A stretch of DNA of 47,092 nt. Source: a virus. Of the stretch, positions 1-47,092 are shown piece by piece. Both the position numbers and the translations under genes were made by a program. The stretch covers positions 1 through 47,092 of the IMG/VR virus record IMGVR_UViG_3300049718_000044; one strand, written 5' to 3'. The notes under the pieces were generated by a model. That model was given only the letters and a program-made list of their open reading frames with translations, was not told the origin of the DNA and searched no databases. Within the stretch, counting starts at the first letter, position 1. Every line of letters starts with the position of its first letter.

Positions 1-127
1 GGCCTGGCCTGCTGCTGGCGCGGTCGCAGGGTCTAGCATCGAGTAGCTAGCGGTCGTGGCAGCAACACCGTGGGTGACGGCGCCGGAGGTGGCGCCGTTG
101 AGCTTGAGTGACAAAGCGCCAACGGCC
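1..127. repeat. Left copy of 127-bp terminal direct repeat
   Basis: These 127 bases are identical to 46966..47092. The copy lies inside a continuous reading frame (the junction-spanning tail-fibre gene). An exact 127-base overlap equals a common largest assembler k-mer, so it most likely marks a circular contig rather than a physical terminal repeat. The unique genome length is then 46,965 bp. Confidence 0.97.
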
Positions 128-906
128 CCTGCTACGTCCAGAAGATCGGACGGTGTCTTGCCGATGCCAACATAATTTGTAGTTGGTGAAACGGTGATCC
201 CGTTGGTGTTGCCGTAGCCAAGTGGCGTTGCGATCCGGATGCTATTGCCAGAATTGGCGCCGAGGTACGTCACATTATCACTCGATACTCCAAGTATATT
301 TTGTTGTGCTCCAGAAGTATTCGCCATGCGAAAAAATTGATTGTTCGCAATTGAAAACGCATAGCCGCCTATTGTACCTGTAAGGTCAATCCCCGTATAT
401 GCAAGCCCTGTTAGCTTCAAAAGTGGTGGGTAGCCGCCTGGTGCAGTACCGCCAGCAAGCGTTGTTGTTCCCGATGCGGCGTTGTCAGTTATCCGAGAAT
501 CCCCCCACCCGCTCGCAGTCTTCACTGGGACGTAATACGTGGTTCCGCTCAGGGTGCCGCTTCCCGCAACATAGGTCCCGCTCAAGTCCGGCACGACCGA
601 CGTGCTGATCTTCGTGTTGCTGTCCAGGCACGGGATGCCGTTGGCCGTGTTGCTGCAGTAGTCGGAATAGGTGGTGGTGACTGAGGCACACGCATTCCAC
701 GCAGTAGCCGACGATCCAGGCAGCGTGACCGTCACCCCTGGTGTCTGCACGCACTTGACCTGGCCGGTCGTCTTATCGAGTGAAGGCGTGCCTGCGATAC
801 CAGGCGAGTTGCTCCCAGGCGTTACCGTCACACCAAAGGCAAACGGCGAAGCAATTAGGCCAGCGACGGCCAGTGCAATCAGTGCGCGCGCTACAACTCG
901 TTTCAT
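1..906 (-). CDS. Tail fibre-like protein with signal peptide, N-terminal part (cut by contig ends)
   Basis: The ATG at 904-906 overlaps the TAA of the upstream hub gene (TAATG). The frame then stays open to base 1 and continues at 46965 down to the TGA at 45898. The intact gene is 1,974 nt, 657 residues. The N-terminus has a clear Sec-type signal: MKRVVAR, then a hydrophobic core ALIALAVAGLIA, then SPFAFG with a probable cleavage after residue 23-25. What follows is Gly/Ser/Thr/Asn-rich and beta-prone, as in tail fibres and adhesins. Its position directly after the tail hub gene fits a distal fibre. A secretion signal is unusual for a phage virion fibre, which assembles in the cytoplasm, so it could instead be an exported or host-surface protein. 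The fibre role is inferred; the gene and its junction are directly visible. Confidence 0.85.
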   Translation of the reverse strand, partial: MKRVVARALIALAVAGLIASPFAFGVTVTPGSNSPGIAGTPSLDKTTGQVKCVQTPGVTVTLPGSSATAWNACASVTTTYSDYCSNTANGIPCLDSNTKISTSVVPDLSGTYVAGSGTLSGTTYYVPVKTASGWGDSRITDNAASGTTTLAGGTAPGGYPPLLKLTGLAYTGIDLTGTIGGYAFSIANNQFFRMANTSGAQQNILGVSSDNVTYLGANSGNSIRIATPLGYGNTNGITVSPTTNYVGIGKTPSDLLDVAGAVGALSLKLNGATSGAVTHGVAATTASYSMLDPATAPAAGQA

Positions 907-3900
907 TAGGCGGACCCTCCTGCAAACTGCCAAAACTTCAAACTGCCTGAATCTGTCATGAGTGACAGTTGTATGATGTCGTCAGGTTCGGGGAACATGT
1001 CTTCGTACACGCCGCCGATCTTCTTTGTCTTGATCTGCGCGCCGCTTGTCGGAGTGCCTGCTGCTGTGACAGTGCAAGCATCTACAAAAGAAAATGTCAA
1101 CTGTGTGCCGCCTATTGACGTGCTGGTGTCAACGCCCACCAGCGGCCCGGCCCCATGCACGCGCAGATGCTTGTGGCTGCCGAACCCTGAGATCACACCG
1201 TCCACAATCGTGACGTCAAACCAGCCGTCGTCGGGCGGCGCTTGCAGGGCCAGGGTTGAACCAAGCGGCATGCGCAGAAGGATGGCGTTGACCCCATCGT
1301 AGGTAATCGTCAGGGTGACGGGCGTGGTGGAATCCGTGTGCAGCGTGGGAATCAGGACAAACGTATTGTCCGATGCAAGGGATACGTGCGGCGACTGATA
1401 CACGAGCGGTCCGAGAGCTTGCGGGCCGGGCACAAGCGGCGCGGATTGAATCTCAAACAACACGCCGGGGTTGCTGCCAGAGCAGTACACCTTGAACCCG
1501 ATGGTGGTGGTGGCCCCAACGTCCCCGCCATCGACTGTCACCCACGTGGGCGTGATGGTCCATGGTGCTGCCGGGATGCTTGTTACTCCCGGCGTGTTGG
1601 GCAGCATGGGAAACGCTTGCGGGAAATCGCTGCCCGTGCTTGTGGCTGTTCTTGTGGCTGACATGACGAGGCCTGAGTCGCCAGACACGCGCACGCCCGC
1701 GAACTGGTCAGCACGCAGCAGCTTTGGAGTGCTAACAAGCGGTGAAGTGGTGCCAAGGTCTACCCAGGCCATGGGAGCCACCCCCAGCACGATGTTGTCC
1801 GTTTGCATCTGCAAGAAGTGCGCGCCGTAGGTCGTGCCGTTCAATACCTGGACCACCATATCCTTGGCGAAGGCATCGGACGTGCTGAAGTCGGGGTCGC
1901 GGTGCATGCGCGCGTGTGTGGCGACGAAAGAGTACCCACCGCCTACGGCCTCTTCCCAGTGGCCTCCGATGTCATCGACCACATAGGGGCCGTCGTACTC
2001 CTTGCCGGTGAGCGACCCCGGCAAGGACAACGCAAGGAAAGATCGGCCCACTGCCCAGGCATCCGCGCCAAACGCGCCGGTTCCCGTTCCGCCCTGAATG
2101 CCGGTGAAGGGGTTCATGCCATCGAACATGTCGGCGGTGAGCGGCCCTGCGATTGTACGCTCCATCACGCCAGGGGAGATCTGCGCGAATATGCTGAACA
2201 CGACACCGGTACCTGCCCAGGCGGACGCGCTGAACGCCGCCACCACCGCGCCTCGGTCGTTCGCATCGAGCACCTGTGCCGTCCTGTACTCCTCAAACGC
2301 CAGCGGCGTGGTGGGCGCGACGGGGCTTGGCAACGGAAGGTTTGGCACGGTGAGAGCCTGCGACGGGTAGAAGAAGACATCCTCGCAACATTCGACCTTG
2401 ATCGAGTTGTCGATGCCGTCGCCCAGGTGGATACCCGTCACGCGCATGACCATGGAGTTAATGCCGAGGTCAGGCCAGTTGAGCACGAAGGGGGATCCGA
2501 TGTTGAAGCCCGCCGCCTGCCTTGCCGCAATGACCGTGCAGGAAAGCAGCGGCGTGGACAACATGCGCAGGTCGCGCAGCGCGAGCTTGGCGGCGTTGGC
2601 CTGCGACGTGATGCCGGGGTAGTCGATCTGGGCAGAGACGATCCCGCCCTGCGCTTGAATCAAGCCATCCTCGTAAATGGTGACGCTGCCCTGGTCGCCC
2701 GAGCGCGTGGAGGCCGAGTAGGTAACGGTCACGCAGTTGACCAGCTCGCCCGGCTGCTTGCGGGATGCGCTCTCAATACTCACCACGTTGGACTCGTCGA
2801 GCACAGTCAAATCGCCGTATGTGTAGTCGTTGCGAATGAGCTTGAGTACGAACTGCCCCGAGGTGCGGTCTACGTACAGCACGCCCGTGATGTGGCGAAG
2901 GATGTCAGCCAAGAAGTCTTCGATGGTCGTTTGCGAGGACCACACGTGCGACATCCCCAAGCGTTCGTTGTAGAGCGTGTCGGCGGCTGCGGTAAAAGAG
3001 GCGTCGTTGATGTTGGCCTCTGCGTACCCCATGCCCCAGTACGGATCGGTCAGGGCCTCGCGGATGATGTGCGCCGGGTTCATGTCCACCACGCCAGCGG
3101 GCGCAGCGGCCTCCTGCCCCACCTGGATGCCAGCGTAGATGAACTGCCCGGTTCCGACATGGTTCCCGCTCGCGTCCGAGCCATTGATCACTCGATACGC
3201 AATGACGTTGATGCCGCCAGTGTTGATCAATTCCTTCGGAATGACTGCGGTCGAGTTGTACTGCGCCATCTCGCCCTGCCCCGTTGGCGTTAGCGTGATG
3301 GGCGTGCCGTTGAACCACAGTTCTCCCGTATCGTCGTGCCACATGCGCACGTTCAGGGGGAAGACTGGCAGCGCGCCGATGTTCCAGCGCATCCATAGCT
3401 TGGTTCCCACGACCGAGCGGCCATTCGGCCACGTTCCCAGAACCGTCGAGCCATCCGTGGGAAGCTGCGTTCCGCAAGGTGGGATGTAGTAATTAGGCCA
3501 ATTGAAGTATTTGCCCACGTCCACCTTGACAATGGCGTTGCCGATGCCACCAGGCCCCTGTGCCCAGTCAGAATCGTCATAGCTCACGGCGCTGAAGTCG
3601 GTCCAGTCGTTCGTAACCTTGTACTTCCACACGTCGGACAAGCTGCGCTCGCCGTTGGAAATCTCGGCCTTAGCGTCGTACCACTGCACGCTTGCCCCGC
3701 CTAGGCGCGTGTGGATGCGCTTGACGATGAACGTCCAGGGCTTGAGGTACGGACTCGTGCCGATGCGCCCACCCTGGAACACCACCGACGCCACGCCCTT
3801 GTACTTAGGCCCTAGGGTGTAGCCGAGCTTTTCAGCCATGTAGTCGTCCTCGCCCGCGTCTGTCCCCGCCACACTGACGGCGCCCTTGTTCAATTCCCAC

Positions 3901-4319
3901 CCACCGAGAACGGAGTCAGGCCCGACGTAGATGTTATTGCCAGTGCCGCCGCCGCCTAGCTGCTGGGGCACACCCGCCGATCCGTCATCTGCTACAAGCG
4001 TACCCCCGTCGTTGATGTAAGGCTGGCCGGCAACGAAAATCTGCATCAGCTCATCGATCAGCCCATGGCAGATCCCCATCTGAAGACCTGCATAGTAGTA
4101 TTGATCGTTGTTCACCGGAATGATCTGAAGGTCTCCGTACCAGCACGTATTGATCTGTGTTAACTCGCGCGTGCCGAACACCGCGGGAATTGCGATCCCC
4201 TCTGTGGCCGTTGGCCCCTGCACCTGGCCCGGCGCCTGGGTGGGTGGCTTCATCTTGCTCTGCATGTAGAGCGAGTAGATGAACGCCGCGATAGTGACAC
4301 CAGCAACGAACCAAGCCAT
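906..4319 (-). CDS. Tail tip/hub host-specificity protein (J-like)
   Basis: 1,137 residues, the largest protein in the genome. It begins with a hydrophobic segment (about residues 3-19, WFVAGVTIAAFIYSLYM), then a conserved-looking N-terminal part with GIAIPAVFGT. The middle, about residues 415-660, has the tail-hub features of the lambda J / GTA host-specificity group: HIIREALTDPYWGMG, a segment on decoding a local query (ILRHITGVLYVD) and a beta-rich domain ending near ECCEDVFFYP. The C-terminal 450 residues are beta-rich and variable, the usual receptor-binding end. It lies last in the tail series, after the DUF2163-type gene, which is the canonical hub slot. It starts in a TAATG overlap with the preceding gene and ends TAA-TGA, a tandem stop that also overlaps the fibre start. 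Confidence 0.85.
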   Translation of the reverse strand: MAWFVAGVTIAAFIYSLYMQSKMKPPTQAPGQVQGPTATEGIAIPAVFGTRELTQINTCWYGDLQIIPVNNDQYYYAGLQMGICHGLIDELMQIFVAGQPYINDGGTLVADDGSAGVPQQLGGGGTGNNIYVGPDSVLGGWELNKGAVSVAGTDAGEDDYMAEKLGYTLGPKYKGVASVVFQGGRIGTSPYLKPWTFIVKRIHTRLGGASVQWYDAKAEISNGERSLSDVWKYKVTNDWTDFSAVSYDDSDWAQGPGGIGNAIVKVDVGKYFNWPNYYIPPCGTQLPTDGSTVLGTWPNGRSVVGTKLWMRWNIGALPVFPLNVRMWHDDTGELWFNGTPITLTPTGQGEMAQYNSTAVIPKELINTGGINVIAYRVINGSDASGNHVGTGQFIYAGIQVGQEAAAPAGVVDMNPAHIIREALTDPYWGMGYAEANINDASFTAAADTLYNERLGMSHVWSSQTTIEDFLADILRHITGVLYVDRTSGQFVLKLIRNDYTYGDLTVLDESNVVSIESASRKQPGELVNCVTVTYSASTRSGDQGSVTIYEDGLIQAQGGIVSAQIDYPGITSQANAAKLALRDLRMLSTPLLSCTVIAARQAAGFNIGSPFVLNWPDLGINSMVMRVTGIHLGDGIDNSIKVECCEDVFFYPSQALTVPNLPLPSPVAPTTPLAFEEYRTAQVLDANDRGAVVAAFSASAWAGTGVVFSIFAQISPGVMERTIAGPLTADMFDGMNPFTGIQGGTGTGAFGADAWAVGRSFLALSLPGSLTGKEYDGPYVVDDIGGHWEEAVGGGYSFVATHARMHRDPDFSTSDAFAKDMVVQVLNGTTYGAHFLQMQTDNIVLGVAPMAWVDLGTTSPLVSTPKLLRADQFAGVRVSGDSGLVMSATRTATSTGSDFPQAFPMLPNTPGVTSIPAAPWTITPTWVTVDGGDVGATTTIGFKVYCSGSNPGVLFEIQSAPLVPGPQALGPLVYQSPHVSLASDNTFVLIPTLHTDSTTPVTLTITYDGVNAILLRMPLGSTLALQAPPDDGWFDVTIVDGVISGFGSHKHLRVHGAGPLVGVDTSTSIGGTQLTFSFVDACTVTAAGTPTSGAQIKTKKIGGVYEDMFPEPDDIIQLSLMTDSGSLKFWQFAGGSA

Positions 4320-5128
4320 TAGAAGATCCTCGTTGTGGTGTTGAATGGGTTAATGCGCGGGATGCCTGGCCACCCGCCGAAGTTGCCAAAGTTGTTGTAT
4401 GTCGCGCACCCCGAGGTGGAGTGGTCACAGCCGGGGTACAGCGTGACGGCGAACCCGCTCGGGTGCGCAACCATGTTCTGCGCAAGGTCGCTCGAATGTC
4501 GCATGAGCGTGATCGTGGTGCTGTTCTGCTCAACGATGAAAAAGATTGATCCGTTGGGCGACTTCAGCGTACCGCCTTTGAAGTCCCCCGTCAGCGATGC
4601 AAACCCTACGATTGCACCACTCAACGATGTGACCGTATTCGCCACTGCGTAGGTTGCCGGGTTCACGTTGCAGCCTGGCCCAAACAGGCGGTGCCTGCAC
4701 ATGCGCGAATAGGTGGCCTGCAACCCCATCCGGCGAAGCGATGTGAAGACGGGCTCGCATTGCAGAGAAACAGTGGCCACGGACACGGAAGAAAAAGCTA
4801 CGCGCCCCATCCAAATGGTCAGCAGATCTTCATCGTCAAAGTTCGTTCGGTAGATCGTCACCGTCGTCACGGCGTCTGGCGCGTAGCTCAAGAACAGCGC
4901 CGCCACCGGGTTGGTGATTGGCAGCTTCAGATCGATCTGATCCTTGGGGACATCCCCTGTATGCGCGATAGGCCCGCAGATGATCGCCTCTGGGCCCCAC
5001 GTTCGCCCGCCCTTGGAAAGCGTCTCTGGCGCGGCGGCGTAGCGCCACACCTGGGAGCCAGAAGCGAACTCGAACAGCAGTACGGGGTTGCTCTCCTGCT
5101 GTGATATGTCCTTCGCCGCGTAGCTCAT
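4319..5128 (-). CDS. Distal tail protein, DUF2163/BR0599 family
   Basis: 269 residues. The C-terminal half carries the spaced cysteines typical of the BR0599-type phage tail family: RMCRHRLFGPGCNVN (about residues 143-157), later YPGCDHSTSGC (about 232-242), then a NFGGWPGIP motif near the end. This family sits between the GTA gp12-like distal protein and the hub and is part of the baseplate ring that organises the tail tip. It is sandwiched exactly there. Its ATG overlaps the stop of the 388-residue gene by 4 bases (ATGA), and its TAA overlaps the hub start. The four cysteines could bind a metal or, by analogy with related tail hubs, an Fe-S cluster; that is inference. Confidence 0.85.
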   Translation of the reverse strand: MSYAAKDISQQESNPVLLFEFASGSQVWRYAAAPETLSKGGRTWGPEAIICGPIAHTGDVPKDQIDLKLPITNPVAALFLSYAPDAVTTVTIYRTNFDDEDLLTIWMGRVAFSSVSVATVSLQCEPVFTSLRRMGLQATYSRMCRHRLFGPGCNVNPATYAVANTVTSLSGAIVGFASLTGDFKGGTLKSPNGSIFFIVEQNSTTITLMRHSSDLAQNMVAHPSGFAVTLYPGCDHSTSGCATYNNFGNFGGWPGIPRINPFNTTTRIF

Positions 5129-6291
5129 GGGTAGATCGGAACCTCTTTAGTTGCGGCTACGATGGTCGCCTGACGGCCGGGGAGGTGTTGGATCTCGATG
5201 CGGTCAGAGTCCAGGCGCGAGAGGGTTAACTTGCTCACCTTAAGCGCAGCCATGGGCCAGGTGGATCCGGACCACGAACCCGACCAGTAAAGCAACTCGT
5301 TTGCCCCTGACGTCGCCACGCTTACAATTCTGAGCGGAACAAAGACTCCCGTGGCTTCGTTCATCACGGCCAGATCCATGGGCAGTGGGTACTCGGTGGC
5401 GAAGCCCATAGCCGCGACTTGCAGGCTGTTGTCACCCGGCGCGATGTCCTTTGTCAGCACCACGTCGCCGTTCCAACTCGAAGTCCAGAACCTCTTCCAC
5501 CTCCCGCGCAGGGTGTGCAGCCACACGCGCAGTTCCCACAGGTCCGCCGCATTCTGCGCTGTCCACGCCAGCACCGCCGACTGGTTAGGGGTCGCATAGA
5601 TCGGGTACTTGTAGATCGGGCCGGTCCTTGAATCCAGCTCCTCAACCTCGCGGACGTTGTGCTCGGAAATGCTGTTGATGACCTCGATGGGGTCTGTGAC
5701 GAGAGGGTACCCAAGGTAGCTTGGATACAGGTCAGAGCCCATGCTGAGAAGGTCTTCGGTATCCACGCACAGGAACGCGGCGCTGGCTTGCGAGTACGTG
5801 TGCGGGCCACGGTCGCCCGTGAAGTCCTGCGAGAAGGTGCCCACACGCAGGGGCGCGACCCATGGGAGCGTATAGCCTGCGACGGTCGCGCTGATCGATA
5901 TGGTGCCCAAGCCCCCATTGACGACCGATGTCACCGAGACAACCTCGTAGCTGGCGTTGCTACCCCACACGAGGGCGAAGCCGCCTTGGCGGTACGCGGG
6001 CGCGTGGGTCGTAGTCACGGGCAGCGTGACGGTAGCTGCGCCAATGGTTGGAATCTGCGTAGCATTGGGCCAGTCGGGCACGTACACCGGATCGCCGCCC
6101 ACCACGCGGGCAAGCTCGCGCGCAGCCGCGTAGTCGATGTCTTCGAGCTGGTACTTGAAAGCGTAGGACGTGCGCGGCATCTGGCACAAGCACTGCGGGT
6201 ATTCCGCACGCTTGCACTTGATGATGCTGGTCAGCCATTCGAGGCTTTCCACCACGTTCATTTGAGGCATGAATGGCCACGCTACGGTCAT
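5125..6291 (-). CDS. Minor/distal tail protein
   Basis: 388 residues, no signal peptide or membrane segment, beta-rich with many aromatic residues. It has an internal region with two cysteines in CKRAEYPQCLCQ (about residues 26-37). I do not recognise a named domain with certainty. Its place between the tape measure and the DUF2163 protein corresponds to the distal tail protein slot (DIT/GTA gp12-like) that caps the tube and starts the baseplate. Start ATG overlaps the tape-measure stop (ATGA). Strongly supported as a gene by continuous frame and tight coupling; the exact role comes from position only. Confidence 0.75.
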   Translation of the reverse strand: MTVAWPFMPQMNVVESLEWLTSIIKCKRAEYPQCLCQMPRTSYAFKYQLEDIDYAAARELARVVGGDPVYVPDWPNATQIPTIGAATVTLPVTTTHAPAYRQGGFALVWGSNASYEVVSVTSVVNGGLGTISISATVAGYTLPWVAPLRVGTFSQDFTGDRGPHTYSQASAAFLCVDTEDLLSMGSDLYPSYLGYPLVTDPIEVINSISEHNVREVEELDSRTGPIYKYPIYATPNQSAVLAWTAQNAADLWELRVWLHTLRGRWKRFWTSSWNGDVVLTKDIAPGDNSLQVAAMGFATEYPLPMDLAVMNEATGVFVPLRIVSVATSGANELLYWSGSWSGSTWPMAALKVSKLTLSRLDSDRIEIQHLPGRQATIVAATKEVPIYP

Positions 6292-8624
6292 CGGTTGCCC
6301 AACGCTTGGATCGTGCGGTGGTTTTTCTGAAGGTGGATGTTGACCGTCCGAACCCCCTGCGTGCTGGACAGGTAGCGGTTGACGGCCTCGTGCGGATCGA
6401 AGCTGGCGTTGACCGTGATGTTGGGCGATCCGCCACCCATCATCTTAGCCGTGTCCGCGCGGCTGGTGACGTCGGCTGGGCCTCGCACAAGCTCTGGGCC
6501 ACGCTCGCCCACGAGGCCAATCGAGCCTGCGGGGATGCGCCCGCCCAGGTCGTGGGCTCCCGAGTAGTTTGCCGCTGAGATCATGGCGATGATCTTCGCA
6601 CCCTCGGCGGCGGCAGCGAGCCCGGCCGGGATGCCCGCAGGCCAACCCAGCTCCATGGCCTTCCCCATGCCGACTGCCATGGATACGCCCGCGCTCGCGA
6701 CGGCGAATGCTTTCTGTGCGGCGAACAGGGTCTTGTAAACGTCACTCTGTTTGGCCCCTGAACGCTTGGACGCTTCGGCCAGGTTTGCAAAAATCATCTC
6801 GGCGTTCTGCGTGGACTGCTGCATCAGCGCAGCGTCGCTTTCACGGATCTGAATGTTGGCCTGCTTGTGGATCTCAACCTTCAGCTTCTCGTGTTCCGCT
6901 TCCGAAACAAGGTCTTCGTCTCGCGCCTCTTGGGCGGCTTCCAACTTGCGGCGTTCGTCGTCGCGAATGCGCTCAACATCAGTCATGGCGGGGCTCATGA
7001 GATCGGCGTGCTTGTTGGTCTTGTCGCGTGCGGCGCCGTGCTTCTGCTGCGCAACCTCGTCCATGTGCGCAGCCCACTGGTCTTCGTTCTTCTTGCGCAG
7101 GACGCCGCCCTCGTCGTTATAGTCGTTCAGGACCTCTTTGCGCTTTTCGTAGCTTTCTCGGATCGCATCCTCTTCCCCTTTGAGGGTCTTCTTGATTCCT
7201 TCCAGTTCTTTGTCGTTGGCTTCCAGCTTGGCGTCAAGATCGTCCAAGAACGCCTTGCGGTTGTCGGCCGACAGCTTGCGCATGCCCTTGTCGAATGCTT
7301 CGCCAGTGTCGCCCTTGGGCTTCTTATCTTTCTTGTCACCCCCTGCTATTTTTGCATACGCTGCGTCCTCTTCTGCCAAAGCGGCTCGCGCATCGAAGTC
7401 GTAGGCGGCCTGAAACTCTTCGTCCGTTGACGCCGCCAAGATCGCTTTTCGATTAGCCAGGTGTGTGCGCAAAGCAACATCTTCCTTGCTCTGTGCCTTC
7501 TCGTGGATGTCGCGGATTTTATCGGCGATTGTCTCAGCTTGGCTCTCCTCTTCCTCACCCCACTTGCCATCCATGAAGTGGTCCAGAACATCCCGCTTCT
7601 CCTTGCTCATACCGGGCGGCTTCTTGGAGATGGTGAACAGCAGCGCTTCGATGGACTTCCCCAGCCCATCAATCACCCAGGCAGCATCGCCGATGCTGGT
7701 CTTGATGATGTCTCCGATCACGCTGTTGCCGATGTTGCGGTAAAGATGCTCCCAAGCCTCGGATAGCTCCTTGAGAGATCCCCCCATGGTATCGAGCTGG
7801 CGGGCAGCCGCACCAGCAAACTGGTTGTTTCCCAGCTTGGTGAAGTAGGCTTGCACCGATTCGGCGGTCTTGTTGATCGTCTCGGTCTGTCCGCGAAACG
7901 TGACCTTCAGCTTGTTGCCGTCTTCTTCTGCACTAATGCCGTACTGTCGCAGGCTGCGATACATCCCCATGGAAGCCATGACCACGGCCTGTGAAATGCT
8001 GCCCACGTCCGTGCCGAACGCGCTAGCCATGTTGGAGAACGCCTTGAGGGATTCATCGGTGGGGTCGAGGCCAACTTGCTTCAAGTGGATGAAGGCGTTA
8101 GCGAGCTGGTCTTCCGTGAAGATCGTCTTTTTCGAGACTGCTTCAAGCTCCTCGAACTTCTCCTTAGCGTCTTCCGTGCTCCCCGTGATGCCTTCCAGGC
8201 GCGCGATGATCGACTGGTACTCAACCGTCGCGTGGATCGTCTCTTCAATGACGTGCTTCGCACCCTCGAATGACGCCCAGCCTAGGGCCAGCTTTGCCCC
8301 GAAGGCTACAGCCTCATGCCCACCCTCTTGCATGCTCTCGCCCAGGCGGACGGTAGCCTTTTCAAACATGGACAACCCGGCCCCGCCCATACCGCCAGCA
8401 CTAACGGCGGCCTTCTCCATGGCCTGCAACCCAGTTGCAGCCTCTCGTGCTGCGTGGCCGTGCTCGGTCAGCCTGGCCGATGAAACGGCGACCTTGCTTT
8501 GCAGTGTTGCGGCCGTACCTTCGAGTTGCTTGCTGATCGCCGCAGTCTCCTGCATGCGCTTGTTCGCAAGCTCGAAGCCATCAGAGATCACCTTCAGTTC
8601 AAGGGGCTCTGTGGCTTCACTCAT
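6288..8624 (-). CDS. Tail tape measure protein
   Basis: 778 residues. It is predominantly alpha-helical and Ala/Lys/Glu/Gln-rich, with long heptad-like stretches (about residues 430-640) and a hydrophobic segment around residues 665-700 (VGMGKAMELGWPAGIPAG). The C-terminal end has the GGRIPAGSIGLVGERGPEL motif common at the end of lambda-like tape measures. Tape measure length sets tail length. With the usual 0.15 nm per residue this suggests a tail of roughly 115 nm, a moderate siphovirus tail. It directly follows the frameshifted chaperone pair, the classic order. Its ATG overlaps the chaperone fusion stop (ATGAGTGA), preceded by a GGAAGG ribosome site. No lysozyme or peptidase motif was noticed inside it. 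Confidence 0.93.
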   Translation of the reverse strand: MSEATEPLELKVISDGFELANKRMQETAAISKQLEGTAATLQSKVAVSSARLTEHGHAAREAATGLQAMEKAAVSAGGMGGAGLSMFEKATVRLGESMQEGGHEAVAFGAKLALGWASFEGAKHVIEETIHATVEYQSIIARLEGITGSTEDAKEKFEELEAVSKKTIFTEDQLANAFIHLKQVGLDPTDESLKAFSNMASAFGTDVGSISQAVVMASMGMYRSLRQYGISAEEDGNKLKVTFRGQTETINKTAESVQAYFTKLGNNQFAGAAARQLDTMGGSLKELSEAWEHLYRNIGNSVIGDIIKTSIGDAAWVIDGLGKSIEALLFTISKKPPGMSKEKRDVLDHFMDGKWGEEEESQAETIADKIRDIHEKAQSKEDVALRTHLANRKAILAASTDEEFQAAYDFDARAALAEEDAAYAKIAGGDKKDKKPKGDTGEAFDKGMRKLSADNRKAFLDDLDAKLEANDKELEGIKKTLKGEEDAIRESYEKRKEVLNDYNDEGGVLRKKNEDQWAAHMDEVAQQKHGAARDKTNKHADLMSPAMTDVERIRDDERRKLEAAQEARDEDLVSEAEHEKLKVEIHKQANIQIRESDAALMQQSTQNAEMIFANLAEASKRSGAKQSDVYKTLFAAQKAFAVASAGVSMAVGMGKAMELGWPAGIPAGLAAAAEGAKIIAMISAANYSGAHDLGGRIPAGSIGLVGERGPELVRGPADVTSRADTAKMMGGGSPNITVNASFDPHEAVNRYLSSTQGVRTVNIHLQKNHRTIQALGNR

Positions 8625-9320
8625 TTTGCACCTTCCAAAAAATGCGGTCGATGGACTTGATCAGGTCTGCTTCCCAGCCTGTGATTGTCGTTCCGGTTAC
8701 TTCCGACCAGTTGCGGATCTCAGTATATGTCAGGCGCTCGCCATTGAACAGCTCATGCCACCAGCCCCATACATACGCAAGCTCCTCGGGCAGCTCGGGA
8801 AGGGTCAGGCCGTCCGGTTTGTCCGTCCGGCCCTGTGCCTTCCAGGTCTTCCAGACTTGTTCTAGGTTTGCCCGCTCTGACTGTCCGCCACCGGCTGGGC
8901 GTTTGTCGAGTCGGAAACTTGTTTCTGCGTGTCGGGCAAGCTGCTCGACGCGACCCCGAAAAAACGGCCACGGTTGTAGACGAGGTCGTCAATCTGGCGC
9001 GCAACCTGCGGGGCCTCGCGCAAAAAGTCAAGCACTGCTGCCTCAGTGCAGGGATCGTCAAAGCTCCACCCTGACACGAGAGTCGCAGTCAGACGCAACT
9101 CTTCATCCACCGTGGCAGCCTTGCGCTCTTCCGGGGTTGGCATCTGTGCAATGACCATCAGGTTTCGATGCGTGGCCGTCTTGGCGTCGCGGAACGCATC
9201 GGAGTCCACACCCAAGACGCGCAGCCAGTCGCCCGCGTCTTTCCCCTCGGGTGTCTTGATGTTGAGAATCACGCCCGCGTTCGCGCGCGAGCGTGTGAAA
9301 TACTTCGACTTATCAGCCAT
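8617..9320 (-). CDS. Tail assembly chaperone fusion (gpGT-like), by -1 frameshift
   Basis: Predicted 234-residue product. It comprises residues 1-121 of the upstream frame, then 113 residues read in the -1 frame from 8958 to the TGA at 8617-8619. The extension starts RGRVEQLARHAE, contains LPELPEELAYVWGWWHELF and ends at the tape-measure start. I translated it by hand: it has no ATG, GTG or TTG codon in its own frame upstream of the very last residues, so it can only be made by frameshifting. G/GT frameshifting at this locus is conserved across long-tailed phages. The short and long products coat the tape measure during tail assembly and are absent from virions. The extension ends 8 bases into the tape-measure gene. 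Confidence 0.9.
8862..9320 (-). CDS. Tail assembly chaperone, short form (gpG-like)
   Basis: 152 residues when the slippery site is read without slipping; ends TAG at 8862-8864. It begins MADKSKYFTRSRANAG with a GGAGGG ribosome site 8 bases upstream, and contains the DDPCTEAAVLDFLREAP stretch typical of a compact helical chaperone. It lies between the tail tube and tape-measure genes. It should be the major product, with the fusion the minor one. Residues 122-152 after the slip site are Ser/Gln-rich and low in complexity, as expected for a tail that exists only because it overlaps the second frame. Confidence 0.9.
   Translation of the reverse strand: MADKSKYFTRSRANAGVILNIKTPEGKDAGDWLRVLGVDSDAFRDAKTATHRNLMVIAQMPTPEERKAATVDEELRLTATLVSGWSFDDPCTEAAVLDFLREAPQVARQIDDLVYNRGRFFGVASSSLPDTQKQVSDSTNAQPVADSQSGQT
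8958..8964 (-). promoter_or_regulatory. Slippery heptamer T TTT TTC for -1 frameshift
   Basis: On the minus strand the bases are T TTT TTC, in phase with codons 120 (TTT) and 121 (TTC) of the chaperone gene. This is a canonical X XXY YYZ site on which both P- and A-site tRNAs can re-pair after slipping back one base. The following CGGGGTCGCG is GC-rich and could pair downstream, but I could not compute a stimulatory structure. Confidence 0.9.
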
Positions 9321-9344
9321 GGTTCTGCCCTCCGGTGGTGTTGG

Positions 9345-10274
9345 TTATGCGTGCGGGGTGCGCGTGATGACGATGTTGCTGTTGGTCGTGGTGGCGTCCA
9401 GCAATGCCTGAAACGGCATGGCCAGCGTGACGGGTCCGATGCCCTTCACGTCGGGCGGCGCGCCCGTGTAAATCACGCGGGGGATGTTGACCTGCAAGCT
9501 GTTGTTCAGCGAGTCCATCAGCGTGAATGACACCGACGACTCGGTACCGTTGATGAACTTATTGAGCATCGTCGAGTCCTCGAAGTACGCCGTCAGCGTC
9601 CCCGTGATGTCGAAAAACCCAGGCGTCGGGCGGCGCGACAGCTTGGAGCCCACCACATAACGACCCTGCAAACCAGCCGCGATGCTAAGTTGAAGCTCGG
9701 TCACAACCGCGATGGATGACCCACCTTCGTTGATCGTACCGGTGAAGGCATCGAACACGGGCGTGGTGGTGGGGTTCGTGTGTGTGGCCCCAGTCATAGC
9801 CGCCGCCCCGATGGTCATGTTTTGGCCGAGCAGCGAGAACTGGCCCTTGACAATGGCGTTGTTGGCCAAGGTCAGCGTCATCTTGTCGATCTCACATCCG
9901 GTGTACCAGTGGTAGGGGTCGTCGGCGATGTCCGCGAAGTTCCGCTCGAACGTGAACGAAGACCGGGCCACGCCCGCCTTAAGCACGTTCGTTCCGGCGC
10001 CTCCCCAGGTGCTCTTGAGCAGGTTCGCGAGCAGGTCATCGTACGTCCCGTAGGACATTTCGATCCCGATGTCGCCTGCGATCTTGTAGGCACCCTGGCG
10101 GAACGCGAAGAGCTGAAAGTCCGGCCGGATTTCTTCCGACTTGAGCCCGTCTTTCTGCAACGCCAGCGACACGCTTGTGTTCCGCAAAAGCTGAAACGCG
10201 GGCGTGCTTGTCGGCGTAGTGCCGTAAGTAACCTCGGGTATGTAGCCTATTGAGTGCCGTGCGCCGTCAGCCAT
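9345..10274 (-). CDS. Major tail tube protein
   Basis: 309 residues, beta-rich, no cysteine clusters. The N-terminus (SIGYIPEVTYGTTP, then a region SEEIRPDFQLFAFRQGAYKIAGDI) matches the Phage_tube_2-type tail tube family: leading IPE/TYGT, then IR-D-Q...G...GDI and a following DDLL helix. The ATG has a GGAGAC ribosome site. It lies between the tail terminator and the chaperone genes, the standard position of the tube subunit. This should be one of the most abundant virion proteins. Gap to the chaperone start is 24 bases. Confidence 0.88.
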   Translation of the reverse strand: MADGARHSIGYIPEVTYGTTPTSTPAFQLLRNTSVSLALQKDGLKSEEIRPDFQLFAFRQGAYKIAGDIGIEMSYGTYDDLLANLLKSTWGGAGTNVLKAGVARSSFTFERNFADIADDPYHWYTGCEIDKMTLTLANNAIVKGQFSLLGQNMTIGAAAMTGATHTNPTTTPVFDAFTGTINEGGSSIAVVTELQLSIAAGLQGRYVVGSKLSRRPTPGFFDITGTLTAYFEDSTMLNKFINGTESSVSFTLMDSLNNSLQVNIPRVIYTGAPPDVKGIGPVTLAMPFQALLDATTTNSNIVITRTPHA

Positions 10275-10283
10275 GTTGTCTCC

Positions 10284-10685
10284 TTAGCGTGGAATGAGAG
10301 CGTACCAGTTGACGGTAACGCTCACGTGGAACCAGTTATCTTCGAGCCGCCCCGGCGAGCGCCCGCACTTGCTTATCACAATCGTCTGCCCGTTGGCGAT
10401 GAACGAGTGCCCGACCTTGTACGCCGCGCGGAACGTCTCGGCGTCGGCAATGGCCGCGGCGTCACCCTGGCCAATGGGATAGAAGAAATCGACCTGTGCG
10501 ATCCCGGTCTGCTTGTCTTCTCCCAGGTCGCCGAGGGTTTCCCCTTCGGGCACGTTGGGCAGGTACGTGAAGCGGCACCACTTCGCATCGGTCGGCTTGC
10601 TGAAAGCCGCATTCTCACGCTCGACGGGGATCGCGCCCAGCGTGGACAGCACCGACGTGGTAAGCGCCAGTTGCGCGTTGGCCAT
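10284..10685 (-). CDS. Tail terminator protein (DUF4128-like)
   Basis: 133 residues from ATG at 10683-10685, which lies 2 bases after the upstream stop (TGAGCATG). I chose this start over an upstream in-frame start because the extra 38 codons would lie entirely inside the preceding gene. It has an alpha/beta pattern with FTYLPNVPEGETLGD, an exposed acidic loop and a closing strand VSVTVNWYALIPR, as in DUF4128 tail terminators that cap the tail tube and dock it to the head. Position directly before the tube gene supports the call. Confidence 0.78.
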   Translation of the reverse strand: MANAQLALTTSVLSTLGAIPVERENAAFSKPTDAKWCRFTYLPNVPEGETLGDLGEDKQTGIAQVDFFYPIGQGDAAAIADAETFRAAYKVGHSFIANGQTIVISKCGRSPGRLEDNWFHVSVTVNWYALIPR

Positions 10686-10687
10686 GC

Positions 10688-11080
10688 TCACAGAGCACCG
10701 CCCTTGCACGCGCGCTTGATGATCTGATTGACACGCGACACGTTCCTGCGAAGCATGCCAGCGGGGGCCTTCTTGCTCCAACCCATCTCGCACGGCCACG
10801 CATGCGGGCAGTTGTTGCGGAAGTAGAAAACCTCGTCGCCCTTCATCTCGGACACGGCCGCAACGCTTTCGGCGATGGCCATGTTCATGGGCCGGATGTT
10901 GAGTTCGCCCTCGCGCGGGCTGCCCAAGCTCGATTGCCAGTTGCCTTGCAGGAGGCCGGTAAGCACGGGGGTGGCCGCGATGGTGCTGCCGCAGAGGTCG
11001 AGGATTGCGGCCTTGCGGATGCGGATCACGGCATCCAGTTGCGCCTTGGTGCGCGCTGCTACGCTGGTCGAAAAGCTCAC
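10688..11080 (-). CDS. Head-tail joining / tail completion protein (HK97 gp10-like)
   Basis: 130 residues, GTG start overlapping the upstream stop by 4 bases (GTGA). The N-terminal helix is followed by TPVLTGLLQGNWQSSLG, the TP..TG.L...W signature of gp10-like neck proteins, then a region rich in Cys and aromatic residues (FRNNCPHAWPCEMGWSKKAP). The C-terminus is basic (RRNVSRVNQIIKRACK). In HK97-like phages such proteins sit in the connector stack between head and tail. The family call is moderate; the gene itself is secure by coupling on both sides. Confidence 0.75.
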   Translation of the reverse strand: MSFSTSVAARTKAQLDAVIRIRKAAILDLCGSTIAATPVLTGLLQGNWQSSLGSPREGELNIRPMNMAIAESVAAVSEMKGDEVFYFRNNCPHAWPCEMGWSKKAPAGMLRRNVSRVNQIIKRACKGGAL

Positions 11081-11457
11081 AGCAACACCACGATCATGTT
11101 GTGAGAGATGATGTCGCCCGCAGGCATGTCGGGGGTGGAAGACTCCACACGCCAGGCAGTGCCATTGATGGACACGCGGTCTTGAGGCTGAGGCTCGAAC
11201 CCCGCGAGCCCTCGCGCGAGCACGTGCAACGCCTTCACCTTACGCTGGGCAAGAGATTTCTGCTCCTCGCGGTTGTCGGTGTAGGCGGACAAAGCAATAA
11301 AGTTGCCAACGCCCGAAGCGGTGATCGACGTTCCGGGCGTGACGACGCCACCGGCAGAGACGTTGGTCGCCACGGGGCGCGTGAATGTAACGGGAAATCC
11401 GAGGGTGCTGCACACCTCGAAGTCGTTCTGTTCAAGCTCCATGGATGCAATGGTCAT
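11077..11457 (-). CDS. Head closure / connector protein (hypothetical)
   Basis: 126 residues. Beta-rich with an internal polar helix (DNREEQKSLAQRKVKALHVLA). No motif I can name. It overlaps both neighbours by 4 bases, in the slot where siphoviruses encode the stopper or head-closure protein. The role is positional inference. Confidence 0.65.
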   Translation of the reverse strand: MTIASMELEQNDFEVCSTLGFPVTFTRPVATNVSAGGVVTPGTSITASGVGNFIALSAYTDNREEQKSLAQRKVKALHVLARGLAGFEPQPQDRVSINGTAWRVESSTPDMPAGDIISHNMIVVLL

Positions 11458-11888
11458 CCGAGCAACCTGCTGATCAAGTTGTCCGGGGTGTCGAGCTTCA
11501 AGGTCTGCTCGAACGACTCCCCGCCCACCACGTCGCCCGCACCTTGGCGATCGCGAAGGTCAACGTACTGCTGACCGTATGCAGTCTTGAGAAACGGATC
11601 CGCTTGCTGGGCATCAACTGCGGAGCCCGAGCGTGAGAAGGAATACCCGCGCCCACCACTTCGGGAAACAACATCACCCGAATTGAGAAGCGCGGGGTTC
11701 TGTGTCTGGGCGTTCAACCAGAGTTGAACCCAGTGGGCAACCAGATAGCCGGTGCCGATTTCCGCATACTCCTCGAACCGCTCCCCGATGTAGAGGGCGG
11801 CGTCGCCGAGGTACAACGTCACCACGTCGTCACCAACCAATGAGATTGGGAACTCCGGGTAGCGTGCGCGGAAACCGGCAATGTCCAT
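11454..11888 (-). CDS. Head-tail adaptor, DUF4054-like
   Basis: 144 residues from ATG at 11886-11888. An earlier in-frame start would extend 25 codons into the capsid gene and is unlikely. The opening DIAGFRARYPEFP and the helices LYLGDAALYIGERFEEYAEIG then GYLVAHWVQLWL match the DUF4054 adaptor pattern (F...FPEF, helix, aHxL). Such proteins bind under the portal ring as the first connector layer. Located right after the major capsid gene with a 5-base gap and coupled to the next gene by ATGA. Confidence 0.8.
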   Translation of the reverse strand: MDIAGFRARYPEFPISLVGDDVVTLYLGDAALYIGERFEEYAEIGTGYLVAHWVQLWLNAQTQNPALLNSGDVVSRSGGRGYSFSRSGSAVDAQQADPFLKTAYGQQYVDLRDRQGAGDVVGGESFEQTLKLDTPDNLISRLLG

Positions 11889-11893
11889 GGTGG

Positions 11894-13006
11894 TTAGCCA
11901 GCAGCCAGTACCTTGTCCAGGTAGTACATGGACTTCTTGTAGCGGACTTCGAGTCCACCACATCGGGCCTCGCCAGGGACGTTGATCGCCAGGTTCTTGT
12001 ACTGCGGAGCCGCGAACCTCAGCGCCATGGGGATGTGGAACACCAGGCGATTCGGGTCGCGAACGAAGAACACCACACGGCTGTTGCTGCCCGACACCGC
12101 GCCGCCCGTCGTGGCCGCGCCCGCAGTCTCAAGACCGGGGAGCGGATAGATGTTCAGGTCGATGTTCTTGGTCGCCTTGCAGATGTTGTTCCGCTTGAGG
12201 AACTCGATCACGGTGGTGTCCGCGTAGTCAGTACGCGCACGCGAGGTGAGCACGGTCCAGGCGGCCGGGGGGATCCCAACGTCCGTGACGAAGTCGTTGT
12301 AGTTGGACGCCGCATAGACAGCGTTCAACCCCTGGTTCAGATCTGCCAGGATGGTGGCCGCTGCGGTGCCTGCGGTGTCCCACGCGCCCGTGGTGGCCAC
12401 GGCCTGCGGGATGCTGTCCGTGTTGAAAAGCCCCGTCAGGTTCTTCTTGGTGCTGCCGAAGAACGCGGTGTAGTTAAGCCGACGCTCAACCATTTCCTGA
12501 GCGGCGGCGAGGCGCCGCTCGTTGAGCGGGCGACGAAGGTAGGCAGTCTCGCGCAACTCCTGAAAGGAGTAGCGGTAGCCCATGGGGATGTGCCCGACGT
12601 TCCGGATGGACTCGTCATACTGCACGTCCGCGAAGGGCATGTCGTCGCCCATGTCCGAACCGAAGTCCGCTTGGCCGACGATGTCCCCCTTCTCGTAACG
12701 AATGGACTGCGCCCACTCGCCCGCCTCGTTGGAGATGGGCAGCACGTCCCGGAAGCGCATCGGGGTGTACTGCTTCATGTACATGATCGCCTCGGTGTAG
12801 GCGAGCTGCGGGACCACGAACGAAGTCGCTTCGTTCGCGTCCTGGGCAATCGCGCCCTGCGGGGCGTCCGCGAGGATGTCCGAGTGCTTGGCGAAGAAGC
12901 TGCGCAACTGCTCCAAGCGGTTGGTGCGCATCTTCTTTTCCACCAGCTCGTTGCCGTCGTGGACCACGACCAGTTCAGTCTTGGGGATGAGGATTTGAAG
13001 GCTCAT
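11894..13006 (-). CDS. Major capsid protein (DUF2184 / Major_capsid_2 type)
   Basis: 370 residues with AGGAGACACAGAA as ribosome site before ATG. The N-terminal arm is charged (ELVEKKMRTNRLEQLRSFFAKH). It is followed by YTPMRFRDVLPISNEAGEW, then the long beta hairpin and FADVQYDESIRNVGHIPMGYRYSFQELRE in the DUF2184 pattern (HK97 fold). Later segments (GLFNTDSIPQ; DLNIYPLPGLETAG) are typical of this family. Expected to form the capsid shell; no obvious long propeptide, consistent with a separate scaffold made from the protease/scaffold gene next to it. Confidence 0.9.
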   Translation of the reverse strand: MSLQILIPKTELVVVHDGNELVEKKMRTNRLEQLRSFFAKHSDILADAPQGAIAQDANEATSFVVPQLAYTEAIMYMKQYTPMRFRDVLPISNEAGEWAQSIRYEKGDIVGQADFGSDMGDDMPFADVQYDESIRNVGHIPMGYRYSFQELRETAYLRRPLNERRLAAAQEMVERRLNYTAFFGSTKKNLTGLFNTDSIPQAVATTGAWDTAGTAAATILADLNQGLNAVYAASNYNDFVTDVGIPPAAWTVLTSRARTDYADTTVIEFLKRNNICKATKNIDLNIYPLPGLETAGAATTGGAVSGSNSRVVFFVRDPNRLVFHIPMALRFAAPQYKNLAINVPGEARCGGLEVRYKKSMYYLDKVLAAG

Positions 13007-13048
13007 GTTTCTGTGTCTCCTGTTGAAAGTTTTGAAGTGCCCCGCGAC

Positions 13049-13552
13049 TTAGGTCGCCGAGTAGATGGTTGCGCCCGTGTTGATGGCGATCTTGCCGATT
13101 TGTCCGCTGACCACGTCGCCCACCCAGAAGGCGTTGGGGATCGTCAGACGGCCCGCGGTGTCGGCCTTGCCCACGCGGGCCGAGCCGAGCGTGCCGCCAC
13201 CGCCAACCAGGGCGATCACGCCGTCGCCATCGACGACAGTCTCCGAGGCCTTAGCGTAGATCTCCCCCTCGTTGAGCAAGGGAACATCATCGTACTGGTT
13301 GAACGCAACCGCGCCCGACAACAGCGGGTGCAGGGGGCGCATGACTGAGATGCCCACGATGACATCCGTGGTTGCCGCAAGCAGCTTGCAGGTGCCGGTC
13401 GTGGTGCCCTTTGCGACCGCACGCCCAAAGGGGATAGCGGACGCGCCGCTATTCACGCGCGAACGGATGGTGCTAGGCACGCCCGTCGCAATTTGTCCTT
13501 CATAGCCGAGTCCAGCCAGAAGGCCACCGGGGGAGCTGAGATCTACTGCCAT
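13049..13552 (-). CDS. Capsid cement/decoration protein
   Basis: 167 residues, Gly/Ala/Val-rich, beta-barrel-like. It lies directly upstream of the major capsid gene in transcription order, where P22/lambda-type phages encode a cement or decoration subunit. The DVIVGISVMRPLHPL then VPLLNEGEIYAKASETV pattern resembles Gp24-type structural cement proteins. Weak GAAGAAA ribosome site before ATG at 13550-13552. High expression expected; role inferred from family resemblance plus position. Confidence 0.75.
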   Translation of the reverse strand: MAVDLSSPGGLLAGLGYEGQIATGVPSTIRSRVNSGASAIPFGRAVAKGTTTGTCKLLAATTDVIVGISVMRPLHPLLSGAVAFNQYDDVPLLNEGEIYAKASETVVDGDGVIALVGGGGTLGSARVGKADTAGRLTIPNAFWVGDVVSGQIGKIAINTGATIYSAT

Positions 13553-13597
13553 TTTCTTCGTCTTTCGTTGATGTTGAGAGTTACGTTTCCCCGCGCC

Positions 13598-14218
13598 TTA
13601 CTGACGCTTTTCCTGCCAGCGGTTGTTCTGCTTGCGGGTCGCAGCTTCAACCGAAACTTCTTCCACGTCCGAGGCATCGTCGGACTTCGCGGAGATCTTC
13701 TTCTGGCCGACCACGGTGGGGTTGGCCAGGTTGCGCGCCTGCTGCTCGCGGCGTGCGGTGTTTTCATCGTTCGCGCTGGCGGCGATGACCGTGCGGAGAG
13801 CAACCTGCACCGTCGCATCGTCGGCATTGTCGAGGGCAACCCCGACCAGGACGGCGTCGGCCACGCGCTTGGCGTGCTCGTCGCGGCCCGTGATGTCGCC
13901 CAGCATGGCGCGACGGACGGCACCGGCAGAGCCCTCGGGCTTCACCTTGGGGCACAGTCGCGCGCAGTCGGACAGAACCGTGGCGTGGTCCTGCACCATG
14001 ACCGCAAGCTGCTCGGGCGTGACGATCTTCGCCTCAAGCTCTTTGACCTTGGCCACGTGCTCGGTGGCCAGCTTTGCCACCGCCTCCCCGTGCGCGGACT
14101 GCGCAGTGGTGAGAGCGTCTTGCGACGTCGCCAAGTCTTTGACCAACGTCTCAACGAGGCTTGCTTCCGTCTCGTCGAGTGAGTAGGCCACCCCTTTGAA
14201 TTGAACAGTGCGCTTCAT
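13598..14218 (-). CDS. Putative internal-start scaffold protein nested in the DUF2213 gene
   Basis: An in-frame ATG at 14216-14218 begins MKRTVQFKGVAYSLDETE and is preceded, at 6 bases, by AAGGAA, a strong ribosome site and stronger than that of the full-length gene. The product would be 206 residues, covering the coiled-coil half alone. Lambda makes its scaffold Nu3 in the same way from within the protease gene C. The site is visible; use of the site is inference. Confidence 0.6.
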   Translation of the reverse strand: MKRTVQFKGVAYSLDETEASLVETLVKDLATSQDALTTAQSAHGEAVAKLATEHVAKVKELEAKIVTPEQLAVMVQDHATVLSDCARLCPKVKPEGSAGAVRRAMLGDITGRDEHAKRVADAVLVGVALDNADDATVQVALRTVIAASANDENTARREQQARNLANPTVVGQKKISAKSDDASDVEEVSVEAATRKQNNRWQEKRQ

Positions 14219-14836
14219 TTTCGCTTCCTTCGGTTGGGTGTCTTCATCGGCGACACGGCATGATGGGCCGCCTCGTCCGCTCGGAACAATCGCGATGTGG
14301 TTCGCGCGAATCTTGCGCTGGACGGCGTCGTATGCCTCGCCCGTGTCAGGGTCGATCCCCGGCGTGCGATCGATGGCGTACTTGTACCCGGCCGACAACT
14401 GCTGGACACCCTTGTTGATGGCGTCCACGGCCTTAGCGTCGCGCACGTGAAGCGTCGCTTTCACCAGCCCCGCCTTGCGGTCGAATGAGCAATCGGAAGC
14501 GTGACCCTTGGCGAGCTGCGACCAACAGTCAGCAGTCACGCCCGCGGGGTACGCAATGGGGTCAGGGTGCCCAAGCGTGACGGACGCCTGCTCGAAACTC
14601 TTGATGGCATCGGCAGCCCCTACCTCGTCGGCAGGGCGGAACAGCTTGACCGTATCGTCGGGCTTCTTGAGTGGGAACGCGGACTGACCATCTGATGTGA
14701 AGATTTCGCGCACACGGTACGTCTGCACACCCACGCACGCAATCGCCGCAGGGGCCGACAGGAAGTTGTTCTCGTTGATCACCCGCTGGGACTGCTCGGG
14801 CAGCTCGAATCGGTCATAAGAAAAACAGGTTTCCAT
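13598..14836 (-). CDS. DUF2213-like prohead protease / scaffold protein
   Basis: 412 residues from ATG at 14834-14836, which overlaps the upstream TAA (TAATG). The N-terminal 200 residues look like the DUF2213 domain: YRVREIFTSDGQ, then SVTLGHPDPI, and AGYKYAIDRTPGIDPDTG with RANHIAIVPSGRGGPSC. The H..P and conserved Ser near AIVPSGRGG could be protease residues. The C-terminal half is a charged coiled coil (TEHVAKVKELEAKIVTPEQLA) ending in a basic Gln-rich tail, which suits a scaffold. It replaces separate protease and scaffold genes. See the nested start at 14218. Confidence 0.85.
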   Translation of the reverse strand: METCFSYDRFELPEQSQRVINENNFLSAPAAIACVGVQTYRVREIFTSDGQSAFPLKKPDDTVKLFRPADEVGAADAIKSFEQASVTLGHPDPIAYPAGVTADCWSQLAKGHASDCSFDRKAGLVKATLHVRDAKAVDAINKGVQQLSAGYKYAIDRTPGIDPDTGEAYDAVQRKIRANHIAIVPSGRGGPSCRVADEDTQPKEAKMKRTVQFKGVAYSLDETEASLVETLVKDLATSQDALTTAQSAHGEAVAKLATEHVAKVKELEAKIVTPEQLAVMVQDHATVLSDCARLCPKVKPEGSAGAVRRAMLGDITGRDEHAKRVADAVLVGVALDNADDATVQVALRTVIAASANDENTARREQQARNLANPTVVGQKKISAKSDDASDVEEVSVEAATRKQNNRWQEKRQ

Positions 14837-15756
14837 TAGTTGCCCCCGTAGCCCATGGAGTTGACGAGGTCTTCCAAATCGATGTGCGGAATGGCGCCGC
14901 ATCTACAGTTGATGTCTTCTCCGGGGTGACAAGGCTCGCCGTCGATGGTGCCCTCAAGCGGGCCTTCTTCTTCCCACGAGAAGACGCCGGGGCCATAGCC
15001 CACGTCCAGCTTTTCCATGGCCAGGTGTTCCGGCCGCGTGTTCATGTGCGTGCAGATCCAACCGTACAGCTTGATCCCTAGGTCGGTCTGCCGCACCTGA
15101 TTGAAAGCCCCGGACAGCTTGCCCGTTTGGTCGCGCGCAATGAGCGCCGCGCGCGAGTCGGTGACATCGCCCACCTTCTCGATGGCCTCGGTCAAGGTTT
15201 CGTAGTTGGTGCCCGCCTCCCAGTTCTTCGCCACGGCGTTGGCCACGTCTTGAAAATACTGGCTGGGGATGGACTCAATCAAATCGACGTTCTCGATCAG
15301 CTTCTCGCCCATCAACTCGCGGATACGCGGGGTGTCCGTGAGAAACGGCTCGATGTTGATGTCCATGGATGCGCGCACCGAGTTGGCCAAGCGCTCGTCA
15401 ACGGTCTTGATGTTCTTGCTGACAACCTTGGCGCCTAGGGCCTGCGCGCGAGGTGTGACCTTGGCAAACGAGCGCTGCTTCTCGGCGATGACATCTGCCG
15501 CCGCTGGCGCCAGTTTCGCATCGTGGGCGAACTTGCCGGGGAAGTGCCCGCGCAGGCCGGGAATCAAGTGCTGCCGTGCCCAGGCTCGAAGGCCGCGCAC
15601 GATCTCGTGCAACTCGGCCCGGTAGTACAGCTCGTTTTCCTTCGCTGGCATCACGGGGCGCAGCTTGCGCGGGCTCCGCACGCGGAACCGCTCGCTTCGA
15701 TGCCCAGGAGCGACGAAGCCAGGCCGGACAATCTGTGCGATATTTACGTGCAGCAT
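14836..15756 (-). CDS. Minor head morphogenesis protein (Mu gpF-like)
   Basis: 306 residues. The C-terminal third has the Mu F-like signature: ALIARDQTGKLSGAFNQVRQ, then W-C-T-x-M-N-T-R-P-E-H and PGEDINCRC (about residues 285-293), with the conserved Cys pair near the end. Such proteins are made in few copies, sit inside the procapsid near the portal and help DNA packaging or ejection. N-terminus is basic (RSERFRVRSPRKLRP). Context: downstream of portal and accessory virion genes, upstream of the protease/scaffold. A 57-base gap separates it from the repeat protein. Confidence 0.85.
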   Translation of the reverse strand: MLHVNIAQIVRPGFVAPGHRSERFRVRSPRKLRPVMPAKENELYYRAELHEIVRGLRAWARQHLIPGLRGHFPGKFAHDAKLAPAAADVIAEKQRSFAKVTPRAQALGAKVVSKNIKTVDERLANSVRASMDINIEPFLTDTPRIRELMGEKLIENVDLIESIPSQYFQDVANAVAKNWEAGTNYETLTEAIEKVGDVTDSRAALIARDQTGKLSGAFNQVRQTDLGIKLYGWICTHMNTRPEHLAMEKLDVGYGPGVFSWEEEGPLEGTIDGEPCHPGEDINCRCGAIPHIDLEDLVNSMGYGGN

Positions 15757-15813
15757 CTATGCCATCTCAAGCGATGGTAGCCCCGAGAATTGTTAAAGTA
15801 AAGGTTGAAGTTT

Positions 15814-18768
15814 TCACATGCCCACAGGATGCACCCAAGTCACGCTCCGACCAGGAAACAAGGACCATCCACTGCGAGGCTGCCACACCAGAATTGTGCT
15901 AGGCACGAGTGCCCAATGGCCGGGATACACGATAGGCGCACCGCTGTCTGCCACAACCGAGCAAGCAGCCAACCCGCACGCCGCCGAAACAGAAAGTGTG
16001 TGTTCTTGTCCTGCGCTGGTGTCCGAGGTCGCCCCGGCCGCGAATGCGCTGACTATCAAGCCACCGTGCCCAGCAACAGCCTCACACGTCGCGCCCGCGC
16101 ACGCTGCCGTGATAGTTGCAGGCGTAACCTGTGTTGACGTTGCGCTCGCGGTTGCGCCTGCACACGTCGCGGCGACGGTCGCGGCGATTGATTGGCCTGC
16201 CGTTACTGTAGCCGTGGCCGCCCCCGCTGTTGCATCCACAGCGGCAGACATTACCTGCGTGGCGACGACCGAACACGTGGCGCCCGCCGCGTTGGCGTTG
16301 ATGCCTGCACCTGACAATCCAGGCGATGCGTAAGCCTCGCATGTTGCTCCCGCACACGTAGCATTGATCACGGCAGGCGTGACTTGCGTTGCCGAGATGC
16401 TTGCCGTTGCGCCCGCGCAGGACGCCGCGACAGTTGCGCCGGTTGATTGTCTTGCGACAGCCGAGCACGTTGCAGCGCCGGCCGAAGCGTTGACGGTCGT
16501 GGCAGTGATCTGAGTTGCCGACGCGGCGCAAGTCGCCCCCGCCGCAAACGCTGTAACGACAGCACCAACGAGACCTGGTGAGGCTACCGCCGCGCAGGTT
16601 GCGCCTGCTGCACTCGCGTTGATGGTAGCCGCTATGACCTGTGATGCGGTTGCGCTCGCGGTAGCGGCGCCGGCCACGGCCACGACTTCGATGGTGCACT
16701 GTTGCCCGGCCACGACCGCTGCCGTGGATGCTCCCGCTGACGCCAGCACTGCCGCCGAATGCGTTTGTCCAGCGGTCGCCGATGCTGTAGCACCGGCGAC
16801 GGTTGCTGCGACTGCTACCGAAGTGACCTGTGTGGCGGATGCTGCCGCCGTCGCGGCGTTGGCGTTGGCGTTGACGGTAGCCCCGTTCACCTCCGTTGAC
16901 GCGACCACCGAACAGGAGGCCCCGGCTGCCGACGCGGCGATTGCTATCGGCGTGATCTGCGTAGCGCCGGCTGTAGCGGTGGCTGCGGCGGCAGACGCCA
17001 CCACGACAGACGCTGCGGCTTGTGAGGCTGCCATCGTGCAGGTTGCGCCGGCTGCGAGCGCAGAAGCGCTTGATGGGGTAAGCTGCGTGGCAACAACGCC
17101 AGCGGTGGCGGCGCCGGCTGTTGTTGATACCACGGTGGGCATCTGTTGTGTGGCCACAATCGCGGCGGTAGAACCGGCCGCCGAAGCTGAAACGGACGCC
17201 GGTATGCTCTGGCCTGCTGTAACGGCTGAAGTAGCGCCAGCAGCAGACGCATTGATCGACGTATCAGTTGCACCGCTGTTAAACGTCGGAGCTTCTGGTC
17301 CGGCAGCCCCGGTGAGGATGCCGGGATTCATGTTTCGGCTGTGACCGCTGTCGTCCGTGTAGCTCGCGGCTATCGGCCCCACGATCCACCTCTGCCGATA
17401 GTGTGCCCAGCATCCCGTGTATGGGGTCGCATCCGCCGCAAGCATCGCCTGAATAACAGCGTTCGATGGCACGCTTGCACCTGCAACAATCGTCAGGTTG
17501 TAGGTGTTGGACGCGTCGGTCGCTGAGTAGTCGTCGGAACAATCGTAAAATCCGCCGACGTGGTCAAATGTGAGATCTGCAAACCCGACAACTGAGTAGT
17601 CAATCGTCGTGCTGTACGGGCCTTGAACGGTCCCGCTTGACCCCAACTGGTACCACATGTAGATAGTCGCCGATGTCGCGCCAACCACCACCATGTGGCC
17701 GCAACCGATCCAACCTTTTGCGGTGACGTAGTCGGTGGTAAAGCTTGCGAAATCGTGCTGGGCCATCAGGTTCTCGCTGCCGTTCAGGTCGAGCCCAATG
17801 GTCCCTATGACGGTCGAACCGTCTACCTGGTCCCAACGAATCGTGAAATTGCACTGGTACTGATTGTATGAGGCATTCTCCAGATAGATGCCAACGGTGT
17901 CACCCCTTGCGCGTGACCACGGAGCCACGCCGGGATCTGGCATCCTCCACCATTTCGTCGCGGTGGCGCCCGTGGTGATGGTACTTCCCGCGGGGGCGTC
18001 GTTTTCTATATTGATGCGTGCGTATGTTGACTCCAGGCTGGTCGAGTACACCTCTGGTGGGGCTGGCCCTGGTACGAAAAGGAACGTCCACGCGACCCAA
18101 TTGTCTGCCCCGTTTGCCGTCTGTAAGAGCGTCGCTGTTGCGACTGCGCCCGCCGCCACGTTGTCTCGATAGACTACGCCCAAGCTGTAGCCATTGGCTG
18201 TCGTATTGACGTTGACTGCAGTGCCGTTGATCGCGTAGCTGTCACCCGATGCCTGCTTGGTGTTGGGGGTGTTGTTGTCGCACGAAATATAGACGTGGAC
18301 ACGAGTGTCACCAGCAACGGCATTGGCCGCCGTTGCTGGCGCGGTCATGGTCATAGTCGCACCTGAACCGACCACCGTGACCGCGCTATCCCGAATCGGC
18401 GCCGTCGGATCCCACTGCCCGGAAGGCGAGCGCCACACCTCGCCCACGGCGCCCCAGACAGTTCCCGTATTCACGGTGAACACGGGGTTGGTCACATCTG
18501 TGTAGCCGGCACCCCACTGCTTCTTGAATATCGCGAAGTGGTGCGTGCTATCGGGCGACTGGTCCGCGCTGGCTGTGAGGAGTCCCCATCCCTGCCCTGT
18601 TGGCGGTGTGAATGTGCACGTGTTCGCATTCGCGAAATTGGCGAACACAAACACTAACTGCCAGTCGTACTTCTGAGGGGTATACCCCGCAAGAGTAGTA
18701 AAGTTCGGCGTCCGGGTTGCCCCGGTGGTGCCGGACACTACTGTCGTGCACCCGAGCGGACTGGCCAT
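15814..18768 (-). CDS. Large virion protein with tandem 21-residue repeats (head fibre candidate)
   Basis: 984 residues. Residues 1-240 look like a jelly-roll or lectin-like domain (TTLAGYTPQKYDWQLVFVF; WGAVGEVWRSPSGQWDP). Residues 260-480 look like a second, concanavalin/laminin-G-like beta domain (LENASYNQYQCNFTIRWDQV; GFYDCSDDYSATDASNTYN). Residues about 503-940 are about 21 tandem copies of a 21-residue unit, roughly TxVxASAAGATCxxxATQxTP. The last 40 residues are Trp/Pro-rich (ALVPSTILVWQPRSGWSLFPG). No membrane anchor or signal was seen. It sits among head genes, between the portal-side gene and the Mu F-like gene, not with the tail. I infer a head-attached fibre or adhesin; family unknown to me. 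Confidence 0.85.
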   Translation of the reverse strand: MASPLGCTTVVSGTTGATRTPNFTTLAGYTPQKYDWQLVFVFANFANANTCTFTPPTGQGWGLLTASADQSPDSTHHFAIFKKQWGAGYTDVTNPVFTVNTGTVWGAVGEVWRSPSGQWDPTAPIRDSAVTVVGSGATMTMTAPATAANAVAGDTRVHVYISCDNNTPNTKQASGDSYAINGTAVNVNTTANGYSLGVVYRDNVAAGAVATATLLQTANGADNWVAWTFLFVPGPAPPEVYSTSLESTYARINIENDAPAGSTITTGATATKWWRMPDPGVAPWSRARGDTVGIYLENASYNQYQCNFTIRWDQVDGSTVIGTIGLDLNGSENLMAQHDFASFTTDYVTAKGWIGCGHMVVVGATSATIYMWYQLGSSGTVQGPYSTTIDYSVVGFADLTFDHVGGFYDCSDDYSATDASNTYNLTIVAGASVPSNAVIQAMLAADATPYTGCWAHYRQRWIVGPIAASYTDDSGHSRNMNPGILTGAAGPEAPTFNSGATDTSINASAAGATSAVTAGQSIPASVSASAAGSTAAIVATQQMPTVVSTTAGAATAGVVATQLTPSSASALAAGATCTMAASQAAASVVVASAAAATATAGATQITPIAIAASAAGASCSVVASTEVNGATVNANANAATAAASATQVTSVAVAATVAGATASATAGQTHSAAVLASAGASTAAVVAGQQCTIEVVAVAGAATASATASQVIAATINASAAGATCAAVASPGLVGAVVTAFAAGATCAASATQITATTVNASAGAATCSAVARQSTGATVAASCAGATASISATQVTPAVINATCAGATCEAYASPGLSGAGINANAAGATCSVVATQVMSAAVDATAGAATATVTAGQSIAATVAATCAGATASATSTQVTPATITAACAGATCEAVAGHGGLIVSAFAAGATSDTSAGQEHTLSVSAACGLAACSVVADSGAPIVYPGHWALVPSTILVWQPRSGWSLFPGRSVTWVHPVGM
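15950..17260 (-). repeat. About 21 tandem 63-bp coding repeats (21-residue unit)
   Basis: Degenerate in-frame repeats, Ala-rich with recurrent GATC/GATA, ATQ and TP or PGLxG at unit ends. Occasional units carry PGL(V/S)G instead of QxTP. Codons differ between units, so the repeats are not recent DNA duplications; selection appears to act on the protein pattern. The regular period suggests a beta-solenoid or collagen-like rod. Confidence 0.85.
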
Positions 18769-18789
18769 GGTCCGGTTCGATCCTAGCTA

Positions 18790-19191
18790 TTACGCCCCGT
18801 CAGGCTGATTCACAACAACCGAGGTGATCGTAGACGTCAGCCCGGAAGTGTAAGTCAATGACGGAACCGTTACTTCTGCGCCGCTCGTTGCGACTACCAT
18901 TTGCCACAGTGCCGTCGTGCCGTCGCTGGCATACACGCGCGCAAACTGCGCCGTTCCGTTGGCTGCGTTTGTGGCGTTGGCAATGGCCGCCGCAGTAGCA
19001 ACGCCGTTGCTGTCCGTGAATGCGGTTGCAGCCAAAGTGTGCTCGACAAGCATCACGTGACTTCCGAGAGATGCCGCCACGTTGGCGGGCGCCGCACCGC
19101 CGGTAGTGTCATAGATGCGCAGCTTTCCGTTGTTGGCGAGCGCCACGCGGGCAGCGTTGGCAGTGTGGCGGCTGTTGTCTGATTCTTTCAT
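18790..19191 (-). CDS. Small virion accessory protein (hypothetical)
   Basis: 133 residues, ATG with AAGGA ribosome site. Ala/Thr/Val-rich, beta-prone (GKLRIYDTTGGAAP; TAQFARVYASDGT; ALWQMVVATSG). It resembles small structural proteins encoded beside portal genes in environmental siphoviruses, but I cannot name a family. It lies 3 bases after the portal stop and 21 bases before the repeat protein, suggesting the two form a head-accessory pair. It could be the base that anchors the repeat-bearing fibre; this is inference. Confidence 0.7.
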   Translation of the reverse strand: MKESDNSRHTANAARVALANNGKLRIYDTTGGAAPANVAASLGSHVMLVEHTLAATAFTDSNGVATAAAIANATNAANGTAQFARVYASDGTTALWQMVVATSGAEVTVPSLTYTSGLTSTITSVVVNQPDGA

Positions 19192-19194
19192 GGT

Positions 19195-20997
19195 TCATTT
19201 TCCTTTCGTCTTCGGTTTCTGTTCGCCCATCTTGGGGTTTTGAATCACGGGCGCAGGCTCCGGACCGCCTGCGTCTGCTTCCACTGCCTTTGCAATCACC
19301 GCCCCGTGCTTCGCCGTGAACTCTGTGATGGTCAGGTTACCGTCATCGCCCGGCCACGGGGGGAAGCCCATCTGTGCAAGGGCTTGGTTGACGGTGACGA
19401 TTGACCCTTGCATGGCCGGGGTAAGCGTGAGCTGCGTAGCCTCGGCCACGGGGGCGACGGGTGTTGCTTCGGACGACCCGACGTTGCTCGGCTGCGCGGC
19501 CTCTGGCGGTTGCAGCTTCAACGCCGCAAGCTCGGCCAGGCGTGCCGTCTGCTCATGCCCCGCCGCCTCGACCTCAGATACCATACTCACGTCCGCGTCT
19601 TCGAGCATTGGCATGAAGTCCTCTTCCTTGAGCTGCCTGGTGACGGCAGCAGCGGGGAGCGCCATGCACTCGACGTATGCCTTGCGCGTGGTGGCCTGCA
19701 CTAGCTCGCGGTCGGCCTTATCTTTCTTGCTCTCAACACGTAGCGGGTTGAATGTGAACTTGAACCCAGGAGGCTGGGATCCGAACAGGTGCGCGCACAG
19801 CACCTTGTACCACTTGGCGATGGGGCCTCGACATACAACAGCCTGCTCGCTCGCGATGCTCTTGTCATAATCCTGCTCCTCGCCCGCGCCCGACGAGTTG
19901 AGCCCCGGTGACGACTCACCCAGCAGCTTGGTGCGCGGTGTGCGCGAGGCCGCGGCGATGGCAGACTCGAACTTGTCCACCACACCCGCGAGCCCGGTGA
20001 AGTTGTTCCCCTTCTTCTCGTACTTGTCCTTGGCGTCCATGATGAGCATGCGGTTCATGCTCTTAATCGTCTGCGCGAGGCCGAAGCGTTTCGCGATCTT
20101 CTCGTCGGCCTTGGGGCTTGCCATCGTGGCCGCAAGACCATCGACCATCATCACGTCGATGTTGGCTTCGAAGAACATCGTTGCGAGCCCCGCCATCGTG
20201 GCCGCGTAGTCCTTCACGGATTCAAGCGCGACTTGCAACACGCTGTCGTGCCACATGCCATTGGCCAGCCAGTGGATGTAATCCAACCGCTCGCCATCGA
20301 AGAAGATCATGCGCGACCGATGGATCTGCGTTGGCGTCTCGACCCCGCCCACAGTGTAGAACCTAGGCTTGCGGAAGTCCGGCCCGTAGTCGAGGAAGCT
20401 CTGTTGCAGGTCTTGAGGCCCGAGCAACCAGCGGTCGAACATCTCAACCCCACGCAGGCACCCGCGCGGCAGCTTGTCCAGGTCTACGGGCTCGGCCCAG
20501 TTGCTATCAAGCGCGCCGTTGAAAAGCAGGATGCCCGCCGCCCCGCCGTACTGGCGCGACCACTTGATGCCGTCGAAAAACTTGTTGCGGAAATCGAAGA
20601 ACGCATCCGCATCGTCAAGGGTCTGCTGCCTGCTGGTGTCTTCCTTCTTGCCGTCCCACTCGCACGCAACCCACGCGCGGCACATATCCTCGGCGCGCAC
20701 CCCGACGATGTTCTTGGCCAGCCAGTTGGTGCGGCACATGCTCGACGCTTGCTCGCGGTCGATCTGAACCGTATAACCCCAGTTGCTGTAGCTGCGCTTG
20801 TCTCGCTCGGTGCCCAGCCCTGCGACCGCGTTCTGCAAACCGTCGGACGAGAACGCGCCCATGAGCGCATCCTGGCCAATGTAGAACGAGCGCAACGTCT
20901 GCTCATGTGGGGCGAGCATGTTGCGAATGCCTTCAAGCTCCGAACGCACGAGGGCTAGCTGCTTGTCTCGCTTGCCTTTTCCTAGGAATTCAAACAT
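19195..20997 (-). CDS. Portal protein (DUF1073 family)
   Basis: 600 residues. Recognisable DUF1073-type elements are: MCRTNWLAKNIVGVRAEDMCR (near residue 85), the ILLFNGALDSNWAEPVDL segment, TQIHRSRMIFFDGERL, and SRTPRTKLLGESSPGLNSSG (about residues 345-365), followed by Asp/Tyr. The C-terminal 100 residues are Pro/Ala-rich and end in a basic tail. It forms the dodecameric ring at the capsid vertex through which DNA is pumped by the terminase encoded immediately before it. Ribosome site GGGGG precedes ATG at 20995-20997; 8-base gap from the terminase gene. Confidence 0.92.
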   Translation of the reverse strand: MFEFLGKGKRDKQLALVRSELEGIRNMLAPHEQTLRSFYIGQDALMGAFSSDGLQNAVAGLGTERDKRSYSNWGYTVQIDREQASSMCRTNWLAKNIVGVRAEDMCRAWVACEWDGKKEDTSRQQTLDDADAFFDFRNKFFDGIKWSRQYGGAAGILLFNGALDSNWAEPVDLDKLPRGCLRGVEMFDRWLLGPQDLQQSFLDYGPDFRKPRFYTVGGVETPTQIHRSRMIFFDGERLDYIHWLANGMWHDSVLQVALESVKDYAATMAGLATMFFEANIDVMMVDGLAATMASPKADEKIAKRFGLAQTIKSMNRMLIMDAKDKYEKKGNNFTGLAGVVDKFESAIAAASRTPRTKLLGESSPGLNSSGAGEEQDYDKSIASEQAVVCRGPIAKWYKVLCAHLFGSQPPGFKFTFNPLRVESKKDKADRELVQATTRKAYVECMALPAAAVTRQLKEEDFMPMLEDADVSMVSEVEAAGHEQTARLAELAALKLQPPEAAQPSNVGSSEATPVAPVAEATQLTLTPAMQGSIVTVNQALAQMGFPPWPGDDGNLTITEFTAKHGAVIAKAVEADAGGPEPAPVIQNPKMGEQKPKTKGK

Positions 20998-21005
20998 GCA
21001 GCCCC

Positions 21006-22334
21006 CTATACGTCGAACATGGTCGGCGTGCGAGTGATCAACAATTCGTGCGCGTACCGCACGCTATCCCATCCGTGCTCATAGCCGGGCTTGAGCTTGC
21101 GGGACACGACCCCGGTCAGCTTGTCCGTCTGGTACGACCACAGCCGCGCCTCTTCGTGAACGTGTGCGCACGATGTATGGATAAAGATGCGCTCAAACCC
21201 GCGCAGGTACGTCACCCCGTCCTCGACACAGCCGGGCCACTTCTCGCACGATTCGATCATGAAGTTTTCATTCTTCATGTGCGAGATGGTTTCGGGGCGC
21301 GCATTGTCGGCCTTGATGATGTACTTGCGCACGTCGGTCACGGTATCGAACAGCGCGGGCAGGTCGATGGTTTCGCAGCCGAGCGCGAAGGCCTCCTCTG
21401 CAACGTAGAGATTACGGCGCAGCGGAAGGTATGCCTCGTCCCCGCTCGACGTGGTGAACGTCTTGCCCATGTCTTCCGGGTTGAGCACTTCCACAAACGA
21501 CTTGGTGAGTGCCGTTGGGTCTTGGGAGAATCCCCAGTCCGCGCCAAAGTACGGCCCGCCCGTGAACGTAGCTCGCAGGTCGAAGTCTTTCAGGCACCAC
21601 TTGCCGTTGAGCACCTGGGCGTCGTTCTTGAACCAAGTCTTGCCGCCCCAGATGTGCTCATAGCGTTCGGGGTCTTGCTCGCGCATGTACTCCGCTTGCT
21701 GGCGCAGCACGCGCGGCAACCACGGGTTGTCATCCCAGCCCACTTGGAGCACGACCGCGCCGGGCAGCCGCTTCGAGGGGATCGCGAACATCTGGTAGAT
21801 GGGATCGGTTTCCTGGATCGGGTTGAACGAAATCCAGATCTCACTACCAGGCTTTCGGATCGTGGGGTCGAGGGTGTCCCAGCTCGCTTGACTGGTCGTC
21901 TCACCTTCTTCGATCCAGCAGATGTCCACGGCCTCGGTGGACTTGAGCGAAGCGACGTTATGATGGAGCCCCGCGAAGATGAACTGACTGCCCGTCCACA
22001 CGTTCACGATCTCGGTGTCGCGAACGATGAACTCCTCTTCGAGCCCCATGCGCGCGATCTGACTTTTCAGCAGGAAGTGAACCGACTCACGGATCGACTT
22101 CATGTACTCGCGGGCGCAGAGGATGCGCAGCTTTTTCTTGCACGCGAGCATGAGCAAGGCGCGGGCGATGGTCCACGACTTGACCGAGCCGCGACCCCCA
22201 TGCACCACGCGGTAGCGCGGGCCGGGCACGAAGAACTTGACCATCTTCTTTGGAATCTCGAAGTCCAAGGACTCGCCACGCGCGGGGCCCAGGTCTTCGT
22301 TCGGCAGGCGCGGCGTGATTTGAACAGCTTCCAT
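21006..22334 (-). CDS. Terminase large subunit (Terminase_3-like)
   Basis: 442 residues from ATG at 22332-22334, which overlaps the previous stop as TGATG. Two GTG codons just upstream (22337, 22340) are alternatives. ATPase: Walker A HGGRGSVKSWTIARALL (about residues 46-62) and Walker B VDICWIEEGE (about 135-144), followed by a coupling motif. Nuclease: FGADWGFSQDPTAL (about 250) with the first catalytic Asp, and later EEAFALGCETIDLP and NARPETISHMK. It translocates DNA into the prohead and cuts it. Length is normal for the family. Headful cutting would agree with a circularly permuted genome. Confidence 0.94.
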   Translation of the reverse strand: MEAVQITPRLPNEDLGPARGESLDFEIPKKMVKFFVPGPRYRVVHGGRGSVKSWTIARALLMLACKKKLRILCAREYMKSIRESVHFLLKSQIARMGLEEEFIVRDTEIVNVWTGSQFIFAGLHHNVASLKSTEAVDICWIEEGETTSQASWDTLDPTIRKPGSEIWISFNPIQETDPIYQMFAIPSKRLPGAVVLQVGWDDNPWLPRVLRQQAEYMREQDPERYEHIWGGKTWFKNDAQVLNGKWCLKDFDLRATFTGGPYFGADWGFSQDPTALTKSFVEVLNPEDMGKTFTTSSGDEAYLPLRRNLYVAEEAFALGCETIDLPALFDTVTDVRKYIIKADNARPETISHMKNENFMIESCEKWPGCVEDGVTYLRGFERIFIHTSCAHVHEEARLWSYQTDKLTGVVSRKLKPGYEHGWDSVRYAHELLITRTPTMFDV

Positions 22335-22588
22335 CACCACACCACGTTTTCGATGGGCTTAAGCCACGTCAGCACCTGTTGGATATTCGCGCGGCGGCGC
22401 CACTGCACATCATGCACCACACACCAAAGCTCGAAAACGTCGAGCCCTCCGCGCCCCGCTAGGTGCTCAAGAGTCTGCCCATGGTTCATCAACGCTTGAC
22501 CCTCATGGTCTGCAAGCAACCGCCAAGGCACCGAGCGCGGAGAGTGAACACCGCGAGCCTGGATGATGGGGAATTGGCGCTCAAGCAT
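22334..22588 (-). CDS. Small protein between terminase subunits (hypothetical)
   Basis: 84 residues, Trp/His-rich (FELWCVVHDVQWRRRANIQQ), no known motif recognised. It overlaps the small terminase by 8 bases and the large subunit by 1 (TGATG), so it is translationally coupled in the packaging operon. The frame is open across its entire length with no competing gene on either strand. It could be a packaging accessory; function unknown. Confidence 0.7.
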   Translation of the reverse strand: MLERQFPIIQARGVHSPRSVPWRLLADHEGQALMNHGQTLEHLAGRGGLDVFELWCVVHDVQWRRRANIQQVLTWLKPIENVVW

Positions 22589-23306
22589 CGAAAATCGTCC
22601 TGCCCTCTTCCGCGTCCTGCTCTGCCTTCTCTTCGCTGAAATTCAGCGCGCCCGGCGCTTCGGGGTCTTGGGTCGCCGTGGTCTTGTCCACGATGGTGAC
22701 TTTGATCTCTTGGAGCTTGCGCCCTCCGAGAGGCTTGCCCCCGCTCGTGACATCCGTCTCGCTCTTGCCCGCCCAGCGGTCTTTCATGCCCTGGCGGTGG
22801 GTGAGAATCCACTTGGCCGTTTCAACGCCATCGGGGTTGGTCGGGTTGAGCGCAGCACGGTGGATCTTGTTCACGAGGTCAACTTCCACGCGCGCAGAGA
22901 ACACGTCAAAGATAGTTTGGAACAGGCGATAGGGCGACCCTACCGGCTCCTGCGGATCTTGCCCGCGCTTCTGCCAGTACAGCACACCGGGGAGGTTGAG
23001 CCCTACTGCCGCCGCCGCTTGCGCCAGGCCGTTACCAGCACGAACCAGTACAAGCAAACGCCACACACGGTCGAACGTAAAGCCATGCTTGCTTCTCCCC
23101 TCGTCGCCAGGCAGTGCCCACGTCCTACCCTTGGGCGCGCGGTACATGCGGAACGCCAAGCGCAGCTCATGTTCTGCCGTGGGCAAATCCCCGAAATCGA
23201 TGAACGGCTCGCCGTCCGAGCCCATCTTGAGCTTCGGGACCGTCACACGTTTGCGCTTCGCAGGCACAAAACCAGAGTGCCACTTGTCAAGGCTAAAAGC
23301 CACCAA
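22581..23306 (-). CDS. Terminase small subunit
   Basis: 241 residues. The TTG at 23304-23306 or the adjacent GTG at 23301-23303 is the start; GTG with an upstream TTTAGG is equally likely. It has a helix-turn-helix-like segment AGNGLAQAAAAVGLNLPGVLYWQKRG (described here in two parts: AGNGLAQAAAAVGL, then PGVLYWQKRG) around residues 90-115. Then W-I-L-T-H and KDRWAGKSETDVTSGG, which matches small terminases ahead of a Terminase_3. It recognises packaging sites and loads the large subunit. First gene of the leftward late operon, divergent from the small basic protein gene. Confidence 0.85.
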   Translation of the reverse strand: MVAFSLDKWHSGFVPAKRKRVTVPKLKMGSDGEPFIDFGDLPTAEHELRLAFRMYRAPKGRTWALPGDEGRSKHGFTFDRVWRLLVLVRAGNGLAQAAAAVGLNLPGVLYWQKRGQDPQEPVGSPYRLFQTIFDVFSARVEVDLVNKIHRAALNPTNPDGVETAKWILTHRQGMKDRWAGKSETDVTSGGKPLGGRKLQEIKVTIVDKTTATQDPEAPGALNFSEEKAEQDAEEGRTIFDA

Positions 23307-23388
23307 AACCTAAAGCGTTACTTGAACTGTGACCGGTCGTGACACCATCGGGGCTTCGGTACCGAAACCGTTATGTCAAGGAGATCCA
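23307..23388. promoter_or_regulatory. Divergent regulatory region between late and rightward operons
   Basis: 82 bases between the start of the small terminase (minus) and the first plus gene. They contain a perfect 12-bp palindrome TTCGGTACCGAA at 23355-23366, a plausible operator. On the minus strand there is a TTGACA at 23374-23379 without a matching -10 at 17 bases. No convincing sigma70 promoter for late genes was found, suggesting that an activator or a modified polymerase is needed. The role is inferred from position. Confidence 0.5.
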
Positions 23389-23583
23389 ATGGCCAAAGTC
23401 AAATCGTCAGGCAAGAAGGTAGGCAAGGGCGACAAAGCCGCCAAGAAGGGCTTTCGGGGCAACATGTCCAAGACCGTCAACACCAAGCAGGGCGGCTGGA
23501 AGAAGCTGCCATTCGGGAACAAGGGCGGCGGCCCCATGCTCAAGGTGGGCGGCAAGAACGTCATGGGTGGGACCGACCACTAG
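23389..23583 (+). CDS. Small basic Lys/Gly-rich protein
   Basis: 64 residues from ATG at 23389 with a strong AAGGAG ribosome site 7 bases upstream. I prefer it to an upstream TTG/ATG start at 23329 because of that site. Very rich in Lys and Gly (KVKSSGKKVGKGDKAAKKG), net strongly positive, no hydrophobic core. Such proteins may bind nucleic acids or act as capsid-internal proteins. It heads the rightward unit with the PP-loop and ParB genes and is followed 34 bases later by a terminator-like hairpin. It may therefore be made in excess over them. Confidence 0.8.
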   Translation: MAKVKSSGKKVGKGDKAAKKGFRGNMSKTVNTKQGGWKKLPFGNKGGGPMLKVGGKNVMGGTDH

Positions 23584-23586
23584 CAC

Positions 23587-24255
23587 ATGCCAAGCAAGCT
23601 CACGCTTGCCCATGAAAGAGCCGCCCGCGTAGCTAGTCTAACGGGCGGCTCTCTTCTTTTGGGGCTGTCAGGCAAGGACTCATTCGTCACGCTCGACATC
23701 GCGGCCGAGCACTTCAAGCGCATCGTGTGCTTTCACATGTACATGGTGCGCGGCATGCGCTGCCTAGAAGCCCCGCTCGAAGCTGTGTGCGCCAGGTACA
23801 AGGCAGAGTTGATCTATGTGCCTCACTGGGATCTGGCCAGGTTCATGTCCAACGAAATCCTGCGCCCCGCGCACGTGCGTGCTGTGGGATTGCGCAAGCT
23901 CAAGAAGGCCGACAGCGAGCGCCTTGCACGCAAGCGCAGCGGCATCGAGTGGATATCCTACGGGGAGCGCCTATCCGACAGCTACCCGCGCCGCCTGTTC
24001 TGGCGACACCTCGACGGCGTCTATCAGGACGGCAAGCGTTGCACCCTGATCCCCGATTGGCTCGATGCTGACGTGAACGGGTTCATGGTGGCGCGCAAGC
24101 TGCCTTCACCCTGCACGTTCGGCAGCAAGACAGCCAGCTCAGGGTTCAACATCGGGCCTGACGTGCTCGCATGGCTCAAGCAGAAACACCCTCAAGACTT
24201 CCAAGCCGTTCTGAAAACATTCCCCGCCGCTCAAGTTCAATTGGAGAAGACATGA
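23587..24255 (+). CDS. PP-loop ATPase, PAPS reductase-like (IbrA/DndC-type superfamily)
   Basis: 222 residues. N-terminal strand and PP-loop: GSLLLGLSGKDSFVTLDIA with SGKDS at about residues 28-32, a one-glycine-shorter form of the SGGKDS ATP-pyrophosphatase loop. A later stretch RRLFWRHLDGVYQDGKRC and CTFGSKTASSGFN fits the superfamily C-terminus. These enzymes adenylate a substrate and release PPi (sulfate reduction, base thiolation, DndC phosphorothioation). It overlaps the next, ParB-fold, gene by ATGA. PAPS-reductase-like and ParB-like genes are a known pair (IbrA-IbrB), here smaller than the bacterial IbrA. Target unknown; phage DNA or RNA modification is inference. Confidence 0.8.
   Translation: MPSKLTLAHERAARVASLTGGSLLLGLSGKDSFVTLDIAAEHFKRIVCFHMYMVRGMRCLEAPLEAVCARYKAELIYVPHWDLARFMSNEILRPAHVRAVGLRKLKKADSERLARKRSGIEWISYGERLSDSYPRRLFWRHLDGVYQDGKRCTLIPDWLDADVNGFMVARKLPSPCTFGSKTASSGFNIGPDVLAWLKQKHPQDFQAVLKTFPAAQVQLEKT
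23617..23660 (+). terminator. Rho-independent terminator-like hairpin inside the PP-loop gene start
   Basis: Perfect 11-bp GC-rich stem AGAGCCGCCCG (23617-23627) / CGGGCGGCTCT (23642-23652), 14-base loop, followed by CTTCTTTT. It lies 33 bases after the basic-protein stop but inside codons 11-25 of the PP-loop gene. It could terminate most transcripts after the basic protein and attenuate the two downstream genes. Confidence 0.75.
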
Positions 24256-24965
24256 AGCCCGAACTCACCAAGCACCAGAAGTTCCAAAGCCTTCGCATCA
24301 AGCGCAGCGAGATCAAGAATCTGCCTCTGAATCCGCGCACCATCAGTGCGAACGCGAAGAAGCGCCTCAAGAAGTTCATCGAGCGCGTGGGCCTGCTCGG
24401 TCCGGTGAACTACAACACCACCACGGGGCACGTGTACGGCGGCAACCAGCGCCTTGCCGTGCTCGATGCCCTGGAAGGTGGCCAAGACTACCTGCTCGAC
24501 GTTGCAGCAGCCAAGCTCACGCCCAAGCAGGAGGCCCGCGCCGTTACGGGGCTCAACTCCCAAGAGCTGCAAGGTGACTGGGATCTGCCTCTGCTCGCCA
24601 AGCTCCTGGGCGAAGACAAGCAGCTTGACCCCGAGGACTATGGATTCTCTCAAGTATCACTTGATGTTTTGCTGGGCGAGGAGGGCAAAGGCATCTTTGC
24701 CATGCAGAGCCCCGAAACTGAATCGTCGCTCGACGACCTCAACGAGATGAACGAGCGCGACCCCGACGAAGTTGCAGCAGAGAAGAACGCAGCCGTCGAG
24801 CGCAGGCACAAGATGAAAGAGAAAGCGCAAGTCGATCAAAACGCGAGCAGTGCTGACCGCGTGGCCCACGTCGGATTCAAGACGACCAAAGAGCTAGAAG
24901 CGTGGATGGTCAAGCACGGGGAGAGCCCGCACGCCCGCTACATCAGCGCGAAGGATGTGCCCTAA
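24252..24965 (+). CDS. ParB/sulfiredoxin-fold protein (IbrB-like)
   Basis: 237 residues, ATG overlapping the PP-loop gene stop by 4 bases. The ParB N-domain is visible: LPLNPRTISANAKKRLKKFI, VGLLGPVNYN, then VYGGNQRLAVLDAL with GGNQR at residues 63-67, the ParB box that binds CTP or a phosphate. The C-terminal half is acidic and helical (LNEMNERDPDEVAAEKNAAV) with no helix-turn-helix seen, so it is not a canonical partition ParB. Paired with the PP-loop enzyme, it may deliver it to DNA or act as nuclease/NTPase partner. A strong hairpin follows the TAA. Confidence 0.82.
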   Translation: MKPELTKHQKFQSLRIKRSEIKNLPLNPRTISANAKKRLKKFIERVGLLGPVNYNTTTGHVYGGNQRLAVLDALEGGQDYLLDVAAAKLTPKQEARAVTGLNSQELQGDWDLPLLAKLLGEDKQLDPEDYGFSQVSLDVLLGEEGKGIFAMQSPETESSLDDLNEMNERDPDEVAAEKNAAVERRHKMKEKAQVDQNASSADRVAHVGFKTTKELEAWMVKHGESPHARYISAKDVP

Positions 24966-24970
24966 AAAGT

Positions 24971-25006
24971 GAAACCCTGCACGCTCTCACAAGGGTGCAG
25001 GGTTTC
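24971..25006. terminator. Bidirectional terminator-like hairpin
   Basis: 12-bp perfect stem GAAACCCTGCAC (24971-24982) / GTGCAGGGTTTC (24995-25006), 12-base loop. On the minus strand it is followed by CACTTTTTAGG (T run complementing 24964-24968). It thus fits termination of the leftward 25.1-25.3 kb transcript, and possibly also the rightward PP-loop/ParB transcript, which has only a TGGTTT after it. Confidence 0.75.
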
Positions 25007-25098
25007 GTGGTTTCTGACTTGGAGGGCAGACACCGAAATCCAAGCTACGCGCCCGGTGGGGTGGTGTCAACTGCTTCACCGGCACAGGGCCTCTCGAT

Positions 25099-25293
25099 CT
25101 AGGCGTGCTCCATAAACGCAGCCTGCTGGTCAAGCATCGTCCTGCACCACTGGGGGAACGTCTGCCGCGTGATGGATCGCCGGTACACCCGCCGCAAGCG
25201 TTCTAGCTGTGCGATTTGTGCGGCCTGGTAGGGGACTCGCAGAACCACGGGCTTGCCAAGTTTGTGGTTGATGGGTGGGCGTCCTGTCCTCAT
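25099..25293 (-). CDS. Small ribbon-helix-helix-like DNA-binding protein
   Basis: 64 residues from ATG at 25291-25293; an upstream ATG at 25303-25305 adds four residues. Sequence begins MRTGRPPINHKLGKPVVLRV: GRPP, then a short strand with VVLRVP, then helices QIAQLERLRRVYRR and TFPQWCRTMLDQQAA. This is the layout of RHH repressors such as Arc/CopG. It is divergent from the replication operon and the only leftward gene in the rightward block. Neither start has a good ribosome site. Likely a regulator of the adjacent promoter region; terminated by the hairpin at 24971-25006. Moderate confidence. Confidence 0.6.
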   Translation of the reverse strand: MRTGRPPINHKLGKPVVLRVPYQAAQIAQLERLRRVYRRSITRQTFPQWCRTMLDQQAAFMEHA

Positions 25294-25465
25294 AGGCGAT
25301 AGCATGCCGCGCAATTAGGCGTAAGTCAAGCGTCGGAATGGGAGGGGGGATGGGAGGAAAGTCAAGCGAAAAGCGACAATGACGACTTACAACCAAAAGT
25401 GGCAACTCCTTTCCCTACCCCTTTTATTACTATTTATATTATCTCATTCCTTATAAGAATAGATG

Positions 25466-25541
25466 TTGGGTTGTAATGCTGTAATCCGGAGGGGTTTTAG
25501 GCTGGAAAACAAGGGGTTTTTCAGTGACAGCTAGGGGTTGT
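25466..25541 (+). repeat. Iteron-like direct repeats, AGGGGTT[T/G]T
   Basis: Copies at 25490 (AGGGGTTTT), 25512 (AGGGGTTTT) and 25533 (AGGGGTTGT), plus a weaker one at 25466 (TTGGGTTGT). Spacings are 24, 22 and 21 bases, near two helical turns, so a protein would see them on one face. Confidence 0.55.
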
Positions 25542-25573
25542 CATCGGTTGTCACGTCGTAATCCACGCCGCGC

Positions 25574-25602
25574 TTGACTTAGTGTCTAAGGTTAGATATT
25601 AA
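25574..25602 (+). promoter_or_regulatory. Strong sigma70 promoter of the replication operon
   Basis: -35 TTGACT at 25574-25579, 17-base spacer, -10 TATTAA at 25597-25602. It lies 18 bases before the ATG of the first gene. This is the best promoter by eye in the window and probably drives the early genes from 25620 onwards. Confidence 0.8.
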
Positions 25603-25619
25603 AGGCCTAGGGGGTTCGC

Positions 25620-25889
25620 ATGCCCACGATCCAAATCAGTCTGCAAAACCACGTGTATTTCGAGGCCGAAACGATTCGGCTGGCCCAACCCGCTCCGCTG
25701 GGGGTGTCTGGTTTCTACGCCCGAGCAATCCAAGAATACGTCGAACGACTCAAGCACCCGGTTGTTCCCCCTCGCCCACCTAAGCCCGACCTCAAGGGCT
25801 GCAACAAGATTGAGAAGGAACTCATTCTAGAAACCTGGAACACCAAGTGCGCCGCGTGGGACGCCAAGTACGGGGTGCAGAAGCCATGA
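25620..25889 (+). CDS. Small early protein (hypothetical)
   Basis: 89 residues, ATG preceded by AGGGGG. First gene after the strong promoter. It has a short beta start (PTIQISLQNHVYFEAETIRLA), a helix (SGFYARAIQEYVERL) and a Pro-rich hinge (PVVPPRPPKPD), then a Lys/Glu/Trp helix. The strand-helix start resembles a ribbon-helix-helix protein but I cannot assign it. Being first in the operon, it could be an early host-takeover or autoregulatory protein. Confidence 0.7.
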   Translation: MPTIQISLQNHVYFEAETIRLAQPAPLGVSGFYARAIQEYVERLKHPVVPPRPPKPDLKGCNKIEKELILETWNTKCAAWDAKYGVQKP

Positions 25890-25966
25890 GCACCGCGCTC
25901 TACCGCCTGACACCGCTACGTCGAACGAAAACATTTGATCCGCGCGCCCCGACGGACGTACTGTGA
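25886..25966 (+). CDS. Possible 26-residue peptide
   Basis: ATG overlaps the previous TGA by 4 bases, as in most gene pairs here. The peptide is MSTALYRLTPLRRTKTFDPR followed by APTDVL. Basic, no motif. Coding status is uncertain; support is the coupling only. Confidence 0.3.
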   Translation: MSTALYRLTPLRRTKTFDPRAPTDVL

Positions 25967-25979
25967 TCCACGCCAGCCT

Positions 25980-26114
25980 ATGAACAACCAGCCCCTGCAC
26001 GAGAAGCCAGATCGGCACACGCTCCCTGCACTGCAAGGGGCAAGGCTGGCGCTTATACCGAGCACGGTAGAGACGTGTGTCGATTTGGCTTCTCGTGGTG
26101 AGGACTGGGCATGA
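25980..26114 (+). CDS. Small protein upstream of primase-helicase
   Basis: 44 residues starting MNNQPLHEKPDRHTLPALQG and ending EDWA. Its TGA overlaps the primase-helicase ATG (ATGA), the coupling seen at nearly every junction in this genome. That makes it more than a chance frame. Function unknown; it may serve to couple translation into the large primase gene, which lacks its own strong ribosome site. Confidence 0.5.
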   Translation: MNNQPLHEKPDRHTLPALQGARLALIPSTVETCVDLASRGEDWA

Positions 26115-28174
26115 AGAAATCAGAAGCAACCGCCGCCATGCTCGCCGACCTGGCCCGTTCCGGTCTTGAGCCCAAGCACATGCAAGCTGCACTCGTCGGG
26201 GCGGCAGAGCTGGCGACGATGTTCCCGAAGGCCCGCGCCGAGTGGGCGTACAAGCTGCCCTACCCGCCGCGCATGCGTAAGGGCCTGCCGGCCATCTGCC
26301 GGTTCAAGGTGCTGCACTACGCGCCCGGTGCGTTCGGTGAGGTGGCCACCGATGCGCCCAAGTACCTGCAACCCCCCGCCACCGCGCCCGGTGCCTACTT
26401 CTACGGCGGCTATGACTGGTCCGTGGTCTGCTCTACACCAGGTGCGGAGATCATCCTGGTCGAAGGTGAGAAGAAAGCGGCATGTGGGTGCCTGAATGGC
26501 TTCAACGTCATCGGCCTGGGCGGGGTGTGGTCGTGGAAGTCCAAGACGCTGGGCCTGTCGTTCCTGCCTGAGCTGGCCGCTATCGACTGGCACGGCCGTC
26601 ACGTCTACCTGTGCTTTGACAGCGACACAGTGACCAACGCGGACGTGGCGCGGGCACTGGTCGAGCTGACCAAGAAGCTAACGTCGATGGGGGCGCTGGT
26701 CCACGAGGCTACCATCCCGGAGGTCACGCCAGGGGAGAAGGCAGGCCTTGACGACTTCATTCAGGCCCGCGGCCCGGAGGCGTTCCGCAAGCTCCTCGAC
26801 GATGCGAGCACGCGGGTAGGGGAGGCGGTCGAGAAGCTGTGGTCGCTCAACACCACGCACGCGATCATCAAGATCCCAACGATGGTTCTGGAAGAGGACG
26901 TGCCCGACGCTAACGGCAAGTTAGAGAACCGCTTCCACAAGTGGCACGACTGGTCTTCTGTGGTCATGGCCGACAGGTCTGTGATGGACTTGCAACCAGG
27001 CGGGCAGGGGCGCCCACCCAAGGCGGTGCAAGTGCCGCTGTCCAAGCTCTGGAACGAATGGCCCGCGCGCCGCTGCTTCTCCCAAGTGACCTACATGCCC
27101 GGCCAGCCGCGCATTCTCAATCATGGCAGCGTCTACAACGGATGGCGTGCGCTAGGTGTCGAGCCCAAAAAGGGGAGCGTGAAGCTGTGGAAAGAGCTGC
27201 TGGCGTTCCTGTTCGATGGCAGCCCACCCGAGCACGTGAAGTGGTTTGAACAGTGGCTTGGCTACCCGCTAAAGCACCTGGGCACCAAGATGGCGAGCGC
27301 CGTCGGCATGTGGGGCGCGCAGGGCGTGGGCAAGAGCCTGATACCGCTTGTCACGATGGGGCCTATCTACGGGCGCAACTTCACGTCGGTCAAACAGCCC
27401 GAGCTTGAAAGCGAGTTCAACGACTGGGCCACAGATAGGCAGCTCGTCTTGATTGACGAGGTCGAGGCAGAGAACAGCAAGCACAGGGGCGCGCTGCTCA
27501 AGCACCTGATTACAAGCCCTCGCATGTTCATCAACCGCAAGGGCCTCCCACGGTACGAGGTGCCCGACTACATCAACTACTATCTGGCCAGCAACAGCCC
27601 CCGCGCATTCGACCTGGACGAAGACGACCGCCGCTTCTTCGTCCACAAGGTGCTGGCCGACCGCTCACAGTTCCCCCGCGACCTGGCACGCGCGTACTGC
27701 GACGAGTGGCTAGGCCGCGTGTCCCGCTCTGATGTCTACACGGGCAAGGGGCATGCGGCGCTGCTGCACTACTTCTTGCACGAGCTGGACTACACCGGGT
27801 TCCAGCACGACCAACCCCCCATGACCCGCGCCAAGCGAGACATGGTCGAGGTCGGACGCCACCCCGCCGTGGACTGGCTGCTCACGTTCACCGAGCGCGA
27901 CACGTGGGCCAAGTACATGCGCCGCGAGGTGTGGACACCGTCCGAGCTATGCACCCTCTACCGGGGCAGCGGGAACCGCAGCGCCGAGAACACCAGCGTC
28001 AACGGGTTCGGTGCGTACCTGTCCACCGTCGGCTGCCCGCGCTGGCACGGCACCGTCAAGGGGGAGTCGGTGCGGTTCGTGGCCGTGACCAACTTCGAGA
28101 AGTGGAAGAAGGCCACGGCCGACGAGTGGGTCAAGGAGTACCAGAGGGTCATGTTAAGCGGGGTGAAGTTTTGA
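26111..28174 (+). CDS. Primase-helicase (TOPRIM-like plus SF3/D5-like helicase)
   Basis: 687 residues. The N-terminal half has a TOPRIM-like fold: IILVEGEKKAACG (EGEKK at 118-122) and VYLCFDSDTVTN (168-175), DUF3854-like; the DxD is intact. The C-terminal half is an SF3-type ATPase. Walker A is GAQGVGKS (about 402-409), Walker B is RQLVLIDEVEAENS (about 442-455), and the sensor/motif C region is YYLASNSPRAFDLDEDDRRFF (about 490-510, given here as YYLASNSPR then DEDDRRFF). Such fused proteins start replication by making primers and unwinding DNA. It lies in the early operon just after the putative origin. No zinc finger seen at the N-terminus. Confidence 0.9.
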   Translation: MKKSEATAAMLADLARSGLEPKHMQAALVGAAELATMFPKARAEWAYKLPYPPRMRKGLPAICRFKVLHYAPGAFGEVATDAPKYLQPPATAPGAYFYGGYDWSVVCSTPGAEIILVEGEKKAACGCLNGFNVIGLGGVWSWKSKTLGLSFLPELAAIDWHGRHVYLCFDSDTVTNADVARALVELTKKLTSMGALVHEATIPEVTPGEKAGLDDFIQARGPEAFRKLLDDASTRVGEAVEKLWSLNTTHAIIKIPTMVLEEDVPDANGKLENRFHKWHDWSSVVMADRSVMDLQPGGQGRPPKAVQVPLSKLWNEWPARRCFSQVTYMPGQPRILNHGSVYNGWRALGVEPKKGSVKLWKELLAFLFDGSPPEHVKWFEQWLGYPLKHLGTKMASAVGMWGAQGVGKSLIPLVTMGPIYGRNFTSVKQPELESEFNDWATDRQLVLIDEVEAENSKHRGALLKHLITSPRMFINRKGLPRYEVPDYINYYLASNSPRAFDLDEDDRRFFVHKVLADRSQFPRDLARAYCDEWLGRVSRSDVYTGKGHAALLHYFLHELDYTGFQHDQPPMTRAKRDMVEVGRHPAVDWLLTFTERDTWAKYMRREVWTPSELCTLYRGSGNRSAENTSVNGFGAYLSTVGCPRWHGTVKGESVRFVAVTNFEKWKKATADEWVKEYQRVMLSGVKF

Positions 28175-28467
28175 TCGTCATCGATTGGTCACAGTCCCAG
28201 CTCGGCACCCTACGGGCCGATGCGTTCCACAGGTTCATCACCAGCAGCGCCCGCGCGCGCGCAATGGCCATCGAGGACTACCAGCGCACCACGATGCTCG
28301 TGCCCATCAAGCCGCCGCCCGAGGTGGTGACAGGGGAGTACCTGCCACCGGGCGCGCCGCGAAGGAACTACAATCGCGGTACGTGGAAGCATGGCGCGGC
28401 TGTGTACAGCGACGGGACTACGTTCTATACGGTGTACAGCGACGGGACTACGTTCTATACGGTGTGA
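28171..28467 (+). CDS. Small protein with duplicated C-terminus (hypothetical)
   Basis: 98 residues from TTG at 28171 that overlaps the primase stop (TTGA), with GGGGTGAAG upstream. Starts MIVIDWSQSQLG. The frame upstream of this start lies inside the primase gene and is a shadow. The end is two perfect copies of YSDGTTFYTV, encoded by a 30-bp tandem DNA duplication. No known domain. The first strand with Asp (IVID) is reminiscent of nuclease or kinase cores, but the rest does not support that. Confidence 0.6.
   Translation: MIVIDWSQSQLGTLRADAFHRFITSSARARAMAIEDYQRTTMLVPIKPPPEVVTGEYLPPGAPRRNYNRGTWKHGAAVYSDGTTFYTVYSDGTTFYTV
28402..28461 (+). repeat. Two exact 30-bp tandem copies
   Basis: Unit GTGTACAGCGACGGGACTAC plus GTTCTATACG, twice head to tail and in frame, then GTGTGA ends the gene. 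Exact identity means a recent slip or unequal crossover. Copy number may vary among virions. Confidence 0.95.
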
Positions 28468-28471
28468 CCGC

Positions 28472-28804
28472 ATGCCTGGCTACGTAGCATCCCGCGACTG
28501 GCCCAAGAGGCGCGCACAGCTCGCCGAGGTCTACGCTTACATGGTGGAAGTGTCGGGTGGCTACTGCGGGGCAGGCTGTGACCCGGAGCTAGGCTGCGGC
28601 ACGGAAGAAGGGTTGCAGCTCCATCACCTTGAAGGCAAGTCGTGGACGGCCAACAAGGTCGGCCCGTTGCTTCGCATGCGCATGCTCGCCGACGACTTCG
28701 TGCGGGGGCGGCTGGGCGTGCTCTGCGCCGAGTGCAACCTGGCCGACGGCCGCAAGCACGCGCAAGAGTACCGTGCAAAGAAGACAGAAAGCGTCCCGTT
28801 TTGA
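28472..28804 (+). CDS. HNH endonuclease-like protein
   Basis: 110 residues from ATG at 28472. The frame to its left is a shadow over the repeat. Contains LQLHHLEGKSWTANKVGPLL (HH then N) and LGVLCAECNLADG (CxxC), with an upstream CGAGCDPELGC. The order H-H ... N ... C-x-x-C fits a small zinc-containing HNH fold. Free-standing phage HNH proteins nick DNA, sometimes as homing enzymes or in packaging. Its place next to the primase and J-domain genes favours replication or DNA-processing work. It follows a very short gap and precedes a TTGA-coupled gene. Confidence 0.75.
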   Translation: MPGYVASRDWPKRRAQLAEVYAYMVEVSGGYCGAGCDPELGCGTEEGLQLHHLEGKSWTANKVGPLLRMRMLADDFVRGRLGVLCAECNLADGRKHAQEYRAKKTESVPF

Positions 28805-29088
28805 CCGATGCCGAGGCTTTCGACGTGCTTGGCTGCCCGCCCGATGCAAGCGAGGCGGAGCTCAAGACCGCGTATCGCGTGCGACTCCGGCAAGCGCACC
28901 CGGATCTAGGCGGTAGCACGAGTCACCTGATACGTGTTACGCAAGCGTGGCGAGCATTGCAGGCCAGCGCGGAGACGCGGAATCGCTGCATACAATGTAG
29001 AGGTGCAGGGCGTCAAACGTGGACTTCCGGCTTTACGCAGCTTGTTACTATCTGCACGCAATGCGGCGGAACGGGTAAAAAACCCTAG
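28801..29088 (+). CDS. Mini DnaJ-like protein: J-domain plus zinc motif
   Basis: 95 residues from TTG at 28801 overlapping the HNH stop (TTGA). Residues 1-60: TDAEAFDVLGCPPDASEAEL then KTAYRVRLRQAHPDLGGS with the HPD tripeptide that stimulates Hsp70 ATPase. Residues 66-95: CIQCRGAGRQ and, about 20 residues on, CTQCGGTGKKP. Those are two CxxCxGxG modules as in DnaJ's zinc domain. It lacks the G/F region and substrate domain. It probably recruits host DnaK to a phage complex, as lambda O/P use DnaJ/DnaK. The longer frame to the left is a shadow. Confidence 0.85.
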   Translation: MTDAEAFDVLGCPPDASEAELKTAYRVRLRQAHPDLGGSTSHLIRVTQAWRALQASAETRNRCIQCRGAGRQTWTSGFTQLVTICTQCGGTGKKP

Positions 29089-29119
29089 GCCTTTCGCCAG
29101 GTTAGAAGAAATCGACATA

Positions 29120-29144
29120 GCCTTAAACTTTTTAGTTGTAAGGC
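29120..29144 (+). terminator. Hairpin between J-domain and DUF932 genes
   Basis: GCCTTA-AACT, loop TTTT, AGTT-G-TAAGGC: 10 base pairs with one bulge. It lies 32 bases after the J-domain stop. No T run follows, so it may act as an RNA processing or stability element rather than a terminator. Confidence 0.45.
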
Positions 29145-29208
29145 AGGCAGGCGCGGTTCATAGTTGTTTTCCACCGATTGAAACACACCAACCGAGGAGC
29201 CAGCCAAA

Positions 29209-30282
29209 ATGAACACTTCAAAGTCCAACGATATGCGCCTTAGTCACCAATGGTCAAGCCGGCCCGATGACCAACGATTTATCACGCTGGCAGACCTGGA
29301 AGCCAGCGTCGCGGCTCGCCACGCTATCAGCCGCGAGCATACCGCGCAGTCCGTGCAAGTAGTGCTACAGGGTGAAGATCTCGGCCTCTCGACCGGGAAG
29401 GGTTTCGCCGAGTTGACCCACTGGTCGTTTGGCCAGCTCGCCAGGCTTGGCGGCGCGCCAGCGGACTACCTTCGCAGCTTGCCGCCAGTCCTGGCAGCGC
29501 CCGCGTTGCAATGGTCAATCGAGCGCCGCGAGGATGCTGGGAAGGCCGTCAAGATCATGCACGTTAGCAACGGGCATCACGAGGTAAGGGCGATCACATC
29601 GCCCACCTATGGCCGTATCTGGGACTTGGACGTGGTCCGCGCCTTGCGCCGCCTGGGCGATGACTGGCACGTTCCGGCCGCGTCCTACAGTGGGGCGGAT
29701 CCACTACGCGCAACCACGCTGTATGCGAGCGACCGCGACGTGTTCGTGTTCTTGTGCCGACAAGAGCCGATTGATATCGGGCACGGCCAAGTGCTCAACC
29801 GCGGAGTCATGGCCTGGAATTCCGAAGTTGGAGCGGCATCGTTTGGCCTGTCCACCTTCACCTATGACCGCGTCTGTGATAACCGCATCATCTGGGACGT
29901 ACTCGGAAAGCAAGAAATCAGGATGCGGCACACGTCCGGCGCGCCCGCTCGCATGGTTTCCGAGGTGCGGCCCTTGCTCGCGTCCTACTCCCAGCAACCC
30001 GCCAGTGATGTCGTCAACGTCGTGCGCACTGCCCGCGCGTGCGATGTTGGCAAGGATAAGGCGTCGGTTGAGGAGTGGATGCGGAAGAAGGGATTCACCC
30101 GCGCGCAAGCTGCCAGCGCGTACAGGTACGCTGAGACCGACATGCTCAACCAAGGGCTTAACCCGCGCACCGTGTGGGGCCTGGTGCAGGGCGTCACGGA
30201 CTACGCGCATGAGATCAAGCATACCGATACGAGAGTGGATCTAGAGCGCAAGGCTGGCGAGCTGCTTTCGTCGGTCGTCTAG
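29209..30282 (+). CDS. DUF932-like phage/plasmid protein
   Basis: 357 residues with GAGGAG ribosome site. Recognised by FAELTHWSFGQLARLGGAPA, SNGHHEVRAITSPTYGRIWD, RATTLYASDRDVFVFLCR and TFTYDRVCDNRIIWD, in the pattern of the DUF932 family found beside recombination or anti-defence genes in phages and plasmids. Function of the family is not established. It forms its own transcription unit: a 120-base leader with a hairpin lies before it and a strong terminator behind, so it may be expressed at a separate level from its neighbours. Confidence 0.82.
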   Translation: MNTSKSNDMRLSHQWSSRPDDQRFITLADLEASVAARHAISREHTAQSVQVVLQGEDLGLSTGKGFAELTHWSFGQLARLGGAPADYLRSLPPVLAAPALQWSIERREDAGKAVKIMHVSNGHHEVRAITSPTYGRIWDLDVVRALRRLGDDWHVPAASYSGADPLRATTLYASDRDVFVFLCRQEPIDIGHGQVLNRGVMAWNSEVGAASFGLSTFTYDRVCDNRIIWDVLGKQEIRMRHTSGAPARMVSEVRPLLASYSQQPASDVVNVVRTARACDVGKDKASVEEWMRKKGFTRAQAASAYRYAETDMLNQGLNPRTVWGLVQGVTDYAHEIKHTDTRVDLERKAGELLSSVV

Positions 30283-30351
30283 TTTCGGTAGGTGTACCCG
30301 TGGTCAAGACTAGGAACCTTGACCACGGCCTAGACTTCCCGAAACTTTTTT
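30281..30351 (+). terminator. Nested terminator after the DUF932 gene
   Basis: Outer stem AGTTTCGG (30281-30288) / CCGAAACT (30339-30346), followed at once by TTTTTCTTT. Inside it lies a perfect 11-bp stem CCGTGGTCAAG (30298-30308) / CTTGACCACGG (30318-30328), with TAGG/CCTA able to bridge them. The outer stem plus T run is a classical terminator; the inner stem adds stability. Confidence 0.85.
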
Positions 30352-30387
30352 CTTTACAAGCGGGTTACCGCGTGGGCGAGTACCGGA

Positions 30388-30591
30388 ATGGAAACGAAAT
30401 TCAACTGCCAGCGACAGTGGAAACCCGGCCTTGTCTTTTACGTGCGAGAACTCCCAGGTGATGGCGGCGCGGACTACGGCTACACGGAAGAACCTGGAAA
30501 GGCCGTTCCGATCAGTGCGTATTGGATGCGCAGATTCCGCGCGGATATGAACCGGGTTAGCGCCAAGGGCGTGGTTTGCCGTGATGTTTAA
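30388..30591 (+). CDS. Small hypothetical protein
   Basis: 67 residues, METKFNCQRQWKPGLVFYV start, with an aromatic, mixed-charge composition (YTEEPGKAVPISAYWMRR). No motif recognised. It overlaps the following gene start by 8 bases. Weak ribosome site (CCGGA). First gene after the terminator at 30.3 kb; no clear promoter was seen in the 40 bases between. Confidence 0.55.
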   Translation: METKFNCQRQWKPGLVFYVRELPGDGGADYGYTEEPGKAVPISAYWMRRFRADMNRVSAKGVVCRDV

Positions 30592-30841
30592 GATGGAAAA
30601 CAAATGCAACGCTGAAAGGTTGTTTGACGCTCTCAAGCCGGACTATTGGGATACCTCGTACAATCCCAAGACACGAGCGGGATATGCGAACCTTGGTTTT
30701 ACCGGGATTCACTTCCACGAGAGTGGCAACGATCCTGCGGTCATCATCACACTGGTAAGCCCGCCACGTTTCAAGGGAACCGACGAAGGCGCCTTGGCTT
30801 TCATCGAAGCATTGCGTGCCGCTTTCTTTAACTCTGATTGA
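30584..30841 (+). CDS. Small hypothetical protein
   Basis: 85 residues from ATG at 30584; a GTG at 30581 and ATG at 30593 are alternatives. Mixed alpha/beta (MFKMENKCNAERLFDALKPD; TGIHFHESGNDPAVIITLVS; DEGALAFIEALRAAFF). A compact single-domain protein with no family I can name. Overlaps the previous gene and is 9 bases from the next. Confidence 0.6.
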   Translation: MFKMENKCNAERLFDALKPDYWDTSYNPKTRAGYANLGFTGIHFHESGNDPAVIITLVSPPRFKGTDEGALAFIEALRAAFFNSD

Positions 30842-30850
30842 GGTAGGACC

Positions 30851-31447
30851 ATGGCAAAGAAACTCACAAAAGACGAACAGATCGCGCGTCTCATGTCCGA
30901 GAACGCGAGCCTGGAACGTGACATCCAAACTTTCCGCCGCGACATGGAAGCGGCACGCGCCGCCCTGGCCAATGGCGGCACGGATTCGGACTACTGGCGA
31001 AAGAGCATGGCCCAGCAAGCGTTCCCGAAAGAGAACCCGGCCACGGTGCCATGGGAGGATCTGGATTCGTGGTTCAGCCAGCGTGCGACGGAAGATGCGG
31101 ACCTGCTAGAGAAAGCAGAGCGCATCGCCAAGTCGCACGACATCGATCAGGCGGGCGATGTTGACGACATCCTAGATCGACTTGATAGCGCACTAGATGA
31201 TGCCGACAAGTTGAAGTCGAAGGTTTGCACGCTGGGCGATGTTTACAGCGTGGGAGTAACAGACCCTGATGACATCGCCGACACGCTAGAGGAATGGGCT
31301 GCCAAGGGCACTGCCGACAGCGTTCGCGCCGATGCGTGGTCCCTCCTCGCCGCCCTGGACTACGATGTCCGGCAAGTGAGATTCATGGATCTTGACCTTG
31401 ACGATGGGCAGATCGTCTTCGCGTTGAAAGCGCAGCGCCGATCATGA
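30851..31447 (+). CDS. Coiled-coil hypothetical protein
   Basis: 198 residues, ATG with AGGTAGG ribosome site. Residues 5-45 are a coiled coil (DEQIARLMSENASLERDIQT). The rest is acidic with many Asp pairs (DVDDILDRLDSALDDADKL; TDPDDIADTLEEWAAKG) and lacks Cys apart from one. No catalytic motif seen. Acidic, DNA-mimic-like composition in an early gene might indicate an inhibitor of a host nucleic-acid-binding protein, but that is only a composition-based guess. Coupled by ATGA to a short membrane peptide frame. Confidence 0.7.
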   Translation: MAKKLTKDEQIARLMSENASLERDIQTFRRDMEAARAALANGGTDSDYWRKSMAQQAFPKENPATVPWEDLDSWFSQRATEDADLLEKAERIAKSHDIDQAGDVDDILDRLDSALDDADKLKSKVCTLGDVYSVGVTDPDDIADTLEEWAAKGTADSVRADAWSLLAALDYDVRQVRFMDLDLDDGQIVFALKAQRRS

Positions 31448-31587
31448 GACAACACTTTTTCTTTGGTCCGGCCGAAGTGTGGGTGTGGGAGTGGCCAGTT
31501 CTTGCGCCGTCCATATCTGACAGCGCAACCCAGTGCCTAGCCGCTCTGTTCTTCCTTCTTCTTCCGTCTGGTAGAATCACTGCTTAG
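31444..31587 (+). CDS. Possible 47-residue membrane peptide
   Basis: ATG overlaps the preceding TGA (ATGA), and the TAG sits in the TTAGGAG ribosome site of the next gene. Composition: MRQHFFFGPAEVWVWEWPVL, then a hydrophobic run CLAALFFLLLPSG. It fills an otherwise empty 150-base gap between two coupled genes. Could be a small membrane protein working with the adjacent lipoprotein. Confidence 0.45.
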   Translation: MRQHFFFGPAEVWVWEWPVLAPSISDSATQCLAALFFLLLPSGRITA

Positions 31588-31598
31588 GAGAAATCACC

Positions 31599-31886
31599 AT
31601 GCGAACGCTCATTCTATCCCTAGCACTGTTGGTTCCCGCTTGCGGCTCGCCTCTCGATGCGTGCGAGCCGATGCCCACCGAAGGCACGGGTCGGACATGT
31701 ATCCAAGAACTGCCCGCAGGCATTCCGTGCGCTGGCATTGCCTGGACTGTGGGCGGCGTGCTCCAGGTGCCCGAGTCCTACGAAGTGATCTGCGGTGCCG
31801 GCCAGGTTATCACCCGAGACGCGGCCACATGCGCCGCGCTGGCCAGTGGCGCGGTATCGGTCGTTACTGTGGGCTGCGTGCCATGA
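31599..31886 (+). CDS. Early-region lipoprotein
   Basis: 95 residues with a TTAGGAG ribosome site. Lipoprotein signal MRTLILSLALLVPACGS: short basic n-region, hydrophobic core, lipobox VPAC with Cys at residue 15. The mature part has six further cysteines (CEP, CIQ, PCAG, VICG, TCAA, GCVP) and is beta-prone. An exported lipoprotein among early genes is typical of superinfection exclusion proteins that block receptors or DNA entry. That role is inferred. Coupled by ATGA to the next gene. Confidence 0.75.
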   Translation: MRTLILSLALLVPACGSPLDACEPMPTEGTGRTCIQELPAGIPCAGIAWTVGGVLQVPESYEVICGAGQVITRDAATCAALASGAVSVVTVGCVP

Positions 31887-32170
31887 GCCAGATTTTCCGC
31901 TGCACACTCTGCCACGCCTACATGGCCGGACCTGGAGGCGTGCATTTCATCCGATGCACGCGCTGCACTGGCGCGGTATCGCTCCCGGCCAGAGGCTTGC
32001 GCGCGTGGCTGCGCCGCCTGCTAGATCGCATCGCGCCCACTGTGCCGCCTGCTATCGACGAATGTGAGACGTGCCCGGTAACTCACCTGTGTGAACGGCC
32101 TAGGTCCTGTGTCCGCCGCCTGGATTGTATCCAGGCGGACCTTGATCGCCGGTTGAGGATGCCGTCTTGA
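31883..32170 (+). CDS. Cysteine-rich zinc-ribbon-like protein
   Basis: 95 residues from ATG at 31883 overlapping the lipoprotein stop; the longer frame to the left is a shadow. N-terminal zinc ribbon: FRCTLCHAYM then FIRCTRCTGAV (two CxxC pairs 18 residues apart). A second cluster lies near the C-terminus: DECETCPVTHLC and RPRSCVRRLDC. The middle is a basic amphipathic helix (RGLRAWLRRLLDRI). Probably a nucleic-acid or protein-binding adaptor. The same frame continues open for 43 codons after the TGA (see 32171..32302). Confidence 0.7.
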   Translation: MSQIFRCTLCHAYMAGPGGVHFIRCTRCTGAVSLPARGLRAWLRRLLDRIAPTVPPAIDECETCPVTHLCERPRSCVRRLDCIQADLDRRLRMPS

Positions 32171-32302
32171 CCGCTTCACCATGATGTTGAGATCAAGCGA
32201 TGCGCTTGCGGTCTGATACTTGGGCCGGAAGGTTGCATCGACTGCCCACTAGACCAGCATCGCATGCGCGCACTGGTAGAAAGCCGACCCAATGCCGAGT
32301 AG
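32171..32302 (+). other. Open frame continuing after the zinc-ribbon stop, with CxC/CxxC motif
   Basis: In the same frame as the previous gene, past TGA-C, 43 codons stay open to TAG at 32300-32302. They encode EIKRCACGLILGPEGCIDC and a helical end. No ATG, GTG or TTG exists before the cysteines, so it needs stop readthrough, a non-standard start, or is a decayed gene. It ends 11 bases into the ASCH gene. Confidence 0.35.
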
Positions 32303-32699
32303 CAAGATCATCCTCCCGCCCGAGTATCCCGCCTTGCCTTGCAAGGTTCTATCAGTGAAACCTTTCAGCGCATGGGCCATCATCCATGGCGGCAAGGATG
32401 TAGAGAACCGAAGTTTCCGCACGCGGCACCGCGGGCGAGTCCTGATCCATGCGTCCAACTATCGTTCGCGTGCTGAGCTAGAGGATGATGCGTCCTATGT
32501 CCGCGACCTGTGCCCGGAGATGCACGACGAGGTAGACAGCGCCGGGACCATAGGCAGCGTCGAGATCACGGGTTGCGTGGAAGACAACACGAGCCGGTGG
32601 GCCGAAGACGGCTGCTTTCACTGGCTGCTAGCGAAGCCACGCGCGCTTCCCTTTTGGGAGTGCAAGGGCTGGTTGAACGTCTGGACATTGAAAGGGTAG
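32292..32699 (+). CDS. ASCH-domain protein
   Basis: 135 residues. PUA/ASCH fold motifs: KVLSVKPFSAWAIIHGGKDV, ENRSFRTRHRGRVLIHAS (the E-R...RG-x-(hydrophobic)-IHA core), then GTIGSVEITGCVED and the C-terminal FWECKGWLNVW. ASCH domains bind RNA or modified bases; some hydrolyse N4-acetylcytidine. Phage ASCH proteins are common but mostly uncharacterised. Its neighbours are small zinc-binding proteins and nucleotide enzymes, which would fit a role in RNA or modified nucleoside handling. Confidence 0.85.
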   Translation: MPSSKIILPPEYPALPCKVLSVKPFSAWAIIHGGKDVENRSFRTRHRGRVLIHASNYRSRAELEDDASYVRDLCPEMHDEVDSAGTIGSVEITGCVEDNTSRWAEDGCFHWLLAKPRALPFWECKGWLNVWTLKG

Positions 32700-32702
32700 G
32701 AC

Positions 32703-32879
32703 ATGCCAAACTTTGAACAGAACGATCTCGACCTGGAATACGACGGCGATCTCTCACAAGCGGACATCGACCGCCAGCGCGAGATTGACTACCACTGCGC
32801 ACACTGCGGCCCGTGTATACGCGACGAGCATTGTAAGACGCTCGAACGAATCTGGAACGGCCGCGAAATTTCCCGTTGA
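32703..32879 (+). CDS. Small zinc-finger-like protein
   Basis: 58 residues starting MPNFEQNDLDLEYDGD, with GGTAGG ribosome site 5 bases upstream. Acidic N-terminus, then YHCAHCGPCIRDEHCKT, a C-x2-C-x2-C-x5-C cluster that likely binds zinc. It lies 3 bases after the ASCH stop. The longer frames across this interval are shadows. Its stop overlaps the -35 element of the promoter before dTMP kinase. Confidence 0.7.
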   Translation: MPNFEQNDLDLEYDGDLSQADIDRQREIDYHCAHCGPCIRDEHCKTLERIWNGREISR

Positions 32880-32905
32880 CAAAGTTTTCCGTTTAGAAGT
32901 ACAAC
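32876..32905 (+). promoter_or_regulatory. Candidate promoter for dTMP kinase
   Basis: TTGACA (32876-32881), 18-base spacer, TACAAC (32900-32905). Perfect -35, weak -10. A GGAGGG ribosome site follows, then ATG at 32924. Confidence 0.5.
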
Positions 32906-32923
32906 AACCATGGAGGGCAGATC

Positions 32924-33544
32924 ATGATTATCGAAATCGAAGGTTGCGATGGGGTAGGCAAAACCACCGTTGCGAAGCTCCTGGCCGAGAAGATCGGCGC
33001 GCAGTATCTCAAGTTTCCCGACCGCACCACGCCGACGGGGAAGGTTATCGACACGATGCTTAGAGGCGGTGGTTGGCTAGGTGAAAAGACCTACCTGGAC
33101 ATGGAGCCCACGACCTACCAGGCCCTGAACGTCGTTAACCGCCTGGAACACTTCGGGACGCTGGACAGGTGCCACCAGAACCAGGCGCTGCACCTTGTCT
33201 GCGACCGCTACATCCAAAGCGCGTTCGTCTACGGGGGGCAGGACAATGTCAACCCGGAGTGGCTGGCGGATCTCATGCTGTGCTTTCCGCCGCCCGACCT
33301 TCACGTCCTCTTGTGGGTAGACCCTGAAACCCTGGACGCCGAACGCCTGGCAGGCCGCGACCGCGAGGTGTACGAGTCCAGAGGGGTCAAAGGCCTGGTG
33401 TCGCAGTCCATTCGCTTCATGCAGATTTGGGCACAGCACGAGTCTGACCCTCGGTGGGTCAAGTACAACTCGAATGAGCGCAGCGCGAACACCATCGCCG
33501 AGATGGTTATCAGTGACCTGGACTACATCAAAGGGGGGATGTGA
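32924..33544 (+). CDS. tmk: Thymidylate (dTMP) kinase
   Basis: 206 residues. P-loop GCDGVGKTT (residues 7-15), the acceptor-binding segment ending KFPDRTTPTG (equivalent to the F-P-x-R-E motif), and CDRYIQSAFVYGG matching the DR(Y/W)..S..AYQ motif. Length is standard for bacterial dTMP kinases. Converts dTMP to dTDP with ATP, feeding dTTP for replication by the phage polymerase encoded downstream. GGAGGG ribosome site before ATG. The next gene overlaps its TGA (TGATG). Phage dTMP kinases occur with or without modified thymidine pathways; no hydroxymethyl-uridine enzyme was seen here. Confidence 0.88.
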   Translation: MIIEIEGCDGVGKTTVAKLLAEKIGAQYLKFPDRTTPTGKVIDTMLRGGGWLGEKTYLDMEPTTYQALNVVNRLEHFGTLDRCHQNQALHLVCDRYIQSAFVYGGQDNVNPEWLADLMLCFPPPDLHVLLWVDPETLDAERLAGRDREVYESRGVKGLVSQSIRFMQIWAQHESDPRWVKYNSNERSANTIAEMVISDLDYIKGGM

Positions 33545-33945
33545 TGGCAACGAAGGAAAAAGCATTCAAGATTCCAGCCAAGCTAGGGGCGTGTGCGGAT
33601 CTCCTCTACACGCTGCGGGCCGAGCGCATCCTCATTGAGCGCCAGGCCGACGAGATCAAGAAGAAGGAAACGCAGCTAAAAGAGCACCTGATCGAGAAGC
33701 TAGGCACCGAGATGGCTGCCGAAGGGGTGGTGGGCGAGCTGGCCACCGTGCGCGTGCTGCCCGATACCATCCCGGTCGTGAACGATTGGGAGTCCCTGGC
33801 CGAGTACATCATTAAGAACAAGGCCGTAGATCTGCTACAGCGCCGCCTATCCAATGAAGGGGTCAAGGCGCGGTGGGAGAACGGCAAGGCAATTCCAGGC
33901 GTCGAGAAGATGCTGACCAAGAAACTTTCAATCACGAAGCGATAA
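33544..33945 (+). CDS. Coiled-coil early protein (hypothetical)
   Basis: 133 residues from ATG at 33544 (TGATG with the kinase stop, GGGGG upstream; GTG at 33541 is an alternative). N-terminal helices form a coil (RAERILIERQADEIKKKETQ), followed by a beta segment GELATVRVLPDTIPVV and a helical basic C-terminus. This resembles host-nuclease-inhibitor- or Gam-like small phage proteins in layout, but I cannot claim the family. Located with the replication gene set, immediately upstream of the 283-residue protein. Confidence 0.65.
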   Translation: MATKEKAFKIPAKLGACADLLYTLRAERILIERQADEIKKKETQLKEHLIEKLGTEMAAEGVVGELATVRVLPDTIPVVNDWESLAEYIIKNKAVDLLQRRLSNEGVKARWENGKAIPGVEKMLTKKLSITKR

Positions 33946-33976
33946 CGGGTACAGGTTCAAAGGAAAGGTTACGACA

Positions 33977-34828
33977 ATGGCACCAAAGACACAGAAGACA
34001 GCAGCACCGAAGATCGAAGCAACGCCCGCTAGCACGGCACTCGTGCGCAAGGCCCCTGCGGACATGGAGCCGTGGGAGGCCGAGCTGTACGCCGACGCGC
34101 AGAAGGCTACCGAGCAAGAGGCAGGGGTAGGCGGCGGAAACTTCATCAGCACCCAGGGCGGCGTGCTCAAGGTCAACGACCAGATCGTGCCCGGCAATGA
34201 GATCGCCGTGTGCGTGCTCGATAGCGTGACGGTCAAGACCTTCTTTGCCAAGAAGTTCAAGCCGGGCCAGTCCGACGCCCCTGCTTGCTACGCTTTCAGC
34301 CGCGACGAGAACCTTGCGCCTCACGAAGCGGTGGCCAAACCCTGCGCCGCCACGTGCCTGGAATGCCCGAACAACGCTTTCGGCACTGCCGACGGCGGCG
34401 AGCGTGCGGGGAAGGCGTGCGCGGACAGGCGGCGGCTCGCGGTCATTCCCGTGGGCACCATGGTGGGCGGCACGTTCCACCCAACAACGCAGGTCGAGGC
34501 CCTGAAAAAGGCCGAGCTGTCATTCTTCACCTGTCCGCCCACCGCGCTCAAGTCATGGGCGGGATACGTGAAGGGGCTCAAGGCCAGCGTGCAGCGCCCG
34601 CCCTACGCTGTGTTCACCAGCATCAAGCTGGTTCCGCACCCGACGAATCAGTTCGCCGTCGAGTTCACCATGCTCGCCCCTGCAACCAAGGACCAAGTGC
34701 CCGTGCTCGTCGAGCGCCACCGCGAGGCCGAGGAGAAAATCATCTTCCCGTTCCCGTCGGCCACGCCCGCGGCCGGTGAGACTGCCGCCTCTGCGGGCAA
34801 GCAGCCGCGCAACAAGTTCGCGAAGTAG
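33977..34828 (+). CDS. Putative ssDNA-binding/replication protein (Cys-containing)
   Basis: 283 residues, GGAAAGG ribosome site. The N-terminal 30 residues are Ala/Lys/Pro-rich and flexible. A core domain has a cysteine set AKPCAATCLECPNNAFG and GKACADRRRLAV, likely a zinc knuckle, then a beta-rich region (YAVFTSIKLVPHPTNQFAVE). It ends in a Pro/Ala linker and basic tail. In related phages this type of protein lies just before the polymerase and is suspected to bind ssDNA. I infer the role from position and composition, not from a recognised OB-fold. Confidence 0.6.
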   Translation: MAPKTQKTAAPKIEATPASTALVRKAPADMEPWEAELYADAQKATEQEAGVGGGNFISTQGGVLKVNDQIVPGNEIAVCVLDSVTVKTFFAKKFKPGQSDAPACYAFSRDENLAPHEAVAKPCAATCLECPNNAFGTADGGERAGKACADRRRLAVIPVGTMVGGTFHPTTQVEALKKAELSFFTCPPTALKSWAGYVKGLKASVQRPPYAVFTSIKLVPHPTNQFAVEFTMLAPATKDQVPVLVERHREAEEKIIFPFPSATPAAGETAASAGKQPRNKFAK

Positions 34829-35097
34829 TTTCGAGCGGCCTGCGGCCCGTGTGTTCCTGTTACATCTGCGGGCCAGGACAAACAGCATCGCCACGCCCAC
34901 CGATGCGCTTGAAAAGTGGGCCGTCCTAATGACACCGAGAGACGGTTAAACGAAACGTGTCAAGGAAGTGCAGTCGATACCTTTGCAAAGTGTCGATGAA
35001 TTGGGATGTCGTAAGTAACGAGACGACTAGGATGTTCGACCCCTCCGGCTTCCCCAACTGGCCACGCAAGACGCGGGCGAGCAACGAAAGGATCACC
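34829..35097 (+). other. Intergenic stretch before the 83-residue gene
   Basis: 269 bases. A weak hairpin GGCCCG (34846-34851) / CGGGCC (34869-34874) without T run follows the upstream gene. Otherwise it shows only short frames under 10 codons, except a possible N-terminal extension of the next gene from ATG at about 35032. No convincing promoter. Confidence 0.4.
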
Positions 35098-35349
35098 ATG
35101 GGACGTAAGAGGGCAGAACCGATCATCGAGACACCACCCGCTGTGGTGGAAGAGGAAACCACCACCGAGAAGAAGTCTCGCAAGCTGGACGTTGAGGCCT
35201 TGCGCACGCTTGCGGACGAGTGCCCCAGCAAGAACGCCGGGCAGCTCTTGATTGACAGCCTCGATTCGTATGTCGAGGCACGCAAGGCATACCAGGACGC
35301 GAGCAAGCAGCTCCGTTTCGCGGCTTCGCTGGCAGGCCTGGCGAAGTAG
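35098..35349 (+). CDS. Small charged protein (hypothetical)
   Basis: 83 residues from ATG at 35098 with AAAGGA ribosome site 6 bases upstream; an in-frame upstream ATG near 35032 lacks one. Starts MGRKRAEPIIETPPAVVEEE, then a helix (LDVEALRTLADECPSKN; VEARKAYQDASKQLRFAASL). Low-complexity acidic/Thr linker then compact helices. No family recognised. Confidence 0.65.
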   Translation: MGRKRAEPIIETPPAVVEEETTTEKKSRKLDVEALRTLADECPSKNAGQLLIDSLDSYVEARKAYQDASKQLRFAASLAGLAK

Positions 35350-35392
35350 GGTTTGCGACGGTGCGCAGGGGCCAAGGTCACGGTTGACGACA

Positions 35393-35427
35393 ATGGCACG
35401 CGGTCGCTAGCGCAGGAGACGTGCCAT
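35393..35427 (+). other. Hairpin directly upstream of the tRNA-like gene
   Basis: ATGGCACG (35393-35400) / CGTGCCAT (35420-35427), 8-bp perfect stem, 19-base loop, ending one base before the tRNA 5' end. May aid processing of the tRNA 5' end or mark a transcription boundary. Confidence 0.4.
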
Positions 35428-35428
35428 G

Positions 35429-35499
35429 TTGGGTGTAGCTCAATTGGTAGAGCGCCAGATTTAATCTGGTCGTTGCGGGTTCAAGTCCCGCCACTTGAC
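35429..35499 (+). tRNA. tRNA-like gene, apparent anticodon UUA (suppressor type or degenerate)
   Basis: Cloverleaf by hand: acceptor TTGGGTG/CACTTGA (7 bp, three G-U pairs), TA at 8-9, D-arm GCTC-AATTGGTA-GAGC, anticodon arm GCCAG-ATTTAAT-CTGGT, variable CGTT, T-arm GCGGG-TTCAAGT-CCCGC, discriminator C. With the 7-base loop, U33 and A37 are in place and the anticodon reads TTA (35461-35463), which would decode UAA. Base 26 appears missing. CCA is not encoded (CGA follows). The short variable loop excludes class II Leu/Ser identity. The T- and D-arms are textbook, so a tRNA origin is sure; function and charging are not. Confidence 0.8.
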
Positions 35500-35512
35500 C
35501 GAAGGTGAAACG

Positions 35513-35731
35513 ATGAACCAAAAGAAGATCACAGAGGTACTTGGCGACTGGCCCACGTTGCTGGGGTTCATGCGCACGTGCAGCGAGGACGAGGCGGCGG
35601 CGTTGCTCAAGGCCGAGAAGGAAGGGGCGTGCCGCCGCACCATGCTTCTGCGCATCCACCAACGCTACAACGTCATGCGCGGGCGGCGAGAGCGGGAAGA
35701 ACTGGGCAAGCTGGGAATGCGGTCGAGGTAG
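35513..35731 (+). CDS. Small hypothetical protein after the tRNA
   Basis: 72 residues from ATG at 35513 with AAGGTG ribosome site; a TTG at 35495 would place the start in the tRNA and is rejected. Helical, charged (NQKKITEVLGDWPTLLGFM; EDEAAALLKAEKEGACRR; basic end RGRREREELGKLG). No motif recognised. Confidence 0.6.
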   Translation: MNQKKITEVLGDWPTLLGFMRTCSEDEAAALLKAEKEGACRRTMLLRIHQRYNVMRGRREREELGKLGMRSR

Positions 35732-35786
35732 GCCATGCTTGCATGCTTATCCGGTTCACGCACACCACTCAAACGATAGGAGAACA

Positions 35787-36236
35787 ATGAAAATCTACGT
35801 AGCATCTTCTTGGCGAAATGCATACCAGCAGGCGGTCGTGAAGCTGCTCCGACACTTGGGGCATGATGTCTACGATTTCCGAAACCCTGCGTCTGGCAAT
35901 ACCGGCTTTGCTTGGTCTGCCATTGACCAGAACTGGCAAAACTGGACACCGGACGCCTACAGAAAAGCCTTGGAAAACCCTGTAGCTAAGAACGGTTACA
36001 GTCTCGACATTGGCGCTGTCCGCTGGTGCGACGCCGGGGTGCTTGTGTTGCCTTCCGGCCGGTCGGCATCGTGGGAGTTTGGGCACATCATGGGGCAAGG
36101 AAAGCCCGGCGTTGTCTACATGCCGGAGGCTTGCGAACCGGAATTGATGTACAGCGAGGCGCGCATTCTGGTGTCAGAGGATGAGCTGCGAGAACATTTC
36201 AACCCGTTTCGCGCCGAATGGGCGTCAACCGGATAG
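35787..36236 (+). CDS. Nucleoside 2-deoxyribosyltransferase-like protein
   Basis: 149 residues from ATG at 35787, ATAGGAGAAC ribosome site. The Rossmann-like start MKIYVASSWRNAYQQAVVKL, followed by LGHDVYDFRNP, an aromatic stretch GFAWSAIDQNWQNWTPDAY, then DAGVLVLPSGRSASWEFGHI (the LPSGRSA...E motif with the likely catalytic Glu), and GKPGVVYMP. These are family features of NDT-like enzymes that exchange or hydrolyse nucleobases in the free deoxynucleoside pool. It lies just upstream of the DNA polymerase. It may recycle host nucleosides or make a modified precursor. Confidence 0.83.
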   Translation: MKIYVASSWRNAYQQAVVKLLRHLGHDVYDFRNPASGNTGFAWSAIDQNWQNWTPDAYRKALENPVAKNGYSLDIGAVRWCDAGVLVLPSGRSASWEFGHIMGQGKPGVVYMPEACEPELMYSEARILVSEDELREHFNPFRAEWASTG

Positions 36237-36242
36237 GCATGC

Positions 36243-38201
36243 ATGCTTGACCTATCCCGCGCCACCACCGTGGACTTCGAGTCGTTCCCTATCGAGTCCC
36301 GCCCGAGCTACCCGCCCAAGGCGGTAGGGGTGGCGATTCGCAAGCCTAACGGCGTGAGTAAGTATTTTGCATGGGCGCACCCGCACGGTGGGAACAACAG
36401 CACGCTCGCCGAGGTCAAGAAAGAGCTGGCCAGCATCGCACGCGGAACCGGCCCTGTGCTGTTCCACAACGCCAAGTTCGACCTGTGCGTGTGGTCCGAG
36501 AGGCTAGGCGTGAAGCTGCCCGCCTGGGATCGCATCCACGACACTCTCCCTATGCTGTTCCTATCCGACCCACGCGCGGTGACGTATAGCCTCAAGCCAT
36601 CGGCCGAGCTACTGCTGGGCGAGCCTCCCGAGGAACGAGACGCGGTCATTGACTGGCTGGTTGAGCACCAGCCGGTGCCGGGGGTGAAGCTGACGCCCAA
36701 GGCGCCCAAAAACCGATACACCAAGGGCGCGAAAGACACGACAAAGAAGACTCAATATGCAGGGGCCTACGTCGCATATGCGCCTGTGTCGCTGGTCGGA
36801 CCCTACGCCATCGGCGACGTTGACAGAACGTGGAAGCTGGCGCAGAAGCTAGCTGCCGAGCTGAACACACGGAACATGGTGCCCGCCTACCGCCGCGAGG
36901 TGGACATCATCGAGCCCATCATGGACATGGAGCGCAGGGGCGTTCCGGTGGACGTGCATGCGCTGGAAACTGACGTGGCCACCTACACCACGGCCATGGC
37001 CCGCGTTGACTTGTGGCTGTGCAAGCGGCTCAAGGTGCCTGCCGGGGTCGAGGTGAACTGGGACAGCAACAAGGACTTGGTCCGGTACATGCTGGCCGCG
37101 GGCGTGGCCACCGAGGGCAGTCTTGGCCTCACGCCGTCGGGCGAGGTGCAGACCAACAAGGACGCGCTCGCGCGAGGGGTGGCAGATCCGCAAGTGCTGG
37201 CCGTCCTCAAGTACCGCAGCCGCGTGGTGTCCTCGCTCGATACGTTCATGCGTCCGTGGCTCGCGACGGCGGGCAAGTCGGGCGGGCGCATCTTTACGAC
37301 CTGGTATACCACACGCCACGATGAGCACGGGGCGCGCACGGGCCGCATGGCCAGCAGTCCTAACCTGCAAAACATGACCAAGCGCAAGGTTACGCTGTTT
37401 GAAGGCGAGGCCCCTGCATGGTGGAAGAAGCTGGGCCTGCCCGAGCTGCCATTCGTCCGGCGTTACATCATTGCCGAGAAGGGCGACATTCTGATCGACC
37501 GGGACAAGAGCCAGCAGGAGATCCGCATCTTCGCGCACTACGAAGACGGACCCCTGATGGAGTCCTACAACGCCACGCCTTGGTTGGATCTCTACAACCA
37601 GGTCTTGCCGACGGTCAACGCCATGCTGGCCGTGCCCATCACCCGCGACGCCATCAAGACGACGGTGTTGGCGAAGCTGTACGGCATGGGCATCGGCCTT
37701 CTGGCTATTCGCCTCAAGGTGGACGTGACGACGGCCAAGCAGATCTCCGATGCCGTGATCGGCGCGGTTCCCGGCCTGCGGGGGCTTGGTCGCATGCTCA
37801 AGGAAACGACGGGCAAGGGCCTGCCGGTGCGCACGTGGGGCGGGCGTGAGTATTTCTGCGAGCCGCCGAAGATGGTTGACGGCCAGATGCGCGACTTCCA
37901 CTACAAGATGATCAACGTCTTGATCCAGGCCAGCGCCGCCGATGACTTGAAAGAGTGCATCCTGTGGTTCTGGCGGCACGCCCCGCGCAAGTACAAGCTG
38001 ATCTTGACGGTGCATGACGAGCTTGTGGTGTCCGCGCCAGCCGGTGAGATCCACAAGGCGATGGCGCTGCTCAAGAAGGCCATGAACCACGTCAAGTTCG
38101 ACGTGCCTATGTTGTCCGAGGGGAAGTACGGGCCGAATATGGCCTCGCTGGTTGAGTACGACAAAAAGGGCGTGGATGTCTACGCCGGAAAGAGTGCGTG
38201 A
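36243..38201 (+). CDS. DNA polymerase, family A, with 3'-5' exonuclease
   Basis: 652 residues. Exonuclease: TVDFESFP (D11, E13) and VLFHNAKFDLCVW (about 72-84), then a YAIGDVDRTW segment providing the third Asp. Polymerase: motif A DILIDRDKSQQEIRIFAHYE (about 416-435), motif B region DAIKTTVLAKLYGMG (about 471-485), motif C ILTVHDELVVSAP (about 587-599, HDE intact). Motif A reads DKSQQEIR instead of the usual DYSQIELR. Lys replaces Tyr, which is unusual but within phage variation. No 5'-3' nuclease domain, as in T7-type polymerases. The replicative enzyme of this phage, coupled to the next gene by TGATG. Confidence 0.93.
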   Translation: MLDLSRATTVDFESFPIESRPSYPPKAVGVAIRKPNGVSKYFAWAHPHGGNNSTLAEVKKELASIARGTGPVLFHNAKFDLCVWSERLGVKLPAWDRIHDTLPMLFLSDPRAVTYSLKPSAELLLGEPPEERDAVIDWLVEHQPVPGVKLTPKAPKNRYTKGAKDTTKKTQYAGAYVAYAPVSLVGPYAIGDVDRTWKLAQKLAAELNTRNMVPAYRREVDIIEPIMDMERRGVPVDVHALETDVATYTTAMARVDLWLCKRLKVPAGVEVNWDSNKDLVRYMLAAGVATEGSLGLTPSGEVQTNKDALARGVADPQVLAVLKYRSRVVSSLDTFMRPWLATAGKSGGRIFTTWYTTRHDEHGARTGRMASSPNLQNMTKRKVTLFEGEAPAWWKKLGLPELPFVRRYIIAEKGDILIDRDKSQQEIRIFAHYEDGPLMESYNATPWLDLYNQVLPTVNAMLAVPITRDAIKTTVLAKLYGMGIGLLAIRLKVDVTTAKQISDAVIGAVPGLRGLGRMLKETTGKGLPVRTWGGREYFCEPPKMVDGQMRDFHYKMINVLIQASAADDLKECILWFWRHAPRKYKLILTVHDELVVSAPAGEIHKAMALLKKAMNHVKFDVPMLSEGKYGPNMASLVEYDKKGVDVYAGKSA

Positions 38202-38416
38202 TGGCAAGAGAAGAAGCAACCTTCGAGACGAAGGCCAAGCTCAAGGCAAAGACCGACAAGGCGATCTTGGTCTACGTCCACGACTTCGATGAAGACTATT
38301 GGATACCGTCGGGGCAGGTGCATGACAATTCAGAAATCTATGATGGTTGTGATGTCGGAGAAACGGGAAACATCGTGGTGACTTCGTGGATTGCAGAAAA
38401 GAAGGGTTGGATCTAG
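38201..38416 (+). CDS. Small hypothetical protein coupled to the polymerase
   Basis: 71 residues, ATG overlapping the polymerase stop by one base (TGATG). Basic N-terminus (REEATFETKAKLKAKTDKAI), then an acidic aromatic strand YVHDFDEDYWIPSGQVHDN and a closing strand NIVVTSWIAEKKGWI: a small beta-barrel pattern. Its stop (TAG) is followed at once by the ATG of the nuclease gene. Possibly a polymerase accessory; unknown. Confidence 0.7.
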   Translation: MAREEATFETKAKLKAKTDKAILVYVHDFDEDYWIPSGQVHDNSEIYDGCDVGETGNIVVTSWIAEKKGWI

Positions 38417-39103
38417 ATGCCCACGAAACCCGCACCGATGGTTACAGCCTGGTCATGGTCCCGCCTCGCGGACTACGATCAATGCCCCGCGCGCTGCAAG
38501 TACAAGCACATTGACAAGATGAAAGAGCCGCAAAGCCCGGTGCTGCAAGCCGGGAGCGATGCGCACAAGCAGTGCGAGGACTACACCAAGCGCGTGAAGG
38601 GGGCGACCATCACGCCCGCCATGGCCAACTTCAAGGCCGAGTTCATGGCTCTGCGAAATCGGCTCAAGCCGTCCCAGCTCGAAACCGAGTTGCGGGTTGC
38701 GTTCGACAAGGATTGGAACCCCTGCGACTGGTTCGCAGCGTCGGCCTGGTTGCGCGTGGTCATCGATCTGACGTGGGTCGAGGCCAAGAAAGCCCGGCGC
38801 GAGGTGGTGGACTACAAGACGGGGAAGAACCGCGAGAGCGCCTACCCACAGTTGCGCCTCTACAACCTCGTTTCGTTCTTCATGGCGCCCAAGATCAAGG
38901 TGGCCCATTCGGCGTTCTGGTATCTCGACCAAGGGGAGACGCACGAGGAATTGCTACTCGAAGGCCAGGTCGAGCAAGAGCGCAAGGACTGGGAGAAGAA
39001 GATCGCGCCCATGTTCGCGGATCGCGTGTTCGTCCCGAAACCGTCCCGCGCGTGCATGTGGTGCAATTTCTCGAAGGCAAAGGGTGGACCGTGCCCCTAC
39101 TAG
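38417..39103 (+). CDS. PD-(D/E)XK nuclease with Fe-S cysteine set (Cas4/RecB-like)
   Basis: 228 residues. Starts with the S-R-L motif WSWSRLADYDQCPARCKYKH. Core: VVIDLTWVE, then EVVDYKTGKN (D ... D-x-K active site), then QLRLYN as the QxxxY motif. Cysteines: C23 or C27 near the start, and C213-x2-C216-x9-C226 at the end, the iron-sulfur clamp pattern of Cas4 and AddB nucleases. Such single-domain exonucleases in phages serve recombination or end processing, and some may help capture DNA against CRISPR. It sits with VRR-NUC and SNF2 genes, pointing to a recombination or repair trio. Confidence 0.87.
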   Translation: MPTKPAPMVTAWSWSRLADYDQCPARCKYKHIDKMKEPQSPVLQAGSDAHKQCEDYTKRVKGATITPAMANFKAEFMALRNRLKPSQLETELRVAFDKDWNPCDWFAASAWLRVVIDLTWVEAKKARREVVDYKTGKNRESAYPQLRLYNLVSFFMAPKIKVAHSAFWYLDQGETHEELLLEGQVEQERKDWEKKIAPMFADRVFVPKPSRACMWCNFSKAKGGPCPY

Positions 39104-39405
39104 AACGCGACATCCAGGCCAAGTTCATCCTCAAGTGCAAGGCGCACGGGTTCGATGCGCTCAAGCACGTGTGCCCTGGCCGGGCAGGGGAGCCCGACGT
39201 AGAGGTGCGCTTCACCGACAAGGCTGGCAACGGGCATGTGGCCTACGTCGAGTTGAAAAAGCCCGGTGAGGAGCCCACCAAGATCCAAGAGCACACTTTG
39301 ATGCAGCTCCGCGCGGCCGGGTTCATCGCCGGATGGGCGGACAACGCGGACGACGCTTTCAAGGTGCTGCTGGCTGCCATCAAGGAGAAGGGGATCGAGT
39401 TGTGA
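39091..39405 (+). CDS. VRR-NUC domain nuclease
   Basis: 104 residues from GTG at 39091, overlapping the previous gene by 13 bases, with AAGGGTGG upstream. Conserved pattern: LERDIQAKFILKCKAHGFDA, then CPGRAGEPDVEVRF (G-x-P-D), VAYVELKKPGEEP (E-x-K), and QEHTLMQLRAAGF (the Q ... G helix). It is a stand-alone VRR-NUC, a structure-selective nuclease module often linked to SNF2 helicases in phages; the helicase follows immediately with a 4-base GTGA overlap. Probably the nuclease arm of a branch-processing complex. Confidence 0.88.
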   Translation: MPLLERDIQAKFILKCKAHGFDALKHVCPGRAGEPDVEVRFTDKAGNGHVAYVELKKPGEEPTKIQEHTLMQLRAAGFIAGWADNADDAFKVLLAAIKEKGIEL

Positions 39406-40856
39406 AGTTCACCCCACACAAGGGCCAGGTCATTGGCATCAAGTACCTAGTCACGCATCCCGAGGCTGGGCTGTTACAAGATCCGGGTTTCGGCAAGACC
39501 GCCCAAACCCTCGCGGCCCTGGTGCAGCTCCGGCGCACGGGTGCGGTCAAGAAGGCCCTGGTGGTGTGCCCCTTGCGCGTGGCCTATCGGGTGTGGTCCC
39601 ACGACGGCGAGGTGGGCAAGTGGGACAACTTCAAGGACCAATTCAAGGTGTCGCTGTTGCACGGCCCGCACAAGGAAGCCGCGCTCGAGGCCTATGCGAA
39701 CCTGTACGTCATCAACTATGACGGCCTCGACTGGCTGACCGCCCCGCGCGACCGCACCAAGGCGCCAGGCCTGCGCAACCAGTCGCGCCTTGATGAACTG
39801 ATCGCCGCAGGGGTTGACGTGCTGGTGCTCGATGAGCTGTCCAAGTTCAAGCACCACGGCACCAAGCGGTTCAAGACCCTCAAGAGATTCCTTCCCAAGT
39901 TCAAGCGTCGCTGGGGTCTGACCGGCTCGCCCGCAGCCAACGGGCTGCTTGACCTGTTCGGCGAGGCCTACGTCTTGGATCTCGGCAAGGCCCTTGGCCA
40001 GTACGTCACCCACTACAGGTTCAAATACTTCCTGCCCTACGGCTACATGAACAAAGAGTGGCGCCTAGCGGAAGGGGCTGAGGCTAAGATCTACCAGGCG
40101 TTGAAACCGCTCATGCTGTCCATGCGCGCGGAAGACTACCTCGACATGCCCGAGCTGGTTGAACAGGACGTATGGGTAGACCTGCCGCCAGCGGCGCGGA
40201 AGTTCTACGATGAGTTTGAAAAGGAGATGATCGCCGAGTTTGAGGGCGAGACGCATGTTGCGGGCAGCGCGGGGGTGGTGAGTGGGAAGTGCCGACAGAT
40301 TGCGAGCGGTGGCATCTACCAGGCTGCAAAGCCGCTCAACAATGGCTGGAATGCGCCACTGCCACCGAAAGAGATCCACCAAGCCAAGACCGAGGCCCTT
40401 GGTGAGCTTATCGAGGAGCTACAGGGGCAGCCGTTGCTTGTGGGTTTCGACTACAAGCACGACCGGGCGCGGATTGAAACGCTGGGCGTGAAGCACTTCA
40501 TTGACGGCAGCACGTCGATGAAAGAGTCCGCCAGCCTGTGCGACGAGTGGAACGCCGGGAAAATCAGCGTGCTTTGCGTCCACCCGCAGGCGGCGGGGCA
40601 CGGGCTCAACCTGCAAGGCTCAAGCTGCGCGCACGTGGCGTGGTACACGGTGCCGTGGGACTTCGACCTCTACACGCAGACCATCGACCGCGTGTATCGG
40701 CAGGGGACCAAGGCCAAAACGGTGTTCGTCCATCGCATCCTGGCACGCAACACGGTTGACGTGGTGGTGTCCCGGTGCCTGAGAACCAAGGAAAGAACGC
40801 AGGACGCCTTGATGCTGGCGCTGCGGGACTACTCGAAAGGAAAACCCAATGGCTGA
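39402..40856 (+). CDS. SNF2-family (SF2) DNA helicase/translocase
   Basis: 484 residues from GTG overlapping the VRR-NUC stop. Motif I DPGFGKTAQTLAAL (GFGKT at 29-33), motif Ia VVCPLRVAYRVW, motif II VLVLDELSKFK (DELS rather than DEAH or DEGH), motif III WGLTGSPAANGL, motif V HGLNLQG and motif VI QTIDRVYRQGTK. All SF2 elements are in order with a SNF2-like spacing. A compact phage SNF2 without a DNA-binding extension. Likely remodels replication forks or drives branch migration with VRR-NUC. Ends 8 bases into the next gene. Confidence 0.9.
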   Translation: MKFTPHKGQVIGIKYLVTHPEAGLLQDPGFGKTAQTLAALVQLRRTGAVKKALVVCPLRVAYRVWSHDGEVGKWDNFKDQFKVSLLHGPHKEAALEAYANLYVINYDGLDWLTAPRDRTKAPGLRNQSRLDELIAAGVDVLVLDELSKFKHHGTKRFKTLKRFLPKFKRRWGLTGSPAANGLLDLFGEAYVLDLGKALGQYVTHYRFKYFLPYGYMNKEWRLAEGAEAKIYQALKPLMLSMRAEDYLDMPELVEQDVWVDLPPAARKFYDEFEKEMIAEFEGETHVAGSAGVVSGKCRQIASGGIYQAAKPLNNGWNAPLPPKEIHQAKTEALGELIEELQGQPLLVGFDYKHDRARIETLGVKHFIDGSTSMKESASLCDEWNAGKISVLCVHPQAAGHGLNLQGSSCAHVAWYTVPWDFDLYTQTIDRVYRQGTKAKTVFVHRILARNTVDVVVSRCLRTKERTQDALMLALRDYSKGKPNG

Positions 40857-41055
40857 TGAGGCGGTGGGAGTGCTGCAAACAGGCCTCACCAAAGAAAAGG
40901 CCGCGATTGAACGCCAGTGGGCGTTGAGGTCTACCACGCATGACAAGTTGGTGGCGTCGGTCGTGGGAATGCACGGGGATGTGGCTGGCATCGCTGGGCA
41001 GTCGGTCCAAGAGCTGGAATCGGCGTCGCTCAAGGCGCTGGAAGCGGTAGAATGA
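40849..41055 (+). CDS. Small helical protein (hypothetical)
   Basis: 68 residues, Ala/Val/Ser-rich helices (TKEKAAIERQWALRSTTHDK; VQELESASLKALEAVE). Overlaps the helicase gene by 8 bases and the next gene by ATGA. No motif. Confidence 0.6.
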   Translation: MADEAVGVLQTGLTKEKAAIERQWALRSTTHDKLVASVVGMHGDVAGIAGQSVQELESASLKALEAVE

Positions 41056-41246
41056 AAAGCCCGCAGGACGTAGACCGCGCTGGCCTGGCGTCGCAAGCCA
41101 GCCTAGCCACGGTGGTGTACTGGCACGGGGAGGTGTCCAGGCTGGTGGCCAAGCTGAAACACGCACGCGCGGAGCTTGCCGCCGCCGAGGATGCACACCA
41201 GACAAACGAGATCGCACGCGCTGCCGCCAGCGCCCCAGGAGAATGA
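41052..41246 (+). CDS. Small helical protein (hypothetical)
   Basis: 64 residues, mostly one long helix (VYWHGEVSRLVAKLKHARAE, then LAAAEDAHQTNEIARAAA). Coupled by ATGA to the previous gene and nearly to the next. With its neighbour it may form a helical pair; unknown. Confidence 0.6.
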   Translation: MKSPQDVDRAGLASQASLATVVYWHGEVSRLVAKLKHARAELAAAEDAHQTNEIARAAASAPGE

Positions 41247-41248
41247 CC

Positions 41249-42721
41249 ATGAAGCTGTTCACTTGCCTATCACCTTCGCACGTTCCCATGTACGACGCTC
41301 ACTTTGGGCCGTCGGTGTTGCTATCCGGCCTGGACCTGCAACCGCCACGCACGCTTGAACAGGTATGCCCTACGGGGGTCTATGAGTCGCCAGGGTTCCA
41401 AGAAACCTGCCTGGCCAAGATGCACTACCTGCGCGACGTGCTTGTGGCAGAGTCCGAAAGCCGCGAGCCGTTCGTCTTCTGCGACGTAGACATTCGGTTC
41501 TATGGGCTCGTGGTGGAAGACCTGCTCGAAATCGGCGAGAAGACAGACGATGCCGCCGACGGTGACGGGCCGAACCCGCTGTTTCAATCCGACGGGCCGG
41601 GCGGCCCCTGCACCGGGTTCATGCTCTGGTATCCCTGCCCGTGGGCCGTCGCGCTGGTCGAGGACGTGATCCAAGTCATGGGCGAGAAGCACATCGAAGA
41701 TCAGATCGGCATGCAGCACGTGTTGCGCGATCGAGGCCTGACCGCAGCCCTCTTGCCCGAGCGGTATTGGACCGTGGGGCAGACGGGGCGCCACTGGAAC
41801 CCGGGCGACCCGGTGCGCCCACCGTCGGATCTGCTCATGCATCACGCGAATTGGACCGTCGGGGTCGAGAACAAGATGGCGCTGCTTGATGCGGTCAGGC
41901 TTGCGCACGCGACGCCTGCACCTCAAGGGTATGACCTACCGCCACATTCGAGCAAGGCTTCGCATCTACTTCCGCCCGAAGTCGTCGTACGCAGCGCCGC
42001 CATCGAGCTGCAAGACCCGCTACCGCTGGCACTAGTGCTGCAAACCTGGCAGGGGGACGCGGCCGAGGCTTGCCGCCTGCTGCGCTTGCTGGCCGACATC
42101 GAGCCCGTCGAGGTGCGAGACGACGTGCTTGTGGTGGCGGTGCAGGAAGGCACTCAGCACCGTGACCTGGAAGACGCCATTTTGTACGCTGGCAAGAAGT
42201 TCGCCGTGACGACGATCAGCACTGAGGTGGACATCCGCAAGGAGTACCCCGGAATTGCCTTTGACCCGTGGGCCTCGGCAGTTGATCAGCTCTACCGCTG
42301 GCGCTGCACCGGCACGCTGCGCCCGGCATCGGCCTTCTTCTTCGAGCCCGACGGCTGCCCGCTACGCCGCGACTGGCGCGCGTGGCTCAAGCGTGCCCAC
42401 AGCGAGACGCTACAGCACGGCAAGAACGTGACAGGGGCCAGGATGCGCGAGCAAGACCACATCAACGGATCGCTGGTCATGCACCTTGACCTGTGGGCCA
42501 ACAAGCCGAGCCTGCGTAGCTGCCCGCCCAACGCCCCTTGGGACATCTTCCACGGTCACACGCTGGTCGCCGAGTCCCACCCGTCGCACGTCATTCGCAA
42601 CGAGTTCGGGCTTCACGTTACGCGCGAGATGTTCCGGCAGTACCGGCGTGAGGGTGCTTGGCTGACGGGGGTCAAGGACGGCTCGCACCACGCGCAGGCC
42701 CGCGAGTTGTTGGCACCATGA
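41249..42721 (+). CDS. Two-domain glycosyltransferase-like protein
   Basis: 490 residues from ATG at 41249 with AGGAG at the right distance; an ATG at 41243 is too close to it. N-terminal domain, residues 1-230: LFTCLSPSHVPMY, FVFCDVDIRF (DxD nucleotide-sugar site), FQSDGPGGPCTGFMLW and EDQIGMQHVL, as in DxD-type nucleotide-diphospho-sugar transferases. C-terminal domain, residues 260-490: ASAFFFEPDGCPLRRDWRAW (EPD-x-x-P-L-R), HINGSLVMHLDLW and WDIFHGHTLV, as in another phage transferase family. Two transferases in one chain suggest sequential sugar additions to DNA bases or virion protein. It lies at the end of the early block. Confidence 0.78.
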   Translation: MKLFTCLSPSHVPMYDAHFGPSVLLSGLDLQPPRTLEQVCPTGVYESPGFQETCLAKMHYLRDVLVAESESREPFVFCDVDIRFYGLVVEDLLEIGEKTDDAADGDGPNPLFQSDGPGGPCTGFMLWYPCPWAVALVEDVIQVMGEKHIEDQIGMQHVLRDRGLTAALLPERYWTVGQTGRHWNPGDPVRPPSDLLMHHANWTVGVENKMALLDAVRLAHATPAPQGYDLPPHSSKASHLLPPEVVVRSAAIELQDPLPLALVLQTWQGDAAEACRLLRLLADIEPVEVRDDVLVVAVQEGTQHRDLEDAILYAGKKFAVTTISTEVDIRKEYPGIAFDPWASAVDQLYRWRCTGTLRPASAFFFEPDGCPLRRDWRAWLKRAHSETLQHGKNVTGARMREQDHINGSLVMHLDLWANKPSLRSCPPNAPWDIFHGHTLVAESHPSHVIRNEFGLHVTREMFRQYRREGAWLTGVKDGSHHAQARELLAP

Positions 42722-43416
42722 ACCGTCCCAAGTGGGTGCCGCTTGCCGGGCTGGCCAGGGCCTACGCACAGGGGGCCTGTGACCCTGCGATCCTGGCCAA
42801 GTTTGAGGCTGCCTTCGTCTCGCGCCTCAAGACCGGCGCCTACGCACCCGCGTGCTGGGGCGCGCTGGCAGACTGCAAGCTCAAAGGCGAGGCTGCCAGG
42901 GTAGAAGAACTGTTCGAGTCCTGCCCAGTTCGCGGAACGGCGGGCGGCGTGCTTGAGATCGACATGGCCAATAGCTCGCTGCTACCTGCGCAGGGTTTAC
43001 CAAACAGCACCCGCCCACAGCCTCCCCCGCTACAGGTGGCAGCGAACCCTAAAGCTACGGCTGGGCAGGATGTAGTCAAGGGTAAGAAAGCTACCCTTGC
43101 AACCCCGCCGCAGTCAAGAAGCATTGCGCCCGCCAAGCGTTCCGCGCCTCGCGCGTCGGTGCCTGGTTCGGGTTTGCTGTTCGGCACTCCTCGGCCGCGG
43201 AAAGCCAGTCCGGTGGCACCGAGTTGCAAGCCGTGCGCAGCTTCTCCCACCCCATCAGGCCAGGGTAGCGCCCCAGCCCGCAGTTCCAAGCCAGGTCAAG
43301 TAAGGCCTGCTGTACCTGCACCGGGAACCCAACGAAGCCCGGGAACACGTTCGGCAAAGCCTTCAGCATCGAGCGCAGGCGGCGGAACCCCTCGGCCTCG
43401 ATTGCCGAGGGCGTGA
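42718..43416 (+). CDS. Hypothetical protein with long tail overlapping the lysozyme gene
   Basis: 232 residues from ATG at 42718 (ATGA overlap). Residues 1-80 look genuine: NRPKWVPLAGLARAYAQGAC, then LAKFEAAFVSRLKTGAYAPA, and KLKGEAARVEELFESCPVRG. From about residue 125 onward the frame is antisense to the lysozyme and becomes Pro/Ser/Arg-rich low complexity with no stop, as any antisense GC-rich frame may. The true functional part is probably the first 120 residues, and the C-terminal 108 an appendage. Alternatively an indel removed the native stop. Confidence 0.55.
   Translation: MNRPKWVPLAGLARAYAQGACDPAILAKFEAAFVSRLKTGAYAPACWGALADCKLKGEAARVEELFESCPVRGTAGGVLEIDMANSSLLPAQGLPNSTRPQPPPLQVAANPKATAGQDVVKGKKATLATPPQSRSIAPAKRSAPRASVPGSGLLFGTPRPRKASPVAPSCKPCAASPTPSGQGSAPARSSKPGQVRPAVPAPGTQRSPGTRSAKPSASSAGGGTPRPRLPRA
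43077..43099. terminator. Hairpin at the convergence of both blocks
   Basis: CAAGGGTA (43077-43084) / TACCCTTG (43092-43099), 8-bp perfect stem with loop AGAAAGC, spanning the lysozyme stop codon. No T run on either strand, so an inefficient or Rho-assisted terminator is more likely than an intrinsic one. It is located where the leftward and rightward transcripts meet. Confidence 0.45.
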
Positions 43417-43690
43417 GACGAAGCGAGCCCTTGTAGGCCGAAGCCTGCAACCCGCCGCGCATGGACAGCACGCGGAAGAACTCCGCGCGGATCTCGTCCG
43501 GCGCGGCTGGCCCGCCGCTTACCCCGTGCTGCCAGGGCAGCGCCAGGGCCGAGTCCACGTCGAACACCAAGAACCCGACGCCCGTGGTGACGTTCGGGGT
43601 CTTGGCGCCGTCCAGGTACATCCACGGCACGTCGCCCTCGAAGGGGCGTAGTCGGTCGAGCTGGGCACGCAGGTCGGCGTCGGTGAGCAT
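43091..43690 (-). CDS. Endolysin: GH24-type lysozyme
   Basis: 199 residues from ATG at 43688-43690 (TGATG overlap); the in-frame extension upstream is a shadow over the previous gene. Active-site region RPFEGDVPWMYLDGAKTPNV then TTGVGF: E18, D27 and T35 take the places of the E-D-T triad of T4-type lysozyme, with a small insertion between D and T. Later QVQQALLDLAWNCGLGRYPG fits the conserved helix of GH24. No signal or anchor sequence, so it needs the holin to reach peptidoglycan. Cleaves MurNAc-GlcNAc bonds. Last gene of the leftward block. Confidence 0.88.
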   Translation of the reverse strand: MLTDADLRAQLDRLRPFEGDVPWMYLDGAKTPNVTTGVGFLVFDVDSALALPWQHGVSGGPAAPDEIRAEFFRVLSMRGGLQASAYKGSLRLTPSAIEAEGFRRLRSMLKALPNVFPGFVGFPVQVQQALLDLAWNCGLGRYPGLMGWEKLRTACNSVPPDWLSAAEECRTANPNQAPTREARNAWRAQCFLTAAGLQG

Positions 43691-44406
43691 CACAGGCCTT
43701 TCGCAATGCTGAGTAGTCGCAGCACGTCCGTGCCAGGCGGCATCAGCTCTTGACAGATGGGCAAGTATGCCTCGCGCCAGCGGCGCGTGCGGAACTCCGG
43801 CGCGGTGTAGACGGGGAGGCCCCAGCTCTTGCCGCTGCCGCCGCCTGGCGAGTCCGCATGATACAGGTAGGCGTGCCCGCCCCACACGTCCGGCCCAGCC
43901 GCTGCGCTGGCGTCCCAGGTGTCAGTATTCTGACACTGGGTTGTAAGCTCTGCGCCCACAATGAGCGGGGCGATCTGAACTGCCGTGGCCAGGTGAGTCG
44001 GATCGCCGTAGCCGATGACGAAGAAGCAATCGAGCTGGACGCCGCCGATGGGGTTGTTGGTCCACCACTGCATGAGGTCGAATAGCACCACGCCCGTGTC
44101 GGTGGCGTCGGTGCCGTCCCAGCCCATGGCCCGGTAGACGGCGTGCGCATCGGCCACATTGAACGACAGGTCAGCGCGCGACACCTCGGCCATCATCTTG
44201 AGCCAGTTCACCAGCGCGGCGGGGCCGCAGATTCCCAGGATGTCGTTGTCTAGTGGGTCGTCATCCCACATCCGGCCGAGAGCCCAGTCCTTGGGTGTGC
44301 GCGCCACGAAAGGGTCAAGCCCGGCGAGTGCCGGGGTGAGCTTCACGTGCGCATTGACACGCCTTGGGTCGTGTGGTTGTAGACCGAGCTTTCGACCGGA
44401 GAACAT
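43690..44406 (-). CDS. Papain-like cysteine peptidase-fold protein
   Basis: 238 residues from ATG at 44404-44406 (TGATG overlap). C60 in DNDILGICGPAALVNWL heads the first helix as in papain-fold enzymes. VWGGHAYLYHADSPGGG gives the His on a strand, and GKSWGLPVYTAPEF corresponds to the papain NSWG motif but with Lys where Asn is expected. So Cys and His are present and the Asn is replaced. No signal peptide. Placed between lipoprotein and lysozyme, it could be a second lytic enzyme (peptidase) or a virion-associated protein. Fold assignment is by motif only. Confidence 0.65.
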   Translation of the reverse strand: MFSGRKLGLQPHDPRRVNAHVKLTPALAGLDPFVARTPKDWALGRMWDDDPLDNDILGICGPAALVNWLKMMAEVSRADLSFNVADAHAVYRAMGWDGTDATDTGVVLFDLMQWWTNNPIGGVQLDCFFVIGYGDPTHLATAVQIAPLIVGAELTTQCQNTDTWDASAAAGPDVWGGHAYLYHADSPGGGSGKSWGLPVYTAPEFRTRRWREAYLPICQELMPPGTDVLRLLSIAKGL

Positions 44407-44777
44407 CACTTCCCCTGATACGAGTTGCGAATTGCGATGTGTTCCTTGACGAGCCAATCATTGGCCGCCTGTCGCGCGTGCAGGTCTGCATCTGTGTAGG
44501 TTCCAGCGGCCACCTTGGCCTGCCCCTGCTGCGAAACGTAGGCCACCACACACGCAACATCGTCGATGGTGAAGTGCAACTCCGTCACCAGCCCGGCCAG
44601 GCAGGCGGCGGGGTTCGAGTCCACGACCGACATCAGGCAAGTGCTGGCGGCGGCAAGCGCGGCCGATGTTTCCGGGTTCTGCTTCGCGCAGTCTACGGTG
44701 GCGCCGAAGAACTGGTCAGGGGTGACGTTGTGGCAGGAGGAAACGGCAAGGGCAAGAACGAATAGAATGCGCTTCAT
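44406..44777 (-). CDS. Lysis-module lipoprotein
   Basis: 123 residues, AAGGA ribosome site. Signal MKRILFVLALAVSSCHN with lipobox VSSC (Cys at residue 15). The mature part contains five cysteines (DCAK, TCLM, ACLA, ACVV) and amphipathic helices. It could be an outer-membrane spanin (Rz1-like) given its place between holin and lysozyme, although it is longer than most Rz1 proteins and is not Pro-rich. No overlapping Rz frame was seen. Coupled by TGATG to the next gene. Confidence 0.75.
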   Translation of the reverse strand: MKRILFVLALAVSSCHNVTPDQFFGATVDCAKQNPETSAALAAASTCLMSVVDSNPAACLAGLVTELHFTIDDVACVVAYVSQQGQAKVAAGTYTDADLHARQAANDWLVKEHIAIRNSYQGK

Positions 44778-44786
44778 GTGGTCCTT

Positions 44787-45140
44787 TCATGCTGTGGGAT
44801 CTGTGGGCGGTTTGACAGGAGGCGCGATGCGAGGCTTGGCAACGCCCGTGATGTCCTCACTGCGGTCAACGCCAGTCGATACTACACCCAGCACGGGGGC
44901 TGTGGGGTTTTGCACGAGGGTCTGCACAGGCAGCACAGCCGAGCTTCCCGCTTCGGGCATGCGTGACGACACGCCTACAACCAGGCGCGGGTTGGTCAGC
45001 AACGCCGTGATTGTGGCTATTAGGGAACTCACCAGCACGCGCCAGTCGAACGGGGTAGCAAGCAGCGAAGGGGCTGCGGCGGCTAGCAAGATGGCAGCGT
45101 AGGCCTGGATCGTTTGTCGGATCTTCCTTGGGTCGTTCAT
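44787..45140 (-). CDS. Holin candidate (two hydrophobic segments)
   Basis: 117 residues from ATG at 45138-45140, which overlaps the previous TGA (ATGA); upstream in-frame start lies in the previous gene and is rejected. After a basic start MNDPRKIRQTIQ come two hydrophobic segments, AYAAILLAAAAPSLLA and VLVSSLIATITALLTNP, joined by a short polar turn (TPFDWR). The C-terminal half is polar, Pro/Val-rich. Two-segment topology with a small size fits class II holins. It lies three genes before lysozyme. Confidence 0.65.
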   Translation of the reverse strand: MNDPRKIRQTIQAYAAILLAAAAPSLLATPFDWRVLVSSLIATITALLTNPRLVVGVSSRMPEAGSSAVLPVQTLVQNPTAPVLGVVSTGVDRSEDITGVAKPRIAPPVKPPTDPTA

Positions 45141-45355
45141 TCTGGCACCTCTGGTATTGATAGTAACGCCGCGCTTGACTTTCGCAAAGCTGCTTTGATT
45201 TGCTCCTGGGTTCCCACCCAGCAGTGGGACGCACACCGCTTGTGGGCCTCGGTGAGCACGTCAATGCGCGCCCCCAGCGCGGCCATGTCATCGCCGTGCT
45301 CGCGCTCGATGTCGTCGAGGCGTCGAAGTATCGCGTTCACGCCGTCATCGCTCAT
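45137..45355 (-). CDS. Small charged helical protein (hypothetical)
   Basis: 72 residues. Coiled-coil-like start MSDDGVNAILRRLDDIEREH, then two cysteines (KRCASHCWVGTQ). ATGA-coupled on both sides, so it belongs to the lysis/membrane operon. No motif recognised. The paired coil with the preceding membrane-anchored coiled-coil protein suggests they may bind each other. Confidence 0.65.
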   Translation of the reverse strand: MSDDGVNAILRRLDDIEREHGDDMAALGARIDVLTEAHKRCASHCWVGTQEQIKAALRKSSAALLSIPEVPE

Positions 45356-45846
45356 CGAACAGCTCCACTCGGGGCTGGCGTGATGTTGTGGGCTCGGCTG
45401 ATTTCGACCTCTCGGCGAAGGTTCATGTTGTCGATGTCTTGTACGGTATGATCGACACGAGCGCGGATGCTCTGCGCGGCCCCGGTGATTTCCGTAGAGA
45501 GCAGGGAGGTGGCCGCAGCCAGGGATTTGTCGTGCAGAAGCATCGCCTTGTCGTGCGCCGCCCAGACCGTGTGCTCAATGGCCGCGGTGAGATTCGCCTC
45601 GGCATCCCGTATCGCCGCCATGGTGTCCGATCGGCATGCCTGGGTATTGAGCCCCACGGCGTTGAATGCGCTCGTGAGGGCCTTCATAAACCCACCAAAT
45701 TCCTTCTCTCTCTCAATCGACGTATCGACGTACCGCTTGAGTGCCCACACCAGCACGCCGATCACAATGGCGAGTAGTGAGAAGATGGCCGCAACGATGG
45801 CGCCGAGAGCCCCGGAGCTTGCGAGTTCTTTTAGCGCGGTGTCCAA
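45352..45846 (-). CDS. Membrane-anchored coiled-coil protein
   Basis: 164 residues from TTG at 45844-45846; an in-frame TAG a few codons upstream leaves no better start. One transmembrane segment at about 13-37 (IVAAIFSLLAIVIGVLVWAL), then an 125-residue helical, charged coil (RYVDTSIEREKEFGGFMKAL; DAEANLTAAIEHTVWAAHDK). N-in with a long periplasmic coil would resemble an inner-membrane spanin (Rz-like); the reverse topology is also possible. It directly follows the tail-fibre gene (51-base gap), heading the lysis genes. Confidence 0.7.
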   Translation of the reverse strand: MDTALKELASSGALGAIVAAIFSLLAIVIGVLVWALKRYVDTSIEREKEFGGFMKALTSAFNAVGLNTQACRSDTMAAIRDAEANLTAAIEHTVWAAHDKAMLLHDKSLAAATSLLSTEITGAAQSIRARVDHTVQDIDNMNLRREVEISRAHNITPAPSGAVR

Positions 45847-45897
45847 GTCTTGTGCTGCTTTCGTCTATTGCGGTTGCCAGCGATTTGCCTGCGGATA

Positions 45898-47092
45898 TCA
45901 GTTGAACTCCTGCACGCGCAGATTGCCCGTGTACGCCGCTACAACGCAGCGCCCTCCCTCGTTGGCCTGGATTTTTAGGTACACAGTATGGGTTCCTCCG
46001 GGCGTGACAGCATATGTCCCAAAGAGCGCTAGTTGCGTCCGCCCAGACGAAACCGTTGTGTTCGCGATTGGAGGCAATACCGTTGAATCTACGGTGAGCT
46101 GAATCGAACAGTAGGTGGCTCCATTCAAGGAAGCGGCAGCCCCTGCGTCGATAATGAGGGACGCTGCCGCTGTGTTCGCCGTCGTTATGTTGAGCACTGT
46201 GGACCACGTATAGCCGTAGTCTGAGGTGATATCCGAGGTGGTGTACGTGTAGTCTGTGTTAAGCATCCTGCCGGACACCCAAGCGTCAAGTTTTCCGTTA
46301 CTGTTACCCAGCGCCGCCACTCCCGCGCCTGGCGTAGCGGAGTACGTTGGTCCGTTTGTTATGTGCGTTGCGTCTGTTATTGCCGCCAAATGCGACGCTG
46401 AGCATGTTCCGCTGCAGCCTATGCCAGCTCCGCTACCGTTTGCTACCCATTGAGTATTGGTTGAAGTACCGTCAACAGTCTCAAGAACATATCCTGGGGT
46501 TCCGTTGCTGCTAGGCTTCTGCACATCGATCAAAGCATGACCGTATGGTGTTAGATTCGATCCCTCTATTGTCCCCGATGTTACGATGCCGTCAGGACCT
46601 AATCTGACAGCATGGAAGCCGAACGTTCCCCCACCGTCCACCGTAAGGCGCACACCATAATACCCACCGACAATGGGCCCTATCCTAAGCTCGTTTCCAT
46701 ATATGTTGTTCCACGGTGCCGTAGAGCTTCCGACGTTTAGGTTATTGTAAAACGGTAGCAAATCCTGATTGATGGCCGTCGGGCTGGTCAGGTTGGACAG
46801 AGAGCTATTTGCTCCAGTCGTCGAAGCAAACCGAGAGTCATTCCCCGCCGCGACGGTGCCGGCGGTGGTGCCGACGGGTAGTTGTGCGATAGGAACCTTG
46901 GTCGTGCCGTCGAGGGTGGCAGGCGTGACCCACGTTCCTTGCCCGCCGCCTGCCGGGTAGACAACGGCCTGGCCTGCTGCTGGCGCGGTCGCAGGGTCTA
47001 GCATCGAGTAGCTAGCGGTCGTGGCAGCAACACCGTGGGTGACGGCGCCGGAGGTGGCGCCGTTGAGCTTGAGTGACAAAGCGCCAACGGCC
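45898..47092 (-). CDS. Tail fibre-like protein, C-terminal part (continues at base 906 to 1)
   Basis: Continuation of the junction-spanning gene; the real start is the ATG at 904-906, not the TTG inside the repeat. This part contributes 355 residues plus the TGA at 45898-45900. It contains a low-complexity linker (ASTTGANSSLSNLTSPTAIN), a beta-rich section (YNNLNVGSSTAPWNNIYGNE; IGPIVGGYYGVRLTVDGGG) and a C-terminal domain (TSDYGYTWSTVLNITTANTA; VKDLR-free, ending GNLRVQEFN). The NNIYG...L.I. and similar segments occur in phage fibres just before chaperone or receptor-binding domains. No intramolecular chaperone motif was seen. Confidence 0.85.
   Translation of the reverse strand, partial: AVGALSLKLNGATSGAVTHGVAATTASYSMLDPATAPAAGQAVVYPAGGGQGTWVTPATLDGTTKVPIAQLPVGTTAGTVAAGNDSRFASTTGANSSLSNLTSPTAINQDLLPFYNNLNVGSSTAPWNNIYGNELRIGPIVGGYYGVRLTVDGGGTFGFHAVRLGPDGIVTSGTIEGSNLTPYGHALIDVQKPSSNGTPGYVLETVDGTSTNTQWVANGSGAGIGCSGTCSASHLAAITDATHITNGPTYSATPGAGVAALGNSNGKLDAWVSGRMLNTDYTYTTSDITSDYGYTWSTVLNITTANTAAASLIIDAGAAASLNGATYCSIQLTVDSTVLPPIANTTVSSGRTQLALFGTYAVTPGGTHTVYLKIQANEGGRCVVAAYTGNLRVQEFN
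46966..47092. repeat. Right copy of 127-bp terminal direct repeat
   Basis: Second copy of bases 1..127, identical base for base as read. Joining the copies keeps the minus-strand frame open across the junction, which supports circularity. Confidence 0.97.

Follow-up and report, generated by a model that had tools for sequence, protein, structure and literature searches.

Tail assembly chaperone frameshifts in described phages

The kind of frameshift considered here is well known and belongs to the textbooks; the locus at hand is an unannotated member of that kind. In phage lambda the ribosome slips on G GGA AAG. One account of lambda has the gene yielding gpG and, by a -1 frameshift near its end, gpGT; G attaches to the tape measure protein and T to the tail tube protein (PMC5009743). 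For one HK97-like chaperone cluster, frameshifting is put at 7% in another source (PMC3711429). The PRFect paper reports many phage genomes with two chaperone genes and without a joined one (PMC10885494).

The nearest printed precedent found is Pseudomonas phage Adele, described (PMC12846349) together with tail assembly chaperone (TAC) loci of the Vandenendeviridae and Andersonviridae. In those loci, as in the present one, a polyT-containing slippery site ends the upstream part (TAC-N), the -1 extension is routinely annotated as a hypothetical gene, and the same reasoning is applied. They differ in their invariant motif, which is GTTTTT, and in belonging to other phage families. Measured against lambda gpG/gpGT, the site here is T TTT TTC, the extension belongs to Phage_TAC_18 and the first part is a weak match to Phage_TAC_4, both family assignments being those of the present locus.

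Phages PaMx11, Ab18 and A1432 (Mesyanzhinovviridae) and PaMx74 (Pamexvirus) carry the same locus, with the same heptamer and gene order and an extension 58-61% identical. Their records differ from the reading given here, in that two separate CDS are annotated. The word ‘frameshift’ is absent from the available text of the Lydia family paper (PMC11946847) and of the A1432 paper (PMC11236537). A search light on subscription journals found, among the papers listed, no published frameshift description for Mesyanzhinovviridae or Queuovirinae; nor, with those journals mostly outside the search, was literature found that ties a tail assembly chaperone frameshift to TTTTTTC or to Seuratvirus. The best match of the window’s terminase, among the matches listed (12 of 1792 records), is that of Bdellovibrio phage phi1422 (45%), and this suggests a mosaic genome lying outside the Mesyanzhinovviridae.

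Layout of the locus and proposed mechanism

The window, that is, the whole stretch of DNA analyzed, is a virus record of 47,092 bases, and the frameshift locus lies entirely on its minus strand. Its features are as follows.

10284..10799, minus strand: tail terminator protein (PF13554, E 1.2e-17; phrog_179)
9345..10274, minus strand: tail tube (major tail) protein (PF18906 Phage_tube_2, E 5.8e-53)
9320..8862, minus strand: zero-frame tail assembly chaperone (TAC-N, gpG-like), 152 codons/152 aa, ATG to TAG
8964..8958, minus strand: slippery heptamer T TTT TTC, formed by zero-frame codons 120-121 (TTT TTC) and the preceding T, in X XXY YYZ phase
8957..8617, minus strand: -1 frame extension beyond the heptamer (TAC-C, gpT-like), 113 codons past FF, then TGA
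8864..8862, minus strand: TAG stop of the short, non-shifted product
8624..6288, minus strand: tape measure protein (phrog_1538, E 6.2e-41; PF20155 TMP_3, E 9.2e-8, under its cut-off)

A GGAGGG stands upstream of the TAC-N ATG. The chaperone gene pair is flanked by the tail tube (9345-10274) and tape measure (6288-8624) genes, as in the lambda G/GT kind; tail terminator, tail tube and tape measure are the set of neighbors expected for a tail chaperone. A preliminary description had proposed a frameshift on a slippery heptamer at codons 120-121, followed by a -1 frame open for 113 codons up to the tape measure. That reading is supported, with two corrections, one on annotation, given below, and one on the strand, which was left unstated and is the minus strand. 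The heptamer is in place and in the phase for a -1 slip; the -1 frame, open from stop to stop over 8988..8617, runs to the TGA, so that the tape measure ATG (8624..8622) overlaps the 3' end of the extension; and the extension sequence then quoted, LPELPEELAYVWGWWHELF, is present in the window’s -1 frame.

Because the gene anatomy is the same as lambda’s, the best account is -1 programmed ribosomal frameshifting of the lambda G/GT type, with a short chaperone as the main product and a 234-residue fusion as the rarer one, and we consider it very probably correct. On this account the majority of ribosomes would stop at the TAG (8862) and release the 152-residue TAC-N. In a minority, the two tRNA-Phe would re-pair with TTT TTT at the T TTT TTC heptamer, which sets the ribosome one base backward; translation would then go on in the -1 frame as far as the TGA (8617) and yield a fusion (119 + FF + 113 residues) bearing the Phage_TAC_18 domain. 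On the lambda model, the tape measure protein may be coated by the N part and tail tube subunits recruited by the C part, in which case the ratio of the products would matter. We infer that the slippage is ribosomal, and likewise the roles of the two products.

Conservation and turnover of the slippery site

One way to judge the heptamer is by what the rest of the genome would produce. A count over 28 hand-picked window genes, which together have 32,712 coding bases, gives five X XXY YYZ heptamers that are in phase and have A or T as Y; a single one of these is TTTTTTC. Phe is coded by TTC 297 times versus TTT 77 times in the window genes; from codon use, T-TTT-TTC is expected in about 3% of cases (~2.7%) given two Phe, a figure which, for the 34 related loci with the site, is description rather than test.

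The homologous loci were compared after 51 rows had been reduced, by ungapped identity below 95%, to 41 non-redundant loci. Left out were L001, whose extension is identical to the window’s, and the contig repeats L046-L059, L061, L063, L064, L067-L069 and L072; the survey of heptamers and start codons in 44 loci left out L020, with no more than 29 residues, and L021, which is the window. T TTT TTC is found at the aligned codons in 34 of the 41, window included, and is common to isolates of Pseudomonas, Stenotrophomonas, Xanthomonas, Vibrio and Acinetobacter phages. Four loci carry other canonical sites, one each: T TTT TTC one codon earlier (L042, Escherichia phage ChristophMerian), T TTT TTA (L041), A AAA AAG (L045) and G GGA AAC (L040).

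These sites bear on a different source of the fusion: RNA polymerase slipping on the T run would add a base, and part of the mRNA would encode the fusion in one frame. There is indeed a run to slip on, of six T (T6) in the window and of seven in many relatives. However, T6 is short for transcriptional slippage; the run stands in X XXY YYZ phase in 34 of 34 loci having T TTT TTC; and two distant homologs use G GGA AAC, in which the longest run is three, or A AAA AAG. Slippage of the polymerase is accordingly rated very improbable.

At the junctions of the three other loci (L036, L043 and L074) no canonical site was recognized, the junction alone being inspected in L074. In L036 (Serratia phage Serbin, ~1470-1510) the FF is kept but coded TTC TTT, and the -1 frame is open. 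An in-phase A AAG GGT occurs downstream of the match start, by 51 bases in L036 and by 69 in L012 and L024; it was excluded as a site in all three, as it lies beyond conserved residues. In L043 (Curvibacter phage P26059A, 1104-1872) the Phage_TAC_18 homolog is in the +1/-2 frame of its TAC-N, and the junction reads TTT CGA CCC AAA TGA; a +1 (or -2) shift is possible there, or else a sequence error.

It is an even question whether the recoding signal turns over within this one homologous chaperone family while the two-part architecture is retained. That is, T TTT TTC would serve in most loci; T TTT TTA, A AAA AAG and G GGA AAC would serve in distant members; none is recognized at the Serbin and L074 junctions; and in P26059A, with its C-domain in the +1/-2 frame, a slip on TTT C or CCC A could serve.

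The extension as coding sequence

The preliminary description had the extension lacking a start codon of its own, and this is borne out. From the heptamer onward the window’s -1 frame contains no ATG or TTG; its sole GTG is at +333 of 345, the fourth codon before the end; and the first start of any table-11 kind is a CTG, whose product would be 63 aa.

Homologs are plentiful, and a search against tail chaperone profiles, suggested earlier as a check, gave a clear match. The extension hits Pfam PF23812 Phage_TAC_18 with E 3.1e-16 and 59.7 bits, above the curated cut-off of 27; in the genome search the domain occupies 8632-8832 (60.5 bits), entirely past the zero-frame stop. Fourteen control genomes gave no Phage_TAC_18 match, and all 32 members of the alignment of extension homologs (A1) match the family. 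By tblastn, 143 of 50,697 phage records hold an extension homolog, each with at least 80% query coverage, the best at ~61% identity; one homologous locus was found in bacterial genomes. The lack of homologs, or a dedicated start, had been named as evidence that would count against a frameshift; neither was found. Both parts are matched by the 259-position family phrog_15027 (‘tail assembly chaperone’): TAC-N at 4-123, and the extension, with a weak E of 0.02, at 216-253. This hints that some published proteins span both parts. In a sequence-profile search of the PDB the best E was no lower than 0.17 with the extension and 0.56 with TAC-N. The AlphaFold model of the extension, built with 13 sequences, has a mean pLDDT of 49.4, and no fold search was run with it for that reason.

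The pattern of substitution speaks to the frame in use. The window was compared with a related locus, L002, whose protein is 77% identical. In the codons belonging to the extension only, the -1 frame shows 36 synonymous and 18 non-synonymous differences, versus 4/52 and 6/52 in the other frames. In the overlap the -1 frame shows 12 synonymous and 8 non-synonymous differences versus 1/19 in the zero frame. Upstream of the site the zero frame stands at 24 synonymous and 47 non-synonymous, and TAC-N itself therefore evolves fairly fast; even so, zero-frame third bases account for 63 of the 122 differences in that part. The strong coding character ascribed to the extension in the preliminary description is thus upheld, both by these ratios and by the Phage_TAC_18 match, and on this comparative evidence the extension is judged to be real coding sequence.

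A wider profile of codon positions used 238 pairs drawn from 27 sequences, each of which has T TTT TTC and aligns gap-free. Before the heptamer variability peaks at the zero-frame third base, with 0.52 of differences at -30..0; after it, the peak is at the -1 frame third base, with 0.46 at +7..+30, a signal that weakens to 0.37 at +30..+55. The zero differences inside the heptamer follow from selection of the set; the switch of frame does not. The frame under purifying selection is accordingly judged, from the alignments, to change at the heptamer. As selection in the overlap favors the -1 frame, the zero frame downstream of the site is mostly a low-constraint tail; residues 123-152 of TAC-N are of low confidence in its AlphaFold model.

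How the C-domain is drawn in public records was examined in related phages. Records with a match number 143; 24 were fetched, of which 21 are annotated. Fifteen of these give the C-domain a CDS of its own, at starts that differ between records, and six omit it; in none is it joined to the first frame. The earlier expectation that standard annotation would miss the extension therefore holds for the six omissions but not for the 15 records that list it as a separate protein.

Those 15 records would be taken at their word if the C-domain were a separate gene translated from an internal start, which is how it is drawn in many GenBank records. The window’s -1 frame, with its lone late GTG, offers little to such a gene; the annotated starts in the 15 records are scattered from +36 to +204 bases from the match start and cut off conserved residues; and conservation extends back to the heptamer, the -1 frame being already under selection directly after it. 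A separate gene, too, is rated very improbable. The frame break might also have come from a sequencing error, or from decay of a gene formerly in a single ORF, which would suit a virus record that may be a fragment. The isolates refute this reading, as the identical break occurs at the same codons in 34 of 41 non-redundant loci, isolate genomes among them; its probability is negligible.

Stimulatory elements

Programmed -1 frameshifting of the lambda type often has a stimulatory RNA element, which is not always needed. In the window no stable downstream structure was found (z +0.53 over 107 nt; -0.38 for +11..+71), and the RNAalifold consensus of 21 loci downstream reaches only -2.4 kcal/mol. 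Averaged over 33 loci, all with T TTT TTC, the structure z at +11 is -1.84; of the ten further positions taken, +131 comes close to this (-1.58). In a possible GTCGAG/CTCGAC stem, named by hand and pairing columns 15-21 with 55-61 in 21 loci, 89.8% of the cells are paired and two pairs show changes on both sides; it overlaps conserved Val-Glu and Leu-Asp codons, its covariation score is reached by 10 of 500 shuffles, and it is absent from RNAalifold’s choice. Nor is there a Shine-Dalgarno-like stretch in the 22 bases upstream of the heptamer in the window; a short match of that kind stands upstream in six of the 34 loci with T TTT TTC.

The upstream part as a chaperone

Sequence profiles place TAC-N among tail assembly chaperones. 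Its match to phrog_313 (‘Tail assembly chaperone’) has E 1.3e-11, and that to PF08748 Phage_TAC_4 has E 0.0026, under that family’s cut-off. Its AlphaFold model has a pLDDT of 79.8, and Foldseek returned no match at E < 0.001. In VIA-align the top row for the model is the HK97 tail assembly chaperone 2ob9 (Z 6.7, a value in the middling range by the tool’s own notes; rmsd 4.8, 100 aligned). The second row is YqbN, 3klu (Z 4.7, rmsd 4.7, 96 aligned), which we take to be a chaperone of the tail assembly kind as well; it is tied with an unrelated third row at Z 4.4. With Z values in a middling range, what counts in this model-based comparison is that a tail chaperone ranks first.

Other features of the window

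Elsewhere among the tail genes, residues 2-69 of a large tail protein (906-4319, minus strand) match phrog_1180, labelled tail assembly chaperone; the label has possibly been carried over from a neighbor. The region of the head genes contains a 984-codon ORF (15814-18768, minus strand) with no Pfam match at E 0.1 and no PHROG match at E 0.001.

A single tRNA was found, at 35429-35500 on the plus strand. ARAGORN gives it the anticodon TTA, which would decode UAA, making it an ochre suppressor. Rfam scores it as tRNA at 52.7 bits with an anticodon loop two bases shorter than the model, so that the anticodon assigned varies with the pairing chosen for the stem; a 23-base core of it had no exact match in viral_contigs.

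In the 28 hand-picked genes, TAA is the stop of nine of 18 minus-strand (late) genes (906-22812) versus none of ten plus-strand genes (23587-42721). Beyond four of the nine TAA stops the frame stays open for another 160-384 codons and enters the gene that follows. The four pairs are the tail terminator and tail tube, the tail tube and chaperone, 13598-14902 and 13049-13552, and 13049-13552 and the capsid gene. These run-on frames probably reflect short gene spacing.

Consequences for related phages

For the 21 annotated records, the reading proposed here would correct the annotation of phages that list the Phage_TAC_18 domain as free-standing or omit it. The proposed frameshift site is common to isolates and can be assayed. 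If the recoding signal does turn over while the two-part architecture is kept, the family would allow one to ask how a phage switches its mode of frameshifting while keeping tail assembly.

Follow-up and report, generated by a model that had tools for sequence, protein, structure and literature searches.

The 47,092-base virus record analysed here in full (IMG/VR IMGVR_UViG_3300049718_000044; hereafter the window) encodes a 984-residue repeat protein among the genes for its head, which raises the question of what such a protein contributes to the virion and where on the particle it would be carried.

The 984-residue protein and its repeat array

The head operon lies on the minus strand and runs from the terminase large subunit gene through the portal gene (recognised by PHROG and, as Phage_portal_3, by Pfam; 19195..20997), a gene for a 133-residue protein (18790..19191) and the gene for the 984-residue protein (15814..18768) to those for a Mu F-like minor head protein (14836..15756), a DUF2213 head maturation protease (13598..14902), a capsid cement protein of the E217 gp24/Pam3 gp6 type (13049..13552) and the major capsid protein (11894..13006), the last four being assigned by profile matches. 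The order of portal, 133-residue, 984-residue and Mu F-like genes confirms the position between portal-side and Mu F-like genes given in a preceding sequence-only reading. Only 3 bases separate the portal gene from the 133-residue gene downstream of it, and 21 bases separate the latter from the 984-residue gene; promoter- and terminator-like sites in 14800-21100 occur at chance level. The two genes may be regarded as a two-gene cassette within the head operon.

The long open reading frame, read from the sequence (18768-15814, minus strand), encodes 984 residues with 21 units, in agreement with the roughly 21 repeats counted earlier, and the N-terminal region of about 500 residues and the Trp/Pro-rich end are both present as described. 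By eye, residues 1-238 (18055..18768) resemble the beta jelly-roll of phage fibre proteins; BLASTP of this domain gave no significant match to a protein of the related phage record G020 (E 0.35), and the best value against the two jelly-roll copies of that protein was E 0.028. Residues 239-500 (17269..18054) appear ConA/LamG-like by eye and have no library match. The rod occupies residues 502-944 (15937..17265) and contains 152 Ala and 13 charged or His residues of 441, and it is followed by the Trp/Pro-rich end at residues 945-984 (15817..15936), where model confidence is low. No match to the whole protein was found in Pfam, PHROG, NCBIfam or the PDB at the thresholds used, with nothing up to E 0.1 in the PHROGs, and no relative was found among 50,697 phage records, 72,556 plasmids, the genome contigs or the 44 related records behind 44 of 63 loci. 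In the viral contigs, searched with the full-length protein and with two segments of it, only a 100% identical IMG/VR contig (L001) was found beyond the window's own record; the contig scans use a few exact peptide patterns and so reach close relatives only.

It is clear from our analysis that the repeat array is regular. An iterative profile delimits the 21 units at a spacing of 20-22 residues (16 of the 20 intervals are 21, three are 22 and one is 20), and residues 486-945 show an identity of 0.335 at lag 21, against a maximum of 0.232 in 500 shuffles over lags 15-44. Compared pairwise, the units are on average 41% identical, a value that falls to 17% (maximum 19%, 300 runs) after shuffling of the residues within each unit. 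Several positions are nearly fixed, namely A6 and A17 (each 20/21), V/I4 (20/21), A11 and T12 (each 19/21), and position 19 is Gln in 16 of the 21 units. The codon-level variation noted earlier is borne out quantitatively: the same codon is used at 30% (0.299) of 1,824 identical residue pairs, where codon usage predicts 31% (0.310). Adjacent units are no more alike (0.40) than all pairs (0.41), which, together with codon agreement at the level of usage, argues against a recent slippage product, and Tandem Repeats Finder detected no array of 21-residue period in the region. The scrambling of synonymous codons between units implies that the array is old and has been kept by selection on the protein. 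The units are rich in Ala, Thr, Ser, Val and Gly, a composition that, with the moderate model confidence, could also be taken to indicate low-complexity, disordered filler, but nearly fixed positions retained despite scrambled codons make that reading scarcely credible.

The alternation of small with variable residues in the units would fit beta strands around a thin core. The AF2 model of part of the rod, residues 777-984 (3 rows), shows strands with turns at AGAT and no helix, at an overall pLDDT of 68, with values by tens of 75-87 over the first 100 residues and of 27-75 thereafter, lowest towards the C terminus. Foldseek with this model returned nothing at E<=0.001; many of its matches, among the best 50 of 72, are what we take from their fold names to be beta-helix proteins, which provides no more than a hint as to the fold of the rod.

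The 133-residue partner and the probable site of attachment

The 133-residue protein belongs to PHROG 3758, annotated as 'virion structural protein' (E 2.2e-18), and all 10 aligned members of its family match this PHROG. Its AF2 model (pLDDT 85) comprises an N-terminal helix and a beta-sandwich. A profile of the ten-member family matches the PDB chains 9rkv_A (E 3e-16) and 44nx_B (E 4e-15); the literature search found no paper naming PDB 44nx, and none among the Bas63 papers listed names it. The model itself aligns with 9rkv_A at Z 12.3 over 127 residues, with an Sf14 neck chain (9c39_K) at Z 9.6 over 107 residues, with a Bas63 connector chain (9mt4_K) at Z 9.4, and with phi812 baseplate chains (Z 7.8 and 7.7) and A511 gp105 (6hhk_A; Z 7.6 over 112 residues) at values under 8, for which the structural alignment tool cautions that only a common arrangement may be reflected. 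The nine best structural matches are all chains from phages or an archaeal virus that belong to necks, connectors, baseplates, tails or fibre adaptors, and neither the RcGTA base protein nor T4 gp8 is among the matches listed. The best reading of the profile matches and the modelled, connector/whisker-type fold is that the 133-residue protein would be a connector-like virion protein of the A511 gp105, garland or neck-whisker type.

Because the structural relatives of the partner come from the Sf14 neck map with its whiskers, the Bas63 connector map and the baseplates of 7-7-1, phi812 and A511, the neck is a likelier site than the capsid surface, and on balance we favour a fibre at the neck or portal vertex that is held by a garland- or whisker-type connector. 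The 133-residue connector would fix the 984-residue protein to the virion, most plausibly below the portal vertex, in the neck, binding, attachment and orientation being inferred. The DUF4054 protein of the window (11454..11963, minus strand) is a candidate for the neck adaptor that whiskers would bind. The fibre would then comprise two probable beta domains in its N-terminal part, a beta-rich stalk of 21 units and the Trp/Pro-rich end; should the stalk be a thin beta-solenoid, as seems plausible, it would measure approximately 10 nm (21 x 4.7 A). The function of the fibre would probably be a reversible contact with a host surface glycan or appendage before the tail binds.

The sequence-only reading had proposed a capsid-attached fibre. 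A fibre, or at least a part of the virion, is supported indirectly: the neighbour is connector-like, the pair recurs in other phages, and most of the comparable cluster in phage 7-7-1 was detected by mass spectrometry, whereas attachment to the capsid finds less support in a partner whose structural relatives sit at necks, connectors and baseplates. For a capsid-surface fibre, the small protein would cap capsid pentamers or hexamers in the manner of the RcGTA spike base, with the 984-residue protein displayed on the head. The cassette does sit among head genes, the published description of RcGTA includes a jelly-roll base pentamer bearing a single flexible fibre, and 7-7-1 bears capsid fibres of 88-114 nm, the protein of which is unknown according to the 2025 cryo-EM paper. 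However, no capsid-surface chain is among the nine best matches to the model of the small protein, and the N terminus of the 984-residue protein, read directly, has no peptide like the Ile/Leu-Gly peptide of the RcGTA fibre, so that we consider this location possible but unlikely.

Recurrence of the gene pair

Ten loci with a PHROG 3758 gene were compared, namely the window, G020, Vibrio phage 367.14 and seven distinct viral contigs, the last reduced from 10 loci (L067 is the twin of the window, and L071/L072 and L074/L075 are pairs). The gene directly follows a portal gene in 6 of the 10, and the portals belong to five Pfam families: PF06381 in the window, PF05133 in L068, PF16510 (just above the cutoff) in L069, PF05136 in L070 and PF04860 in L072, with the portal of L073 recognised by PHROG. 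Downstream of it, 20/21-residue units are found in a 938-residue protein of L065, a 542-residue protein of L066 and proteins of L073, L074 and L076, and 20-residue units are found in L069 and L072. A 20/21-residue-repeat protein (z>6) is present at 8 of the 10 loci with PHROG 3758 and at 3 of the 60 that lack it (Fisher p 7e-7), a test that is indicative because the two groups were found by different searches: the small protein served as query for the 10, and the capsid protein for most of the 60. Without the window and L065, which had served as search seeds, 6 of 8 PHROG 3758 loci pass the same threshold. The table of 70 loci omits duplicates and phage 7-7-1 (L001, L002, L004, L064, L067, L071, L075, L077, L078) as well as L079-L092, and retains some near-duplicates among the 60. 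At L070 a value above z>4 is reached only in the antisense frame (2.8 in the sense frame), and the contig of L068 stops approximately 200 bases past its PHROG 3758 gene. Among the three positive loci without PHROG 3758, L026 and L045 are one sequence counted twice, with no repeat by eye, and L040, a capsid relative of the window, encodes a protein with 14 units of 21 residues upstream of its Mu F gene; this repeat gene lies at the contig end, with the portal side outside the contig.

In wider samples the association is looser. PHROG 3758 was detected in just 1 of 44 other records searched, many of which are fragments, and in 14 places in 7 of 398 bacterial genomes, all from the same phylum as the Hydrogenophilaceae MAG that contributed L063 to the locus set. 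With the seven copies in G046 counted once, these places give 8 distinct loci, for which only approximately 1.4 kb downstream was covered. Formally 2 of the 8 have 21-residue units (L081, z 15.1; L082, z 10.7); L085 and L087 have 28-residue units (z 12.9 and 9.0), in G046 a degenerate spacing of 21 residues is visible by eye but not in the scores (z 0.8-2.3), and no repeat units were found in the covered interval of L079 (its frame broken by a stop), L080 or L083. The link between PHROG 3758 and repeat proteins is thus frequent but not universal. The architecture that was initially thought unusual is nevertheless one that recurs, and a comparable pair of genes in phages of different build suggests a shared host-contact fibre. 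A literature search for 21-residue repeats in phage fibres near the portal, which covered few subscription journals, found no paper, and none of those listed was recognised as describing a cassette of a connector and a repeat fibre. If portable, a cassette found beside portals from five Pfam families would point to the genes responsible for neck or head fibres that lack annotation.

These loci also bear on a tail or baseplate fibre whose genes merely reside in the head operon, with the small protein as a garland-type connector. The pair of Vibrio phage 367.14 is flanked by baseplate genes that look spike- and wedge-like by eye, so that a tail position is possible, 9rkv_A belongs to the tail-fibre map of 7-7-1, and the published account of Milano places the garland on the baseplate and describes no fibres on the collar. 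Against this, the PHROG 3758 gene directly follows the portal gene at most of the ten loci and the tail-tip protein gene of the window begins only about 11 kb downstream of the cassette; we regard a tail fibre as doubtful.

What relatives carry at the same site is of further relevance. Between portal and protease, L013 encodes a LamG protein with a neck-passage match (PHROG 7918), L059 a SASA esterase with an Fn3 domain, and L038 and L050-L052 glycosyltransferase-like genes (by eye), while many other relatives have nothing large there; in Rhizobium phage RHph_N17 a BNR_4 protein is encoded between the Mu F and protease genes. The site thus repeatedly carries functions related to surfaces or glycans. 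An internal head, scaffold or ejected protein, with the Ala-rich part packaged or ejected rather than displayed, would suit a gene between portal and Mu F-like genes, but the rod is modelled with moderate confidence as strands rather than helices, the partner is connector-like, and LamG- and SASA-type proteins occupy the site in two relatives, all of which render an internal role very improbable.

The units themselves appear to share little beyond their length. Column-permutation tests covered the 21 pairs of 7 proteins, those of the window, L065, L066, L073, L074, L076 and 7-7-1 gp009, and thus neither the short protein of L070 nor L069 and L072 with their 20-residue repeats. They revealed a common pattern in L074, L065 and L076 (p<=2e-4), which L066 probably shares (p 0.001-0.003). 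No reliable match to these four was obtained for the window, L073 or gp009, the lowest p being 0.016 (L076 with L073). For the window, no common column pattern was found with the six other proteins (p 0.18-0.998; L074 0.96, L065 0.998, L076 0.82, L066 0.91) or with the units of L040 (p 0.50), which leaves only unit length and the neighbouring gene in common. On these p values, shared ancestry of the window units with other 21-residue repeats is rejected for now, and a cross-family unit alignment that had seemed plausible by eye was dropped from rod modelling. The question raised is why a length of 20-22 residues is kept while the sequence is not.

One reading that addresses this question, and to which we attach rather low probability, is that the connector, as a single copy or a dimer, sits on each unit of 20-22 residues like a bead on a string, giving a two-component fibre with a length set by repeat number. 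If true, it would explain equal-length but sequence-different repeats beside one small protein, as well as what threads the beads of garland-like assemblies. It is a variant of the neck, capsid and tail placements alike, and the fibre could reach approximately 150 nm if extended.

Comparison with known systems

The neck or portal-vertex fibre favoured here has several partial counterparts. The adenovirus-type triple beta-spiral is a trimeric repeat of about 15 residues; the period of the 984-residue protein is 21. PHROG 7918, present in relative L013, comprises neck passage structure proteins of what we take to be lactococcal phages, whereas the 984-residue protein has no PHROG match. A511 gp105 shares the fold of the 133-residue protein (at the Z of 7.6 given above), and both it and T4 gp8 are larger proteins located in the baseplate; we know of no repeat fibre gene associated with either connector.

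In Sf14, the published account describes a portal, gp29, and whiskers built from gp30 and gp31, both of which are threaded by one gp30 chain. The whisker numbers directly follow that of the portal, as the cassette of the window directly follows its portal gene, and the 133-residue protein shares its modelled fold with chain K of the neck map; the whiskers are described as gp30/gp31 chains, without a long repeat fibre. The RcGTA head spike (Rcc01079/Rcc01080) may work alike, with a small beta base and one long flexible fibre that binds the capsule. It differs in the pentameric base on capsid pentamers and in the alternating Ile/Leu-Gly docking peptide at the fibre N terminus, as far as its description extends, and no match was found. 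The head fibre of the phi29 type is described as helix-turn-helix repeats, in contrast to the window repeats, which are modelled with moderate confidence as strands without helix.

Further parallels are in Agrobacterium phage 7-7-1 and its close relative Milano. Chain 9rkv_A carries residues of 7-7-1 gp014 (141 residues), the 'garland' protein described as bound to tail fibres, which matches the profile of the 133-residue family. The garland proteins (gp014; gp125/gp127 in Milano) are described as encircling baseplate fibres, unlike the neck site supposed for the window, and no fibres are described as emanating from the Milano neck collar. The Milano tail paper likens garland proteins to T4 gp8 and A511 gp105, and presents A511 dimers as beads on an extended chain, the string in Milano being unclear. 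In 7-7-1 the genes run gp014, gp013, gp012, gp011, gp010, gp009, a few genes before those for terminase and portal. Here gp012 is a second PHROG 3758 member upstream of gp009, which has five 21-residue units, and gp010 has a weak lag of 21. We assigned gp014, gp012, gp011 and gp010 by mass to entries in Table 1 of the 2012 proteome paper (24 virion proteins, mass spectrometry); the table lists neither gp009 nor gp013, though the 7-7-1 record labels gp009 a structural protein. Were the bead-like arrangement correct, gp012 could form the capsid fibres of this flagellotropic phage together with gp009-gp011, and gp009-gp012 are in any case concrete candidates for those fibres.

Repeat proteins at other loci

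In L040, a capsid relative of the window, a 449-residue protein with 14 Ala/Ser-rich units of 21 residues is encoded at the contig end, upstream of the Mu F gene (L040:3-1352), and is a candidate positional counterpart of the window's 984-residue gene. By eye, a short hydrophobic strand containing proline lies near the C-terminal end of the repeat proteins at two PHROG 3758 loci, reading IIVVKP in L065 (1376-4192, minus strand) and IIIVHP in L072 (3884-4945, plus strand), and is possibly a docking strand. In two bacterial genomes (L085 and L087), the PHROG 3758 gene is followed by proteins with 14/28-residue units.

Stop codons and ends of the window record

The sole tRNA found in the window (35429-35500, plus strand) carries the anticodon TTA, which would decode the stop codon TAA. 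Despite this tRNA, no stop-codon recoding is evident in the window, as TAA terminates 10 of 34 genes chosen by eye. An exact 30-base unit is present in 2.1 copies within overlapping open reading frames (28402-28465, plus strand). Close to its left end, the window carries a tail-tip gene on the minus strand (1-905), and at its right end a reading frame on the same strand is left open (45898-47092); the sequence of the record is possibly a circular permutation or close to complete.

The Nucleotid_trans gene

The window encodes a Nucleotid_trans protein of 492 residues (41243-42721, plus strand). In four related phages (L038, L050, L051, and L052), genes that resemble it by eye lie in the portal-to-Mu F or portal-to-protease interval, and on this likeness the Nucleotid_trans gene therefore seems to move between genome sites.

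Follow-up and report, generated by a model that had tools for sequence, protein, structure and literature searches.

The window analyzed here, 47,092 bases long, spans a complete IMG/VR record and comes from a phage with 61% GC. It carries two coupled genes, one for a compact PP-loop protein with an ...LSGKDS... loop and one for a ParB-fold protein with the motif GGNQR, and directly upstream of them an open reading frame (ORF) for a small basic protein (table 1). The pair had been proposed in a first-pass annotation of this DNA, and both genes are indeed present and overlap as ATGA. The same annotation had placed the pair beside the packaging genes, which is correct as to adjacency, but the terminase and portal genes that adjoin it in the window lie on the opposite strand, in divergent orientation. 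Replication genes are found 3' of the pair on its own strand, and positions 26111–28174 (+) encode a primase/helicase-like protein with DUF3854 and DUF5906. PADLOC returned a weak methyltransferase/ParB match on the window and nothing more.

Table 1. Positions, strands, and basis of assignment of the PP-loop/ParB pair and neighboring genes in the window
Feature	Positions	Strand	Basis
Small basic Gly-rich protein, 64 aa	23389..23583	+	Position and composition, not tail sequence
Compact PP-loop ATP pyrophosphatase-fold protein, PAPS_reduct (PF01507) superfamily, 222 aa	23587..24255	+	Profiles, AlphaFold2, Foldseek
ParB/sulfiredoxin-fold protein with NPR and GGNQR motifs, 237 aa	24252..24965	+	PHROG ParB-like, profiles, fold
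Terminase small subunit (TerS), divergent neighbor	22581..23306	-	L001 homolog with module, 43% identity
Terminase large subunit (TerL), context	21006..22340	-	Terminase_3, E 2.6e-40
Portal gene	19195-20997	-	Opposite strand to the pair

The window PP-loop protein by itself matches the PF01507 model with an e value of 0.14, and in profile searches 60 of 61 aligned relatives match this model; profile, fold, and GKDS loop together place the protein in the PAPS_reduct superfamily. Its AlphaFold2 model has a mean pLDDT of 93.5, and the Foldseek matches of the protein, at TM-scores of about 0.5, are TtuA/NcsA at the top, CysH, CysD, and LarE, with PDB entry 5gha, TtuA with TtuB, among them. Conserved positions are the GKDS loop, G126, D131, R135, P202, D204, F212, and P213. 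No cysteine is conserved among the 61 members, the best column holding Cys in 43 of 61 and the others in about half or less. Because of this, the family has not kept the Cys chemistry seen in DndC, TtuA, and CysH, the catalytic C-terminal Cys that marks CysH-type sulfate reduction has no conserved column to occupy it, and sulfur chemistry of the DndC or CysH type is, judging from the alignment, unlikely in this enzyme; the earlier suggestion of DndC-like phosphorothioation is accordingly not upheld. Cap9 is among the matches of the PP-loop profile search (e value 6e-4). The QueC profile is matched by 2 of the 61 members, at e values of 0.034 or weaker, and the Zn-binding Cys cluster that together with a QueC match characterizes the QueC/Cap9/QatC group is absent. 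None of the 61 members matches the DUF3440 profile.

The ORF listing starts the partner gene at 24171 (264 aa), but the ATG at 24252 (237 aa) is the likely start because it overlaps the stop codon of the PP-loop gene as ATGA. The ParB_N profile is matched by 29 of 51 members of the partner family, and Foldseek matches the protein to ParB, Noc, KorB, and Srx, with an N-domain similar to that of CTP-binding ParB/Noc. With the GxxR motif kept as GGNQR, the partner is a member of the ParB/Srx superfamily. Homology placing the two proteins in unrelated folds had been named as grounds for rejecting the pair; profiles, models, and Foldseek all return the folds originally claimed. A direct search of viral contigs found no relatives of the window ParB protein.

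The 64-aa protein upstream of the PP-loop gene (MAKVKSS...LPFGNKGGGPMLKVGGKNVMGGTDH) is Gly-rich and has a net charge of +14. Its ORF is preceded by an AAGGAG Shine–Dalgarno sequence, and its GC content by codon position (0.51/0.44/0.87) resembles that of other window genes; given the Shine–Dalgarno sequence and the strong GC3, the ORF is very probably a gene. The protein ends in ...MGGTDH rather than in Gly; the tail expected of a small basic protein in the cassette has the form G-x-(S/N/A)-(G/N)-G. The same slot in the nearest relative of the window locus, L001, holds a 71-aa protein ending ARYSTGAGGGGG (C-terminus STGAGGGGG). We found no alignable sequence relative of the 64-aa protein, viral contigs included, and because its end is also not a Gly, it is placed in the cassette by position and composition only. 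Since neither this protein nor the window ParB protein has further relatives, the tail of the window clade can be traced as far as L001.

Loci were collected by tblastn in phages and by scans of IMG/VR and GTDB contigs, and clustering of the PP-loop proteins at 85% identity resulted in 65 nonredundant clusters. In 59 of the 63 testable clusters, a ParB gene comes after the PP-loop gene and is read in the same direction, so that the pair is conserved in other phages, a point on which the first-pass annotation had been ready to give up its proposal. Using a profile grown from the window TerL protein, we detected TerL on the strand of the pair, no more than 4.5 kb downstream, in at least 41 of 55 clusters; the terminase genes beside the module belong to PHROG groups 2/3717, 38, and 15, and some clusters beyond the 41 of 55 carry other terminase groups. 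The PP-loop/ParB pair is real, widely conserved, and linked to packaging. A search of openly accessible journal papers returned no description of the cassette or of the tail described below. In loci L010 and L054, one ParB gene is flanked by two PP-loop genes in the same phage.

Gene order is kept between the window and L001, with identities of 71% for the PP-loop protein, 63% for ParB (over a partial ParB), and 43% for TerS, and in both a PP-loop gene followed by a ParB gene stands beside the terminase. The divergent orientation of the terminase is shared by these two loci, unlike most relatives. BLAST gave no match between the window TerL and the L001 TerL, so TerS has remained with the module whereas TerL is different. 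Comparison of window positions 21006–23306 with L001 positions 3542–5754 places an abrupt mosaic junction at the TerS–TerL boundary.

Relatives of the module also carry a gene for an ASCH-domain protein, located within 1.8 kb upstream of the PP-loop gene in 41 of 58 clusters and directly upstream of it in L003 (4422–4889), L045 (5405–5794), and similar loci. The ASCH motif G-x-K-x-x-E-x-R is conserved at 96–99%. No ASCH gene was found in the window; neither this gene nor a glycine-ending tail is visible from the window alone.

The strongest new fact to emerge from the relatives is a family of glycine-tail proteins that accompanies the PP-loop/ParB pair, which bears out the original hint that the basic protein matters, small basic tail proteins recurring beside the PP-loop gene. 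Between zero and about six small basic ORFs, encoding 19–228 aa with a net charge of mostly +4 to +30, lie among the ASCH, PP-loop, ParB, and TerS genes. Their N-terminal parts differ, and their C-termini share the consensus R-x-[SYG]-[MLF]-G-L-S-[GN]-G-COOH. Tails in Bacteroidota phages include ...YMGLSNG, ...YMGNNNG, and ...RVSLGMSGG, those in Lactobacillales phages ...RASTGHSGG, ...KHGSTGSSGG, and ...GSFGSSGG, and inspection revealed further variants (MGLSTG, GMATG, GLSAG, ANGGSNG, and 19-aa peptides). Ends other than Gly exist in several peptides, for example ...KANGAI in Riemerella phage RAP44. The largest tail proteins seen are basic proteins of 226–228 aa in L099, L105, and L110, with tails ...GLGLVGG and ...ALGLTAG. 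The tail proteins fall into no family of Pfam or PHROG.

When one pattern was applied to all ORFs with a net charge of at least +3, the tail was matched by 75 of 682 sense ORFs near the pair versus 11 of 1,295 distant ORFs (Fisher 5e-25) and 2 of 598 antisense ORFs (5e-19); an earlier, stricter count gave 48 of 352 versus 0 of 375. These distant and antisense controls rule out the tail as a chance feature of ORFs. The single pattern of the main count, itself a strict one, finds at least one tail ORF in 36 of 63 loci, and some loci lack any tail ORF. In the reverse direction, two tail proteins led to 15 loci and the tail DNA pattern to four contigs, every one of which carries a PP-loop gene; several of these 19 loci are contigs already in our locus set.

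Substitutions in 19 independent homologous pairs of the small proteins fall at codon positions 3, 1, and 2 in 532, 224, and 152 cases, a bias which indicates that the frames of the tail proteins are under coding selection. Tail paralogs within one genome have BLAST similarity in only 23 of 71 pairs; their residues at positions -2 to -9 agree at 18–86%, compared with about 5% beyond -10, identity at positions -1 and -5 being partly imposed by the search pattern and that at -4, -6, -7, and -9 not. Identical tail residues are encoded by different codons in 60% of cases, the same as at control positions. Because synonymous codons differ as often as in the controls, the tail is a signal at the protein level, and a DNA-level repeat or packaging site is ruled out. 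The presence of this cassette with its glycine-tail proteins in many unrelated phages suggests that the tail is the target of a system not yet described.

Several known systems share parts of this arrangement. IbrA-IbrB (Escherichia coli YbdN-YbdM), whose pairing the first-pass annotation had invoked, likewise consists of a PP-loop gene followed by an overlapping gene for a ParB-fold protein, and both cores are homologous at the profile level. The similarity is distant (hhalign e values 6e-6 and 2e-6), however, and YbdN has 406 aa and DUF3440, whereas the window PP-loop protein has 222 aa and lacks it; the motif of IbrB is DGFHR, compared with (S/G)G(H/N)QR here. Membership in the IbrA/IbrB family, marked by a length of about 400 aa and DUF3440, is therefore rejected. 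In three phage IbrA/IbrB loci, none of the 83 ORFs has a tail, and ASCH, TerL, and other terminase genes are absent; the cassette is thus not general to all PP-loop/ParB pairs. The phosphorothioation proteins DndC and DndB also combine a PP-loop enzyme with a partner from the ParB superfamily (PMC10853773), but the Cys set for the 4Fe-4S cluster and the sulfur-relay Cys dyad of DndC are absent in the PP-loop enzyme here, and no DndA, DndD, or DndE was seen among the genes scanned. Cap9 of type IV CBASS and QatC of qatABCD likewise couple a PP-loop enzyme to a dedicated substrate with an unstructured, glycine-containing end (PMC13279940), and these QueC-like proteins take N-terminal Gly protein ends into the active site (PMC13279940, PMC11996544). 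They differ in the N-terminal position of the Gly, in the Zn-binding Cys cluster, and in serving bacterial defense, whereas the cassette is phage-borne with a C-terminal Gly and no conserved Cys.

Adenylation by PP-loop enzymes serves to activate a carboxylate, a carbonyl, or a sulfate. In TtuA, which is among the best structural neighbors of the PP-loop protein, the C-terminal Gly-Gly of TtuB enters the PP-loop active site. TtuA requires a Cys-bound Fe-S cluster and zinc fingers, however, and TtuB is a folded ubiquitin-like protein, whereas the tail peptides can be as short as 19 aa.

The reading that we prefer, while regarding it as possible rather than probable, is that the PP-loop enzyme acts on small basic peptides, whose C-terminal glycine it activates, and that the pair forms the enzymatic core of a packaging-linked cassette. 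The gene linkage, the folds, the coding selection, the protein-level tail, and the linkage to ASCH and packaging genes on which this proposal builds are observed. We infer the role of the tail: unrelated small proteins that share only a glycine tail and lie beside a PP-loop gene would most simply be substrates or carriers of the enzyme. Such substrates would be largely unstructured proteins of small size and basic charge that have a glycine-ending C-terminal tail in common, and the window substrate would be the 64-aa protein despite its noncanonical GGTDH end. Using ATP, the enzyme would transfer AMP to the carboxylate of the last glycine in the tail and release PPi. The ParB/Srx-fold partner may supply or position the acceptor, and since the ParB fold and the terminase linkage point that way, the putative acceptor would most simply be phage DNA or the packaging complex. 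The presumed purpose is that the basic peptides be modified or attached before or during packaging. A more specific version, which we consider unlikely, holds that ParB helps to join the activated peptides covalently either to proteins of the head or the packaging machinery or to phage DNA, where the bond could for example be an amide on an exocyclic amine of a base, and that ASCH reads or hydrolyzes the bond. If true, such conjugation would follow a ubiquitin-like or Pup-like logic in which many unrelated modifiers share one tail.

The same observations can be read without the tail as a substrate. The pair may modify nucleic acid directly, with the PP-loop enzyme activating phage DNA (or RNA) at a base or a phosphate, ParB binding DNA, ASCH reading or removing the mark, and the basic proteins acting as DNA-binding helpers. 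The first-pass annotation had likewise suggested a chemical mark on phage DNA or RNA, or else an anti-defense module, and either may apply. Many PP-loop enzymes modify nucleic acid, TtuA/NcsA are the top fold matches, and both the conserved ASCH motif and the packaging linkage agree with such a role; we nevertheless hold it to be slightly less likely than the preferred reading, as it leaves unexplained why otherwise unrelated small proteins have a common C-terminal tail, offers no conserved Cys for sulfur transfer, and has to contend with a window that lacks an ASCH gene. The tail itself might instead be a targeting signal by which the small basic proteins enter the head, to be injected from there, with the pair serving loading or its regulation. 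Phage T4 internal proteins are likewise small, basic, diverse, head-linked sets with a shared terminal signal, and the position of the tail proteins beside packaging genes would suit a similar function. The signals of T4 are N-terminal and cleaved, however, T4 has no PP-loop/ParB partner, and head loading does not call for an ATP pyrophosphatase, which leaves this explanation with a small chance.

The pair could also be an IbrA/IbrB-like regulator or a partition-type pair that controls late gene expression, with the small proteins as unrelated neighbors, and its distant homology to YbdN/YbdM, the similarity of the ParB N-domain fold to CTP-binding ParB/Noc, and the annotation of IbrA/IbrB as co-activators of prophage genes all lean in this direction. 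Because the enrichment of tails indicates that the neighboring genes are not random, and because cassette content and packaging linkage are unlike those of true phage IbrA/IbrB loci, we judge such regulation improbable. Least probable by far is a metabolic PAPS reductase, an auxiliary metabolic gene for sulfur assimilation, as the PF01507 family name implies and as such genes are often annotated in other phages (PMC10434257), given that the lack of a conserved Cys removes the catalytic Cys of CysH and that the gene is linked to ParB, tail-protein, and terminase genes and not to sulfur genes.

PAPS reductase genes in phages are mostly assigned to sulfur metabolism or go without an explanation; one compact PP-loop family is now tied to genes for ParB-fold proteins, ASCH proteins, and terminase, as well as to previously unnamed glycine-tail proteins. 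The substrate hypothesis is testable in the cultured phages Lactobacillus JNU_P7, which has three tail proteins, and LR1, Bacteroides BS-TP2, and Riemerella RAP44. Activation and conjugation of the tail, should they take place, would amount to a new kind of packaging-linked modification of protein or DNA.

The window also encodes a tRNA at 35429–35500 (+; Rfam 52.7 bits) with a TTA anticodon, which is UAA-reading and suppressor-like, and 11 of 36 main window genes end in TAA. Across TAG CAC (23581–23586), the 64-aa ORF and the PP-loop gene share a reading frame, so that read-through would fuse both. A read-through link to the suppressor tRNA was rejected, as in-frame neighbors in the window are no more common than by chance and the corresponding genes of L001 are not in frame. 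A thymidylate kinase-like gene (32924–33544, +) and a nucleoside deoxyribosyltransferase-like gene (35541–36236, +) could be part of a phage nucleotide-modification pathway.
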